A DNA stretch of 64,000 nt, taken from the NCBI GenBank assembly GCA_949752735.1, contig OX457038.1:21567655-21631654 (forward strand), given 5' to 3'. The translations under genes were made by a program, and so were the position numbers. Within the stretch, counting starts at the first letter, position 1, and every line of letters starts with the position of its first letter. The stretch comes from Lumbricus terrestris (lineage: Eukaryota > Annelida > Clitellata > Crassiclitellata > Lumbricidae). The notes under the pieces are model-generated. The model ran no database searches, had not been told where the DNA came from, and worked only from the letters and a program-made list of their open reading frames with translations. Shown in pieces: positions 1 through 64,000 of this stretch.

Positions 1-81
1 GAGCGAGGCTTGAACCCGGGTCGCGCGGATGACTCTCAGTTTAACGACCAGCGCTCTCACCACTGAGCTACGGGACCCCCC
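1..81 (-). repeat. tRNA-like SINE head or tRNA pseudogene, cut by window edge
   Basis: Read on the minus strand, this has a box A-like TAGCTCAGTGGT and a box B-like GGTTCAAGCC at tRNA spacing. The D-stem (GCTC/GAGC) pairs and the T-stem mostly pairs. The anticodon stem pairs poorly, and the 3' acceptor strand would lie outside the window. This fits a tRNA-derived SINE head or decayed tRNA better than a working tRNA. Confidence 0.5.
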
Positions 82-736
82 CAAAAGTAAGTGTATGACA
101 TGAGTGGAGCAGCAAGATAATGCCAGCAAAACATCAAAGCCAGAGTTGTAAACAAATACTAATATTCGAAAAATAGATAGTCATTGATTCAGAAAAAATG
201 CACATCTTGCATGAGGTTGGCAGACATTTGATCAGCAAATTTGTTTGAAAATTTAATCAAATCGAAAGTCAGTCCTTCTATGAAACTGAGAAGCAATGAT
301 GAACAAGCTGTGATGAGATGGAGGCAAGGATAAATGTATGCATACAATCATACATATATTCATGCATACATACATACATACATGCTCGAATGCCAACAGG
401 TTCAGACTCTAGACAGGCACTACTGGCGCAGACTCAGCCTTCCTGGAAGCTCAGGATGATACATGAAGACTTAACAGGGCTGGGTATAGATTTGAACATG
501 GCCATCACTGTGGCTGAGGATCGGACACGTTAAAGAAATTTAATCAGCTCATTGTGCAACGCTCCCATTGGTGGAGTAGATGACGAATGATGATTATGCA
601 TACATAACCATAACTATAGTTTTTATTGCTTAAAATGACAATTGACATGTTCACATATACACAATGTGCTGTTTATACTCTGACAGAATCACTACAAGTT
701 TACGGAATAAGCTGCCTGGGAACTTACAACATTGCA

Positions 737-958
737 AGGATGGGCCATAAGAAGTAATCACATAATGCTTTTGCCAATATCTTGGCCAGAAGTAATCATT
801 GTTAACTCAGGTTTTAAAGGTTCAAATCTACTTCATATCTACACACAACAGCCAAACTTCACTGACATATTTGAAACATAACACAAGTCATATGACTTTT
901 AGTGAGTCAACCTGCTGTTTATTATGATCCAGAAACGCAACCAAAAGAAAAAAGCGTA
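737..958 (+). repeat. DNA-transposon-like repeat, copy 1 (diverged)
   Basis: This stretch aligns by eye, in the same orientation, with 2,624-2,840. Both contain GGGCCA near the start, then CCAATATCTTGG, then a shared closing block ending in acgcaaccaaaag. Copy 2 keeps a cleaner end beginning CAGGGTGGGCCAAAAAA, which resembles mariner-type termini. No transposase is seen. The LINE fragment starts about 40 bp downstream. Confidence 0.5.
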
Positions 959-1001
959 ATATTATTATTGTGTCACATCTCATATAATTGTTATGAAGTA
1001 A

Positions 1002-1518
1002 ATGCTGAAGATAAATGTCGAAAAGACAAAGATCACGAGGATAAGTAGTGGGAAGAAGGAGATAGCAATGAAAATAACAATAAATGGAGAGGAAGTGGAA
1101 CAGGTCAAGAGCTTCTGCTACTTGGGAAGTATGATAACAAAAGTTGCAAGATGTCATAGTGATATAAAAAGAAGAATAGTATATTGGGAAAAGATGCGTT
1201 CACGAAAAGAGGCAAGTTGATGAGAGGAGGGCTGAGCAAAGATCTAAAGAAGAGACTTGTCAAAGTACTGGTATGGAGCATGGTACTGTACGGGTCAGAG
1301 ACATGGACCATCAAGAAAGAGGAGAGCAGGAGACAGGAAGCCTTCGAGATGTGGATATGGAGGATGAAAAAATTGAGCTGGACGAAGCGAGTGACGAATG
1401 AAGAGGTGTTGCAAAGAGTAGGAGAAAAAAGATCACTGATGACAACTTAAAAAGAGAAAGGCAAGAGAATTGGATTGGTTGCATATTAAGAGGAGACTCC
1501 CTCCTGAGAAAATCATAG
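1002..1518 (+). pseudogene. LINE reverse transcriptase C-terminal fragment
   Basis: Two overlapping frames, 1,002-1,180 and 1,184-1,450, encode the region after the catalytic domain of a non-LTR retrotransposon ORF2. Recognisable pieces are VEQVKSFCYLGSMIT, then LVKVLVWSMVLYGSETWT, then EAFEMWIWRM and NEEVLQRVGEKRSL. A third frame continues to about 1,518 with NWIGCILRGDSLL. This is the familiar C-terminal region of invertebrate endonuclease-reverse transcriptase LINEs. The frame breaks near 1,175 and 1,450, and the missing catalytic core, mark it as a dead 5'-truncated copy. Confidence 0.8.
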
Positions 1519-1900
1519 TGCCCGACTGCGAAGCCGAGGCCCGGCTCTAGGGTCGGGTAATACTCAACCTTACCACCCACCTGAGGTCCTGTCCGAAGAG
1601 TCCATTACTCCCTCCAAACAGCTTGGGTTTGATCCCTGTGCATACCTGCTTTGAATAGAGAAGGGGTGCACGACCCAACATTATAATAGTAGGCTATACC
1701 AATAATAATCACAGTATACATGTACTTAACCAATTATACATGTACTTACCAAGTCAGCAAAGCATTCAAACATATCAGGCTTAGACCTGTACGACAAAGA
1801 CTGACTCAGCTCATAGTTAGCATTTATCTGAAAAAGAAACCAGCCTTGGAGTTAATAATGTACTATCTACATAACTATCATAAAAACACGTCAATACTCA

Positions 1901-2017
<117 letters not shown>

Positions 2018-2281
2018 GTGCTCTGCCCGAAGGCAGGTTCATTGGCTTTACGCCCCTGGGGATGAGATGAGTGAGGTGGTTTCCCATTGCCTTCCTCACA
2101 GACAATGATGGGTAAGCAACTTGCCCAAGGTCGCTCCGCAAGAGCTTGCACCTCCCCACACGTGCTAGCCCGAGATATCTAAATCTCTGAATGTCAACTC
2201 CCAGCCCGGGGCTTGAACCGCAGTCCGTTGCAACCAGCAGACGAATGCAGCTCCCGCTTACCGGTGTAGCTAACTGGGCCA
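2018..2281 (-). repeat. tRNA-derived SINE with (ATC)n tail
   Basis: On the minus strand the element starts with a tRNA-like head: box A-like TAGCTACACCGG near 2,260-2,273 and box B GGTTCAAGC near 2,211-2,219. A tRNA-unrelated body follows, containing CCTTGGGCAAG and GGCAATGGGAAACCACC. The 3' end runs into the ATC triplet tail. Head, body and simple tail in this order define a SINE. It is mobilised in trans and has no protein product. Confidence 0.7.
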
Positions 2282-2336
2282 GTCAATGCTCATTAGGAAG
2301 ACAATAAAACACGAAGGCAGAAGAGCAGACAAGACA

Positions 2337-2391
2337 CACCACACACACACACACACACACACCACCCACATACACACACACACACACACAT
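2337..2391. repeat. (CA)n microsatellite
   Basis: An interrupted CA dinucleotide tract of about 55 bp with a short CCACCCA break. Confidence 0.9.
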
Positions 2392-2623
2392 TTGAGAAGA
2401 TCAGGAAGTGGCCAACCCATGATTAGAGCAAGTCTCCTGCAGATATGGTCAGGCACCTGAACATAGCAATTGACTGGGCACCTAGTGGCATGAACAACTT
2501 ACTTACTCTCATTACTGTCATAAATATGCCATAATATATATATATATATGAAATTATGTATATATATGCATAACATTGTATATACATATGGCACATAATT
2601 GTATGAAAGTAACATATTATATA

Positions 2624-2840
2624 CAGGGTGGGCCAAAAAAGACCCCCATGGTTTTTCCCAATATCTTGGTCAGTAGTAAACAATTTTAAATCAAATTTTA
2701 CAGGCTTAAAGGCAATTCATATTTATGTACAATAGCCAAAGGTCACCAATTTTTTCAAACAGAACAAGTTATATCACTTTCAGTGAGACCACCAACTGTT
2801 TTTGGCGATTCAAAACCATAACGCAACCAAAAAGTAACAT
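2624..2840 (+). repeat. DNA-transposon-like repeat, copy 2
   Basis: This begins CAGGGTGGGCCAAAAAA and is the better-preserved relative of 737-958. The opening resembles Tc1/mariner-type inverted-repeat ends, but no opposite end or TA duplication was found, so the superfamily is not settled. Confidence 0.5.
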
Positions 2841-4611
2841 GAACCGATTTTATTAAGTCACATCTGCGATTATTGTAATCAAGATCATTAACACCAACTA
2901 CAACAGAATCAATGAACAGCAACATCACCATTAAGATCCTTGAGCCTAAAAGTTGTCACATAAATTATAATAATTGGCTATTCATGCAAACAACAATGAT
3001 TCTTTAATAAAAGCCACAACTGCCAAAACACTTGCTGCTACAGCATGTATCAGATTCGATATCTAACTGTCAGAAAGTATGTGAGTCAACATTTAGGTAG
3101 GCCTAAATTTATAAGTTCGTGAAACTTACAATTTCAATTCTTTTCAGAACTTGTTCCAATTCTTCTCTGTTCTCATCAGCTCTTCTCTGGGTCATTGCAC
3201 AAGCTATTTTGTCAAGAACTGCTTGTGCATGTTTAAATGAGCCATTTTGTATTAAATTGCAGTCCATCTTCTTCACGTTCTCATATGGTCGGCAACCTAA
3301 GCATAAATGCGGCTATGAATTCAGTCAATTCAAATATCAGAACTGCTGGCAGTATCTTGCCAATTTAAAGCAATGTCAAGATTCATTTGGACATATAAAG
3401 TTGAAATAACCAAAGCTTTCGAAAAAGCAAAGCGAACTGGTATTTGGAGTGAGAGTGGTCATCTTGTAAGCCACCTAAATATATCAAGCTGCATCAAAAA
3501 CATAGAATTTTAGAGAGAAAAAACATAGATTTAAGTGGTCACTATTAATGCTACTTATAAAAGAAACCTTAACATGCTTCTGCATTGACTTCCTTAGACA
3601 CAGCTCCGGAGCATGGCACAAACATGTTATCAAAGAACTGGATACCCCCTCCTCCTTACATGCTTCAATTTGCATTTGTATCCTTCATTTTTATAAATAA
3701 TTAACCTCCAAAGACTGAGTTGGTCAGGCATTCAATAAGGCTCAGCATTGCTTAGCTTCACAGCAAAGTATTAAAAATCACACCAATCTCCTCATCAATC
3801 CCTCCTCTGCATAAAAAAATCCTCTCTCCTCCTCCTTCTCTTCATCCTTAGTCTTTCTCTCAGTCTACAGCTATCGCATATCAAATCTTCTGTGTGTAAG
3901 ATATAAAAGTAATATGCACACTGCGTATTATGCAACATGGCTTTAAAATTCACCATGTTCTTTAGATGATATAACAAAACAAAAATGTCATAATAAATGT
4001 GATGCATCTCCCTTAACATATCTGGATTAATTTTAATAGCAGCATAATAATCATCAGCTCTCATTTATGAATAGACTGACACACATTTAGCAGCTATATC
4101 TTATATTAGCGACATGTGAAGTTCAGAACTCTTACTGACATTGGTCTGAACAGTAATGCAAGTCCAAACAAGATAAGGTGCAACCATAAAGCACCAGCAA
4201 ATGCATACGTCCTACTAGATTTTGCAAATTAAAACTCAGCCACATGTATAATTGTATATTATAGCAAGAGTCTCTAAGGGTAGTGTTCCATTGACCTAAT
4301 ATGAAAGAGTATATATAGGCTATTCTCTAGTTCCCTATTGGTTTACACAAGACTGTCACAAAATGAACTGCAAATGCAGCATATCAAAAAATACTAAATA
4401 ACTAAACAATAAATATCATGAAAATAAATACAGAAACAATGACTCAAATCAGTAGCATTGAAAGACTGTTCAAGAAACATTATAGGAAAAGATCTCAAAT
4501 CAAAATGAATGAGATCTATGTACCAAACACCAATATTCTAATCAGGGGCATGGCCAGTGACTAAGAGATGCTAAATGACTAGTGTATTCACAAAACAGAG
4601 AGTTTAAAGCT
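2841..4611. other. AT-rich non-coding stretch
   Basis: AT-rich sequence with only short ORFs lacking recognisable domains. No terminal repeats, tRNA boxes or convincing splice-linked exons were seen. Confidence 0.5.
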
Positions 4612-4760
4612 GCTCTCAACCTGGACCACCATGGACTACTCTCACGGACAACCCTTCTAACTCAACGCAGTGCTCATGAATAAGCTGGTGCCCCGAGCTT
4701 GGCTTTCGAGTGGTGCTTTAGAAATTTTGAGTTTACAATTACGATTACAATTCTATGAAG
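4612..4760 (+). repeat. ATTACG-tailed interspersed repeat, copy A
   Basis: One of five related copies; the others are 6,960-7,060 with 9,814-9,885, 19,105-19,262, 31,345-31,535 and 56,900-57,050. It ends with a GCGCTTTAGAA-like block, TTTGAGTTTAC and a degenerate ATTACG tail. The body holds ACGGACAACCCTTCTAACTC and CTCATGAATAAGCTGGTGCC, both shared with the 31.4-kb copy. A variable 5' part and a fixed 3' end with a simple tail suggest a SINE-like retroposon. Confidence 0.65.
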
Positions 4761-5509
4761 ATGTGATTGTTGGGACAGACCTTATAAGCAAAGGTAGTTC
4801 ATTCCAAACAGTGTTTGAGGCTGAGCTAGAAGCACAAATGCTGGCAGCCTTACAAAAAGAGTTGAAGCTTCAGAAGTGGATCATGTACCTAATAGGTCAG
4901 AAGCGTTAGAATCACTTTTGGCTCAGAGGCACGAATTTTACAGGAAATATTAGCCATTTCAAATATGTACACCATGAGATAGGAAGACAGTGGAGCTGTG
5001 ATAGAAGACTAGCAGATGCCAGCTTGTTAATAGGGCAAACAAAATGAGTTGCCAAGTTCTACACCCATTGTAATATTTCAATATTATGAGTAGTTATACA
5101 GAATCCAACTATCATAATCCAAATCAGAACCTGTTAAAACAGACAAAGTTACCATGACCCACTGGAATACAGCACTGATTGGCTGTCAAATTTGCATATG
5201 GTCTCTATAAACTTCATTACAGAGCATCTAGAATTACCGAATGGCGCATTATTAGGACAAGAGAACTTTAGTGCATTGCGAACCTTATCCACTGGATTTA
5301 AAGTAAATCAAACCGATGAACTGCTGGATAATAAACAGGTTTAAATTATCAAACAGCTGTTAGGTGCACTGCCAGCAGAGGTGCGGGGGGGTGAACAGCC
5401 ACTCAAAGCTATTCTAACCAGACTATAAACCTGCAGGCTGGTTGGTGGACGCAGTTTTTATACAACTTTGGATTACATTTATGAGGATTTTTCAGTAGAA
5501 GCCTATGAG
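4761..5509. other. Non-coding stretch with a possible decayed coding fragment
   Basis: Nothing is firmly identifiable. A 47-codon open stretch near 5,200-5,344, and a further open block to about 5,425 in a different frame, have protein-like composition. They may be remnants of a coding exon. No family was recognised. Confidence 0.3.
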
Positions 5510-5726
5510 CAGTGGCGGTGCCAGAATTTTAGTTTTGGGGGGCTGAAGCCCGGAGTAAATTTTGCATTTTCTTCCGCCAAAATTCTGATGACCTTTTTTT
5601 AAGTCGTCCGGTTTAAAATCGTGGAAATATTTCAGTTTTGCATGTAAAAAACACCGGATGGCCTTTTTTAGGGGCTTAGCCTTTTATAGGGGGCTTAGCC
5701 CCCTAGACCCCCTAGCGCCGCCACTG
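5510..5726. mobile_element. hAT-like MITE, CAGTGGCGG family
   Basis: A 217-bp element with inverted ends CAGTGGCGGTGCCAG and its near complement ending GCGCCGCCACTG. It is flanked by an 8-bp duplication with one mismatch, CCTATGAG (5,502-5,509) and CCTATAAG (5,727-5,734). It is too short to code. The ends match those of the 12-kb element at 34,487-46,554, so both belong to one family. An 8-bp TSD with CAGNG-type termini is the hAT pattern. Confidence 0.85.
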
Positions 5727-5734
5727 CCTATAAG

Positions 5735-6477
5735 AACAATTAAGTGATTTACTCTTTTCCACACGGCTCAGAAGAATACATAGTTAGGCCTACATACGAT
5801 CACGTAAACGGCCTACTCTACAAAACCACATAGCCTACAATGATACATTAGTACGTACATACAAACATGCAAACATAAACGCACAAAAATGCACAAACTT
5901 TGCTCTACAAAAGCGATCCTGAGGTTATTGAGAAACTGCTATTGTAATCACTTTATGTAAAACTATGGCATCGGTCACCGCTTACCGATTTCCCGTAAGA
6001 CTTTTCGAAATCTTTCCGTTTATATTTATTAAATCAGAACAATTTTAATCAAACACCAATTTTCACAGGGATTTAGGCTAGAGTAGCCTACATGGATACA
6101 CTTGTCGCAAAATAAGGTTAAACGCGATTCCTGATCGTTATCTCCTCATTAAAACACTTCGAAACGAACGACCTAATAAATATATTGGAACCACCTCTAT
6201 GCCAACTGTGTAGGCTACATTGACAAACTTATAAATGCGTGAGCACTTAGCTTAGAACTCATATAACCTATGCAAATAACTGTCCTAAAAGTAAACAAAG
6301 TTTATCCCAGAAGCGATCAACAATGACGACATAGAGAGCTGAAGGCATTTACACAGCGACACACCACGGTGCATTCAATGTCCGCCTCAAGCTGACGATA
6401 TTATAGGCCTCTATTGCGGTCCGATGCACAATGCTTGATATGGTAAGCCTACCGTAATCCGATTTCTTGGTCACGCA
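5735..6477. other. Non-coding stretch
   Basis: AT-rich sequence with repeated TAGGCCTA words and no ORF, RNA gene or terminal repeat that I could support. Confidence 0.5.
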
Positions 6478-6707
6478 CGTGCACACACGCCCACACACAC
6501 ACACACACATACGCACACGCACACACACACACGCACACACACACAAACACACACACACGCGCACACACACACACACACATATGCACACGCACACACACAC
6601 ACGCACACACACACAAACACACACACGCGCGCACACACACACACATACGCACACACACGCACACGCACACACCTATACACACGCACACGCACACACACAC
6701 ACACACA
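6478..6707. repeat. (CA)n/(CACACG)n microsatellite
   Basis: A 230-bp CA-rich tract with regularly placed G interruptions. A sub-block of about 70 bp containing ACAAACACACACACGCGC occurs twice. Cys/Val-rich and His/Thr-rich ORFs here are artefacts. Confidence 0.95.
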
Positions 6708-6959
6708 TCTTTCTTTGTGTTATGGAGAGTAGTCTGGACCAAGAGTTCACTTTTGCTCCACACATTCACTCACTCAGCCGTGTGTGTTTAGCCCTGCTCA
6801 ACTGCGTCAACTACGGTACGCACTAGCTGTTGCTCGCTCACTCCTACTGCTGCTGCAGCCCGTGTCCATTCTATGCTGGTCTACCAATTGCCCGTCTGTA
6901 TTGCTTTGATCGCGTCCTGCGTTTTGCAGCCAGCCTTATTGGCCGCATACCCAAATTCA

Positions 6960-7060
6960 GCCACACCTCGATCGTAACCGTAATCGTAATCTCCAAATTT
7001 CTAAAGCGCTCGCGCTGCGTTGAGTCGAAAGGGTTGTCCGAAAGAATAGTCGATCGATCC
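6960..7060 (-). repeat. ATTACG-tailed repeat, copy B, 3' part (split by insertion)
   Basis: On the minus strand this reads ACTATTCTTTCGGACAACCC, then AACGCAGCG, GCGCTTTAGAAATTTGGAG and ATTACGATTACG. It matches the 31.4-kb copy. The 5' remainder lies beyond the foldback element at 9,814-9,885, so the two parts were one repeat before insertion. Confidence 0.75.
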
Positions 7061-7068
7061 ATGTTGGT
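7061..7068. repeat. Target-site duplication (left) of foldback element
   Basis: ATGTTGGT, repeated exactly at 9,814-9,821. Confidence 0.9.
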
Positions 7069-8017
7069 TAGGGTGGAGTGAAAAACACGAATATTAGATA
7101 TCGAAAATCCGTTAGCAATAAAAAGTTGTCTTATGGTATGGGGTCAAGAAATATCAAAAAAGTTTTGAAAAATATTAATGTCTTCCTTTGCCCCCAGAGG
7201 GCCAAAGTTTCGAAAATTGGAGTTTTTTGAGAAAATTGCAGGTTTTCTTATGAAATATTTTTAGTCTAAAATAATTAACCACCAAGCAATACATCGCTGG
7301 AAAGAGCTCTTTAAACTGAGTAAAATCATATCTTAATTTCAAGAATATTCGCATATTTGAAGGAGATATTAACTTTTTAAGATACCCCACGTTCGCGACA
7401 TGTCGCTATGCCTGAAAATGGTAAAACACTAATAACTTTTTTATCCTTTGCGATATTTCAACTTGTAATATGTCATTCTATTCAGTTTATGACAATCTAT
7501 CTGAGGGTGCATTTAAACTTATAAGAACCTTCCATTAAGAATTTCAAAGCTCATGAAGCCCTACAAAAAAGAAGAAAACTAAAGGAAATGTCCTCAGAAA
7601 TTGCAAAACTTTGAAAAAAGTGTAGATAATTTTTTACGTTGCAGCCTGCAAATGCACCACTGACAATTGCAAATGTACCAAACCCAGAAAGGTTCCAAGA
7701 GAGGAACAAGAGTCCTAAATGATCAACAGACAATTAGAGCTATAACGATTAGCCGTCAGGATAAGATTATATCAACTTCACTAAAGAAGCGGCATGATAG
7801 AAAGAGAAAGAAGACCATGTGCCTCTAATATGTCGTAAACGTCTGGATTTCGTCAACGAACAAGCATTAGCAGACAGCAGTGTTCAAAATAATGAAACGG
7901 ACAGTGAAGTAAATCCAGTGAAGTGTAAAATCTTGCCAGAAGATGAAACCATGGATGTGTCAGAAAAGTCAAGACCTATAATAGTATAGGCATACCTACC
8001 GTAATGAAACTAAGCAA

Positions 8018-8125
8018 ATGAGAAAGAGATTGTCGAAGCTGTCACGACTCTGTGACCGATATGGAACATCGGATATAGCAGGTGCGGTTATTCCAAATGC
8101 TGTACTAGACGACCTTGGTATTCCA
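8018..8125 (+). pseudogene. Fragment of a transposon-associated protein, left-arm copy
   Basis: Encodes a fragment with core SKLSRLCDRYGTSD followed by NAVLDDLGIP. The same block occurs forward in the loop (8,475-8,590) and inverted in the right arm (8,742-8,855). Proteins with a CDRxGxSDRxAA-type core recur as uncharacterised ORFs in invertebrate genomes; that is a memory-based impression. In this arm the block is joined directly to an inverted piece of the downstream coding region, so it cannot be translated as a unit. Confidence 0.5.
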
Positions 8126-8369
8126 ACGAGTGCTCTTTTTCTAATTTCAGTGTTCTTTCTTTGCGACCATCAAAGTACAATGTTTCAGTTGAATCCATTA
8201 TTTCAACTTCCTGCATTGCATTCTTTCTAGTGACACTGTACACTTTATATGCAGTTGAAACAATAATATTTACAGGAACTCAGATTACAGAATACACAAA
8301 TCTTAGCTATACTGACTTAACAGACAGCTTGCAATAATCGGCGCTAATAGCAGCCTACAAAGCTGTCGT

Positions 8370-8438
8370 CCCGGCGGGGGCTCGAATTCGTTACCTCTCG
8401 CACTCTTGGCCAGGGTGTTATCCATTACACTACCGGGT
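8370..8438 (-). repeat. tRNA-like sequence in the foldback loop
   Basis: On the minus strand it has a box A-like TAGTGTAATGGATAACAC with a pairing GTGT/ACAC D-stem. CCGG-rich ends can pair as an acceptor. The T-arm is degenerate and the base before the anticodon is not T, so it is a pseudogene or SINE head. A similar sequence lies at 12,447-12,510. Confidence 0.45.
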
Positions 8439-8474
8439 ATAGGTTTACTTCACAAAATTAATTAAACTAAGCAA

Positions 8475-8740
8475 ATGAGAAAGAGATTTTCAAAGCTGTC
8501 ACGACTATTTGACCGATATGAAACATCGGATAGAGCAGATGCGGTTATTTCAAATGCTGTACTAGAAGACCTTGGTATTCTTTCACACATCGAATCAAAA
8601 CATGTGATCGATCGCTATGAGCTTCGACGTGTGAAAGGATCACTAGACAGAATGCAATGCAGGAAGTTGAAATAAGGGATTCAACTGAAACATTGTACTT
8701 TGATGGTCGCAAAGATAGAACACTGAAATTAGAAAAAGAG
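8475..8740 (+). pseudogene. Fragment of a transposon-associated protein, longest copy
   Basis: The most complete copy of the protein in the foldback element. Frame 1 (8,475-8,672) carries FSKLSRLFDRYETSD, NAVLEDLGIL and HVIDRYELRRVKGSLDR. A shift near 8,655 leads into a second frame containing TLYFDGRKDRTLKLEKE, which runs into the right arm to about 8,740. The DRYG-type block followed by YFDGRKDRTL seems to reflect one original gene. The catalytic role is unknown, and it is broken by a frameshift and truncated. Confidence 0.5.
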
Positions 8741-9813
8741 CACTCGTTGGAATACCAAGGTCTTCTAGTACAGCATTTGGAATAACCGCACCTGCTATAT
8801 CCGATGTTCCATATCGGTCACAGAGTCGTGACAGCTTCGACAATCTCTTTCTCATTTGCTTAGTTTCATTACGGTAGGTATGCCTATACTATAGGTCTTG
8901 ACTTTTCTGACACATCCATGGTTTCATCTTCTGGCAAGATTTTACACTTTACTGGATTTACTTCACTGTCCGTTTCATTATTTTGAACACTGCTGTCTGC
9001 TAATGCTTGTTCGTTGACGAAATCCAGACGTTTACGACATATTAGAGGCACATGGTCTCCTTTCTCTTTCTATCATGCCGCTTCTTTAGTGAAGTTGATA
9101 TAATCTTATCCTGACGGCTAATCGTCATAGCTCTAATTGTCTGTTGATCATGTAGGACTCTTGTTCCTCTCTTGGAACCTTTCTGGGTTTGGTACATTTG
9201 CAATTGTCAGTGGTGCATTTGCAGGCTGCAACGTAAAAAATTATCTACACTTTTTCAAAGTTTTGCAATTTTCTGAGGACATTTCCTTTAGTTTTCTTCT
9301 TTTTTGTAGAGCTTCATGAGCTTTGAAATTCTTAATGGAAGGTTCTTATAAGTTTAAATGCACCGTCAGATAGATTGTCATAAACTGAATAGAATGACAT
9401 CAAGGAATGACATATTACAAGTTGAAATATCGCAAAGGATAAAAAAGTTATTAGTGTTTTACCATTTTCAGGCATAGCGACATGTCGCGAACGTGGGGTA
9501 TCTTAAAAAGTTAATATCTCCTTCAAATATGCGAATATTCTTGAAATTAAGATATGATTTTACTCAGTTTAAAGAGCTTTCCAAGCGATATATTGCTTGG
9601 TGGTTAATTAATTTAGACTAAAAATATTTCATAAGAAAACCTGCAATTTTCTCAAAAAACTCCAATTTTCGAAACTTTGGCCCTCTGGGGGCAAAGGAAG
9701 ACATTAATATTTTTCAAAACTTTTTTGATATTTCTTGACCCCATACCATAAGACAACTTTTTATTGCTAACGGATTTTCGATTTCTAATATTCGTGTTTT
9801 TCACTCCACCCTA

Positions 9814-9821
9814 ATGTTGGT
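9814..9821. repeat. Target-site duplication (right) of foldback element
   Basis: ATGTTGGT, identical to 7,061-7,068. Confidence 0.9.
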
Positions 9822-9885
9822 CCCAGTCGAGTCACCATAGGATCAGAGGGGCGGAACAGATATAGCCTACACTAAGGCGACCAGT
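9822..9885 (-). repeat. ATTACG-tailed repeat, copy B, 5' part
   Basis: On the minus strand this reads a TTCCGCC block, then TGATCCTATGGTGACTCGAC. It aligns with 31,349-31,388 and is the separated 5' portion of the repeat whose 3' portion is 6,960-7,060. Confidence 0.7.
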
Positions 9886-9981
9886 GTCGTCTGGGCGGGA
9901 ATTGGGGAGTGGCGGATCTCCAGCTATATGCGTGACGTTCTCCACTGGGTGGCTCCCACTAAAGCAGCGAATTGAGTATAG

Positions 9982-10032
9982 CCTGCAGGCGCGGATTTAG
10001 AGGGGGGCGGAGCCGGCGTACGCCCCCCCCTA
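9982..10032. repeat. Orphan hAT-like end (CAGGCGCGGATT)
   Basis: Starts CAGGCGCGGATTTAGAGG and continues into a G-rich then C-rich run, the look of several transposon ends in this window. No matching opposite end or TSD was found. A related end, reading out as GGATCCGCCTCTG, is at 16,793-16,832. Confidence 0.35.
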
Positions 10033-10115
10033 AACCTGCAGCAAATGTTCTCAAACTAAACTGACCTAAAACTAATATAATTGCAATTTGGGAATAGGAT
10101 GTTTGAAGTAGCTGG

Positions 10116-10577
10116 ACCGGTGTAAAGGTTTCAGAATACCCCCTCCTAAACATTACCCCTCTGCAAACTGTAAATTGAATCAATCTTCGCATTTATTGCA
10201 CTAAAAATATCAAAAAATTCATCCCGCTTCTTGTTTTGGTCTGAAGATTTTCATCCGTCTTCCCACTTCGTGGTTTGTTATCAATATTTTCATCTGTAAC
10301 TAAAATACTATTCGCCGCTGAAGTTTACATGGAGAAAATGGCTTCGAGGCTATTATTTTTTTCGGATCAAAATATTGATAGCAAACCACGAAGTGGGATG
10401 ACGGATGAAAATCTTCAGACCAAAACAAGAAGCGGGATGATTTTTCTGAATTTTTTAGTGCAATAAATGCGATGATTGATGCAAATCTAGTTTCCGGGGG
10501 GTAATCTGAAACCGGTTTCAAGTAACCGGGGGGGGGTAATGTTTAGGAGGGGGTAATTTGAAACCTTTACACCGGCA
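10116..10577. mobile_element. Small foldback element
   Basis: Imperfect inverted arms, about 10,116-10,292 and 10,363-10,577. The outer ends are CCGGTGTAAAGG and CCTTTACACCGG. The inner parts share CCAAAACAAGAAGCGGGATGA and its complement. No TSD was found, so the class is open. The 63-codon ORF across the centre is a by-product of the repeat. Confidence 0.65.
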
Positions 10578-10862
10578 GAATGGAGCTCTCTTACCGGAGC
10601 TCTCTTACCTACTTACCTGAGTTGCTAGCAGACGTTGCCCACGTGACCAATGACTTTTGCCGTGACGTCATTCACAAAGTTCATGTACAGACAAAATTTA
10701 CGTAAATAGAAATTGGTCAATTTAAAAATATGTCGAGTGGTTCGCCGTCACAACCAACGACCTCATATATATTACTAGACAGAGCTTCCTATGTTGAGCT
10801 GCCCAGTGACGTTGAAGCCGAGCAAGGAACAAGAGTATAACATGAAATTTTAACTGTCCATC

Positions 10863-11178
10863 TCGCGGTCTATTTTTAGATCAACCGTCATGAAAGAACC
10901 AACCAATCACAGAAGACGATTCATCGTATTTACGTTCGCCGGTGGAAAATAGTAATAACAAATACTTATAAGGTCTTTGGTAATAATAAATTTTACCTGA
11001 TCACGAGTCACGACTTTCCAATTATTTAAAGCATTAATACTCAATCGAGATTGTCACTAAACGCGCCCAACCGTTAAATTAAATGCCCATAAGGTTTACT
11101 GTCTAATGATAAAATGTAATTTGTATTCATGCCTGTTGTCTCCATCGATATTTATATTTAGACCTGGATTGCGCTAGT
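10863..11178 (+). repeat. Low-copy repeat paired with 15,774-15,925
   Basis: Shares, in opposite orientation, the blocks CTATTTTTAGATCA, TTCATGAAAG-type sequence next to an AACCAATCACAG motif, ATCGATATTTATATTTAGAC and CCTGGATTGCGCT with 15,774-15,925. The second copy is shorter and rearranged. In both, a CCATCTT (YY1-like) motif follows the TGGATTGCGCT block, so a duplicated promoter is possible. Confidence 0.5.
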
Positions 11179-11203
11179 GAGCTCAGGAAGTGAGGTCGAC
11201 GAC

Positions 11204-11214
11204 CTGCCATCTTG
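11204..11214. promoter_or_regulatory. YY1-like motif (GCCATCTTGG)
   Basis: GCCATCTTGG, the reverse of the animal YY1 core AAGATGGC, lies about 40 bp upstream of the possible THAP start codon. YY1 motifs are common just downstream of start sites in TATA-less metazoan promoters. Functional status is inferred. Confidence 0.3.
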
Positions 11215-11250
11215 GAAGTACAAATGTGTCGATATCGATAAACTTATCAA

Positions 11251-11319
11251 AATGCCTTATTGCGCGACAATAAATTGTTGTAAGCAACAAATTAAAGGAG
11301 CAACGCAGTCGTTTATCGG
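11251..11319 (+). CDS. Possible first exon of a THAP-domain protein
   Basis: An ATG opens a short coding block beginning MPYCATINCC and running to a QSFI-type segment, then a strong splice donor GGTGAGTAA. THAP zinc-finger proteins characteristically start M-P/V-x-x-C with the second Cys a few residues later, and exon 1 often ends near a SFxxFP segment. THAP domains are C2CH DNA-binding modules found in host regulators and in P-element-type transposases. The later Cys-x2-His and AVPTIF parts were not found in the window, although a coding-like block before a donor lies at about 11,588-11,651. It may be an orphan exon of a gene or transposon. Confidence 0.4.
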
Positions 11320-12446
11320 TGAGTAACATATTCACTGATTATTTTATTGTCTAGTGAACGTGATCGTTATTAAAATGTTAATTAATACAACTTGCGTCCA
11401 AGGACGCATACCTTCCCTTGGGCCAACTACTCATAGCGGGACCTGTATTTTGCATGTTAACTAACACAAAACTAAACCCGCTCTGTTCCTAACAATCCAC
11501 CTGCGTTATTTGTAACGTGTTGCGTTTAGGGCAAATAGATTTATTGGTAATCCTGAAGACTGCGTGCCTGTATACAAAATAATATGGTTACATCGACTTG
11601 GATAAAATAGAGCGCTGCGACCTACCAGAAGAATACCATGATGCAATGCGCTCAGTAAGTCATTAACTCGAGATCTATGCAAAACGGTCAGTTTAAAAAG
11701 TTATAAATGAGGGATAATGATATTATCCTTCATATGCAGTAAATACGAGCAAATAGAAAGTTCGAAACTGAAGAAAGCTGCGCTTTGTAAACTTATTAGG
11801 TAGGCGCTTATTAGACGCTTTGAAGTTAGATGTTGATTTGCGTTTCACACTTTGGCTTCGTTAATTTCAAACAGATCCGAATGGAAGCTCATGACATAAA
11901 AGGCGGTTGGGTCTTTTCTCCCATCGCAGACCCAATAAATGGCATGTGAAATATCCATGCATGTATGGTGTTGTTTGAGTGTGCTTGTCACAGATTGGGG
12001 AAGAGAATTTTGGTGCATTGATTTTACACACGTTGTCCGGGGTAAATAGGTAAAGGCAATTATCGAATTATGCAGGCGTCCTGGAGTGGCATAATCAAAA
12101 GTTAGAAAACCTTATCCCAAACTGTTGCATCGTCTTCACCTTTACAGAACTTTGAAGTTTTCTCGTCATACACATCTTACTTACAAATTTTCCTCAACTT
12201 AATAACTTACATCGATGTCTAATAAACATTTGTAATAATGCCTATTTATGAATTGACATTTTTGAATATGTTAATTGTGTGAACAGATTTCCATATTCAC
12301 AGCCAGAACTACTGAAACAATTGGTGCATAATATGGACACAGAAAGATTTGCAAAGAAATCGGTCGTTTGATCTGCCAAGCTGCTTCGATCGAACTGGAC
12401 CATTGGACCAAGTCAGACTTCGTCCTGGATCTGTGCCAACCGGGGT
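11320..12446. other. Non-coding stretch (possible intron)
   Basis: Downstream of the THAP-like exon. One block at 11,588-11,651 reads GYIDLDKIERCDLPEEYHD and ends at a consensus donor (TCA then GTAAGT), but no clean acceptor precedes it. Nothing else is recognisable. Confidence 0.3.
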
Positions 12447-12510
12447 TCCGGTAGCGCATTGGTTAACACCGGCATGGAGAGGGAGAGGTAACAAGTCTGA
12501 ACTCACATTG
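12447..12510 (+). repeat. tRNA-like sequence (SINE head)
   Basis: Contains GGTAGCGCATTGGTTAACAC, close to a box A, and GAGAGGTAAC followed by a degenerate box B. It aligns by eye with the tRNA-like sequence in the foldback loop (8,370-8,438, minus). Confidence 0.35.
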
Positions 12511-12652
12511 GGCGGACATGCCTTGTAGGCTGCTATTGGCGTCGTGTATTGCAGGCTGTCTGTTCTGTTAGTAGTTAAATTTGATGTTAATTAAGATTAC
12601 TGCATAACGTTTACATGTATTATTATTATTATTATTATTACATAAATTTATT

Positions 12653-12694
12653 ACGCGCGCAGGGTCACACCAAAGTGTGAATCTGAGGCGCGGA
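12653..12694 (+). repeat. Short repeat shared with 16,578-16,619
   Basis: ACGCGCGCAGGGTCACACC followed by a GTGAATCTGAGGCGCGGA block. The same 42 bp with a few differences is at 16,578-16,619, each time preceded by an AT-rich ATAAAT stretch. Confidence 0.7.
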
Positions 12695-15221
12695 TAGTTA
12701 GTCGCCAGAGGAAGATGCAGTTAAAAGTAAAGTGCAGTGTGATTGCAGGGATTACATAATTAAAGAAAAAAAGACATAGATCTTTGCTTTACAAGTTTAC
12801 ATCATCATCTTGTTAAGGTCTATTTCCATAGTGATTTTTCCTGCAACAGTTTCATACCAATCTGCCATCTAATGTTTTAATATAGACTAGCTAGTGAATT
12901 GAAGATAATGAAATTAAACAATTTATTATTTTTAAAGCTGTTCCACATTTGTGCTGCTATTATGGAATATGGAGAATAATCATCCTGTATTATTAATTCA
13001 TGACCTTAATAGTAGTTTGTGTAAGTCACACCAGCTGAGCTCTCTAATTCACTGTATTCACCTCTGATTGCAGGTTGTCATTTGGGATCAGTAAACAAAG
13101 ATCTGTGAGCTATAATTTTTACTGTGTTCCTATTTGCTGTTTTAGGTTGTCTCGTAAACCCCAAAGAAGCGACTTCAGCAAGTTGAGCACACCGTAGGCT
13201 GTCAACATCGTCTACAATTGCCGTCACAGAGAACCGCCCCGGTCAACATTGTCTACAATTGCCGTCACATAGAAGAATCACTCCTATTAAAAAAATGTTA
13301 GTCCAGGACAATGGAAAGGAAAATGGATACTGTTGTGGATTGTGCTTGAATTATATTGAGCAGTTCAGCAGATTACAGGAGGTTGAGGGTTTACGAAATG
13401 GCACTAATTTAAAAATTGCTCACATGATGTGCAAATCGGCTACAGTTCGCTTTTTACGTATAATTGTTCATTTGTTTACAAATTAGGGCAGGACCACTAG
13501 GAACATTTTTGGTGCAGTTTGAACTTCTTGCGGCTCCAATAATTATTCCTACAGTTGGGTTGCATTGCTTTAGATGTCTGAATGACCACTTGTTTGATAG
13601 TAAACCCGACAACAATCATGTTTTTAATTTAATCACGTGCATTAGCAGTTGCACCATCTGAATGCATTATCTGGTCAAGCAGAAAACTGTCCAATTAACT
13701 GGACCAATAATTAATTTGTAAACAGCTGGCACAGCTGGTTCTGTTTAAGCATCAATGAGAGATAAGTATTATTTGGTCAGCTACGCTTATAGTATTCAGT
13801 AAAAAAACCAATGTAATGTAATGTAATTAGTAATTTCTATAGAGCCGCTCACAACCAAGGCCATTCAGTAGCGCTCCAATTAGTGTGTTAAGCTTATGTA
13901 TTGCCGAGCTTAATGTGTGCAAGTGTTTCTAAGCTAGCAGAACTTGTGAAATCATTGAATGCACAGACTTTCAGGTTCTGTTACTAATATGCCAATTAGT
14001 GCAAGTGTCCTTGAAATAGGAAACGAATATTGTAATATTATGCTAGTTGCTTTTGGAATTACATTAGTTGATGTTGAGATTTGTCATTAATGTCAAGTCA
14101 TAATGTAGCGTCAAGTAATGGTGATGATTTTAGGCTTTGTCCGGTGGCATGTTTTACCTTTATGGTTGACATGCATCTTTATGTGTAGCTTGTTTGCAAT
14201 AGGTGAATTTGTCTATTGTAATATTTAAAGTTTTTGATTAGCAATTTGTTGATTCAATTATGGAGCACTTTTTTACATGCAAAGAGAGTGGTTCCAAACA
14301 ATTGTAAGCAATGTTTTGCATGTTATTTATTTCCTGTAATAAATTCACAAGTTATTGGCTAAGCCGATTCAATGTGTGTGTGTGTTGCTACATGCCTGAT
14401 AACCAGATAGCTGATATTGGAAACAGTCACCTGGGTGATCCTGACACTCATCAGCAGATTATATCCCCTACAAAGGAAAAGAACCGTGATTCGCAAGGTA
14501 TGCGGGTTAATTCCTCCCCATAAGTCCATGGATCTACATCCTGTCACCTTACACTCTGGTGCATCCCTGGTGCTGCTGAGGAGTAGTGGTGAGGACTTTG
14601 ACTTCCCCAGGGATAATCTGACTAGGAGCCCACTTTTTGATTTAGGTGCATAGTCATGTTGAGGTTTCTTGGTCTTTTTTCCAGGTGGTGTTATTGTTAA
14701 CCCCCACCCCATAGCTACGACCTTGGGTATCCTTCCAGCACCTGCCTTTTGCATTGGCCAGCTGTTTGTCAGGGTTTCCGGTGAGCCTGTCCACCCTGTC
14801 AATCACTTCAGTCAGAGGTTTTTGCCACTGTCAGCCCACTAGGCAATTTTCTGCTTAGCTGTTCACCCCCAGTCCCCCCACCCATCACTGTGAGATGCAG
14901 GTTAGGACTTTGGGGTAGGAAGAACTATAGCCGATGCTTTGCTATATTTAAGAGTACCATGACGGTAACACTTGATGTCTAAGTTTTCAGAAGGGCTTCG
15001 ATACAATGAGGCTCAATGGCTTGGCCTGGCCTTGCAGTCCATACAAATAGCCTCCATACCAAATTTCTACCATGGTGATTTGTACCCCACTTCCATAATT
15101 AGGCCAACTGCAGTCATGCAGAATTTAGCCTTTTCCGTGGTGGGCCGTTGTCTGGAATGGGCCCCACAGGAGCCACTTCTGTTTCCGGGGGCTCTTTCTG
15201 AGACATTTTTTACTGCGCCCA
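12695..15221. other. Non-coding stretch without recognisable genes
   Basis: AT-rich to 14.3 kb. Between 14,420 and 14,850 both strands are open for 78-147 codons with balanced composition, but neither product was recognised. That block could be an unfamiliar repeat-encoded fragment. Confidence 0.4.
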
Positions 15222-15445
15222 ACACTATGCTAGAGCACGGGTTGCAGGTTCGAATCCGCCTCAAGTCGCTGCTTAGGGATCTTGGGAAATTCCTTCACTC
15301 GTAATTGCTCAGCACTTTGGCGTGAAACCACAGAATAGATAAAGCGTAGTGAAACTCCAATGCAGTGTCCGCGCTGTAGGCGGGACTCGGGAGCGCCTCT
15401 GAGTAGTGAGCTTGAAGGAGCGTTATAGCAAGTACACATACAAAC
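15222..15445 (+). repeat. tRNA-derived SINE, copy 1
   Basis: Carries box B in GGTTCGAATCCGCCTCAAG and then the same body as 60,833-61,047: a GGGATCTTGGG-type block, TTCACT, AATTGCTC, GCGTGAAAC, CAGTGTCCGCGCTGTAG and a GAGCGTTATAGCAAG end. The tRNA head is degraded at the box A side. The pair defines one SINE family; fragments of a related 3' tail lie at 20,736-20,795 and 33,515-33,575. Confidence 0.75.
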
Positions 15446-15773
15446 TTATGAGCAGTCCCTCTAAGAAGCCTCATATAAATTCTGGAGTGAATGAATGCAT
15501 ATTCGGAAAATTCTCAGCGTCCACAGAAATTGTGCCAAAGAGACCAGCTGAAATATCGGTCCTATAAGCTTCTTAAATGAAGTCTGCAATGGCCAGTGGT
15601 CGATGTTTTTGGAGCCTTGCAAAAAACCTGCTGAAAAAAACACATTATAATAATAACTTCAAGTCGTAGTATGATAACTAAGCAACAACTAAGAGTTGGT
15701 CAGTTTGCAATGAATTTGGAAATGTTTAATCGAGACATCAGGATATCAAGCGCACATCTGAACACTTGTAGCT

Positions 15774-15925
15774 TTAAGATGGCGGCATGATCTAAAAATA
15801 GATCTCGGCTTCTGTCCGCCGACCACACATTTTTGTGCAGCGAGCATAGACTAAGCGCAATCCAGGTCTATTAATATCGATGGTTGTCTCAGCTTGGTTC
15901 TTTCATGAGCTGTGATTGGTTGAGC
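15774..15925 (-). repeat. Low-copy repeat, second copy
   Basis: Inverted and shortened copy of 10,863-11,178 with AGCGCAATCCAGGTCTA, ATATCGATGG and TTCTTTCATGAG next to TGTGATTGGTTG. A perfect AAGATGGCGGC, the YY1 core promoter motif, is at about 15,777. Confidence 0.5.
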
Positions 15926-16333
15926 TAAAAATAGTAAGTGTCCAAAACGATTACGAGAAAGTTCAAAAGATGTTGCAGCAAAAACCACGTGATCCCACCG
16001 GCCTGGTCACAACGGCTTAAACAAGCAGTTTTATCATTCGCGAATAAGCCGACTGCCGTTGGTAAGACACACGGCTCTGGTAAGACATAAGCCTATCTTA
16101 GGCCTAAATCTCAAAAGATGGCATATGATTATCATTATAATTTTGAAATTCGTCGTGCTGATTATAGCCGCCGAAAGCGTTCAGCTGCCGATATTAAGTA
16201 ATTATGGACAAAAGCAAATCAAAGATGTAGAACTAGGCCTACTCATATAATCATTCTCTTAACGCTCAGTGGCTATTTAACCTAAACGCCGTGGAGAGCG
16301 CTATTTAAAATTAAGGTTAGGGTTAGTTTTAGG

Positions 16334-16538
16334 CAAGGCCGTAGCTAGGGGGGTGTTTTGGGTGTTTGAACACCCCCCGAAATAGAGAATGTGAAAAATA
16401 ATATAATGCATTTACGAGCACATGATGTAAAAGCCATGAAATAAAACCATGAAAACACCCCCCGAAATGGAAAAATGGAAAAAACGGAAGGGAAATTGGT
16501 GAAACACCCCCCGAAATCAAATCCTGGCTACGGCCTTG
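16334..16538. mobile_element. hAT-like MITE (CAAGGCCGTAGC)
   Basis: A 205-bp element with inverted ends CAAGGCCGTAGCTAGG and CCTGGCTACGGCCTTG and an exact 8-bp TSD GTTTTAGG at 16,326-16,333 and 16,539-16,546. The sequence ACACCCCCCGAAAT occurs three times inside. It is non-coding and landed in a degenerate TTAGGG-like stretch. Confidence 0.9.
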
Positions 16539-16577
16539 GTTTTAGGGTTAATAAATATAAATAAATATAAATTTTTA

Positions 16578-16619
16578 ACGCGCGCAAGGTCACACCGAAA
16601 TGCGAATCTGAGGCGCGGA
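16578..16619 (+). repeat. Short repeat shared with 12,653-12,694
   Basis: The second 42-bp copy of the ACGCGCGC...GAGGCGCGGA block. Short GGTTAGGGTT runs lie on either side of this neighbourhood. Confidence 0.7.
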
Positions 16620-16792
16620 AGGGTTAGGGTTAATTAGTATTAAAATTTAAATAGGCCTTAATAAAATTATGGAAAAGATTTTAGAAATTAAAATAAAAGT
16701 TCCATAACATTTTCTATGAAAAGGATCATTATAGTTTTGCATGATCTAATTTCATATATATATATATATATATACGGGATTGGATTGGTAGT

Positions 16793-16832
16793 ATTTACGC
16801 CCCCCCTAACCAGAAATCCTGGATCCGCCTCT
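16793..16832. repeat. Orphan hAT-like end (GGATCCGCCTCTG)
   Basis: C-rich run, then AACCAGAAATCCTGGATCCGCCTCTG in two pieces, the right-hand version of the transposon-end type seen at 9,982. No left partner or TSD was found. Confidence 0.35.
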
Positions 16833-16897
16833 GGCCTGTATAATGTTTATGATCTCTACTCTAGTCTGGCGCTGCATGCTAATGCCTTGCTCGTGCC

Positions 16898-17085
16898 CAG
16901 TGGTTAAAGTGGTTTGGGTGAGCAGTGGGAACGCCAACTGTGAGCAGTGGGAACGCTGGTGAAGTTTTACTGGGAACGCCCATGTTTCAGGGGTTCCATG
17001 CAGTTGAGCAGTGGGAACGCAAGCCAAGAATTTCAAGAGCAGTGGGAACGCCGTTCCCATGCGTTCCCACCCACTTTAAACCCTG
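16898..17085. mobile_element. hAT-like MITE (CAGTGGTTAAAGTGG)
   Basis: A 188-bp element with inverted ends CAGTGGTTAAAGTGG and CCACTTTAAACCCTG and an exact 8-bp TSD CTCGTGCC at 16,890-16,897 and 17,086-17,093. The motif GCAGTGGGAACGC is repeated four times inside. It is non-coding. Confidence 0.9.
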
Positions 17086-17114
17086 CTCGTGCCTATAGTA
17101 TATACATTAGTGAG

Positions 17115-17472
17115 CATAGGCATATGAGACGGGAGTACAGAGGGGCAAATGCCCCCAAATTTTGGGCGAATGTGTTTTTTCGGGCAAACAGGTATGGGAG
17201 GATTTTTTGGGCACAGGGGTAAAACAGCTACATTTTCTGAAGATTTGTACCAAATGACTAAAAAAAGTCATCAGTTATTTCGGCTGGGAAATTATTTCGG
17301 GCTGGAAAATCGAAATGACTAAAAAAAGGTCATCAGAAAATTTGGTCGATGAAAAAATGTCGGGCGACTCGCGGTCCGCCAATAAATGTAAAGTAGCCTA
17401 TACTTTTTGGGCAAAAGTCAAATCTTTGCGCCCCCCCCACCCCCCACTGCCGAAATGTCCCCTACGCCTATG
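17115..17472. mobile_element. hAT-like MITE (CATAGGC)
   Basis: A 358-bp element with short inverted ends CATAGGC and GCCTATG and an exact 8-bp TSD TTAGTGAG at 17,107-17,114 and 17,473-17,480. It lies 21 bp from the previous MITE's TSD. It is non-coding, with G-rich and C-rich runs near the two ends. Confidence 0.85.
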
Positions 17473-18881
17473 TTAGTGAGCTCTGTACGTAGCTCTATAC
17501 TCTTAGTTCTCGCCATTTCCGCTCCCTTCATTCGACTGAACAAAGGCTGCTTTCAGTCCCTTTTGCTCGTACTTCCACTATGCCAGAGGTTCTCAAACTT
17601 TATTTTGTATTGTACCCCTACCCCTCCCCAATTAAAAAAATCGAATGATGGCGTGCCTCCAGCAAATTAAGTCAGATGAAAAATAACAAAATGCCATTGC
17701 AAAGTCGACATTGCAGCTGGAAGCTGGATTGATGACAAGGAGTCATGCTGTGAGGCAGGCGGATGCTCGAGGTAGCGCGTGTTGGCTGAATGGTGAAGAG
17801 TTCACGAAGGTCATCTATAGTCCTGGAATATTGTAAGGATTTGTAGGTTAGGGATTGGACTTAGAAGTAAATTCACTCTGGAATTTTTAATTGATGGAGG
17901 ATTGGGGTGATGCTTAATTGGGAGTTCTGGTGATGGCACTGGCCAATGAGTTTTCTGGATGAGTTAATTGCAGACGCTTCGGTTGAGTGGATTCAAGGTT
18001 GAGGGAAAAGGAATTGCAGTAGTCGAGCTTTGAGTGGACAATGGAGGTAGCAATTGAAGTAGATTGCATGAGCTGGCTATAGTATAAGTGGCATATAGGC
18101 TATAGGTTATTATAGTAACATCTTGGGAAAGGAATTCCTACCCTTCCCTACCCCGGACTTATAATTATGGTCACGTTGCTTTTTAACTAGCATACTTGTT
18201 TCTCACATGTATACATATAGACCTACCCTGCGAATATATTACCGTAATCTAGACTCTGAAATTATGTTTCCATCACATACCGTACGTAGCCTACATGGCT
18301 TTGGTAATCTATACTCTTTAGCCTTCTAAATATTCGCCCCAAAAGGACTACGTAGCCTAGACTCTATATACAGCCCCATAATTTTTCATCAATCCGTCTT
18401 CTACTTGGTGGATCATTATTTTCAATCAATCCAGGCTTTTATCCAGTTTCCAGTTTAGGCTGAAATTCGTTTAATCAATCCAGCTTCTATTTGAGCAACA
18501 AAAAATCAATCCAGCTACAAATAACAATAATTTTTCATCGATCCAGCTCAAATTTAAGCAAGGATATTTTCATCGATCCAACTTCTATTTAAATAAAAAA
18601 AATATTTTCATCCGACTTCTGTTTATCGTCAATCCAACTCGCATAAGACATGCAGTGCTAAAACCCAAGCAATGTCGAGTAATTTAGAACGGTTGAACCT
18701 TGAACGATAGATTTACCCATGACTTCACTTAAGGTTTATTCTAAGATTGTGTTCGCATGCAGTTTGTCCGCCTTTTGGTTTCTTGGCAATATGTAGGTCT
18801 ACACTTAATTGTCTTTACTTCCATCGCATTTCTTGACTATTTTAGACTCTGAAATCATGCCTCCATCACATAAGCCAAGCC

Positions 18882-19059
18882 CAGGGCTTAAAGTGTGCCT
18901 GGACGGTCATGGACGGCGTCCATGCACTTGTTTTAAAATCTGAACGCCGTCCAGCCACTTATTGGCGAGCACAGACTAGAAAGGTAAGGGGCGTCCAGGC
19001 ACTTCTTTTGGAGAGGTAAGGGTCGTCCAGGCACTTATTTTTTCACACTTTAGGCACTG
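18882..19059. mobile_element. hAT-like MITE (CAGGGCTTAAAGTG)
   Basis: A 178-bp element with inverted ends CAGGGCTTAAAGTG and CACTTTAGGCACTG and an exact 8-bp TSD GCCAAGCC at 18,874-18,881 and 19,060-19,067. CGTCCAGGCACTT is repeated inside. A diverged relative without a clear TSD is at 56,477-56,616. Confidence 0.9.
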
Positions 19060-19104
19060 GCCAAGCCTATACATGACTTCACTTAGGCATAGGTCTATGT
19101 AGCC

Positions 19105-19262
19105 TCGCCTCAGTCGCCTGACTCTCCGGATCTTGACCCTCTGCCTACGATCAATTTTCTTTTGATTGAGCGTCTGTGAATAAGCTGCATGATTTCCGCG
19201 ACTTCGTTTTTGTTGGCGCTGTAGAAGTTCTGAGTTTACGATTACAATTACGATTACGATAG
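19105..19262 (+). repeat. ATTACG-tailed repeat, copy D
   Basis: Starts with a block containing CTCTCCGGATCTTGACCCTC shared with the 56.9-kb copy. It continues through GTGAATAAGCTGCATG, GGCGCTGTAGAAGTTCTGAG and a TTACGATTACAATTACG tail. The 3' half aligns with copies A, B and C, but the 5' half is a different subfamily. Confidence 0.65.
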
Positions 19263-22079
19263 CCATCATTAGATTCTGGCGGATATTTTGTCCGCCATTT
19301 CGGTTGCCTAGCAGTGCGTCTTTACTTCCGTGAAGCTCCCTCGCATCCCTTCAACCATAGAATGCTATGTTAGACTCTTCTAATATCATATGTTTAGACG
19401 CGATAGCCTAACAGTTCTTTGCCTATAGCGAGATAGATGATACGAAGTTAGCGCTCTAGGTGAAAGGGCCTAGTCATGCTTGCGATTCAAAGATTCTAGG
19501 AAATAGGTTTATGAATATTTTTATATTTAATTATTTATGTATCAAAATAGATCTTTTCGATTTCTGATGTGGACCGAAAAAGATCTATTTTCGTATTTCT
19601 GATCTTAGGCCAATAACAATTTAAAGTTGAAGCGGTTTTCAGTAAATGTGACAACTAACATTTAAAATCGAAGGTGCGAGTAGTCTATGATTAGGCTAAC
19701 TGTAGAGACTATAAGGAACACATGATTAATTAAGAGAGGCTTTGTTTGTAAGTTAATTGATATTTTTAATTGTCCGTATTAGCGAGTGAACTAGCCTATA
19801 GGATATAGCTGTGCGTCAATGTTTTAAGCATCTCCTGAATGTCGTCATTGGTGATTCGATGAGAGAGCCCGCGAAACTTTCCCGCCAACAAAGCGAGTCG
19901 ACGGCGTCGGTGATCCTGCAAAAAACCCTCCAAAGGAAAGCAGCTGACCTTCGTAAAACGGATTCTCTGTCCAGTGTCCAATTCTTCCCTCCAGTCACAT
20001 CCAACGGTTTGAGAGAGTAACTATATAGGGCGTATACGCCATAGTTCAGTTTGAGTGTTGATAGAATTTTTCCAAGATATTTTGGGTTACCTTAGTTTTA
20101 TTAGACGTGTTGCGACGATTTTCGATGTTATGAAGCGGAGTTAAGTTCATCATTGCTAAGGATTAAGCTTTCGATTCTTAGGTTACGGTCTATAAAGTAA
20201 TGTGTGTTCTTTTGGATTAATGCTCTGCCCTTGGAGTAACCTTGGATTCTCTTCGTCGTCCATGCGCTCTCCAGTCTCCACTGCTCACAGTGCAGCTCCT
20301 ACAAGGTCGTGACATGTTGCGCTCAAGCTTGGCTCACGTCTAACGAAAATGTTGGAAATATAGAATGAACTTAACACTATTATGGGATAGCTGGTAATCG
20401 CATAATTCGCATTAGCCTATAGCAAACTTGTTTTTGATAACCTTATTCTGCTCTTTTCCTTAGTTAGGCATAAGACTGAAAGAATAAAATTGACATCGAT
20501 TTTACATTGCATGCTTTCAGAACTGTGAATGGACCTATGTAATAATCATAAAATGTTTACACATTTTCTTCATACACGAGGTTCAGATGAAGAAGTAGAT
20601 AGGAGAAAGTTGGGAAAGGTCGGCTAATTGCTCCGCCTCAGCCTTAGATATTCATCGAATAGAATAGATTGTCTCTCTACGTCTACGAGCCTTGCCATAT
20701 TCATTCATTCATTCATTCATTCAGCCTAAATATTTATATAGCACCTCTTCAAGAAAACTACTCAGAGGCGCTCCCGACCCCAGCACGGCTAAACAGAACG
20801 ACGATCTGGATCTGTCGCCAGTTAGAAGGCGATCGAAAGTTAACTGAAAAGTTATAGCGACAGCATTCTGATAGCGAGCTGATGTAGCTCATCGTTCTGG
20901 TTCTTGCATGGCCGCGCCTCCGGTAGTGGCCTGCACCCGTTTAGAGGAAATGTGGCATTCTCTTGAGTTTCAGCCGTTTTCTGACTAAGGAATGCTGTGG
21001 TCGGGCAATTAATGCGCCCTTGCCCGATTCTGTGATGTCCGCAGAGTTATTTTCAAGGAATTATGTGCTCAAGAACGATATTTTATTTTATGCAACACAT
21101 GTCAGTGATGTTTCTCGTAATAGCTAAAACCGCCTGTGCTTCCTACTTCTTTTGGAGACTTTCAGAATTGGACAATAACACTATACAACAAGACAAGACT
21201 TGACTACTTGGATTCTATATCATGCCACCGGGTCTCTTAATTTCTTTTATGTCTCCCGGGGAAGCCGTGAGTAATTTGCGCGTTTTGGACGATTTCAACA
21301 TCTACGATCTTCACATCATGGCTGTCATTTGTGCAGTGTAATCTTTACACTGCACAACGAACAACTGCGTCAATCGCGTCATCCAAGAGCTTCGCTGTAG
21401 GGCTGCGGCAATCTCGGATAACAGTAGGCCTAGGTCTAATGCTCTGGAAGCTAGTGCACCACCTATGGTCCTTCGCCGTAGCGAACGAATACGAGATGGT
21501 CCACATTCTCCACACCCGGGTTTCTTAGATAAGCATCGGAAAAGAGATTTGGATTCGAACTTGCACGATTTGAAGGAGATTCGATAGGCCTATTAGTCCC
21601 ACGAGGAAGGACTTCGATACTTTCATGTTTTGTTAACCTTCGGTAGGCCCTACGCAGGTTATAAGCTAGTAATCGGAGCGGTAAGTCACGAATAGGCTAC
21701 TACAGAATAACGAAGCAAGCAAAGCCAACTTCAAAAATAATGTTCGGCACAAAAGACAACATATGCATATAGCCTATAGGGGGACAATCTGCATGAAGCA
21801 CAAGTCTGAGAAGCGTAGGTGAATAGCAGACTAAAATAATCTGCATTGGCGATTTTCAAAGGAAATTCTTTCTTCTTTAAACCCACACGAACTCAGTGTT
21901 GATTGCACATCAGATTTCTGGACCATGACTCCTTCAATTGCTTTATATCCAACTGAGGTATGTCATCCACATTCAACATAATCATCAATGCGAATTTCAC
22001 CGTCATTTCTCGCCCTCACCTACTTGTCATGCCCCGCAACCACCCTGTTGTGCTGGATAAACGCGGTTTAGGCCTACTA
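19263..22079. other. Non-coding stretch without recognisable genes
   Basis: No convincing gene. A 69-codon ORF at 19,811-20,020 has protein-like composition but no recognised family. A short (ATTC)n run is at about 20,702-20,721, and a SINE tail fragment lies at 20,736-20,795. Confidence 0.4.
20736..20795 (-). repeat. SINE 3'-tail fragment
   Basis: On the minus strand: GGGAGCGCCTCTGAGTAG, a TTCTTGAAGAGG-type block and GTGCTATATAAATA. It matches the end of the SINE at 15.2 kb and the fragment at 33,515-33,575. Confidence 0.6.
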
Positions 22080-22082
22080 TAA

Positions 22083-22150
22083 AAACCGCGCATCACAAAA
22101 CCGCGCATCACAAAACCGCGCATCACAAAACCGCGCACGATCATAACCGC
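22083..22150. repeat. Minisatellite (AAAACCGCGCATCAC)n
   Basis: About four copies of a 15-bp unit. The same unit in inverted orientation begins the larger array at 25,740-26,155. Confidence 0.85.
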
Positions 22151-22160
22151 ACACGATATT

Positions 22161-22190
22161 CAACAGATGCGCTTGTTAGCGCATCTGTTG
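22161..22190. repeat. Perfect 12-bp hairpin
   Basis: CAACAGATGCGC and its exact complement, separated by TTGTTA, directly after the minisatellite. Function unknown. Confidence 0.8.
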
Positions 22191-22587
22191 AAGCTCGAAA
22201 ATAGCATTCGAATGGCCATGAAAACTATGTCGAAAGCTAAACAAATAGAAGAACGCATTAGCATATGCACTTCAAAGGATCCACTGCTACACGCGAGCTT
22301 ATTCGAGTTTCTGATTTGAAGGCTTATAAATTGAAGTTCGTAGCCTTAGAAATCGCCGCTAAAGCCTTGACTCCATACAGAAGGTAGTCTACGATACAAT
22401 GAAAGTAAGATGGAAACCAACCTCCCAACGTTGGGAATATTCTCGTACAACTTAACTCTGCAAGTGTAGTCATTCAACAATCGCCAGCCTCCTTAACTAC
22501 ATTTAAAAGCGGTCCGTTCGTAGTACGGTACTTTACCAGTGCATGGCTGTAGTACTTTGAAAGACAGTAATATTCATTAGAACCTTG

Positions 22588-22591
22588 TAAG
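22588..22591. repeat. TSD (left) of solo LTR
   Basis: TAAG, repeated exactly at 24,530-24,533. Confidence 0.6.
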
Positions 22592-24529
22592 TGTAAGATT
22601 CCAGGGGGGGTCCCTGCTTTATAGAGCGCCAGTTGCTCGATGATAGTCAACTGTGTGTATATATATAATTGTGTGTGAAAGATGTATGCGTGTAAGGGTT
22701 GAGTGGGATCTGATATTATGGACTATGCTGACGAAGATGTACCAAGACCTGCAGAGTCAGCGCCTCTGGAGCCGATGGCGTGGTGATACACAGACGGACT
22801 GCGGCACTGTTTGCAGGGTGAGACAGACGAACAAGGAGAGGGATAGAGGGGAAATGACTGGATTCTGCTGAGGTCAGCGTAGAAACTGTTTAAAAGGGAA
22901 CCGACGCCAACACTCAGGGCTTATTCCGTGGAAACCGAGGACGCCTATTCCGTGAAGACCGACAGAGAGAGGACGCTTATTCCGTGGAAACCGAGGACGC
23001 TTATTCCGTGAAGAGAACGATTGATTATGTGGAAACTTATTCGTCGGTGCTGATTAGTTCGGAGTGATTTCATAGTGAGTGATTTCATTGATAAGGAAAA
23101 GCCCGGGTCTCTGAATAAAGATTCGAGATTCGTTATTGTGGATAAGACGTCGAGAATAGTCGGACGGATGACAAGGAAGATACGAGAGGGGACGATTACG
23201 TTGCTACAATCGGATTGGAACTAGTGGAGGATACAAAGACAAACGTCTGCCGAGAAGATCGGACGCTTGACAGTGATAACCAAGGAAGAAGAGAGACGAA
23301 CAACGGAGAAGACTGAATCGATCTGATGAATGGGGTATGTGTGTTTTGATTGAGATGAGCAAAGGGGGTTGACAATTGCACGGGGAAAACCCATGGTCAT
23401 AATTTGCCCATTTCTATTGCTGCTTAGCTCAGACTAGACGTATGCATGTGTGACTATTTGTGGGTAACAGACTCTATTAATAGATTAAGGATTGTTGATG
23501 TGCCTTTTGTGAACTGACTATTATTATCGTTTTAACTGTACTAAAGAAACATAGCACCGCTATTTAAACACGATGTCTCGAGTTTCTGAATCTGATGATG
23601 GACGAGACGGGGACGGACAAAGGAGAACGACGGACGATGGACAACGACCAGTAGGATTAGATCCGACACTAATCACAATGTTGGGCCAGATTAGTGAGAC
23701 CTTGAAGGAGATGGGAGGACGACAGAAAGAGATGGGAGGACAGATCCAGGAGATGGGAGGACGACAGAAATACATGGAAGGAATGCAGATGGACTTGGCG
23801 TCGAAAGTAAACGAGGTATCGGGACAAATAGAGTTGGTATTTGCAGAACAGGACGACGTCCGAGAACAGTTTAGGAATTGGACAAGGGGACTTGACACTA
23901 GGACGCAAGACGAAGGACTATACTACCCCGGGACGTCCCATAATGATGACAGATGGTGTTTGGGTGAAGATAGGCAAAGCCGGCCGGATCTAGGGTGGCC
24001 GATGGAGGGAAGGAGGGCCCCGGCCCCTAGTGAGAGAGAGATAGCAACGGACCCAGACCGTGAAACTAATACGGTCGAAGGACTTCGGCTTTCCGCAGCC
24101 ACCACTCGGGCGGCACCTCGTCAACGGGAAGAAGGAGAAGAGGGAGCCAGTGAAGGTGTGATCCAGGGTAGTCGACGGAGTGAGAGGCTGAGGGAAAAGC
24201 CACGGCCGGACTACGTCCAGATGGATCGAATGGGGCTCCCGTCCCAGGCCGGTTACTTCCAGGGGGACAGAGATAGGTCCAGAGACGGAAGTAGGGATAA
24301 GAAGGTAGTTGGGGCTCCGAGGGGGAACTGGGGGTGGTACACCAAACGGCGGGACTTAGCACCCCCGCCGGCCATCTCCAGGACCTCACGACGTTCGAAG
24401 GGAGCCAACCCCTCTTTGGAGAGTTCGGGCGGTCGGGCGACTGGGGAATGGCAGAAAAGGGCGTGATTGGGGACCCTGCCAGGAGGGCCAGACCCGACGC
24501 GCGCGACGCAAAAAGGGGAGAACGTCACA
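22592..24529 (+). mobile_element. Solo LTR with internal ORF
   Basis: A 1,938-bp unit starting TGTAAGATTCC and ending GAACGTCACA (TG...CA), with a 4-bp TSD TAAG at both borders. No internal region or partner LTR lies nearby, so it is read as a solo LTR. Tandem repeats of ATTCCGTG-type units (22,916-23,010) precede a long ORF at 23,573, the same layout as in the 2.2-kb LTRs at 37,266 and 43,941. The ORF product is clearly related to the ORF in those LTRs, which supports the LTR call independently of the short TSD. Confidence 0.7.
23573..24466 (+). CDS. LTR-encoded coiled-coil protein (Gag N-terminal-like)
   Basis: A 297-codon ORF inside the solo LTR. Residues about 30-110 form a predicted coiled coil with repeats of EMGGRQKEM type. 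A segment with EQDDVREQF follows, then a disordered middle and a basic motif RRSERLREKPRPDY near residue 205. The ORF at 38,684 has the same order: MS..VS start, heptad-like repeats, DQDELRRQ, then SERLRGR and RDY before LDRVG. The frame stops 63 bp before the LTR end, but another frame is open from 24,334 across the LTR border. A one-base shift may therefore have cut a reading frame that once continued into an internal gag. Its role is unknown; assembly or RNA binding are guesses. Confidence 0.65.
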   Translation: MSRVSESDDGRDGDGQRRTTDDGQRPVGLDPTLITMLGQISETLKEMGGRQKEMGGQIQEMGGRQKYMEGMQMDLASKVNEVSGQIELVFAEQDDVREQFRNWTRGLDTRTQDEGLYYPGTSHNDDRWCLGEDRQSRPDLGWPMEGRRAPAPSEREIATDPDRETNTVEGLRLSAATTRAAPRQREEGEEGASEGVIQGSRRSERLREKPRPDYVQMDRMGLPSQAGYFQGDRDRSRDGSRDKKVVGAPRGNWGWYTKRRDLAPPPAISRTSRRSKGANPSLESSGGRATGEWQKRA

Positions 24530-24533
24530 TAAG
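24530..24533. repeat. TSD (right) of solo LTR
   Basis: TAAG, matching 22,588-22,591. Confidence 0.6.
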
Positions 24534-24650
24534 TAGGCCATAGATGTTCAACTGTTCTAGAGACTTTGAGCCAATTTTGTGCATTGAATATTATACACAG
24601 GCCTATGGCATATTATACATATATAACAGCGCAGTGGATAAAAAGAAATA

Positions 24651-25712
24651 TCATTCATCTTAAATTATAAATCTGGAAGTTTGTCCTTCTGTTTGTTTGT
24701 ATGTCCGGATGTATTTTGAATTTCTTCCCAGAGCCTGCTCGGAAATTACAGCGATTTGTTTTACCAAAATTTTTGCAATTGATTCTTACCCAAATTTGTA
24801 GTTCAACGCGACTATTTTCAGCTGTCAATTCACTTTATAAGCTACTATAGCTGGGGTACCCGGCGTTGCCCGGGAAATTTAGGATTCGATCCGCTACGGC
24901 CACAACCCCACCCTACCACACTCTGACCCCTACCGGTACGCGACCCGATAAATTTGGGTTTGACGAAAATTTCCACATCCACCCCACCCCTCCACCCCCA
25001 ACCCATCCCACCCCATCCCACCTCACCCCCACGTCATCCATCCCACCCCTCCACCCCAACCCCTCCCACCTCCATTCCACCTCAACCACCCCTCCACCCC
25101 CATCCCACCTCATCCCACCCCACCCTCCACCCCCAATCCTCCCACCCCCACTCCATCCCAACCCTCCAACTTCCACCCCCACCCACCCCCACCCCAAACC
25201 CCACCCCTCGACCCCCCAGGCCATCCCATATTTGTGAGGATTATTCTGGGCTTATTTCTTCTGATCCACCCGAGAAAAACATAAAGATTGTAATCCAAAC
25301 ATCTTTCCATATTTTAAATTTCGCTGTTATAAAAACGATATATTATTAGAGACGGTATATGTTTACTAAACTCATGACGTCATTATTTTGAGCTCAAATC
25401 TTTACTTCACATCTGGCCGAACCGCGTAGCAAAAAATGTTATGAACGTAAATAATGCGAATATAACTGCAAATAATTGGAATAAAGAAGCGTAGATTCAA
25501 AAGCTTCCTTTATCTAATTGGCAAAGAACAATTTATGAAAAAAGAATGCTGCGGTGAATGGTAGTGACTTTTCAGAAAAAGTCGTGCGGGCAAAATACCG
25601 AAATTTCGGGGTCGATGGAAGGCGGGGTCAGAATGGCGAAGTCGAAACGGGGTCAGGCGTGACTGGGGACAAAAACTTATATTTCCCAGGCAACGCCGGG
25701 TAATTCAGCTAG
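24651..25712 (+). mobile_element. Probable non-autonomous Helitron
   Basis: Begins TCATTCATC after an A and ends ...GGCAACGCCGGG, TAATTCAG, CTAG before a T. A short GC-rich hairpin followed about 8 nt later by CTAG, inserted between A and T, is the Helitron 3' signature. The stretch near 24,660 (CTGGAAGTTTGTCC...) resembles known Helitron 5' regions, from memory. A C-rich CCACCCC-type tract fills 24,970-25,215. An inverted copy of the terminal hairpin block sits at 24,850-24,885. No Rep/helicase ORF is present. Confidence 0.5.
24970..25215. repeat. CCACCCC-rich low-complexity tract
   Basis: A C-rich tract of irregular CCACCCC/CATCCCA units. Pro/Thr/Ser-rich and Gly/Trp-rich ORFs on the two strands are artefacts of this composition. 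Confidence 0.9.
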
Positions 25713-25739
25713 TAGTAGGCCTAATATAACGACGCGTCT

Positions 25740-26155
25740 ATCATTGCGCGGTTATGATCGCGCGCGGTAATGATCGTGCGCGGTAAGGATCGTGCGCGGT
25801 TTTGTGATGCGCGGTTTTGTGTGCGCGGTTTTGTGTGCACGTTTTTGTGTGCGCGTTTTTGTGTGCGCGTTTTTGTGTGCACGTTTATGTGTGCGCGTTT
25901 TTGTGTGCGCGTTTTTGTGTGCACGTTTTTGTGTGCACGTTTTTGTGCGCGCGTTTTTGTGTGCGCGTTTTTGTGTGCGCGTTTTTGTGTGCACGTTTAT
26001 GTGTGCGCGTTTTTGTGTGCGGGTTTTTGTGTGCACGTTTTTGTGTGCGCGTTTTTGTGTGCGCGTTTTTGTGTGCGCGTTTTTGTGCGCGCGTTTTTGT
26101 GTGCGCGTTTTTGTGTGCGCGTTTTTGTGTGAGCGTTTTTGTGTGCGCGTTTTTG
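25740..26155. repeat. Minisatellite (GTGCGCGTTTTT)n
   Basis: About 416 bp of a 12-bp unit, GTGCGCGTTTTT with GTGCACG variants. It starts with GTGATGCGCGGTTTT units that are the inverse of the 22,083 array. It is GC-skewed, with alternating purine-pyrimidine stretches. Cys/Val/Phe-rich and Lys/Thr-rich ORFs are artefacts. Confidence 0.95.
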
Positions 26156-26359
26156 ACCGGGTACAGATGAACGCACTGACCCCTCATAATTCACCCATTG
26201 ACATGCAGGATCCTTTAATTCGTGGTAAGTGGACTTAACCAACGCTTTAAAACAAACAGACTTCAGCTGAAACACATCTTATTCAGGCCATCGTCATTTT
26301 CTAATATAACAATGCTAACAATAACAACAACGACGACAACAGCAAAACAACAACATATA

Positions 26360-27124
26360 TTGGTGGTGATGGTGGTGGTGATGGTGGTGGACTGGTGGTG
26401 ATGATGATGGTGGTGATGGTGGTGGTGATGATGGTGATGGTGGTGGTGGTGGTGGTGGTGATGGTGGTGGTGGTAATGGTGGTGATGATGGTGATGGTGG
26501 TGGTGGTGGTGATGGTGGTGGTGGTAATGGTGGTAATGGTGGTGATGGTGGTGGTGGTGATGATGGTGGTGGTGATATTGGTGGTGGCGGTGATGTTGGT
26601 GGTGATGGTGGCGGTGATGCGGTGGTGGTGGTGGTGATGGTGGTGGTGTGGTGGTGGTGGTGATGGTGATGTGGTGGTGGTGGTGGTGGACTGGTGGTAA
26701 TGGTGATGGTGGCGCTGATGATGATGGTGGTGGTGATGGTGGTGGTGATGATGGTGATGGTGGTGGTGATGGTGGTGGTGGTGGTAATGGTGGTGATGAT
26801 GGTGATGGTGGTGGTGGTGGCGATGGTGGTGGTGGTGGTAATGGTGGTAATGGTGGTGATGGTGGTGGTGGTGATGATGGTGGTGGTGATATTGGTGGTG
26901 GCGGTGATGTTGGTGGTGATGGTGGCGGTGATGCGGTGGTGGTGGTGGTGATGGTGGTGGTGTGGTGGTGGTGGTGATGGTGATGTGGTGGTGGTGGACT
27001 GGTGGTAATGGTGATGGTGATGGTGGCGCTGATGATGATGGTGGTGGTGATGGTGGTGGCAATGGTGGTGATAGTGGTGGTGATAGTAGTGGTGGTGGTG
27101 GTGGTTGTGTCGGTGGTGGTGGTT
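26360..27124. repeat. (GGTGAT/GGTGGT)n satellite with ~305-bp higher-order repeat
   Basis: About 765 bp of GGT/GAT triplets. A GGACTGGTGGT landmark recurs at about 26,388, 26,691 and 26,997, giving a higher-order period near 305 bp. Long poly-His/Pro/Thr ORFs on the minus strand and Gly/Asp/Val ORFs on the plus strand are artefacts. Confidence 0.95.
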
Positions 27125-27414
27125 TTCGACAGCGTAAACTGTAAACAATGAAATTATATATTTATATAGATACGTCTACAAAGTAATATACAATTATGTG
27201 AAGGGTAGAAGTGTTGAGGAATCCTAGGAAGGGTTTGGAAGAGGAAACGCAGATTGTAATGGGATAGGGATCGGTAGAAAGCAAAAGAATGCCTCTCATG
27301 ACCAATACGTATCTGTCCGTTCATATCGGGAACGACCAAGTTAATTTCCTTGCTGTTCAACCTAATAATATTTGTTGTGAGCTTCTAGTATCTGAAGCAG
27401 CATCAGCTAGGTGA

Positions 27415-28728
27415 CTAAGTCTGGTCACCTTCTGCAGCCATCGCTGCAGGCGTTGAGGTGGCGGCGGCGGTGGCGGTGGCGGTTGTGGTGTGTCCTTTGG
27501 CCACGGCTCCAACGAGCAGCTTTCCATCTCTCGTAAGTCCTCCTCTCAACGTCAGCGTTTCTATCTTTTCCCCGAGCTCATACTCCTTGCTGAACTTGTT
27601 CTTTGACAGTCGGTCGGACGTCTTAACGCGATGCTTCGCTCGCACCTGGATTCGATTCTCTTTAACCACCTGAATCGTGATGTCTTCTGGTTCAAAGACG
27701 GATCCGAGGTCCACCGTTAAGTGCATCCGCCGCGTCCCATTCTCATCGCGGAACACCGGAACCCCAATCTTCTCCTTCGATGGAGGAGTACTTGAGGGGC
27801 TGCTAGATGCCGGGGACTTAGACCCTTGAGATGACCTTGATGTGTGGGAACCGTGAGAAGAGCGCGAAGTACTGTGAGACAGACACCGTCCATGACCAAC
27901 ATCCACCGAATTCTTCTTCAACGCGGCCTCGATAAGAAGTATGCCGTCTGCTGTTATGTATGCCTTCAGCTTCGAGTGGTCGATCTCCTTTGGTTTGTGG
28001 ATTTTTCGGCAGTATTCTCTCTCCGTCGTAATCCCGTATTCGTCCTCTTCTAGTCGAACTGCGTAGACGCCGATCCTCATCTCGTCCGTTGTCACCCTCA
28101 CCGTTTCACACTCGAATTCTGATACATTGAATCTCAGTTGGTATCGTTTCCCGATGAATGACGCAGCGCAACTGCCGCTGCTGTCCTCCTCCTCCTCAGG
28201 AATGGCAATGTCGTTGTTGACGTCGTCGTCGTCGTCCTCTGAGGCCAACGTCGGCTGAGTCGGCGTTGGCGTCGGCGTCTGTTGGCGAGGTATAGTCGGA
28301 TATTCAAAGAACATCGTCTTCATTTTGCGAACGTCGAGAACATCGGTGCTGCCAAAGCGCTTCATGACGCGATCATCATCATCTTCGGTCGTCGTTTCTA
28401 GTTCTTCCATCGGACGACGACATGCAACGTCGTCATCATCATTCATCCGATGATGACGACGACGACGACGATCATCTGACGGATAGAGATTGAGGAATTC
28501 CTGGCGCATCTCTTCCACCGTCTTTTCCCATTCATCTTCCTTGCGTCGAATTTCCTCCACCATTCGTCTTTCCATTTCCTTCAGTTTCATGGCTTGTCGA
28601 CCTTCAAACGACATTGTATCTGGAATGACGGGCACCTGTTTCATTGGCCTCCTCATGACCCTCGTCTCATCCAATTCGAACGATGCTGCTCCAGAACTCG
28701 TAGGAGACAGAATCTCCGGTGACTCCAT
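27415..28728 (-). CDS. Small heat-shock-like protein with two alpha-crystallin domains
   Basis: A 437-codon intronless ORF. Residues about 42-78 are a charged helical segment (EMERRMVEEIRRKEDEWEK). Residues 85-180 are basic and acidic low complexity with Asp runs and a TPTPTPTQPT linker. Residues about 194-270 form a first alpha-crystallin domain, with the beta-strand pattern KLKAYITADGILLIEA near its end. A Ser-rich linker (282-315) follows. Residues about 333-410 form a second such domain, with LRGGLTRDGKLLVGA at the same place. The C-terminus is Ala/Thr-rich. Tandem-domain small heat-shock proteins, such as flatworm egg antigen p40 relatives, are ATP-independent holdase chaperones of the cytosol. 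Their usual C-terminal IxI motif is not evident here. The start is the first ATG of a clean ORF, and a CCAAT box lies upstream. This is the most convincing host gene in the window. Confidence 0.8.
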   Translation of the reverse strand: MESPEILSPTSSGAASFELDETRVMRRPMKQVPVIPDTMSFEGRQAMKLKEMERRMVEEIRRKEDEWEKTVEEMRQEFLNLYPSDDRRRRRHHRMNDDDDVACRRPMEELETTTEDDDDRVMKRFGSTDVLDVRKMKTMFFEYPTIPRQQTPTPTPTQPTLASEDDDDDVNNDIAIPEEEEDSSGSCAASFIGKRYQLRFNVSEFECETVRVTTDEMRIGVYAVRLEEDEYGITTEREYCRKIHKPKEIDHSKLKAYITADGILLIEAALKKNSVDVGHGRCLSHSTSRSSHGSHTSRSSQGSKSPASSSPSSTPPSKEKIGVPVFRDENGTRRMHLTVDLGSVFEPEDITIQVVKENRIQVRAKHRVKTSDRLSKNKFSKEYELGEKIETLTLRGGLTRDGKLLVGAVAKGHTTTATATAAATSTPAAMAAEGDQT

Positions 28729-28972
28729 GTTTCGTCAATATTCGTGTAGCAATAATCTTACGACAATTCAGTTCGTCGCTTGTTGCGATGTGTCTCTGCT
28801 AGATGCGGATTTCTTCAAAGTCTAAAATAAATTTTAACCGTAATCAATCATAGTTTTAATTAAACGAAGTTGTCTTTTGATTCTTATGTCGCTGCTATTA
28901 AGAAAGAAACTATAGGCCATATCACTTGCAGCGATGTAGCAGCCTAGTCTGTGAAAGATTCAATTCTCTGAT

Positions 28973-28978
28973 TGGGTG
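28973..28978 (-). promoter_or_regulatory. CCAAT box upstream of the small heat-shock-like gene
   Basis: ATTGGG on the plus strand gives CCCAAT on the coding strand, about 245 bp before the start codon. No consensus heat-shock element (alternating GAA/TTC at 2-nt spacing) was found between it and the ATG. Confidence 0.3.
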
Positions 28979-29025
28979 AACTGCAGTGCCAGTGGCTGCA
29001 TTTTAGGCAAAAAAGCGAAGACGGT

Positions 29026-29600
29026 AATCAGGGTGGGATGAAAGACCCCAAAACATTTTCGGTAAAACGCAGCTATTGATCTGAAATTTTGTACCTAGAC
29101 AGAGGGCCATCAAAACCACCCTGTGGAGGGGTTGGCGAATCTCTCCCACCATGGGGGCCAGGGTGTGGGGGCGAAAACCCAAACTGTCGCAATTTCCATT
29201 CCGTCGCCTAGTTTCGCAGCTATTCACCTGAAACGTTGTAGCTAGACCGAGTGCTACCGGGGTCACCTCGCCCCCACCCAACACACTTCGCCCCGAAGGG
29301 GCCCGGTGGGGCAAGATGTTATCGGGGGAGACAAAATTTTCAGTAAAACACAACTGTTGATCTGAAACCTTGTACCTGGACAGAGGGCCATCAGGACCCA
29401 AGTGGAGGGTTGGCGAATCTCTTCAACCATGGAGCCAGGGTGTGGGGGCGAAAATCCAAACTTTCGCTATTTCCATTCCGTCGCCATAGTTTTGCAGCTA
29501 TTCACGTGAAATGTTGCAGCTAGACAGAATGCTACCGGGGTCACCCCGTCCCCACCCAACACACTTCGCCTCGCAGGGGCCGAGTAATGGCAGGTTATTC
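29026..29600. repeat. Two tandem copies of a ~300-bp GC-rich unit
   Basis: Blocks such as GACAGAGGGCCATCA, GGTTGGCGAATCTCT, CCAGGGTGTGGGGGCGAAAA, TTTCCATTCCGTCGCC and ATGCTACCGGGGTCACC (GTGCTACC in copy 1) occur in the same order at about 29,026-29,325 and 29,330-29,600. Divergence is visible, so the duplication is not recent. It probably belongs to a larger Helitron-like repeat, because hairpin blocks such as CCCGGGCAACACCGGGT follow at 29,960. Confidence 0.7.
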
Positions 29601-29754
29601 AAATAACATTATTATTAGGGGAGAAAAAGTGTCCCTGGAAAACTAAATTTCACGGGTGGCGTACCGGTTACAAACCCCAGAGGAGTTGGCACCCAGTGAA
29701 GGTTGCAGTGGGGTGGGGTTGTGTGGGGTGGGGCTGAGGAGCGGGTGGATGGGG

Positions 29755-29985
29755 CGGGTTCGGGTGGGCCAAAATCGAAACTTACGGGCAATGCCGAGTA
29801 CCACAGAGAGGCGGAGACAAGACTGGCCGTCGGGTTAGAGGGTCGGTGGGTGTGTGGGATGGGGAAATAAGTGTGGTGAGGAGTAGGAGTGGTGGAGTGG
29901 GATGAAGTTAGGGTGGAGAAGTAGGGTGTTGCCCGGGAGCGGGGCGAATTCTAAATTTCCCGGGCAACACCGGGTAGGAAAGAAT
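29755..29985. repeat. Helitron-like hairpin end region
   Basis: Contains ACGGGCAATGCCGAGTACC at about 29,783 and TTTCCCGGGCAACACCGGGT at about 29,957. Both are variants of the terminal hairpin block of the 24.65-25.71 kb element. The CTAG end is missing, so this is a degraded relative. Confidence 0.4.
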
Positions 29986-30665
29986 CCCGGAGAATGTCCA
30001 GCATTTGGTCAATTTTTACATTTTATTTTTAAGGCATATAATCTGTGTTAGTTGTAATACATGTATATTGTTGCTATGGTCCGAAACAGCAACGCTTCAT
30101 GAAACCCAAAAAATTTATAATTTTCCTTTGTTACAAAATGTGTCCCAATTCAGGCCATAGCGGCTTGCATTGTGACAACGCATGTGGAGCATTGGGACAA
30201 ACAATTAACAGATCTCCTTATGATATCTAGTAGAATTATAATTATAGATCACATTCCAGCTGACAACATCTAAAATTCTAAATGATCGAGTGACTATAGA
30301 GAAGACTAAACAATAATATTATCAAAAATGTAATCAATGCGAACAAGCTTCCATTGACCCATGTGATCCTAATAGAAAATAGCCTTACGGGTCAATTTCA
30401 AGTGAGTGCATGCAACGCAAAGTGTACATAGCTATACTCATCCTAATAGCATTCTGTTTCACACAATATACAGTAGAACCATTTAGTTTAATTTCCTAGG
30501 ATGAATTGTTTGCATTGGGATTGTCCCAGTGCAGGCCGTGAACGCATGTCCCATTGCAGGCCATCAATGGCCAGGGCACTACTTTTGAGATAATACAAAA
30601 TGTACCGGTAGACATACTCAATGAATGATCCGCAAATTTCACTATATGCTTTGCAATATACCACC

Positions 30666-30673
30666 CTAAACAA
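30666..30673. repeat. TSD (left) of hAT-like element
   Basis: CTAAACAA, repeated exactly at 32,087-32,094. Confidence 0.9.
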
Positions 30674-32086
30674 CAGGCCCGGCCTTAGGGCAAGGCGAGC
30701 GAGGCAGACGCCTTGGACCCCGCGCTTCCAGGGGCCCCGCGCTGCTGGCTATAATTTTTTTTCTTTGTTGAGATTGACAATGGTTTTGTCGCATAACAAA
30801 ATTTAATGTGCACTTGCAGTCAATTTGCCACATGAATGTTATAGGGTGATTTTTAAAGAACGAAACTTACAGCAAGAAACAATATTCGCCTATGTTTCCA
30901 TATTGTTTCTATTTCTTTAGCCTATAGGTCTGCATGTAGAATTATCCCAGAAAACACTAATTAACTCATTTCGCTTCAAATGTGCAAATGAACGTCCGCG
31001 TACATTTTGCAGGAGAGGGCAAAACACAATGATGGGGTGGCATTTTTAGCGAGAGCTTAGAAAATGCACGGCAGGAAATTTAGAACATGGATATTTTCAA
31101 AGAGGTGTCTAAAATAATGAAAATTTGCTTCGTGAATAATTAGCATCATTAGTGCCCTGGCGCAAAGAAATTTGTCAAAAACCAAAACGTAGGCCTATAA
31201 TTTTTATAACATACCTCCGTTGTTAAAAAAATTCTCAATTTTGGGGCGGGACCTCTCTTGCCCCTAAGTGTGGGCGCTTATGATTTTGCATTACTTGGAT
31301 AGGCTTCGGCTTACATAAGGTAGTAGGGAAAGTCACCTAAGATGTGACTTCATATCTATTCCGCCGAGCCTGATCCTATGGTAACTCGACCCGGACCACC
31401 ACGGACTATTCTTACGGACAACTCTTTTGACTCAACGCAGCGCTCATGAATAAGCTGGTGCCTCGCGCTTGGCTTTCGAGTAGCGCTTTAGAATTTGGAG
31501 ATTATAATGTACGATCACGATTACGAAAGATGGGACACACCTATTGCTCCCGTTATACGCAGAGGAAGCCACTGTCAAGAGTTGCGAATAACATATCACG
31601 TACACTCTACCTAGCAACTGTTAATTTGCTAATACTTACGGTGCTGCTGTCTTGATTTGGTTGATATATAGCCTATAATTGAAATTTTTCATGTTCGGCG
31701 ATGCTATTTCACATTATTAAATTTTCCTCAATCGGACGTTATGGAAATTATTATCCTATCTTATGGATATGGTTGCATAAGTTTGGACATATTAGTAATT
31801 GTTTTTAATGACAATAATATCGTTTTTTGGAAAATTGCTATTCTTTACATGCATCATTTGAAAGGAAAGTCAAATACCTATAGGACACATGTGGCTTATT
31901 ATATAAAACAGTGCTATTAGCTCAAAAGAAATTTGGAGAGCAGCGATAAGTGTTCCATCTTACTATCTTAGGTGACTCTTCCCCACCAGTGCCGTATTGA
32001 CAGGAAACCATTCAAACCAACTGTGTAAATTTGTGCTTGAGGACCCGATGCTGCCTTGGGCCCCGCAAACCCTAGGGCCGGGCCTG
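30674..32086. mobile_element. hAT-like element (CAGGCCCGGCC)
   Basis: A 1,413-bp element with inverted ends CAGGCCCGGCCTTAGGG and CCCTAGGGCCGGGCCTG and an exact 8-bp TSD CTAAACAA. No transposase ORF remains. An ATTACG-tailed repeat is nested inside (31,345-31,535). A truncated inverted copy of its right end is at 59,440-59,540. Confidence 0.9.
31345..31535 (+). repeat. ATTACG-tailed repeat, copy C (empty-site paralogue)
   Basis: Runs from ATATCTATTCCGCC through CTGATCCTATGGTAACTCGAC, GGACCACCACGGACTATTC, CTCATGAATAAGCTGGTGCC and GCGCTTTAGAATTTGGAG to a degenerate ATTACG tail. It reads uninterrupted across the point where the foldback element entered copy B. Confidence 0.75.
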
Positions 32087-32094
32087 CTAAACAA

Positions 32095-33500
32095 TTTGCA
32101 GATGGTTTAAGCTAGATTATCACTATACCGGTAGTCATTTAGGCTTATGCAGTGGTTGAGACTGAGTGAGTAAAAATTAAAACTTTTAGCCCGAAAATTT
32201 AAGCTTCCAATATCTCTGTAAAACGTTTCCTTTATTGCAGGATAATACATAATTATGATCATTCACCACATTAAATACGTTCCCTGGGTGGCGCCACACG
32301 CGACAATATATAGCCACGACTTCTGTAGCCCCACTGTCCCAATGCAGGACCTGCCCCAAACTTGAACATTCTCCCCTACCCCAGCTAGTGATGAAAAAAG
32401 TAGGAACACCTGTTTAAGATAATTTAAATTATTAGAAAAGTGCTACTGGCAATTTGTTCGAGCCGTTATACTCCGGAACCATTAAGGTTTAATTTGCTGT
32501 AGGGCCTATGGTAATTCGGTGTTTATATTATAATAGTCAATTAGACTGTAGCACTTGTCTGTATACAAGGTGATTTCGTGCCGGTAACACAAATCATGAT
32601 CGAAAAGATTGGTTTCATGTGCTAGCAGATAGACAACTTGTTCTGGAAAGCGAAGAAGCTTTTGTGCTGCAACTCGAGAGTGCATGTCCGCGCGTGACAA
32701 CCCAGGTTACCTTAATTGTGTTGTTACAATGTTACATGTTTCCACATCCACATGAAATAGACGTACAGGACAGTAACAGTTGCAATTTTTCTCTACCATT
32801 CAACCGTCGTTATGCCTGAGATCACTTCAAACCTGTATGCCCTAAAATAATGTCTGCTAACAGCTAACGTGCAAGATACTTTCAGTTTGGCCTAAGAACT
32901 TCCTTTTCAAATGATGACACATAAATATGTCCGCTGCTCGCTAATGATGAGAGTACAATAGCCTATGGCAACAGTAGTGGTAAAAATCGCTGGGAGAACA
33001 GAGTGGGATTGTCCTCTCCAACGTTTTACAAAGGATTATTCCCAGTGTGCTTGACGGCTTCTATTGGGAACAGCAGATGAGGGAGCGCGTCAAACCTAGC
33101 GCCACTGCACTCGCCACCTCTTCTTTATTCAACTTAAATGCACAGCTGCCTCCGTTTCTTTGCTTTGTTCAATAACCAGTTTTGAGTTTAAATAATTCAC
33201 ATCCGTTCGAATCGTTAAGGTATCATGCTTCATGTTTCGCGCATTATGAGCTTTGCTGCAGGATATCATTATTAAAGTTTCACTTTAACCGATTGAATTT
33301 GTAGATCTAATTGGATCGTGTCTTTCCTCAACCGTAAAACTAAATTCACCGGCGTCACATTTTTCATGACCAATATCAACTCTATAGTTTTGTGCAGAGG
33401 TCGGACTCTGACCCAATCAATTCTATAAAAATTTACAGTGGGCCTTATACTAAGCTCAAGACAATTCACATGACTACCCAAGAATTCATTAATTATAGTT
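32095..33500. other. Non-coding stretch without recognisable genes
   Basis: Only short ORFs, all under 70 codons and without recognisable domains. No repeats with clear borders. Confidence 0.45.
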
Positions 33501-33514
33501 GCTTATCTAAATAT

Positions 33515-33575
33515 TTATTATAGCACTTCTTCAATGAAACTACTCAGAGGTACTCCCGACTCCAGCACGGCCAAA
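33515..33575 (-). repeat. SINE 3'-tail fragment
   Basis: Minus strand: GGAGTCGGGAGTACCTCTGA, a TAGTTTCATTGAAGAAG block and a TGCTATAATAAAT end, parallel to 20,736-20,795. Confidence 0.6.
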
Positions 33576-33738
33576 ACAACAGTTGTGTTCCAGTGCTTAT
33601 AGAAAATGTCGGCTAGAGAGTGACCTACGCCGCCTGGTTTAAGGAATAGATGGAGCTCAAGAGGAAGCTGCATGTAGGTAATTCCACGCGGACGGGCCAA
33701 CCACAGAAAAGCACGCTTTCGCTATTACGCTAATGATC

Positions 33739-33806
<68 letters not shown>
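33739..33806. repeat. (ATC)n microsatellite
   Basis: About 68 bp of ATC triplets adjoining the 3' end of the LINE fragment on the minus strand. It is probably the LINE tail. Confidence 0.95.
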
Positions 33807-33808
<2 letters not shown>

Positions 33809-34100
33809 TATCGTGCAATTCTGCACATCGGGCAATGCAGCTCCTCCATTTCTCCCTGTCCACCGCCAGTTGGATCGCCTCGTCCCATGTCATGTCCATT
33901 TCAAGTCTTCCCTGATGGTTTCCGGTCAGTTTTTCCTTGGTCTGCCCCTTCCGCGCCTTCCCTCCGGAGTCCAGTTAATCACTTGCCTTGCTATCCTGGC
34001 TTCATCCACGCGGATCACATGACCCATCCATTTCAATCTTCTCTTTCTGACGATGTTCTCCATGGTCTCCTGTCCTGTTACTTTTTTCCCTTAATAGGTG
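33807..34100 (-). pseudogene. LINE 3' end (reverse transcriptase C-terminus)
   Basis: On the minus strand one frame reads ENIVRKRRLKWMGHVIRVDE, then RQVINWTPEGRRGRGRPRKN, and after a stop and frame change DEAIQLAVDREKWRSCIARC before the GAT tail. This is the standard C-terminal end of invertebrate endonuclease-reverse transcriptase LINEs, with the WMGHV, GxRGRPR and AxDRxxWR blocks in order. The copy is 5'-truncated and broken by frameshifts. Confidence 0.85.
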
Positions 34101-34478
34101 ATTTTTTTACCTTGTCTCGCAAGGAGACGCACGTGCAGGATTTTTCTGAGCCATCTGTGATGCGCCGCCCCTAGTCTCCTCCCGTCGTTAGATAGCTATA
34201 CCTACCTTAGGCTACGTAGCCTAATTTTTAAACTAAAGTCGCTCGTTCAGCCGAGATGGAACATGTGACAAATTGGACGAAAGCATGCAACCTAAAACTA
34301 GACCACAAAAAGACACAAGAGATTATTGTAAGAGGAGTTAGAGGACTCAGAATGAGATAGTATCAGCCTAGCGGTCACCTCAGAAGTGACCAGAGTAGGC
34401 CTTCAAAGCATGAAGGTACTGGGAATTTTCCTCTCTCAAACTCCACGTTTTTAGATGCACATATCCCAAATATACTGT

Positions 34479-34486
34479 AGGGCTAG
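34479..34486. repeat. TSD (left) of the 12-kb composite
   Basis: AGGGCTAG, repeated exactly at 46,555-46,562. Confidence 0.85.
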
Positions 34487-35093
34487 CAGTGGCGGCGCCA
34501 GGATTTCAGGTTTGGGGGGGCTGAAGCCCCAAGCCTTCATCTCTCCCTGAGACGCAACTAGAACATTTTCTTCCCAGGGCGGTCATATTGCAATCGCGCG
34601 AAGCAGCGAGTGCCGAATGCATGAACGAAGCACATACCGACCAAGGGTTTTACAAGAAATTGTGCACTGGCACAAACGCGCTCCACATTGCAAGATGTAG
34701 TTGGAGATTGAGTGGGTTATTTAAACAAAGTCAGCAATAATTGTTGAGGTTTTTGATTTTTGGTGTATACGGCCGCAATCCTAAATAATTAAGTTCCGAA
34801 TTATCATAAACAAAGGTGTCCAACAAAGGTAGCAAAAGAGAATGGGATGTCTTCAAACGCGTCCGCGTAAAGTCTATGCCGTGCCCGCGCTGCACCAAAC
34901 CCCGAAATTTCAGTCATCTGAGCCGAGTTGGTGACCGAGCTGAGCAAAGGCGATACAGCATATACAGTGCGTGTGCACACAGTAGCCCGAGTAGCTATGT
35001 GGTGAAGACAGTGAGGTAATGTAAAGTCCCTATTGTCTTTGACATACCGATATGCAAGCACTCAAAAAACCACGTTGACTAGCGCTCCAAGTT

Positions 35094-36262
35094 ATCACAA
35101 TAAGAGGTGTCCAACAGCGAATTAATATTCAGAAATTCCACAATACAATGGTGTGCAATTCAGTATTTTCGTATAAAAAGTCAACCATGGACACAGACTC
35201 GAGATCCAAGTTGTCACAATAAAAGGTGTCCAACACAGCCTTAATATTCAGAAATTTTACAATAAAATGGTGTGCAATTCAGTATTATCGTATAAAAAGT
35301 CGACCATGGACACGGACTCGACTTCCAATTAATCACAATAAATAAGGTGTCCAACACAGCACCAATATTCAGAAATTTTACAATAAAATGGTGTGCAATT
35401 CAGTATTATCGTATAAAAAGTCGACCATGAACACGGACTCGAGTTCCAAGTTATCACAATAAATTAAGGTGTCCAACACAGCACTAATATTCAGAAATTT
35501 TACAATAAAATGGTGTGCAATTCAGTATTATCGTATAAAAAGTCAACCATGGACACGGACTCGACTTCCAAGTTATCACAATAAAGGTGTCCAACACAGT
35601 ATTAATACTCAGAAATTCTACAAAAAAGTAATCACAATAATGGGTGGATCCGATTTGACCAGGGTCTATGACAACAGAGCCCGTTACCCTAGACATTCAA
35701 TTAAAATAATCACAAATAAAAATAAATCACAATAAAGGTGTCCAACAGCGAATTAATATTCAGAAATTCCACAATACAATGGTGTGCAATTCAGTATTAT
35801 CGTATAAAAAGTCAACCATGGACACAGAGTCACAGACTCGAGATCCAAGTTGTCACAATAAAAGGAGTCCAACACAGCATTAATATTCAGATATTTTACA
35901 ATAAAATGGTGTGCAATTCAGTATTATCGTATAACAAGTCGACCATGGACACGGACTCGACTTCCAAGTTTTCACAATAATGGTGTCCAACACAGCACTA
36001 ATATTCAGAAATTTTACAATAAAATGGTGTGCAATTCAGTAATATCGTATAAAAAGTCGACCATGGACACGGACTCGACTTCCAAGTTATCACAATAAAG
36101 GTGTCCAACACAGTATTAATAATCAGAAATTTTACAATAAAAAAGTAATCACAATAATGGGTGGATCCGATTTGACCAGGGTCTATGACAACAGAGCCCG
36201 TTACCCTGGACATTCAATTAAATTAATCACAAATAAAAATTAATCACAATAAAGGTGTCCAA
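35094..36262. repeat. Higher-order minisatellite, ~120-bp unit
   Basis: About ten copies of a unit near 120 bp, each with AGGTGTCCAACA, ATTCAGAAATT, ATGGTGTGCAATTCAGTA and GTCGACCATGGACAC. Two super-blocks (about 35,094-35,735 and 35,736-36,262) each end in a truncated unit plus the 50-bp insert GGATCCGATTTGACCAGGG...GCCCGTTACCCT. The insert recurs once more at 37,196-37,250 outside the array. Short ORFs in the array are repeats of one another. Confidence 0.9.
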
Positions 36263-36589
36263 CAGCATTCACAGGACACTATTATAATTATCTACCTGCA
36301 TGTTACTAATGACAGAAAACAGTTTAAGTTTCCTTAATACAAAAATATGCATGCTTAGATATATGCACACAATTATTTTATGTATATATAATATATATAT
36401 ATACATAAAATTATCTGAACACAAATTTTTACTTCTTAGTTGACCATTATATCAAACGTAGGCCTACATTCCCAGACAGTGGTGGTATCCACAACAAGAA
36501 TATAATAATTATTATACCGAAAATAACAAGAGCGCACACATTTGAGGTGTGTAAGAGAAACATGACGCAAATCTGACAACTACATTGTT

Positions 36590-36855
36590 GTGTCAAAGGC
36601 ATTTCTGGATAAAACGCATTCTTCTGGATAACCAGCAGTCTGCAATATTATTTTCATGCATGATGTGCAGTACAGATGCAACACTACTATGGGAGACTTT
36701 AAAAATTTCACATACTGCAGAGCTGTAAGTGTACTCTAAATAGTTCAGCTCACTTTTGGTAGGGCTGACAACTTCCATTCCATAAAGAAGAAACGGTTTA
36801 CAGTAGGCAGCTACTAAATGCAACAAAACTGGTTCACTAAACTTGTAGCATTTGC
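36590..36855 (-). pseudogene. LINE reverse transcriptase fragment
   Basis: On the minus strand a frame reads FNSLHSKCYKFSEPVLLHLV, then AAYCKPFLLYGMEVV, a SELNYLEYTYSSAV block and VCEIFKVS. This matches the thumb and C-terminal region of non-LTR retrotransposon ORF2 (SKxxxxSEPVLxxLVxxYCxPxLLYG). No YxDD core is present, so it is a short dead fragment inside the composite element. Confidence 0.75.
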
Positions 36856-36904
36856 TATGCAACGAATTAAATGACCTATGCAACTTAATATATATATATA
36901 TAAT

Positions 36905-37058
36905 ATTGTATATATAGTTGATTTCGATGCAATTGACCATTGTATAGCTTTCTTATTACGACCAAGGCGCAATGGATATTTTCTGTTTTTTGCTTGGGGG
37001 GGGCTGAGCCGCATTTAGAGGCTATAACCCCTAACCCTTTGACGACGCCACTGGCGCA
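36905..37058. repeat. Internal duplicate of the composite's right end
   Basis: Aligns with 46,410-46,554: GATTTCGATGC, ATTGACCATTGT, CTTATTACGA, then GGGGGGGCTGAGCCGCATTTAG and a GCCACTG end. The bases after it do not duplicate any flank. The minisatellite insert recurs just beyond it, so this looks like an internal duplication rather than a true terminus. Confidence 0.7.
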
Positions 37059-37261
37059 AGCATCTACGCTATGATTATATAGTTGATTGCAGGAGGGAGA
37101 AAACCCTAAACATTCTTTTGCGACGATGATTAATTTTGTGAAATATGCGAAACATCAAGATAAAATACAGCTTTGCACCACTTTCTGAAGGATGGATGGA
37201 TCCGATTTGACCAGGGTCTATGACAACAGAGGCCGTTATCATGGACAGAAATTTGATAGGC

Positions 37262-37265
37262 ATAT
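37262..37265. repeat. TSD (left) of RT-less LTR element
   Basis: ATAT, repeated at 46,157-46,160. Confidence 0.6.
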
Positions 37266-39482
37266 TGTGAGAAAGTAGAGATTGTCTTATTATAGTTAAT
37301 ATGAGTCTTTATTATCCATTAATAAGACCTTGCAACGTTGGGCCGATTATATAGAGCTGTATGTAAGAACTTAGGAAGCTGCCAACGGTCTGCTTTTCTG
37401 GTCCAATTCCTGATAACTGTAGGGCATGCACGTGATAGATACGTGTTCAGCATAGTCCTAGGTCAACTTGACCTGACCGACTGTACTCGAGGCCGAAATG
37501 CAGCGTCCTCGTGCCCTGGACTCGTGCCAAGCGTGCTGCTGACGTCACTCGCGTCCCTACGAGCCAAAAAGCCTATAAAACAGACCTGAAACGCCCAAAC
37601 GCCGCCTTCGCCAGAAATCGTGTCGACGTGAGAGCTGTGCCAGTGGAAGCCGGAATTCACTTCGAGAATGGGTTGTGCCCGTAGACGTCCGTCTTCGAGA
37701 ATCATGAGTGTTTAGCAAGTTTTATACAGTGAAAGAGTTTTAGTATAGTTAGGCCTTCGCCAGAAATCGTGTCGACGTGAGAGCCGTGCCAGTGGAAGCC
37801 GGAATTCACTTCGAGAATGGGTTGTGCCCGTAGACGTCCGTCTTCGTGAATCATGAGTATTAGTGTGTTTTAAGCAACGGAAATTAAGTATATTTAGGCC
37901 TTCGCCAGAGATCGTGTCCGACGTGGAACTACGCCAGTGGAAGCAGCGAATCTTCACTTCGGAATTGGGTCGTGCCCGTAGACGTCCGTCTTCGTGAACC
38001 ATGAGTTTTAGCAAGTTTTATACCGTGAAAGGAATTTAAGTATAGCTAGGCCTTCGTCTGGAATCGTTGCGTTATATAGTGTGAATTTAAGTCTGTAAGT
38101 TTAGGCCTTCGAGTGAATCGTGAAGTGAAGCTTACTGCGAAATTATTGAGTTATTATCGAGAAGAATTAGTCTGTAGTTAGGGCCTTCGATTGAATCGTG
38201 ATTGTGAGATTATTGAGAATGAAGCCAGTGCATTAAGTCTGTAGTTTAGGCCTTCGTGTGAGACGTGATCGAGGAGATTAGTGTTCGTACGGAATCAAAG
38301 TACTGCACGGAATTCATCTTCAATGTGTGTGCGAAACGACGGATCTGATGCGGAATTTACGACGGAAAGCACGGAATTCTTAGGAGACGTATCGAGGCGA
38401 TTCTGTGTGTAATTTCTGTTCTGTTATTGACCGCGTCAGCTGTTTTTGTGAGGACATTGTGGTGAGTAAGGGAATTTCCCCGGGCGTGAAATTTACCCAA
38501 TTTATACAGCCGTCGCGCCTTGCAACAGCCAGACCGATAGCGAAAGCAGAATAACTTAGTGACCTGACGACTGTGTAGACCGAACGTTAATTCTACCATT
38601 ATTATTATAGGCGTGTGATTATTCTTGTTAGACTAGTGCAATCCATATATCCGCTTGGTTAATACAAAAGGATTTATTCCACAATGTCAGTCTCTTCGTT
38701 GCTGCAAATGGGTGTAAATGATGATGATGTTGATGATGATGTGAATGCGTGTATAGATAGGCCCAATGTGACTGTGGCATCGCCCATGACCCAGACTGAG
38801 ATTATGCTGATACGTTTGACACAGACTTTGAATGGAATAAATGAACGGGTGAAAACTATGGATGAACGAGCGAAAACTATGGATGAACGAGTGAGAAATA
38901 TGGATGTGAGAATGGAGGAAACTAGGGACGGTATGAGTGAAGTGATGGGACGAATGCGTGAAGTAATGTATGATCAGGATGAGTTGAGGAGGCAGATTTC
39001 CGGGAGAGATATGGGAGACAGGCCCATGCCTGGCCCACACCTGGAAATGGAAATGGATGGATTGGGTGAACTGAATGAAGTAAGGGGGGTGAGTTTGCAG
39101 AATCGACGATCGCACACGAACTCAGGTCCTGAAGAGAATAGGATTGCAGATAATGTTTCTGCCGGCCAAATAACCACTCGGACACCCGTCACAGAAGAAG
39201 AAACCCGGCCTAGCAGAAGCAGGGTAAGGTGTAGTGAGCGACTTCGAGGTAGGAGTCACCGAGACTATGCCACGCTAGACCGGGTAGGCTTCCGCTCACC
39301 CCCTGAAGACGATCGTCGACCCCCGGAATTCGGATTGGGGGCGGTATCCAAACGGGTCGGAGTAGCGCCCTTCCCGGCCGCTCCCATGATGACGTGGATC
39401 CCTAACGGGGGAGGGGCCCTCACTGAAGAAGCGCCAGTCCCAAGGGACGAGGAGCGACTTCACAGGGGGGGTGGCATCTACA
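37266..39482 (+). repeat. 5' LTR of RT-less element
   Basis: 2,217 bp, from TGTGAGAAAG to GGCATCTACA. A TATAAAA box at 37,574-37,580 puts the start of R near 37,605, so most of the LTR is a long R-U5. Three tandem repeats of about 147 bp starting at GGCCTTCGCCAGA (37,607; 37,754; 37,899) and shorter GGCCTTCG repeats follow. The LTR ORF begins at 38,684. Confidence 0.9.
37574..37580 (+). promoter_or_regulatory. TATA box in the 5' LTR
   Basis: TATAAAA, about 30 bp before the start of the GGCCTTCGCC repeats. It is the only strong TATA motif in the LTR and recurs in the 3' LTR at about 44,249. It implies that the LTR ORF lies downstream of the transcription start. Confidence 0.55.
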
Positions 39483-39508
39483 AATGGCGACGAGCGATTG
39501 GGATTTAA
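38684..39508 (+). CDS. LTR-borne coiled-coil ORF, probable Gag N-terminus
   Basis: 274 codons starting inside the R-U5 part of the 5' LTR. Residues 1-25 are acidic (DDDVDDDV). Residues about 40-105 carry repeats of ERVKTMDERAKTMDER type, a likely coiled coil, followed by DQDELRRQ. A disordered middle precedes SERLRGRSHRDY near residue 187. The frame crosses the LTR end and the primer-binding site and stops at 39,508. A run of seven G at 39,465-39,471 precedes the shift out of the gag frame. The 3' LTR has six G there, and its ORF is in the gag frame at that point. So an ancestral six-G LTR would fuse this ORF to gag-protease. Whether frameshifting or a one-base error explains this copy is open. 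Confidence 0.75.
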   Translation: MSVSSLLQMGVNDDDVDDDVNACIDRPNVTVASPMTQTEIMLIRLTQTLNGINERVKTMDERAKTMDERVRNMDVRMEETRDGMSEVMGRMREVMYDQDELRRQISGRDMGDRPMPGPHLEMEMDGLGELNEVRGVSLQNRRSHTNSGPEENRIADNVSAGQITTRTPVTEEETRPSRSRVRCSERLRGRSHRDYATLDRVGFRSPPEDDRRPPEFGLGAVSKRVGVAPFPAAPMMTWIPNGGGALTEEAPVPRDEERLHRGGGIYKWRRAIGI

Positions 39509-42356
39509 TGAAAATTTGAATGCAGGGTTACCTATGCATAGGAATTTTACAAATGATGATGAACGTGTGTATAGGAACAGTGCAAATGAGGAAGAAAATG
39601 CATATAATGTATACAGGAGTGAAAGACGTGTAAATGATTATGTGGAACAAGATTTTGATGCGTATGAACCGCGTATGAATCAGATGATGACTCAGACAGA
39701 TGATTTTGTGCAAATGGATGAAATGAGAATGCGAAATGAAAACGAATATGGTGATGAAGGCAATAGGCCTACAGATTTTTATTTGAGAATGACGGACGGA
39801 CATTTTGACGAAGCAGACGATGATTTTGATGAGACAGCAGCTAATGTAAGGAGCAAGCGGCTAAATCAAAATTCGGATACATTTGTGGGGGGTCCCCAAA
39901 ACTCTGTTAGACAAATAGCGTCTAATGTAGTCGTTAGAGAAAACCACGAAATAAGTGAAGCGATTGGAAATGTGTCTGGAATCGGATTAAGCAGAAGTGA
40001 AACTGGAGTTGTGTCGTCTTCGAGTTACGATACAAGTAATGCTATTTCTGGATCTGGAATTGGATTCGCGGGAGAGCTGCGAAATTCTCGATCGATATCC
40101 GAAGGAATGGGAGCGGTTTCGTTTCAACGTCAACCTCACGATGTGCGAAACGATCAACGTCCGATTACGACGCAAACCTGGAGCAGTGGAGCGCTTTCGA
40201 TGGATTACGAGAGGAGGAATCGAACCCGTGCGTACGGCAACCAAGATGGAAACACAGACGTGATGTTCTCGCTTCCATACGGCTTCGCTTCGCAACCCAA
40301 TCCTGTCATAACTGCGTACCCGATGCGAAATACCCCAGCGTGCTACGACTGGCCTCGGTTAAACCACACCGCCGCGCAACAGTACAACCCTGGAGTGATG
40401 AATCGTGACTTCATTCCAACGCATTCGGTGGCTACACAGACGGTAACCAACGAATCGGGTTACGTACAACATGCATCTGTTCCTGTCAGCGTTCCAAACA
40501 AGAGTTCTGCGCACATCAAACTGGGAAGTTTCAATGGAAAAACGCCGTTGAATATTTTCCTTCGTCGTTTCGCAATCTGTCGTAAACAAAACAGGTGGAC
40601 AGCGAGTGATAGTCTGAACCACCTGTGTTGTTCATTGATGGAGGAGGCGGCGAATGTTGTCCAAGATGAGGAGCTAGAGGATTTCAACACGGCAGAACAA
40701 GTCATTGAACGACTACAATTGCGTTACGGCACGGCAGACCAACAGACCATGTATCAAATGCAGTTAAGCGCAAGAAAACAAAAACCGAACGAAGATCTAG
40801 CACAATTGGCAGCTGATATAACTCGTTTAATGTCTCTTGCTTATCCGGGAAAAGCATCTGTTCATAGTGAAATGATTGCAATGAAATGCTATCTAGATGC
40901 TTTGTCTGACCGCCGTTTATCTTTGCGTACGATGGAAAAGGAACCGGAAAGCCTGCAGCAAGCTGTGAAAATATCCCTGCGGTTGCATAGCTACCAACAA
41001 GCTGAACTAGGATTGGAGTCTGCACACAGATCAACTGGTAGAGTAAGAGCGGTTGCGAGAGGCGTGAGCGAAGAGAGAAATGTTTCAGAACAGGGTGCGA
41101 ATTGTCCGAACCAAAATAATAACAGAGCGCAAAGAAACGGGAATGGAACGAGATATGACGTCAGGGGCGAGCGACCTCCAAATTATAGGTACTCACCACC
41201 GTGGCAAAATAATAACAATAACAGAGCGTGGGCTCCACAACAACAGAGATTCAATCAGCAACAAAGATACCAACCGGAAGTGCGTCACTGCTACATCTGT
41301 CAAGGATTGCACCTAGCAAAAGCCTGCCCCTACCGAATGCAAAACGAAATAAATCAGAATTATTACGGAATGAACGAACATGGAAATTACATGCCTGCTT
41401 ATCCACCGCAAAACGTAAGGTACATTCAAAACTCTGCCAGTGCGTATTTAAGGATGAAAGTTAATGGAAAACTGGTGTACGCTCTCCTTGATACTGGGTC
41501 ACAGCTGTGCTTGGTTCCGGCGAAATTGGTGAGAAACTGTGACATACAACCGTCGCAACAAACATTGCTAGCTGCTAACTACTCGCAAATATTGGTGATA
41601 GGGCAGACAAAACTGAAGTTGCAATTGGATGGCCGTGTGTTCGTGGTGAGTGCGTTAGTAACTCCCCAACTAGATGAACTGATTCTAGGTTATAATTGGA
41701 TGAAAGAACAAGGTGTTGTGTGGAATCTGAAGGAAAAATGGGTTGAAATCGGAGGCCGAAAAACGAATCTACACCTGCGAAATCAAGCGTCGAGATGTCG
41801 CAGAGTAGCTGCAGAGTGCGATGTTATTGTTCCAGCGTTAAGTGAATTAGACATTGCTGCATATGCTGTACTGCCGAATTTAAGAGGATCTGATTCACAA
41901 TGGGCAACAAATCCCACAGTGCTGAACTCTGGTCTAATTGTAGCTAGTGTGTTGCTTCCTGAGCGTGCTATGGATTTGACGCTACGTGTTTTGAATCCGA
42001 CGAGTCAAGCAATTCGTATTAAGAAGGGAGAACGATGTGACGTGGAAGAAGTGACTGTGCTGAGACAGGAAGACAGTACCGCTGGTCCTGCTAAATGTGC
42101 ATTTGTGCAGAGAGCAGCAACCGAAGCGAAGGCTGAGACTGTGCTAAGGCCTTGTGTAGTAAATGTGATACGAGGTACAGTGGCACCATCTAGTGAACAG
42201 ATTGGAATAAATGGTGAATGTTGTAGCGCTACTTTCGCCGTTGAACAGAGCAGCGATGAAGGTTTGAGGAGGAATCGGAAAAGGAAGAGGAATCTGTGGA
42301 ACGCCAAGTCGCGAAGAATGAAGAGAAACATAGCGATGCCGCAAAGATATCGTTAG
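39471..42356 (+). CDS. Gag-protease polyprotein
   Basis: About 961 codons counted from a GTG at 39,471; the first ATG in frame is at 39,534. The frame is also open upstream into the LTR. Residues 1-330 are low complexity. A Ty3/Gypsy-type capsid region starts near residue 345 (KLGSFNGKTPLNIFLRRF) and runs through QLRYGTADQQTMYQMQL. A CCHC-like knuckle with C607, C610, H614 and C619 has one residue fewer than canonical. The aspartic protease has LLDTGS (D674) and a later ILGYNWM. The final 200 residues resemble the segment that follows protease in Gypsy Pol (LRVLNPTSQAIRIKKGE), then a basic tail. The ORF ends where reverse transcriptase would normally begin. Confidence 0.8.
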   Translation: MASTNGDERLGFNENLNAGLPMHRNFTNDDERVYRNSANEEENAYNVYRSERRVNDYVEQDFDAYEPRMNQMMTQTDDFVQMDEMRMRNENEYGDEGNRPTDFYLRMTDGHFDEADDDFDETAANVRSKRLNQNSDTFVGGPQNSVRQIASNVVVRENHEISEAIGNVSGIGLSRSETGVVSSSSYDTSNAISGSGIGFAGELRNSRSISEGMGAVSFQRQPHDVRNDQRPITTQTWSSGALSMDYERRNRTRAYGNQDGNTDVMFSLPYGFASQPNPVITAYPMRNTPACYDWPRLNHTAAQQYNPGVMNRDFIPTHSVATQTVTNESGYVQHASVPVSVPNKSSAHIKLGSFNGKTPLNIFLRRFAICRKQNRWTASDSLNHLCCSLMEEAANVVQDEELEDFNTAEQVIERLQLRYGTADQQTMYQMQLSARKQKPNEDLAQLAADITRLMSLAYPGKASVHSEMIAMKCYLDALSDRRLSLRTMEKEPESLQQAVKISLRLHSYQQAELGLESAHRSTGRVRAVARGVSEERNVSEQGANCPNQNNNRAQRNGNGTRYDVRGERPPNYRYSPPWQNNNNNRAWAPQQQRFNQQQRYQPEVRHCYICQGLHLAKACPYRMQNEINQNYYGMNEHGNYMPAYPPQNVRYIQNSASAYLRMKVNGKLVYALLDTGSQLCLVPAKLVRNCDIQPSQQTLLAANYSQILVIGQTKLKLQLDGRVFVVSALVTPQLDELILGYNWMKEQGVVWNLKEKWVEIGGRKTNLHLRNQASRCRRVAAECDVIVPALSELDIAAYAVLPNLRGSDSQWATNPTVLNSGLIVASVLLPERAMDLTLRVLNPTSQAIRIKKGERCDVEEVTVLRQEDSTAGPAKCAFVQRAATEAKAETVLRPCVVNVIRGTVAPSSEQIGINGECCSATFAVEQSSDEGLRRNRKRKRNLWNAKSRRMKRNIAMPQRYR

Positions 42357-42920
42357 AAAGAGGAAAAAGAGGAAAAAGAAAAGAACTCTATTCTGTAGAA
42401 CCGTTAGTCATATTATAATTAGGTAGCAAGAATTAGAAATTAGAAGTTATTATGTGAAAAGAATTATCTATACAGAGCATGCAGGAAAGACTTGTGGGTT
42501 AAAACTTTCTCAGGCTGTCAGGATGCTGGGACAGGTGGACAGAGTAACTGCCTGATGGCACCCACCGACTCTGCCAAAGAGGTTAAAAGGTGAAAGGGCA
42601 ACCTGATATCGGATGTACGCTGGTCGCAGAACCGACCGTCGTCGGCTGCAGAGCTTACACTGGGGGCGAAAAATGACAGTGACGAATGTGTTGGCACTGG
42701 ATAACACATTTGGTCATGAGGGATGAAGCCAAGACCCTGTTTTCGAGGTAGGGACCTGGATGAGTGGGGGTTGAAGAAAAGAACCGCCCACCGAAGACAA
42801 AGAAACGCTACGTATTAGACCGAAGTGCGCGTCCTCCGTACGTCACTTCGACTTAGTCTGTCAAAGAGAAAAGACGTGAAGAAATTTTATTGCGAAAAGT
42901 AATCGGGTGAACAGAAAAAG
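42357..42920. other. Internal spacer of the RT-less element
   Basis: 564 bp with stops in all frames. No reverse transcriptase, RNase H or integrase motif was found in any frame. This is the position where pol would be expected. Confidence 0.6.
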
Positions 42921-43730
42921 ATGGAAACGCCAAAGCATTCAACGCCAACATTGGATGAAGCGATGGAAGATACAGTTGGTATAGTGGACTGGAAGGTGCT
43001 GCTGCAAGAAAAATTTACAGTGGCTTTGGAAGCGCGAGACAGTGGACTTATAGAGGGCGAGCAAGTGTCGGAGAGCCTGCCAAGGGGGCAGCGGGTGCTG
43101 TCACCCATTTCATCAGTCGGCCCGGACGTGGAAGTAACGGCGATTACTTCCCTCACCCCTTCCAAAGACAGAGCGGGAGCGGGATCGGATCTGCAGAGAA
43201 GCGTAGCCATCACGCCCACGTGGAGAACACACTCCACCGGAGCTTTGTTCAAGATCGCGATACAGATGGTAGAAAGAGAGACGACGTGCCTCTCCGTGCA
43301 GGATCTATACCGGTTGCGTCAGTGGATCCCACCATACGGACCAGAAGTTGGAATGATCCAGGTAATGGTGGCAGCGTTGCAGACGATGGCGACAACACCC
43401 GGAGTTCGGCAGGTGCTGAAAGCGTGGAGCGGCCGAGGGGGAATTGTGACCGTCAACCGTACTGCCGACGCAACGAAGGGAGGAAGCCCGAGACCATGGT
43501 CGGAAGGTCTTGGATCCAGCTTTGAGCTGTGGGCTCTGTGCCTGCGGATCTTGATGAGATTCATCAATCAGCCGAGACCCGAATCCGAAGCCCATTTCGT
43601 AGCTGACATCTCTGACATCCACACGGACGCCGGAACCGACGCCTGGGTGGTAGAAGTGGTGGCCCATACCTTCCACTTCGTGATGCGTGCTAGTTGGATG
43701 TGGCACCTACTGGGAGTGTCTGCTGCCTAA
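42921..43730 (+). CDS. Unknown accessory ORF before the 3' LTR
   Basis: A 269-codon ORF in the env-like position. The N-terminal third is acidic and Ser/Pro-rich. The remainder is compact with LSVQDLYRLRQWIPPYGPEV, MIQVMVAALQTMATTPGVRQ and a hydrophobic, Trp-rich end near FVMRASWMWHLLG. No signal peptide, coiled coil, zinc motif or catalytic signature was recognised. An N-terminal capsid-like helical fold or a captured host fragment are both possible. It is intact in an element with nearly identical LTRs, which argues that it is maintained. Confidence 0.55.
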   Translation: METPKHSTPTLDEAMEDTVGIVDWKVLLQEKFTVALEARDSGLIEGEQVSESLPRGQRVLSPISSVGPDVEVTAITSLTPSKDRAGAGSDLQRSVAITPTWRTHSTGALFKIAIQMVERETTCLSVQDLYRLRQWIPPYGPEVGMIQVMVAALQTMATTPGVRQVLKAWSGRGGIVTVNRTADATKGGSPRPWSEGLGSSFELWALCLRILMRFINQPRPESEAHFVADISDIHTDAGTDAWVVEVVAHTFHFVMRASWMWHLLGVSAA

Positions 43731-43926
43731 AGAAGAGGACGACGAAACTCGCGTCCCGGAATTGCTGAACGCCGCCTGCAACTTCTGACTATCTGAAAAC
43801 GTTAGAATAGTAAGGACTTTTAGGTAACGCACAATAATACCATAATATAGTTTGCATTTTTATCTTCCTTATTGTTTTTTGGGACACACAGCCCTAATAA
43901 TCTTGTCTTCGCGGGCTCCGACTAAG

Positions 43927-43940
43927 TAAGGAGGGGAGAT
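43927..43940 (+). promoter_or_regulatory. Polypurine tract
   Basis: Purine-rich AAGGAGGGGAGA ending at the 3' LTR border; the expected plus-strand primer site. Confidence 0.75.
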
Positions 43941-46156
43941 TGTGAGAAAGTAGAGATTGTCTTATTATAGTTAATATGAGTCTTTATTATCCATTAATAA
44001 GACCTTGCAACGTTGGGCCGATTATATAGAGCTGTATGTAAGAACTTAGGAAGCTGCCAACGGTCTGCTTTTCTGGTCCAATTCCTGATAACTGTAGGGC
44101 ATGCACGTGATAGATACGTGTTCAGCATAGTCCTAGGTCAACTTGACCTGACCGACTGTACTCGAGGCCGAAATGCAGCGTCCTCGTGCCCTGGACTCGT
44201 GCCAAGCGTGCTGCTGACGTCACTCGCGTCCCTACGAGCCAAAAAGCCTATAAAACAGACCTGAAACGCCCAAACGCCGCCTTCGCCAGAAATCGTGTCG
44301 ACGTGAGAGCTGTGCCAGTGGAAGCCGGAATTCACTTCGAGAATGGGTTGTGCCCGTAGACGTCCGTCTTCGAGAATCATGAGTGTTTAGCAAGTTTTAT
44401 ACAGTGAAAGAGTTTTAGTATAGTTAGGCCTTCGCCAGAAATCGTGTCGACGTGAGAGCCGTGCCAGTGGAAGCCGGAATTCACTTCGAGAATGGGTTGT
44501 GCCCGTAGACGTCCGTCTTCGTGAATCATGAGTATTAGTGTGTTTTAAGCAACGGAAATTAAGTATATTTAGGCCTTCGCCAGAGATCGTGTCCGACGTG
44601 GAACTACGCCAGTGGAAGCAGCGAATCTTCACTTCGGAATTGGGTCGTGCCCGTAGACTTCCGTCTTCGTGAACCATGAGTTTTAGCAAGTTTTATACCG
44701 TGAAAGGAATTTAAGTATAGCTAGGCCTTCGTCTGGAATCGTTGCGTTATATAGTGTGAATTTAAGTCTGTAAGTTTAGGCCTTCGAGTGAATCGTGAAG
44801 TGAAGCTTACTGCGAAATTATTGAGTTATTATCGAGAAGAATTAGTCTGTAGTTAGGGCCTTCGATTGAATCGTGATTGTGAGATTATTGAGAATGAAGC
44901 CAGTGCATTAAGTCTGTAGTTTAGGCCTTCGTGTGAGACGTGATCGAGGAGATTAGTGTTCGTACGGAATCAAAGTACTGCACGGAATTCATCTTCAATG
45001 TGTGTGCGAAACGACGGATCTGATGCGGAATTCACGACGGAAAGCACGGAATTCTTAGGAGACGTATCGAGGCGATTCTGTGTGTAATTTCTGTTCTGTT
45101 ATTGACCGCGTCAGCTGTTTTTGTGAGGACATTGTGGTGAGTAAGGGAATTTCCCCGGGCGTGAAATTTACCCAATTTATACAGCCGTCGCGCCTTGCAA
45201 CAGCCAGACCGATAGCGAAAGCAGAATAACTTAGTGACCTGACGACTGTGTAGACCGAACGTTAATTCTACCATTATTATTATAGGCGTGTGATTATTCT
45301 TGTTAGACTAGTGCAATCCATATATCCGCTTGGTTAATACAAAAGGATTTATTCCACAATGTCAGTCTCTTCGTTGCTGCAAATGGGTGTAAATGATGAT
45401 GATGTTGATGATGATGTGAATGCGTGTATAGATAGGCCCAATGTGACTGTGGCATCGCCCATGACCCAGACTGAGATTATGCTGATACGTTTGACACAGA
45501 CTTTGAATGGAATAAATGAACGGGTGAAAACTATGGATGAACGAGCGAAAACTATGGATGAACGAGTGAGAAATATGGATGTGAGAATGGAGGAAACTAG
45601 GGACGGTATGAGTGAAGCGATGGGACGAATGCGTGAAGTAATGTATGATCAGGATGAGTTGAGGAGGCAGATTTCCGGGAGAGATATGGGAGATAGGCCC
45701 ATGCCAGGCCCACACCTGGAAATGGAAATGGATGGATTGGGTGAACTGAATGAAGTAAGGGGGGTGAGTTTGCAGAATCGACGATCGCACACGAAATCAG
45801 GTCCTGAAGAGAATAGGATTGCAGATAATGTTTCTGCCGGCCAAATAACCACTCGGACACCCGTCACAGAAGAAGAAACCCGGCCTAGCAGAAGCAGGGT
45901 AAGGTGTAGTGAGCGACTTCGAGGTAGGAGTCGCCGAGACTATGCCACGCTAGACCGGGTAGGCTTCCGCTCACCCCCTGAAGACGATCGTCGACCCCCG
46001 GAATTCGGATTGGGGGCGGTATCCAAACGGGTCGGAGTAGCGCCCTTCCCGGCCGCTCCCATGATGACGTGGATCCCTAACGGGGGAGGGGCCCTCACTG
46101 AAGAAGCGCCAGTCCCAAGGGACGAGGAGCGACTTCACAGGGGGGTGGCATCTACA
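43941..46156 (+). repeat. 3' LTR of RT-less element
   Basis: 2,216 bp, nearly identical to the 5' LTR. It has six G at 46,140-46,145, where the 5' copy has seven. Confidence 0.9.
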
Positions 46157-46198
46157 ATATTACAGCACTTAGGCGCATTCTTCTTTTTGAAGTACTAG
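45359..46198 (+). CDS. LTR-borne ORF, 3' LTR copy
   Basis: 279 codons. Same protein as the 38,684 ORF up to the G-run; here the frame passes through the LTR end in what would be the gag frame and stops in flanking DNA. It differs at a few residues. It is expected not to be expressed as such, because transcripts end in this LTR. Confidence 0.7.
   Translation: MSVSSLLQMGVNDDDVDDDVNACIDRPNVTVASPMTQTEIMLIRLTQTLNGINERVKTMDERAKTMDERVRNMDVRMEETRDGMSEAMGRMREVMYDQDELRRQISGRDMGDRPMPGPHLEMEMDGLGELNEVRGVSLQNRRSHTKSGPEENRIADNVSAGQITTRTPVTEEETRPSRSRVRCSERLRGRSRRDYATLDRVGFRSPPEDDRRPPEFGLGAVSKRVGVAPFPAAPMMTWIPNGGGALTEEAPVPRDEERLHRGVASTILQHLGAFFFLKY
46157..46160. repeat. TSD (right) of RT-less LTR element
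   Basis: ATAT, matching 37,262-37,265. Confidence 0.6.
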
Positions 46199-46554
46199 GC
46201 AATTTTGAAGTACTAGGCAATTTCGATATTTCGATACGTCTAATACTTATAAAACGGTTTCAATCTGAAACGAGGTGTCTAAGAGCCATGTTGTTTCTTC
46301 GACAATTTCGACAACCCTGTCCCGTTGTATGGTCAAAAGGTAAGGGTGCAAACTTGTCACCCGTTTTCATAGACTGAGGCCAAGAAATGAAGTCGCTAAC
46401 TTCAGTCTCAAAGTAGATTTCGATGCCATTGATCATTGTCTAGTCTCTTATTACGAAATAAGCCGTTATAGACATTTTCCGCATTTTGGTTTGGGGGGGC
46501 TGAGCCGCATTTAGGGGGGCTTAGCCCCCTCCAGCCCCCCTGGCGCCGCCACTG

Positions 46555-46562
46555 AGGGCTAG
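46555..46562. repeat. TSD (right) of the 12-kb composite
   Basis: AGGGCTAG, matching 34,479-34,486. Confidence 0.85.
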
Positions 46563-46721
46563 GCAATTCCTGCACACATTTACGATAGTAAGTATGCGCA
46601 GACATCATCCACTCGGTTTTACAATGAGGTGAGAGCGACCACACTCACCACAGTGGTTCGCTTAACCCTGTATTGGGGCTTTGCCAACCAGAGGGAGGAA
46701 GGGAATGCTCCAGCATATAGA

Positions 46722-46835
<114 letters not shown>

Positions 46836-46840
46836 GTCTC
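46836..46840. repeat. TSD (left) of Gmr1-like element
   Basis: GTCTC, repeated at 54,173-54,177. Confidence 0.7.
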
Positions 46841-47359
46841 TGTAAGCTAATTTTGTATAGCATTATAATGGTCAGCTAATTGTTATGCAAGAGCGTACAG
46901 CTGAGGAAGGCCAGGTGCCTGAGTGGCGGGAAAGTTGCAGCGGCGCGACGTCGCCGGAGAGCGAGAGAGACAGAGACAGAGAGAAAGACAGAGAGGGACA
47001 GAGAGACGGACAGAGTGACTGAAGGAAGAGTGTACGCTAAGAGTGAGATAGGCACTTGTAGGTGTGCTAGTCATGTGTAGAAGGTGTAGTTTATGAAGAA
47101 AGTGTTAATAAGATGGCGTTTCTGTTGTATCATTTTATTGTTTGCCGTTGTTGGTGAATTTTGTGTTGATTGCAACTTTTGGAGATTTGAAGAAACTGAA
47201 TACAAGAAACCGATCGTTGTTTTAAGTAAACAAGTTAAAGAACTTTAGACACTTATAAACTAGCCATTAGCTACCTCAGTACAGTCATTTAGGTTAGGCC
47301 TATAGGCTGCGCTGCTGAACTTTTGAAGAGACTGGAAAGGCGTGAGGGATAAGCTCACA
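46841..47359 (+). repeat. 5' LTR of Gmr1-like element
   Basis: 519 bp, TGTAAGCTAA to AAGCTCACA. A TATAAT is at about 46,864. A GAGA-rich stretch lies in the middle. Confidence 0.9.
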
Positions 47360-47362
47360 TTT

Positions 47363-47378
47363 TGGTGACACAGCGGCG
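47363..47378 (+). promoter_or_regulatory. Primer-binding site
   Basis: TGGTGACACAGCGGCG. TGG is the complement of a tRNA CCA end. The primer tRNA is not identified. Confidence 0.6.
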
Positions 47379-47392
47379 GGATAGTCAATCCA

Positions 47393-47580
47393 AGTTTACG
47401 GTCGGAGGAATATTTACGAACGGTGGGATAACGTATCTAAGCTTACGGTCGGAGGGATATTTGAAGCCAAGTTACGAACGGTGGATATAGAACTCAGGTT
47501 ACGGACGGTGGATTTTGAATCGAAGTTTACGCTCGGAGGGATATCGAAGTCAGTTTACCAGTTTACCAGTTTACGGACGA
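47393..47580 (+). repeat. Leader tandem repeats
   Basis: Five or six degenerate repeats of about 35 bp, each with a TTACGGTCGGAGGGATAT or TTACGAACGGTGGAT core, in the 5' leader before ORF1. The related repeat-rich leaders of the other LTR elements here make packaging or translation roles conceivable. Confidence 0.6.
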
Positions 47581-47848
47581 CGGAATATCGAAACAATACG
47601 AGGAGCCGACCACACGGGAGAAGGAAACTGAGCATCTGATCGACCGGAGAAGCATTTCGAGCATCCGAGCAGCTGGTGAGAAGATACAAAGGGCATACGA
47701 ACGACATTACGACAACGCAACGCCAGAGAGAGGTATACAAAACTTGCTTGTTTATTCGAGGAACAATAAGAATTGAAGTCAACCAATCACAAAAATCATA
47801 GACACTCCCTCGATTTCTTCACGTAAATCACTGAAGTAAAGAAGTAAG

Positions 47849-49048
47849 ATGGAGAAACTTACAGAACAAAAGAAAGCAAATATAAAAAAGATGGCTTCTG
47901 ATCGAATAATAAAATATCTAATTGAAGCCGGTCTAGATGTGGAAGAAGTCGATGTGATGTCTAGGGAAAATTTGATGGAAGCTTTAGCTGAGGTTTGGCT
48001 TAAAAAGGAAGCTGAAGAGAAAGGTGCGGTTGGTGGGGCTGAGGAGAAGCCAGTTGAAAAACCACACGCACCGATGTCTATGGAGGCGTTGATGCAATTT
48101 ATGATGATGAAGGAGGAGCAACGTAGGCAAGAAGAGAAAGAACGGAAACAAGAAGAGAAAGAAAAAGAGGAGCAACGTAGGCAAGAGGAGAAAGAACGGA
48201 AACAAGAAGAGAAAGAGAAAGAGGAACAAAGGAGACAACAGGAGATAGAACGGAGACAACAAGAGAAGGAGAAAGAGAAACAAAGGAGACAACAGGAGAA
48301 GGAGAAAGAGGAACAAAGGAGACAAGAAGAGATAGAACGGAGACAACAAGAGAAGGAGAAAGAGGAACAAAGGAGGCAGGAAGAGAAAGAACGGAGACAA
48401 GAAGAGAAAGAAAGAGCAGAAAAGATCAGACAAGAAGAGAAAGAACAAGCAGAACGAGCAGAAAGGATGAGACAAGAAGAGATAGAGATGCAGAAGCAAC
48501 AATTCCAGCTTCAGTTAGAACAACTAAAAAAAGATCGTGACGAAGCAGAACGAAGAAGGATGGAATTAATGATAGAATACGAGAGAGCAAGAAAAAGTGA
48601 TGAAGAAATACGGAAACAACAGATCGAAGAGCAAAAGGCTCGTGAGGAAGACAAGGAAACTATGCGCTTGGCAGAATTAGAAAAAGCCGAAGAAATTCGA
48701 CAGGAAGAATTGAAAATGGAGAAAGAAAGTCTGGAAAGAGCGGAAAGGGAAAGGGAAGAACAAGTACAAATAGAACAAAAGAAACTCGCTCTTAAGGAAG
48801 CACAGCTACGAGAAATGGCTATTGAAAAGGAGGAACGCCGAAAGCAGCTAGAATTGTTGCAGCAGAAGATAGAACAAGAAGAACTGCGTAGGGAGGAAGA
48901 TCAAAATAGACTGAAGAAAAGAGACGAAGACGATAGAAGGAGCCGAGAGGAGTCAGAACAAAATAGGATCCGAGAAAGTGAGACAATGGTGTCTAAGATT
49001 AAGAAGATAGGTGATGCAATGAAACACGTGTTGCCTAATATGATATGA
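47849..49048 (+). CDS. ORF1, long coiled-coil protein of Gmr1-like element
   Basis: 399 codons. Residues 1-60 form a compact N-terminal segment (RIIKYLIEAGLDVEEVDVMS) that resembles a short helical domain. Residues about 85-380 are an almost continuous charged coiled coil rich in Glu, Gln, Arg and Lys. Its middle is built from tandem repeats of EEQRRQEEKERKQ type encoded by repeated DNA (48,110-48,420). The stop codon overlaps the ORF2 start as ATGA. It is probably a structural partner of Gag; the coiled coil and position are seen, the role is inferred. Confidence 0.75.
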   Translation: MEKLTEQKKANIKKMASDRIIKYLIEAGLDVEEVDVMSRENLMEALAEVWLKKEAEEKGAVGGAEEKPVEKPHAPMSMEALMQFMMMKEEQRRQEEKERKQEEKEKEEQRRQEEKERKQEEKEKEEQRRQQEIERRQQEKEKEKQRRQQEKEKEEQRRQEEIERRQQEKEKEEQRRQEEKERRQEEKERAEKIRQEEKEQAERAERMRQEEIEMQKQQFQLQLEQLKKDRDEAERRRMELMIEYERARKSDEEIRKQQIEEQKAREEDKETMRLAELEKAEEIRQEELKMEKESLERAEREREEQVQIEQKKLALKEAQLREMAIEKEERRKQLELLQQKIEQEELRREEDQNRLKKRDEDDRRSREESEQNRIRESETMVSKIKKIGDAMKHVLPNMI

Positions 49049-52000
49049 TGGAAGTACCATTATATTTTGAGACAGTTGAGAATGCATTCAACAGTTTTAC
49101 GGTGGAAAAGCAGTTTTGGGTCAAATTGCTGTTACCATTAATGACACCAAGAGCGAGAACAGTGCTAAACCGATTGTCTTTTGATGATCTAGACAATTAC
49201 GATGTAGTGAAAGAGCATTTACTGAAAGAATTTAAATTGACAGCGAGAGAATATCGATCACGATTTGCAGATGCGAAGAAAACGACAGAAGAGACATACA
49301 CTATGTTTACAGCAAGATTGAAGAATTTGTTGAACTATTATGTCAGAAGTAGGCGAGTGGGTAAAAACTACGAGAAGTTGTTTGATCTGTTGGTGGCGGA
49401 TAAGTTGAAAGAATGTCTACCACCGGGTCCACTACAGTTTGTACTTGCAAAAGAGGGTACTGAATGCTTGGAAGCTAGTAACGTTGCAGATCTCGCAGAC
49501 ATACATGTAAATAATCGAATTGGTGTAATGTTTCACGATAAACCGAAGTATCAAGCATGGGGTAATAGTTCAAAGCAAACCAGGTGGAACAGTAATAGCA
49601 AAGAAACAGGAAACCAAGCCAGAAGTAATGAGGTAAGGAAAGATAGTTATCATGGAAGACAGTTTGGGCAAGATAGGAAGGAGGCAACGGGGGACAGACA
49701 AATCTACAGTCGAATTCCAGTGATGGGACGCCAAAGAGAAGGCAATGCAGCATACACTCCGTACAACAATTACAGGCGGGAAAGCACCGAACAGAGAAAT
49801 ATTGTTAGGAAACGATGCCATAATTGCCAGTCAGACACACATTTGGTGAAGGATTGCCAAGTACCACCCAGAATGACAAATCTGAGAAATAGATTTAGTC
49901 GAAGTGCAGAAAACCTCAGAGTAAATCAGATTCAAGTAATGAATGCACCTAATCAGCTGGAAGAACAAGACAACCGCGAAACGGAAGTGAAGTCAGTCAT
50001 GAAGTGCACGCCTCAGTTTACTATACAGAGAGAAATGGTAAAATCTGCTCCCATTACAGAAATTGGTCGAGAAACTGAAAGTAAAGATGATTGTCAACGT
50101 ATGAAGAAGACTTTACTACAGCATGTGAATGTAGAGATACGGGGAAAGGATGACAGTTGTCATCCCGTGCAAGTCCAGGCATTGATTGACTCTGGTACTG
50201 AGATTCCAGTAATCAATGAAGAATTGTTGAAAGGAGCAATCGTAGAAGAAATTGGCAGGGTACATTTGCAATGTGTCGCTGGAGAGCCCATTCCAGCTAA
50301 GTTGGTGAAAATAGAAGTGCGGATGAGTTGTCACGACGTAGGAACAAATTTGAAAGACAAGGAAGTAAATATTGCGCCATATTTAACTTTGGTATGTGCC
50401 AGCATTCCGGCAGTTTTGTGTAAAGATAACAAAGAAAAGTTCTTGCTACATCCAGAGATAATCGCAGAACTGAAAGAGATTCCACCAGTGAGTGTGCTGC
50501 AAGGAGAACTACAAGCGAATGTGACTACGAGAGCACAGAGTCGGAGAAGAGAAGTGGAAGAAGGAGAAGAGGAAAAGCTAAATGAAAGTTTGCCAGATGA
50601 TGACACAGAAAGCGAGGATGAACAAAGTGTTCAAGAAGAAGAAGAAGAAGGAGTAACATCCGGGAACAATGAAATAGAAGAAGAGATGGTTGCATGTGAA
50701 CGTGATGATTATGATGAGTCTGGAAGCGATAGTGAAGTGGATACGAGTATGAGAGATTTGTTTGCTGAGAATACGAATGATGAAAGACAATTGGCAGATG
50801 CAAAGAAATTTGAAGAGCAGCAGAGAAATGACGAGTCACTGAAGTCGTGGTGGAAGATAGCTGAAGACCAAGGATCAGAGTTTAGTGTGGTGAATGGGTT
50901 GATGTATAAGAGGCATCAAATGTTGGACCAGTTGGTGTACCAGTTGGTGTTGCCGAAGGAAAGAAGACTTCAGGTGATGGAATTGGCACACGAGTCAGTA
51001 TTCGGCGGACACTTGGGAGAAGAGAAGACAAGAGAACGTATCAAGTTGTCCTTTGTGTGGCCAAGGATGCGTAAAGATGTGATGAAATTCTGCAAGTCCT
51101 GTGAGAAGTGTCAGTTGAAAGCACGAAGTTTGGTGATGGATCGAGTACCGATCACACCAATACCAAGGGAAGATGTTCCGTTCCGCAGAATGACAATGGA
51201 CGTCGTAGGACCAATCGAACCGACGTCAGCAGCAGGACATAAGTATTGCTTGTGCATCGTAGATTCATGTACAAGATGGCCGACAATCTTTTTGATGAAG
51301 TCATTGACTGCTAAGGCTGTATGCGAAGCTCTGATGAAGCTGTTCATGGATGTAGGAGTTCCGTCAGTGATAACGAGTGATAGAGGAACAAATTTTACAG
51401 CCAGCCTAACGAGAGAATTTCTGAAATTGATGGGATGTTGTCCTCGATTTGATTCTCCAGGACATCCAGAAGCGGCCGGAATAGTGGAGAGATGGAACCA
51501 AACATTCAAGAAGATGGTTCATCATGTCATTGTGGAAAATCCGAGACAGAGGCATAAAATCATTCCATTTACCGTCTGGGCATTGAGAGAAGTGCCTAAT
51601 GCAACTACAGGAGTGGCACCATATCTGCTGGTCTACGGAAAGTCGCCGAGAGGGCCACTAACCATTCTTAAAGAAAGCTGGACCAAAGAGATAAATTTAC
51701 CACCGAACATTGGAGTGCAACCGGCAAAGTACTTGAAGAATTTAAGAGCAGACATGGAAAAAGCATTGACATTCGCTGAGAGTTGCGCTGATGAAAAACA
51801 AAAACAATATGCCAGTCAATATAACAAAAGAGCAAAAGATAAAGAATTCGAACCAGGAGAGAACGTAATCGTGCTGTATCCAACGTCAACCAATAAATTG
51901 ATCTCACGATGGCATGGTCCATGCACTGTCTTGCAAAGAAGATCCAGATATTCGTATCTCGTGGACATGAATGAAAGTGGGCGACGAATCGTGCATGCCA

Positions 52001-53535
52001 ACAAGATGAGAAAGTTCATCACAAGATCTTTGTCGTGTGGTCTGATCGTGGAAGAGGATGACGAATTCGGATCAGTTGTAGAAATACCGCTGAAAGAAGA
52101 CCACTCAGAGACAAAACAGAAATCTCTCCAATTGGATTATGAACAAATTGGACACCTTACGAGCGATCAACAGAAACAATTGCTTGAAATACTAAATCGT
52201 TATGCAGACAGATTTTCTGACAAACCCGGACTATGCACACTAGTAGAACATGAAGTCGTGTTGAAGCCAGACTTTCTAGAAAAAGAATTCATGGCATATC
52301 GAATACCATTAATATACCGTGCAGAAGTGGAAAGACAAATACAAGAGATGCTGAAAGAAAACATCATTCAACCATCGTCAAGCCGAATGGCAAGTCCACT
52401 TGTCATTGTCAAAAAGAAGGATGGATCCTTGAGACTGGCGTGCGACTACAGATACATTAACTCTTTTACTGAGAACTGTAGATATCCTATGCCAATCGTC
52501 AATGATGTCCTGAGCAAAGTCGGGAAATCCAAGTTTATTTCCGTTATGGACTGTCGCAGTGCCTATTGGACTTGTCCTGTGAAGAAGAGTGATCAATGGA
52601 AGACTGCGTTTGTTACACATAATGGACTGTACGAATTTACGCGTGTTCCTTTTGGAATGATTAACTCTGGACGGACTTTTGTAAAAGCGATAAATATGAT
52701 TTTGCAACCGATTCATGAATTCACTGAACCGTATGTTGATGACATTGCTGTGCATTCTAATGATTGGAACATTCATTTAAAACATTTGGAATTGTTTTTG
52801 AAACAAATAAGACTGCATAATGTAACGTTGAACTTGAAGAAATGTGTGTTTGGTAAGAGTGAGGTGAAATTCATCGGTCACCTTATAGGATCAGGGAAGA
52901 AGATGATGAATCCAGATAGGATTGACAGTTTGATTAATTTAAAGAAACCTGAAATGAAGAAGCAAGTGAAACAGATCTTAGGATTTTTTGGGTTTTACAG
53001 ACAATTTATTTGTAATTTTGCTGAAATTGCTAAACCATTGACAGACTTAACCAGTAAGAAAGTACCTGAAAACATTGTTTGGACTGATGCACATCAGAAA
53101 TCCTTTGATTCATTTAAACAGATTGTATTGTCAAATGTGGTTCTATATATGTTTGAGGTTGGTAAACCATTTAATTTGTACTGTGATAGCAGTGATTTTG
53201 CTGTGGGAGCTGTTCTGTCACAGGTGGACCATGAAGGGATAGAACGTCCTGTTTCATTTATCAGCCAGAAGCTGACAGATACCCAGAGGAGATGGGCGAC
53301 GATTGAGAATGAAGCCTATGCAATCATTTGGGCTTTAAACAAGTTGAAAGAAATTATTATTGGTTCTAAAATCAATGTGTTTACAGACCATAATCCTTTA
53401 GTTTATTTGACTGAATCAATGTCGAAATCTGCTAAGTTAGTCAGATGGTCATTATCATTGCAAAATTTTGACATTCTGTTGAACTACAAGAAAGGTAAAC
53501 TGAATGTAGTAGCTGATTGTTTGTCTAGACTGTAG
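49045..53535 (+). CDS. Gag-PR-IN-RT-RH polyprotein (Gmr1-like)
   Basis: 1,496 codons. Residues 1-150 resemble a Gypsy capsid (KQFWVKLLLPLMTPRARTVL). A canonical CCHC knuckle starts at C258 (CHNCQSDTHLVKDC). The aspartic protease has DSGT at D382. An acidic linker spans about 490-600. Integrase comes next: HHCC zinc module about 648-690 ending CKSCEKC, catalytic D719, D779 and E815 (DD35E spacing), and a GPY/F-like module near 955-1000. Reverse transcriptase follows at about 1,090-1,300 with D1169 and YVDD at 1,230-1,233. RNase H begins with D1381 and ends at the C-terminus. No integrase follows RNase H, unlike most Ty3/Gypsy elements. No break was seen. Confidence 0.9.
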   Translation: MMEVPLYFETVENAFNSFTVEKQFWVKLLLPLMTPRARTVLNRLSFDDLDNYDVVKEHLLKEFKLTAREYRSRFADAKKTTEETYTMFTARLKNLLNYYVRSRRVGKNYEKLFDLLVADKLKECLPPGPLQFVLAKEGTECLEASNVADLADIHVNNRIGVMFHDKPKYQAWGNSSKQTRWNSNSKETGNQARSNEVRKDSYHGRQFGQDRKEATGDRQIYSRIPVMGRQREGNAAYTPYNNYRRESTEQRNIVRKRCHNCQSDTHLVKDCQVPPRMTNLRNRFSRSAENLRVNQIQVMNAPNQLEEQDNRETEVKSVMKCTPQFTIQREMVKSAPITEIGRETESKDDCQRMKKTLLQHVNVEIRGKDDSCHPVQVQALIDSGTEIPVINEELLKGAIVEEIGRVHLQCVAGEPIPAKLVKIEVRMSCHDVGTNLKDKEVNIAPYLTLVCASIPAVLCKDNKEKFLLHPEIIAELKEIPPVSVLQGELQANVTTRAQSRRREVEEGEEEKLNESLPDDDTESEDEQSVQEEEEEGVTSGNNEIEEEMVACERDDYDESGSDSEVDTSMRDLFAENTNDERQLADAKKFEEQQRNDESLKSWWKIAEDQGSEFSVVNGLMYKRHQMLDQLVYQLVLPKERRLQVMELAHESVFGGHLGEEKTRERIKLSFVWPRMRKDVMKFCKSCEKCQLKARSLVMDRVPITPIPREDVPFRRMTMDVVGPIEPTSAAGHKYCLCIVDSCTRWPTIFLMKSLTAKAVCEALMKLFMDVGVPSVITSDRGTNFTASLTREFLKLMGCCPRFDSPGHPEAAGIVERWNQTFKKMVHHVIVENPRQRHKIIPFTVWALREVPNATTGVAPYLLVYGKSPRGPLTILKESWTKEINLPPNIGVQPAKYLKNLRADMEKALTFAESCADEKQKQYASQYNKRAKDKEFEPGENVIVLYPTSTNKLISRWHGPCTVLQRRSRYSYLVDMNESGRRIVHANKMRKFITRSLSCGLIVEEDDEFGSVVEIPLKEDHSETKQKSLQLDYEQIGHLTSDQQKQLLEILNRYADRFSDKPGLCTLVEHEVVLKPDFLEKEFMAYRIPLIYRAEVERQIQEMLKENIIQPSSSRMASPLVIVKKKDGSLRLACDYRYINSFTENCRYPMPIVNDVLSKVGKSKFISVMDCRSAYWTCPVKKSDQWKTAFVTHNGLYEFTRVPFGMINSGRTFVKAINMILQPIHEFTEPYVDDIAVHSNDWNIHLKHLELFLKQIRLHNVTLNLKKCVFGKSEVKFIGHLIGSGKKMMNPDRIDSLINLKKPEMKKQVKQILGFFGFYRQFICNFAEIAKPLTDLTSKKVPENIVWTDAHQKSFDSFKQIVLSNVVLYMFEVGKPFNLYCDSSDFAVGAVLSQVDHEGIERPVSFISQKLTDTQRRWATIENEAYAIIWALNKLKEIIIGSKINVFTDHNPLVYLTESMSKSAKLVRWSLSLQNFDILLNYKKGKLNVVADCLSRL

Positions 53536-53635
53536 CGTAAGATGTTTTCTGATGTTAGGCTATTATTAAGAATTGTTTGCATTGTTTTAATTAAGGTACG
53601 TTCGCTAATTTTTAAAGATAATTAGCTCTCTTTAA

Positions 53636-53653
53636 AAGAAAGGAAAGAGGTAA
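53636..53653 (+). promoter_or_regulatory. Polypurine tract
   Basis: AAAGGAAAGAGG followed by TAA at the 3' LTR border. Confidence 0.7.
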
Positions 53654-54172
53654 TGTAAGCTAATTTTGTATAGCATTATAATGGTCAGCTAATTGTTATG
53701 CAAGAGCGTACAGCTGAGGAAGGCCAGGTGCCTGAGTGGCGGGAAAGTTGCAGCGGCGCGACGTCGCCGGAGAGCGAGAGAGACAGAGACAGAGAGAAAG
53801 ACAGAGAGGGACAGAGAGACGGACAGAGTGACTGAAGGAAGAGTGTACGCTAAGAGTGAGATAGGCACTTGTAGGTGTGCTAGTCATGTGTAGAAGGTGT
53901 AGTTTATGAAGAAAGTGTTAATAAGATGGCGTTTCTGTTGTATCATTTTATTGTTTGCCGTTGTTGGTGAATTTTGTGTTGATTGCAACTTTTGGAGATT
54001 TGAAGAAACTGAATACAAGAAACCGATCGTTGTTTTAAGTAAACAAGTTAAAGAACTTTAGACACTTATAAACTAGCCATTAGCTACCTCAGTACAGTCA
54101 TTTAGGTTAGGCCTATAGGCTGCGCTGCTGAACTTTTGAAGAGACTGGAAAGGCGTGAGGGATAAGCTCACA
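53654..54172 (+). repeat. 3' LTR of Gmr1-like element
   Basis: 519 bp; no difference from the 5' LTR was seen by eye. Confidence 0.9.
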
Positions 54173-54173
54173 G

Positions 54174-54259
<86 letters not shown>

Positions 54260-54290
54260 CAGACAGACAGACAGACAGAGAGAGAGAGCC
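54173..54290. repeat. (CT)n(TA)n(GA)n(CAGA)n microsatellite, right half
   Basis: Begins with the GTCTC TSD, then CT, TA, GA and a short CAGA run. Confidence 0.95.
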
Positions 54291-56476
54291 TACGTGCAGC
54301 GTTGAACTGCACGGTCGGATTTTATTCCCACACGCTTGGCGTCCTTATGCAAACATTATGGAAGGAGCAACAACTCCATTTCTAAACTATTGTCCTGCTA
54401 TCGCATTAATTTTGGCACCAGTCAATTTAATGAGTCAATAATATTCTCGAATGCCAGGAGAAACACGATATATTGTGAGAAGCATAGCTCACAAAAACAT
54501 TCCCCTCCGACATTCAGCGAGTGGCATCTGCCACGAACACCCGTCGAGAATTTAAACCCATATGAATAAATTTATCAGCTGCAGTCATCGACTGCAACTC
54601 AGCCGCCGCGGTCCCAAGCGGTTCATGCACACAATGTCATGCCGAGACAGGCAAGCACACGCATAGACCTACATATATACATAATGCATATGCTTACATT
54701 ACACCATAATATATATCTGAATATTCGAGTTACAAGTTATAGCCTATACACACATATTCGGGTGTTTGCTAGGCTTCTGCAATCGTACCGTCCCAGAAGT
54801 ATCATCATCACCGCCATCATCGCCATCATCATCGTCGGCTTTCAACTCTATTTCCCAAGTGAATTTCAGATCACGGCTTGCTGCCGAATCTGATCGGCAT
54901 TTGGGTCTGACAGCATCGCAAAAATTAATTTCGTTAGAAATAACATATTAAATTATGTAGCAGCCTATAGGTCATGCGAGCAGATAGGGCATACACGTAG
55001 CCTAAGAGCCTCGGCCTATATAGTATAGGACTAATTCCAATATTCTCATGCCTATACAAAGTCATCGGCCTTAGGACCACTCATCGATTCGAGTATGAGA
55101 ATGGAATAAGATAAATCTAGAGCCTGGTCTATCGTTTACATTAAGCCGCCGCACGATACCGTATACATGCAATCCATGCATTGTGTTTTGACCGTTTGTA
55201 GATTACAATATGTCTACAGCCTTCCAACTGCATGCTATCGGCGATTTGCAATAGATTGAATAGACCGTTTTCGACGTCACAGGATGAGATCAAGCGTAAT
55301 AATGAGAGAGTAGACCGCAAGTAGAAATCTGCATGTGAACGTTGAAAAGACATACACGTGAGATACCGGTGGCGTTATGCCATAACAGCTGATCTCGATC
55401 GTCGATCGAAATCATCTGTAGGTCTAACGTGGGTCAAGACAATGACAACTATCAAAATTCTTGGAGTTTTACCATTGCCAAGGAAGCGGACGGTAGCTTA
55501 GATCTATAGCAGCTAGCACAATGTCCCATGTGGATAGGCTATTGAGTTCGTACTGCTCATCACCGTTCGCTTTTAAAACTCTCAAACGGAGAGGTATGCA
55601 TGACACAGACCACATTAGTAATTTTCAGGTGACACGCTGTCTACCACGATGGCCATATAGTCTTTTGTACGCGTCTCCGGCATGGTGGGATTTCCGAGCA
55701 CAGAGGAACGAGAATGAATCGATAGGTTCGTAAAGAGAAAAGGATCGAGTGTCTGTATGAGACTGTATCTACAAACCTTCAAAATAGTGGTACTCTTACA
55801 AACACGTTCTACATTTATCCAACCCTACACCATTCCAACTATCCCAGCTTTAAGCAGTTTATAGTAAATTCAGGGATTAAGGACTTGGCAACAGACCGTA
55901 CAGAGCTATTATACAACTGTATAATCAACTGTCATTGCTCTGTGAGAAATGGTGTCCGTATGTGAGACAAAAAGTAAAGGTCGGACACAATCCGAGACAT
56001 TAGACGGAAATCGTCTAGGTTCATGAATATTCAGTGCCAGAGCGATGGCTTGTCTTCCTCCGGAGCAGGCCTCGATCGACGCAGATATTTTCTCCAGCCA
56101 AGCTGACGTGATGCTATTCGAGGCAAAATCATCAACGATGCAAATCATGAGCGTCGATAATGGATGCGTCAGCAACGACGTCATGGCGGTCAATGCGATC
56201 GTTGCCACCGCCCGCAACCATTGGTCCATTGAACCTGCCTAACTAAGTCTAAGATAACAAGAACTTCCTGCAAAGAATTATTTTCATAATATTTATTAGC
56301 CGCTGCCTAGTGTAAAAGAACACTAGATAACGAAATATAGCCGCAAAGACAAGCCCATTTAAGTTGCCAGCACGAGTAGATTCCAACAGAAACGATTGCA
56401 GACAATATTTTCTATTCCCAAGACAACAAAATCTCGATCCGATGCTAATTGCAGCGGCTGCAAATATTCTTCTATC
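54291..56476. other. Non-coding stretch without recognisable genes
   Basis: Short ORFs only. A 106-codon minus-strand ORF at 55,909-56,229 has a hydrophobic N-terminus, but an in-frame stop lies just upstream and no domain is evident. A CATCAT-rich stretch is at about 54,800-54,835. Confidence 0.45.
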
Positions 56477-56616
56477 CGATTTAAAGTGTAAGTGGACGGT
56501 CATGGACGGAGACCACGAACTTATTTACTTGTGCACTTATAAGGCCAGCACAGCTTGCATGGAAAGGTAAGGGTAGTCCAGGCACTTCCTTTTTATAAGC
56601 CAACCCTTTAAGCACT
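56477..56616. mobile_element. Diverged MITE related to 18,882-19,059
   Basis: Shares TTAAAGTGT, GGACGGTCATGGACGG, AAAGGTAAGGG, GTCCAGGCACTTC and the AGCACTG end with the 18.9-kb MITE. No clean TSD, so it is older or truncated. Confidence 0.6.
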
Positions 56617-56899
56617 GAATACAATATGATGACCAAGTTAATCCTCAATTGGCGATCAAATCTTTTGATTTCTGAGAAGAATCCAGCAGCTTTCTCCACG
56701 TCCAATTTCCGATTCGACAACAGCTGACAGCCTCATCCTCTTCTCTCAAATCTGAAGAACTGTACTGTCTTCCATGCACTCTGATTCGCTGCCGCCTCTG
56801 CCCGTTGCTATAGTTGGACAAATAAACTGTCCAAAATGGCTGATGACGTGTTTCACCCGTTCATCAACTTTAATTCAATTCATCGCATCAAATATCATC

Positions 56900-57050
56900 G
56901 TAGACCTAATCGTAATCTTGAGATTTTTACACCGCCAACAAAAGCGCTAAGTCACGAAAACCATGCGCAGCTTAACACAGGCGCTTAATAAAAAAAATAC
57001 ATAGGTAGAGGGTCAAGATCCGGAGAGCCAGGCAGGCAAACAGATGGACG
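56900..57050 (-). repeat. ATTACG-tailed repeat, copy E
   Basis: On the minus strand: CTCTCCGGATCTTGACCCTC, a TTAAGCGCCTGTGTTAAGC block, GCGCTTTTGTTGGCGG and CTCAAGATTACGATTAGG. It is the sister of copy D at 19.1 kb. Confidence 0.6.
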
Positions 57051-58091
57051 GCTAAGGTGCATGAGTGACGTTTACAGTTGAAATGGCCAGAGAGGTGAGG
57101 AGAAGAGAAAGAATCAGTATAGAACTTTTGAAAAAGTCAATGTTTTCAATTTTGAATGAAATACCTGCGGAGAGATTTTAAGAGGCGAGGATTGGGTGAG
57201 TGAATTCGGTGAATCAGATATTTGTCTTAAAACTGGGAAGAGGGAGATTGTTCCAGAGAGGCGGAACAGCTAGGGCAATGGAGCGATTGCCAAATTTAAG
57301 TGATGAGGTGATGGAAGGGCGGACCAGAGTCACGGTGTAAGAAGAACGCCGCTTCAGAATTGCACAGGAGCTTTACTTACCCCGTTATCTTAGCTGACTC
57401 TTCACACAGATAATCCCATCTTATTGACTCTTGTTTCCTTCGAATCTACCACACATCATTTTGTTGCAAACGCTTCCGCTAGAACTCCGGATTTTAATAG
57501 AAATGATTGTCGATTCACAATTGCAACGATTTCACAACTACGTGCATAGGTCTTTTCTGCTCGTTTCCGAGGACGTCCGGGTCGGTGGAACAATCAAATC
57601 GCCAGCGTAATCGAGCAATCGTAATTAAGTGAGCAGCAACAGTCTCTGCGAGCGGACACGGCTGGTCATGACGCCGCGTTTCATAGAACGTAGGCTACTG
57701 ATCCCACTCTCGGCAAATGGTCATTATTCGTAGGCTATATAGACGGCATTGATTCAATTTCGATTTCATGACGAAAGGTTGAACTGATTTATTGACAAGA
57801 ACATAACAAGACATCGGAGCAACACGACGAATAGGTTTTATAAAGAGAAGCAGATAAAATGAGACTCGTAAATCCGATGTCGAATATTCTCACGAGGTGA
57901 CTGCACGAATTTTAGAAGTTGCTTTGTATTAATTATAATTATTTACAATAATTATGCTGAAGTACAACTAGGTTTCTGCGCAGGATTATCAGCAAGCGTG
58001 CGTGTACTATTTGGGATGTTATGCAGTATGCATGAGATAAACGCAGATATTATTATTGGCAAGTGGGCTATAGAACTGCGTAAGTAAGTAG

Positions 58092-58097
<6 letters not shown>
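57051..58097. other. Non-coding stretch
   Basis: No gene recognised. The part at 57,170-57,340 has a GGGAGATTGTTCCAGAGAGG block that I associate with dispersed repeats in aquatic animal genomes, but no second copy is in the window. Confidence 0.35.

Positions 58098-58148
<51 letters not shown>
58098..58148. repeat. (TA)n microsatellite
   Basis: About 50 bp of TA dinucleotides. Confidence 0.95.
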
Positions 58149-58152
<4 letters not shown>

Positions 58153-58483
58153 GATATGCGTGTGCAGCTATCAGTTAAAGCGACTGCATGGAGTGCAGGC
58201 CTATACATACGCTGCAGAAGGCGCGAACAGCAGAAAGTGGGGCATCGTCGGACTCTGCGGAATATATTCCCATAGTCATGCATTAAATATCATAGAAGCC
58301 AAAAGAGATCCGCATTTCGCCTGTGTGAAAGTAATTATATACTCACAGTATACACGTGCAGATGCTACATTCATACTCTCATTCATCCATCGCTCTTTCT
58401 TCACTTCCGTTCCTTTCTTTCATCTTTCATATTTCGTCGCTTCTAGAATTAATGTATGGAGAAATTATTGAACGATAGAGCCA

Positions 58484-58571
58484 GCCAGTCAGTTAGTTAG
58501 TCAGTCAGTCAGTCAGCCAGTCAGTCAGTCAGTCAGTCAGTCAATCAGTCAGTCAGTCAGTCAGTCAGCCA
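58484..58571. repeat. (CAGT)n microsatellite
   Basis: About 20 tetranucleotide units with single-base interruptions. Confidence 0.95.
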
Positions 58572-59038
58572 GGTAGCCACAATAGCCACATCGTCATCAT
58601 ACAATCTGTCAGTTTGACTTATACAGGGGAACGAGTCACAGATAAACCCTTCGAAAAACATTGTGAATTTTGCGTTTGAGCAGAAAGGTCTGTGAACTGC
58701 AGCCTCGTCATCTTCTATAGGCTTATAGGTCACTAGCCTATAACTAGACTACCGTAAACTGGCTATTTCACAACTTGAAATCGTGGAAATCGTGTAGCCT
58801 ACAATGATGCAAAGTTAGGTAGGCATAGTCGTCACTATACCTTCACTTGCTTCAAAAGGTCCGACTAGGCCGTCTAATTGAACTATACAGAGCGAGTTAG
58901 TGAGTTTTAAATGCAGAAACGGAAGTAACACTTGCGACAGATTTACACGCAGGATATGATGGAGAAAATATGAAATAAACTAAATAGAAAAAAGTCACGA
59001 GTAAAAGTGGAAAGTGCAACTAAAGAAAATGCAAAAAC
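58572..59038. other. Non-coding stretch
   Basis: No supported feature. Confidence 0.45.
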
Positions 59039-59044
59039 AGTGGC

Positions 59045-59130
59045 GTAGCTACCATGTGTGCAATGTGTGCAAAGCACATGGGCCCACAACCTCCAGGGGC
59101 AAACAGAGATTGTTGAATTATTAACCTAGC
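59045..59130. repeat. Orphan left end of a CAGTGGCGTAGC hAT-like element
   Basis: Begins near AACAGTGGCGTAGCTACC and continues with a GCACATGGGCCCACAACC block. It resembles the left end of the 62,546-63,733 element, but no right end or TSD was found before the next fragment at 59,440. Confidence 0.5.
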
Positions 59131-59439
59131 CTAACCTAATTAGTAATTCATAATATTTTATAAATAAATGTATAGTTTCTGTAAACACACTATAACCTTG
59201 CATTACACCGTTAAATTGCAAGATGACTTTTTGTGTGTGAACAATGATAAGTATAGGTCTAACACAGTTTTAAGTTGAGAACATCAAATGAATCATACCG
59301 GCATTGATGATTAAAGAAGGAAGCTGTCTGGAAAAAGAAATCATAGATCTACAGGGCACAGTACCAAGAAAAAGAACTCAAGAGATGACTGAGGACGAGC
59401 TGGATTGCAAATATAAGAGACTGGATGGAGATACCTTTC

Positions 59440-59540
59440 AGGCCCAGCCCTAGGGTATGCAGGGCTCAAGGCAGCAGCGGGTCCCCAAGCAAAGATTTAC
59501 AGAGTTCATTTCCTGTTAATACTGCATTGGCACTATACTA
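59440..59540 (-). repeat. Truncated inverted end of the CAGGCCCGGCC family
   Basis: CAGGCCCAGCCCTAGGG, GGCAGCAGCGGGTCC and CATTTCCTGTTAATACTG align with the reverse complement of 31,985-32,086. Only this end is present. Confidence 0.65.
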
Positions 59541-59843
59541 TGTAAGCCTATTTAAGTAGCAAGGCTACTTAAATAGGCTTACATGTATAGTGTAGCTGTA
59601 TGGTCGATGGCGAGAAACGAACTCTATATATGAACGGAGAACATCAAAGAGAGGTCCTATAATAATATAATTATAGCAAGAGAACTTGGCAATAGTTAGT
59701 TTGTGGCCGGACGAGATCCTGTTCCTGTGTTAGCTGGTCAAGAAGATTAGATGAATAATAATTAATTAACCTATATATGCAGATTATTGCCGACAAAGGA
59801 GACTCACTCCGGATAATTTAGACACGTCTTCGTCGTGCCGTCT

Positions 59844-60056
59844 TCTCTCTCTCTCTCTCTCTCTCTCTCCCTCTCCCTCTCCCTCTCTCTCCCTTTCCCT
59901 CTCCCTCTGCCACGTCGTCGTCGTCGTCGTGCCGTCTTCTCTCTCTCTCTCTCTCCCTCTCCCTCTCCCTCTCCCTCTCCCTCTCCCTCTCCCTCTCCCT
60001 CTCCCTCTCTCTCCCTTTCCCTCTCCCTCTGCCACGTCGTCGTCGTCGTCGTGCCG

Positions 60057-60095
<39 letters not shown>

Positions 60096-60681
60096 TCCCT
60101 CTCCCTCTCCCTCTCCCTCTCCCTCTCCCTCTCCCTCTCCCTCTCCCTCTCCCTCCCCCTCCCCCTCCCCCTCCCCCTCCCCCTCCCCCTCTCCCTCTCC
60201 CTCTCCCTCTCCCTCTCCCTCTCCCTCTCCCTCTCCCTCTCCCTCTCCCTCTCCCTCTCCCTCTCCCTCTCCCTCTCCCTCTCCCTCTCCCTCCCCTCCC
60301 CCTCCCCCTCCCCCTCCCCCTCTCCTCTCCCTCTCCCTCTCCCTCTCCCTCTCCCTCTCCCTCTCCCTCTCCCTCTCCCTCTCCCTCTCCCTCTCCCTCT
60401 CCCTCTCCCTCTCCCTCTCCCTCTCCCTCTCCCTCTCCCTCTCCCTCTCCCTCCCCCTCTTCCTCCCCCTCCCCCTCCCTCTCCCTCTCCCTCTCCCTCT
60501 CCCTCTCCCTCTCCCTCTCCCTCTCCCTCTCCCTCTCCCTCTCCCTCTCCCTCTCCCTCTCCCTCTCCCTCTCCCTCTCCCTCCTCTCCCTCCTCTCCCT
60601 CCTCTCCCTCTCCCTCTCCCTCTCCCTCTCCCTCTCCCTCTCCCTCTCCCTCTCCCTCTCCCTCTCCCTCTCTCTCTCTCG
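59844..60681. repeat. (CTCCCT)n polypyrimidine tract with embedded TCG blocks
   Basis: About 840 bp of CTCT and CTCCCT units. A block CGTCGTCGTCGTCGTGCCG interrupts it at 59,914 and 60,035, and a shorter CGTCTTCGTCGTGCCGTC lies at 59,824, marking duplications of about 120 bp. The plus strand is almost pure pyrimidine. Ser/Leu/Pro-rich ORFs here are artefacts. Confidence 0.95.
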
Positions 60682-60832
60682 TTTTACGCTACTGATAGAC
60701 TGCGTTGCGTTGAAATCGTCTGCATGTGAAGCTGCTATCGTTGCAGTCGTCGCTGGGTTTCTTTCGAGCTTCGGTTCATTGTGGATAGATACGGCAGGGC
60801 CTACCTATGGTAGTCTATAATCACTCAATCGC

Positions 60833-61047
60833 GAGGCGCGGTGGTGTAGTGGCTATGTTCGTTGTCTTGCTGCCGGATGGTTGCAGGTTCGAATCCGCCT
60901 CAAGCTGCCTAGTAGGGACCTTGGGCAAACCCTTCACTTGAAATTGCTCGGCTCTTCGGCGTGAAACTCCGATTCAGTGTCCGCGCTGTAGTCGTGAGCG
61001 CTTCCTCGTAGAAATCTTGACGGGGCGCTATAGCAAGTGATTGAAGT
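60833..61047 (+). repeat. tRNA-derived SINE, copy 2 (complete)
   Basis: Box A GTGGTGTAGTGGCTATG at about 60,841 and box B GGTTCGAATCC at about 60,888 are at tRNA spacing. The same body and GCGCTATAGCAAG end as in copy 1 (15,222-15,445) follow. This is the best-preserved member in the window. Confidence 0.8.
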
Positions 61048-61178
61048 GAAGAAACAAACAATCACAGTAACACACTTATTCGTGAATGATGAATCGAATC
61101 GAATGTGAGCCATTATAAATTATTCGGTGCAACTCTAACGTACATGTATAGTGTGGATAGACCATAATTACCGGTATA

Positions 61179-61972
61179 CACTGTGTCCGGTTAAAAAGTA
61201 GCCCTCACAAAAAAGTGTCATAACTCGGTCAACACTTTTAGGATTTGCCTGAAATTTTAAGCACAGCAACAGTGACCATATTTACACGAGATCCTATAAC
61301 CGATTAGAAATATTCGAGATTTTTTCAAATTTATGAGCGTTTAAAATGGAGCACCGAAAAATTGAACTTTTCAACATGGAAAACCTGAAAGGAAGTGAAA
61401 TTCAGATATATAATTTTATGGTGTTCAAAATGTCCTTCTTGTTCACGAACACACGACCGTAGGCGCAGTTGTTGTTCCGGGAGACACTCGGCTTCATATC
61501 CCGCAGCTGTGGCCGCCCAGCAGTCCAGACCGCGATCCGGAGTACCAGGTACATTTCCTGGAGAAGCGCGTTTTTCGATCACGCGTATTCATGACATCGA
61601 TAACCGTAGGGCGTAGGGCGGGTCTGATTGAAGGGTGGCAGATGTTTGACCAGGTGATCATCGACCGGACCATCAAACACTATAGCGTCTACGTCTACGG
61701 TCGTGTGTCCGTGAACAATGAGGACATTTTGAGCACCATATATAGCTAAATTTCACTTCCATTCAGGTTTTCCATGTTGGAAAGTTCAATTTTTTGGTGC
61801 TGCATTTTAAACGCCCATAAATTTGACAAACTCACAAATATTTGCAAACGCCTTTGGAATCTCGTGTAAATATGGTGACTGTTGCTGTGTGTTAAAATTT
61901 CAGACAAATCCTAAAAGTTTTGACCGAGTTATGGCACTTTTTGAGAGGGTTACTTTTTAACCGTACACAGTG
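61179..61972. mobile_element. Mariner-like foldback element
   Basis: A 794-bp element with inverted arms of about 280 bp (61,179-61,460 and 61,695-61,972). Outer ends are CACTGTGTCCGGTTAAAAAG and its diverged complement CTTTTTAACCGTACACAGTG. A TA dinucleotide flanks both sides (61,177-61,178; 61,973-61,974), as in Tc1/mariner insertions. The arms share GTGTCATAACTCGGTCAA-type and ATTTCACTTCC-type blocks. No transposase ORF remains in the centre. Confidence 0.75.
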
Positions 61973-62388
61973 TAGAAATGTTTAATTTTATATATACACG
62001 GAATATATACTGAATAAAGACTACTTAAAAATTGTTACCATTGTTGTTCTTCTTTAAGATACTAATAATTGTCGGTTTGCGCTGCTTCACGAGGCTGAGA
62101 GTGGAAGCTATAACTCGCCTCTCACTTAGTAGATTCCTTTACAGGAAGCAGTTCCGTGTATAATAATTATAATCCACATATCACGATATTCATATCCACT
62201 TCCCGTTAGAAAAGCGTTGCAACACTATGCAACACGTCGGCACCCACATCGCCCGTCCTATCGAAGCAATGGCCTGCATGAATGATGTGAAAGAGACGAG
62301 AGTAATGCAGCTGCTTCGGCCCGCCCACCCACCCGGATGGTGGCGACGCGGGTGGTTGGGTGGGGTGGTGATGGTGGCGGATGCATGG

Positions 62389-62390
<2 letters not shown>

Positions 62391-62427
<37 letters not shown>

Positions 62428-62440
62428 GCTGCTGCTGCTA
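62391..62440. repeat. (CTG)n triplet repeat
   Basis: About 16 CTG triplets with one CTA interruption. Ala, Ser and Cys homopolymer ORFs are artefacts. Confidence 0.95.
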
Positions 62441-62537
62441 TCATCCATGGATTGGTTCATTCAGCTGCTGACGGTAGGCCCGCTTCTAATGGTCACACGT
62501 CTTTTCCAATTAGCACAGGTGAAGACCAGCATCGAAT

Positions 62538-62545
62538 GAATCATA
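62538..62545. repeat. TSD (left) of hAT-like element
   Basis: GAATCATA, repeated exactly at 63,734-63,741. Confidence 0.9.
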
Positions 62546-63733
62546 CAGTGGCGTAGCAATAGGGCGTGCAACCTGTGCAGTGCACGAGGGCCCCCGGCTG
62601 TCAGGGGCCCCCCGGGGTCAGAGTCAATTTTTTTACTTTAAGGATATTCAGAATGTATTCAAACCTACATCTACAGCGTACACACCCAGTAATTTTTTGG
62701 GTTTCAGCCGGAATGTCCATGATTAGGCTACCTTATTACAAATATCTTTACTCCTTGCAGTCTTTGGCCGAAAGTAGGCCTAGTTGTACTGACGTATAAA
62801 CATAATTGTGTCATGGTCTACGCAGACGCGTTTTAAATTTATTATCTTTGTGGTAAAAATGTGAAATTTATATAAGATAACTGCATAGCCTATTTACTTG
62901 GAAATTGCATATTTTTGAACTCTCGTACGTCACTCTTTCTGTCCCCCCCCCAAGTTATGCCTAAGTCAGTAAGTCTTATTTGAATGACGCTGCTAAGCGA
63001 CAAGCACGAGAAGAACGGGTAAAGAAAACCGCCAAAATGCAAAATGAAATTCCGCATTTGCGGAGAGCGAGCTTGCACAGATGACTACATCAGACATGGG
63101 GGCAGAGTCGAATTACGGTTTGATCAGTGCAGAGATGGTGGTTGACATGGATATTGACACTGAGCCGAGTAGGCCTCGAACTTCAGAGGCTACGGTAGCA
63201 GTTACATCACCAATGGATTCAAGCTTGACACCTCAAGAGTGGTGGCTATTTTTGCACTGCAGAGAAGACGCGCAAACGAGCATTTTTAGCATTTCGGATT
63301 TAGACCCCCGTAGTAGGTTAGCCGTAGACTGGATTGAGTCATTTCACACTTGCCAAATTCGTTACATTGTTCCGCTCTTTTAATCAACAAACCCAACAGC
63401 TTGGAGAATTTAAGTATAGGGCGCCTATAGGTGATTGATGATTAATACTTCAGGAGATGAAGAAGTTTTTGTGATCACTTTTGTATGGTATTCTAGTTCA
63501 ATTTTTCTCTGCTGATATGGAGAAGAATATATTTCATTAGATAAATTTGTTAAAATAATAAAAATGGGGTTAGTTTATTTTCATTTAGCTTTGGTGTTAA
63601 ATATGCAAATTTCGTAAAGCGGCCAGGCGTTTTGCACAGCTTTGTTGTTTGAAATCGAATGGGGTTAAAGCATTTAAGGGCCCACCAGCTAAGCTCTGCA
63701 CAGGGGCCCCCCAAGACCTTGCTACGCCACTGG
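62546..63733 (+). mobile_element. hAT-like element (CAGTGGCGTAGCAA) with transposase remnant
   Basis: A 1,188-bp element with inverted ends CAGTGGCGTAGCAA and TTGCTACGCCACTG-type sequence and an exact 8-bp TSD GAATCATA. G/C-rich subterminal blocks (GGGCCCCC, GGGGCCCCCC) lie near both ends. A short N-terminal-like transposase remnant is at 62,990-63,383. Confidence 0.9.
62990..63383 (+). pseudogene. Possible N-terminal remnant of a hAT transposase
   Basis: A frame near 62,990-63,070 reads AAKRQAREER and KKTAKMQNEIPHLR, like the basic N-terminus (SGAxKRKxxxE...K) of TTF-zinc-finger hAT transposases. A 100-codon ORF (63,081-63,383) then encodes MTTSDMGAESNYG, an acidic Thr/Ser-rich stretch and QEWWLFLHCRED. 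No BED/TTF finger or catalytic RNase H-fold region follows. The link to hAT rests mainly on position inside hAT-like ends. Confidence 0.35.
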
Positions 63734-63741
63734 AATCATAC
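63734..63741. repeat. TSD (right) of hAT-like element
   Basis: GAATCATA, matching 62,538-62,545. Confidence 0.9.
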
Positions 63742-64000
63742 CAGCATAAGATTTTCATTTCGCCGATTCGCTTCCCTATGCAAATGGTCTGGGATAGGTG
63801 TGATCATTATATACTGGCAATAGATGTCCTTCTATCTGTCACATCCGTGTATTAACCTCATACTTGTCATAGGCATGCTCGTGTATTCCGGTCATTTGCT
63901 GGACAATAAAATTATTATGGTAACGTTATTAACCTGACATATCTCTCTCAACCAGGATTATAATTTCCAGAGGTTTGAGGTGGCTCACCCTTCGCTAGTC

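What the first reader, a model, noticed from the sequence alone, without database searches (positions are those of the whole stretch)
38684..42356. Gag reading frame that appears to start inside the LTR and cross the primer-binding site
The 2.2-kb LTR holds a 260-codon coiled-coil ORF downstream of its TATA box, so it would be the first ORF of the genomic RNA. In the 3' LTR (six G) this ORF reaches the LTR end in exactly the frame that gag-protease uses after the 5' LTR; the 5' LTR has seven G. The gag frame has no ATG at its 5' edge and stays open upstream into the LTR. So the ancestral element, or a frameshifted product, would make one polyprotein whose N-terminus is LTR-encoded and whose coding passes through the primer-binding site. 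Typical LTR retrotransposons begin gag after that site.
Basis: partly seen in the sequence, partly recalled or inferred. Interest (0 to 1): 0.88.

Follow-up and report, generated by a model that had tools for sequence, protein, structure and literature searches.

The report
Retrotransposon Gag starting inside its LTR
Ty3/gypsy-type jumping elements in this genome start their main protein inside the terminal repeat and read on through the site where the tRNA primer binds, an arrangement we otherwise found described only for the yeast element Ty1, where the part before the primer site is far shorter.

Summary
The window element (LTRs 37266-39482, 43941-46156; TSD ATAT) has an LTR ORF from ATG 38684/45359 that reaches the LTR end in the gag frame in the 3' LTR and is out of frame in the 5' LTR. 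Of 23 junction loci in the same genome, 17 keep the phase and 15 read without a stop from the LTR ATG through the primer-binding site into gag; only the window copy has seven G. In the 15 open copies the LTR ORF shows pooled pN/pS 0.357. Over all 23, 11 of 14 distinct gaps in the ORF are multiples of three, against 2 of 23 upstream. Three copies have one 2,121-2,151-codon frame from the LTR ATG to the end of pol; protease, RT, RNase H and integrase follow in Ty3/gypsy order. The window copy lacks RT, RNase H and the integrase core. A diverged branch, with a solo LTR at 22592-24529, has the same design. Ty1 is a precedent for a primer site inside GAG; here 251-326 codons are LTR-encoded. RNA and peptide evidence is missing.

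The parts
37266..39482 (+). 5' LTR, TG...CA, with seven G in the run near its end
37262..37265 (.). target-site duplication ATAT (5' copy)
37574..37580 (+). TATA-box-like TATAAAA (consensus match only; start of transcription not shown)
38684..39508 (+). LTR ORF of the 5' LTR, 274 codons, out of the gag frame at the LTR end in this copy
39485..39505 (+). primer-binding site region TGGCGACGAGCGATTGGGATT, inside the open gag frame; the match to tRNA-Ser(GCU) is recalled, not tested
39471..42356 (+). Gag-protease frame (tool start GTG 39471; frame open from 39393; first ATG 39534); aspartic protease found, no RT, RNase H or integrase
42921..43730 (+). ORF2, 269 aa, no Pfam match, conserved in the five relatives fetched
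43928..43939 (+). polypurine tract before the 3' LTR (by inspection)
43941..46156 (+). 3' LTR, six G in the run
45359..46156 (+). LTR ORF of the 3' LTR, 266 codons to the LTR end, in the frame that gag uses
46157..46160 (.). target-site duplication ATAT (3' copy)
22592..24529 (+). solo LTR of a diverged branch, TAAG on both sides
23573..24466 (+). homologous LTR ORF in the solo LTR, 297 codons, stops 63 nt before the LTR end in this copy

Best explanation
This is a family of Ty3/gypsy-type LTR retrotransposons whose main protein, Gag-Pol in full copies and Gag-protease in shortened ones, starts at an ATG inside the LTR, so that 251 to 326 N-terminal codons lie in the LTR, followed by the primer-binding site read as codons, then Gag, protease, RT, RNase H and integrase in one frame. 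Shown: the continuous frame in many copies, purifying selection on the LTR part, the domain order. Inferred: the LTR promoter makes an RNA whose first long ORF is this one; one polyprotein is translated and cut by the protease; its LTR-encoded, coiled-coil-like N-terminus is a part of Gag; the primer site has to be clear of ribosomes before reverse transcription starts, as would also hold for Ty1. The window copy is a young, pol-less derivative whose two LTRs now differ in the run that sets the frame.
For: 17 of 23 junction loci keep the phase at the LTR end; 15 of 23 cross the primer site in frame without a stop and 13 of 23 are open to the end of the piece. Pooled pN/pS over the LTR ORF 0.357, pN below pS in 105 of 105 pairs of 15 open copies. 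Over all 23 loci 11 of 14 distinct gaps in the LTR ORF are multiples of three, against 2 of 23 in the 600 nt of LTR upstream. Two copies with a replaced LTR tail (L029, L031) keep the phase. Frame continuous by coordinates over 2,121, 2,151 and 2,139 codons in three copies. PR-RT-RH-IN in four of four 9-kb-copy pieces scanned; best PDB match Ty3 Gag-Pol, E 2.5e-116. A metagenome relative, P0001 (92% identical over 57% of the query), reaches the LTR end in the same frame. Diverged branch: five of five loci with both LTR end and primer site keep the phase and four of these five (L051, L052, L055, L073) read on to the end of the piece; six of six further pairs, chosen for long frames, cross. First Met after the LTR end is at codon 46-49 in the four open ones.
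Against: 8 of 23 junction loci do not cross in frame, the window copy among them. The window solo LTR stops 63 nt before its end, and L047 stops about 20 nt after its LTR end. The metagenome relative P0002 seems to change frame near its C-terminus (inferred from the protein; its DNA was not seen). In 14 of 15 open main-family copies an ATG lies 16-24 codons after the LTR end, so a shorter Gag could also be made. Selection on protein could not be shown close to the junction: the last 35 LTR columns are mostly gaps (1 usable pair) and the 17 columns after the LTR end had 48 nonsynonymous and no synonymous changes over 55 pairs. A first gap count of 11 of 11 multiples of three was made on copies chosen for an open frame and is therefore biased. 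The leader has 8 short upstream ATGs, so the way of initiation is unexplained. No RNA or peptide evidence.
Confidence: 0.88

Rival explanations
1. Two proteins: the LTR ORF is an independent accessory protein, and Gag starts at its own ATG after the primer site (39534 in the window), by reinitiation or leaky scanning; the shared frame is incidental.
For: An ATG 16-24 codons after the LTR end in 14 of 15 open main-family copies; in the window's 5' LTR the upstream ORF stops at 39508, 26 nt before ATG 39534.
Against: In-frame continuity without a stop in 15 of 23 copies; one open copy (L022) lacks that ATG, the next being at codon 58; in four open loci of the diverged branch the first Met is at codon 46-49 and the frame is again continuous; most indels in the LTR ORF keep the frame (11 of 14).
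Confidence: 0.09
2. Accident: the LTR ORF and the matching phase are chance, kept only because copies are young.
For: The window copy itself is out of frame in its 5' LTR; LTR pairs are 99.5-100% identical where compared (the last on partial pieces).
Against: 0 of 1000 shuffles reach the ORF length for either LTR; protein similarity between the two branches (E 4e-6) without DNA similarity in blastn at word 7; pN/pS 0.357 and dN/dS 0.31-0.63 in the second branch.
Confidence: 0.01
3. A captured gene in the LTR, unrelated to Gag function, that happens to be fused.
For: No Pfam family reaches its cut-off with the LTR ORF.
Against: Present in two diverged branches of one element type at the same place before Gag. 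Copies outside LTRs were not looked for.
Confidence: 0.02

Closest known systems
Ty1 (Saccharomyces cerevisiae, Pseudoviridae)
   Same: GAG starts upstream of the primer-binding site, which lies inside the GAG ORF (PMC4974528, passages seen; 5' UTR nt 1-53, then the AUG, PBS nt 95-104 in PMC5454406, passages seen).
   Different: Other superfamily (here RT comes before integrase, best match Ty3); in Ty1 about 14 codons precede the PBS (worked out from those coordinates), here 251-326.
Ty3/gypsy elements (Metaviridae)
   Same: PR-RT-RH-IN order, PBS next to the LTR, 4-bp TSD, best PDB match Ty3.
   Different: In the textbook scheme gag and pol lie between the LTRs (PMC8220671, passages seen).
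Diaspora (plant gypsy element with long LTRs)
   Same: Long LTRs and one Gag-Pol frame (PMC1142308, passages seen).
   Different: There the gag start codon lies 873 bp after the LTR, the opposite arrangement.
Gag-only non-autonomous LTR elements (TR-GAG of plants)
   Same: Gag without pol, thought to be mobilised in trans (search listing only; the rest recalled).
   Different: The window copy keeps a protease and an LTR-encoded N-terminus; relatives with pol lie in the same genome.

Membership tests
Ty3/gypsy (Metaviridae) | Protease, RT, RNase H, integrase in that order | tested here: met
   Four of four pieces of 9-kb relatives; the window copy itself shows protease only.
Ty3/gypsy (Metaviridae) | RT closest to Ty3-type sequences | tested here: inconclusive
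   Best PDB hit Ty3-G Gag-Pol, E 2.5e-116; no RT tree was built.
Ty3/gypsy (Metaviridae) | TG...CA LTRs with short TSD, PBS after 5' LTR, PPT before 3' LTR | tested here: met
   PBS and PPT by inspection.
Ty3/gypsy (Metaviridae) | gag and pol wholly between the LTRs | tested here: not met
   ORF starts in the LTR in 15 of 23 junction loci; this is the usual layout rather than a taxonomic criterion.
Ty1-like (Pseudoviridae) | PBS inside the GAG ORF | tested here: met
Ty1-like (Pseudoviridae) | Integrase before RT | tested here: not met
   It works like Ty1 in this one respect but is not a member.
Elements primed by tRNA-Ser(GCU) | PBS complementary to the 3' end of that tRNA of the host | not tested
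   The match is recalled; no tRNA gene lies in the window.

The most novel reading that the evidence does not exclude
Because the Gag N-terminus lies in the LTR, each 3' LTR and each solo LTR left by recombination starts out with promoter, start codon and the coiled-coil Gag N-terminus. Solo LTRs would then be a growing stock of small genes for a Gag fragment that poisons particle assembly in trans, a built-in copy-number control that strengthens as the family accumulates.
Probability: 0.1. Interest if true: 0.85.

Novelty: new variant of a known kind. Interest (0 to 1): 0.6.

Why it matters
It shows that an LTR can be a conserved protein-coding part of Gag on the scale of 250-330 codons in Ty3/gypsy-type elements, and that the primer-binding site can be read as codons at the same time. 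Annotation that places gag between the LTRs would cut off this N-terminus, and solo LTRs can carry a protein-coding remnant, as the one in this window does. It makes the competition between translation and primer binding testable in a lineage independent of Ty1.

Tried and rejected
Frameshift at the G run as the normal mode: rejected, since 1 of 23 loci has seven G; for that copy a mutation after insertion and a homopolymer error in the assembly are both open. My first reading, that the window solo LTR ends in phase with gag, was wrong: five relatives of that branch pass the LTR end in another phase, and the solo copy has one of 3 gaps that is not a multiple of three against L051. In one search the phase printed for L047 was off because the alignment ended two bases early; one search corrects it.

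Protein database: the LTR ORF gave 2 hits among 1546 candidates (P0001 ena, P0002 jgi); two Gag searches gave none. Five viral-contig scans and one genome-contig scan found no relative. A capsid model had mean pLDDT 38.4 and was discarded. A PDB search of ORF2 gave nothing up to E 1. Codon-usage scores favour the ORF frame of the LTR ORF in all four stretches tested, but for the solo ORF not in its last third. Paper searches on gag starting in, or overlapping, the LTR or PBS listed no title or abstract start that describes an animal case; apart from the passages named, the papers were not read. Subscription papers and Repbase entries were not searched.

Full report
What is there. The window holds an LTR element with LTRs at 37266-39482 and 43941-46156 (99.6% identical, TSD ATAT). 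Inside the LTR an ORF starts at 38684/45359. In the 3' LTR it runs 266 codons to the LTR end, at a codon boundary; in the 5' LTR the G run is one base longer and the ORF stops at 39508. The gag-protease frame is open from 39393 and runs through the LTR end and PBS to 42356; its first ATG is at 39534. Shuffles of either LTR never gave an ORF of that length (0 of 1000 each).

Other copies. G000, the window's own assembly, has 1,056,305,194 bases. A 301-base junction query gave 44 matches, 40 of 66 candidates having been scored; 23 loci, L009 (the window) to L031, hold LTR end, PBS and gag start. At the LTR end 17 of 23 are in the phase of gag. From the LTR ATG, 15 of 23 read across the PBS in that frame without a stop; 13 of 23 stay open to the end of the piece, and L025 and L029 stop later (576 and 410 codons). 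L023 keeps the phase but has a stop before the LTR end, L028 stops just after the LTR end. L009, L016, L019, L021, L024 and L026 are out of phase. The longest G run is seven in 1 of 23 (the window), six in 17, and shorter in 5. The copies are related, so these are not independent events.

Selection. In the 15 open copies (8 of 23 dropped because they are not open), pooled pN/pS was 0.357 for the LTR ORF (pN below pS in 105 of 105 pairs), 0.712 for the first 250 columns after the LTR (82 of 103 pairs with at least 3 changes) and 0.166 for the rest (89 of 89). Along the LTR ORF it rises from 0.253 through 0.418 to 0.49 (columns 1-100, 101-200, 201-280). The last 35 LTR columns are mostly gaps (1 usable pair), and the 17 columns after the LTR end showed 48 nonsynonymous and no synonymous changes summed over 55 pairs, so the junction itself gives no support for selection on protein; the PBS is presumably held at the DNA level. 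Distinct gaps: on all 23 loci, 11 of 14 in the LTR ORF are multiples of three, against 2 of 23 in the 600 nt upstream; on the 15 open copies 11 of 11 against 1 of 21, a count biased by the choice of open copies. Two copies with a different LTR tail, L029 and L031, keep the phase.

Full-length relatives. Pieces of four 9-kb copies carry protease, RT, RNase H and integrase in one frame. By coordinates that frame continues the one from the LTR ATG in three copies, 2,121, 2,151 and 2,139 codons; the fourth (L029/L042) is interrupted at codon 410. The best PDB match is Ty3. Relative to L040 the window copy lacks the segments that hold RT, RNase H and the integrase core.

A second branch. The window also holds a solo LTR at 22592-24529 (TAAG on both sides) with a homologous ORF: E 4e-6 against the main LTR ORF and 7e-11 against P0002. 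Of nine pairs of plus-strand frames only the ORF pair stands out (score 118, the 8 others at most 52), and blastn at word 7 finds nothing. Outside the coiled coil the similarity is weaker (2 of 500 local shuffles reach it for the main ORF, 0 of 500 for P0002). With this ORF as query G000 gave 163 matches, some of them pieces of one place, 132 of 1476 candidates having been scored and the list being cut; 31 listed places have open frames of 753-2134 codons, 10 of them over 1,700, and 2 of the 31 carry a stop inside the matched part. Where the LTR ends was checked in a part of these only. L047, L051, L052, L055 and L073 all keep the same phase at the LTR end; L051, L052, L055 and L073 read on to the end of the piece and L047 stops about 20 nt after the LTR end. 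For L051, L055, L073 and L047 the LTR end was set by comparing the two LTRs, for L052 by motif. Six more pairs, picked because they have long frames, all cross (6 of 6). In the four open loci the first Met after the LTR end is at codon 46-49, which speaks against a start close behind the PBS. pN is below pS in 6 of 6 pairs, dN/dS 0.31-0.63.

Metagenome relatives. P0001 reads ...ERLHRGVAST and then leaves the element, so its LTR ORF reaches the LTR end in the same frame; P0002 is 50% identical, starts MSVSSLL and seems to leave the frame near its C-terminus. Their DNA was not seen.

Mechanism. Shown: one continuous coding frame that starts in the LTR and passes the PBS, with purifying selection on the LTR part. 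Inferred: a single polyprotein, cut by its protease. Open: where transcription starts, and how ribosomes reach the ATG past 8 short upstream ATGs (10 in the solo LTR).

Known or new. In Ty1 the PBS lies in GAG (PMC4974528; PMC5454406; passages seen). So coding through the PBS is not unheard of. The size of the LTR-encoded part and its conservation in Ty3/gypsy-type elements were not described in any listing seen in the searches named under Tried and rejected.

Noticed in passing
46841-54172: A second LTR element with identical 519-bp LTRs (46841-47359, 53654-54172; GTCTC on both sides), a 399-aa coiled-coil-like ORF overlapping a 1496-aa ORF with integrase upstream of RT/RNase H, the pol order described for Gmr1. 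Its ORFs start after its LTR.
   Followed up: partly
42921-43730: ORF2 downstream of gag-pol: 269 aa, no Pfam or PDB match, present in the five relatives fetched, pooled pN/pS 0.309 with pN below pS in 15 of 15 pairs. A conserved extra protein of unknown function.
   Followed up: partly
G000 places listed: LTR-to-LTR spacings near 4.7, 6.0 and 7.4-7.6 kb recur; the shorter ones go with open frames of about 1,040-1,160 codons, which suggests recurrent pol-less forms that keep the frame.
   Followed up: no
39448-39482; L029, L031: The last LTR codons before the PBS vary between copies and are of another sequence altogether in L029 and L031, with the phase kept.
   Followed up: partly
27415-28728 (-): 437-aa ORF with an HSP20/alpha-crystallin domain, E 2.2e-16, two stretches.
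   Followed up: no
37604-38067: Three tandem copies of a unit of about 149 nt just downstream of the TATA box in the LTR.
   Followed up: no
25743-26225, 26342-27078, 35100-36266, 59835-60729: Simple and tandem repeat arrays.
   Followed up: no
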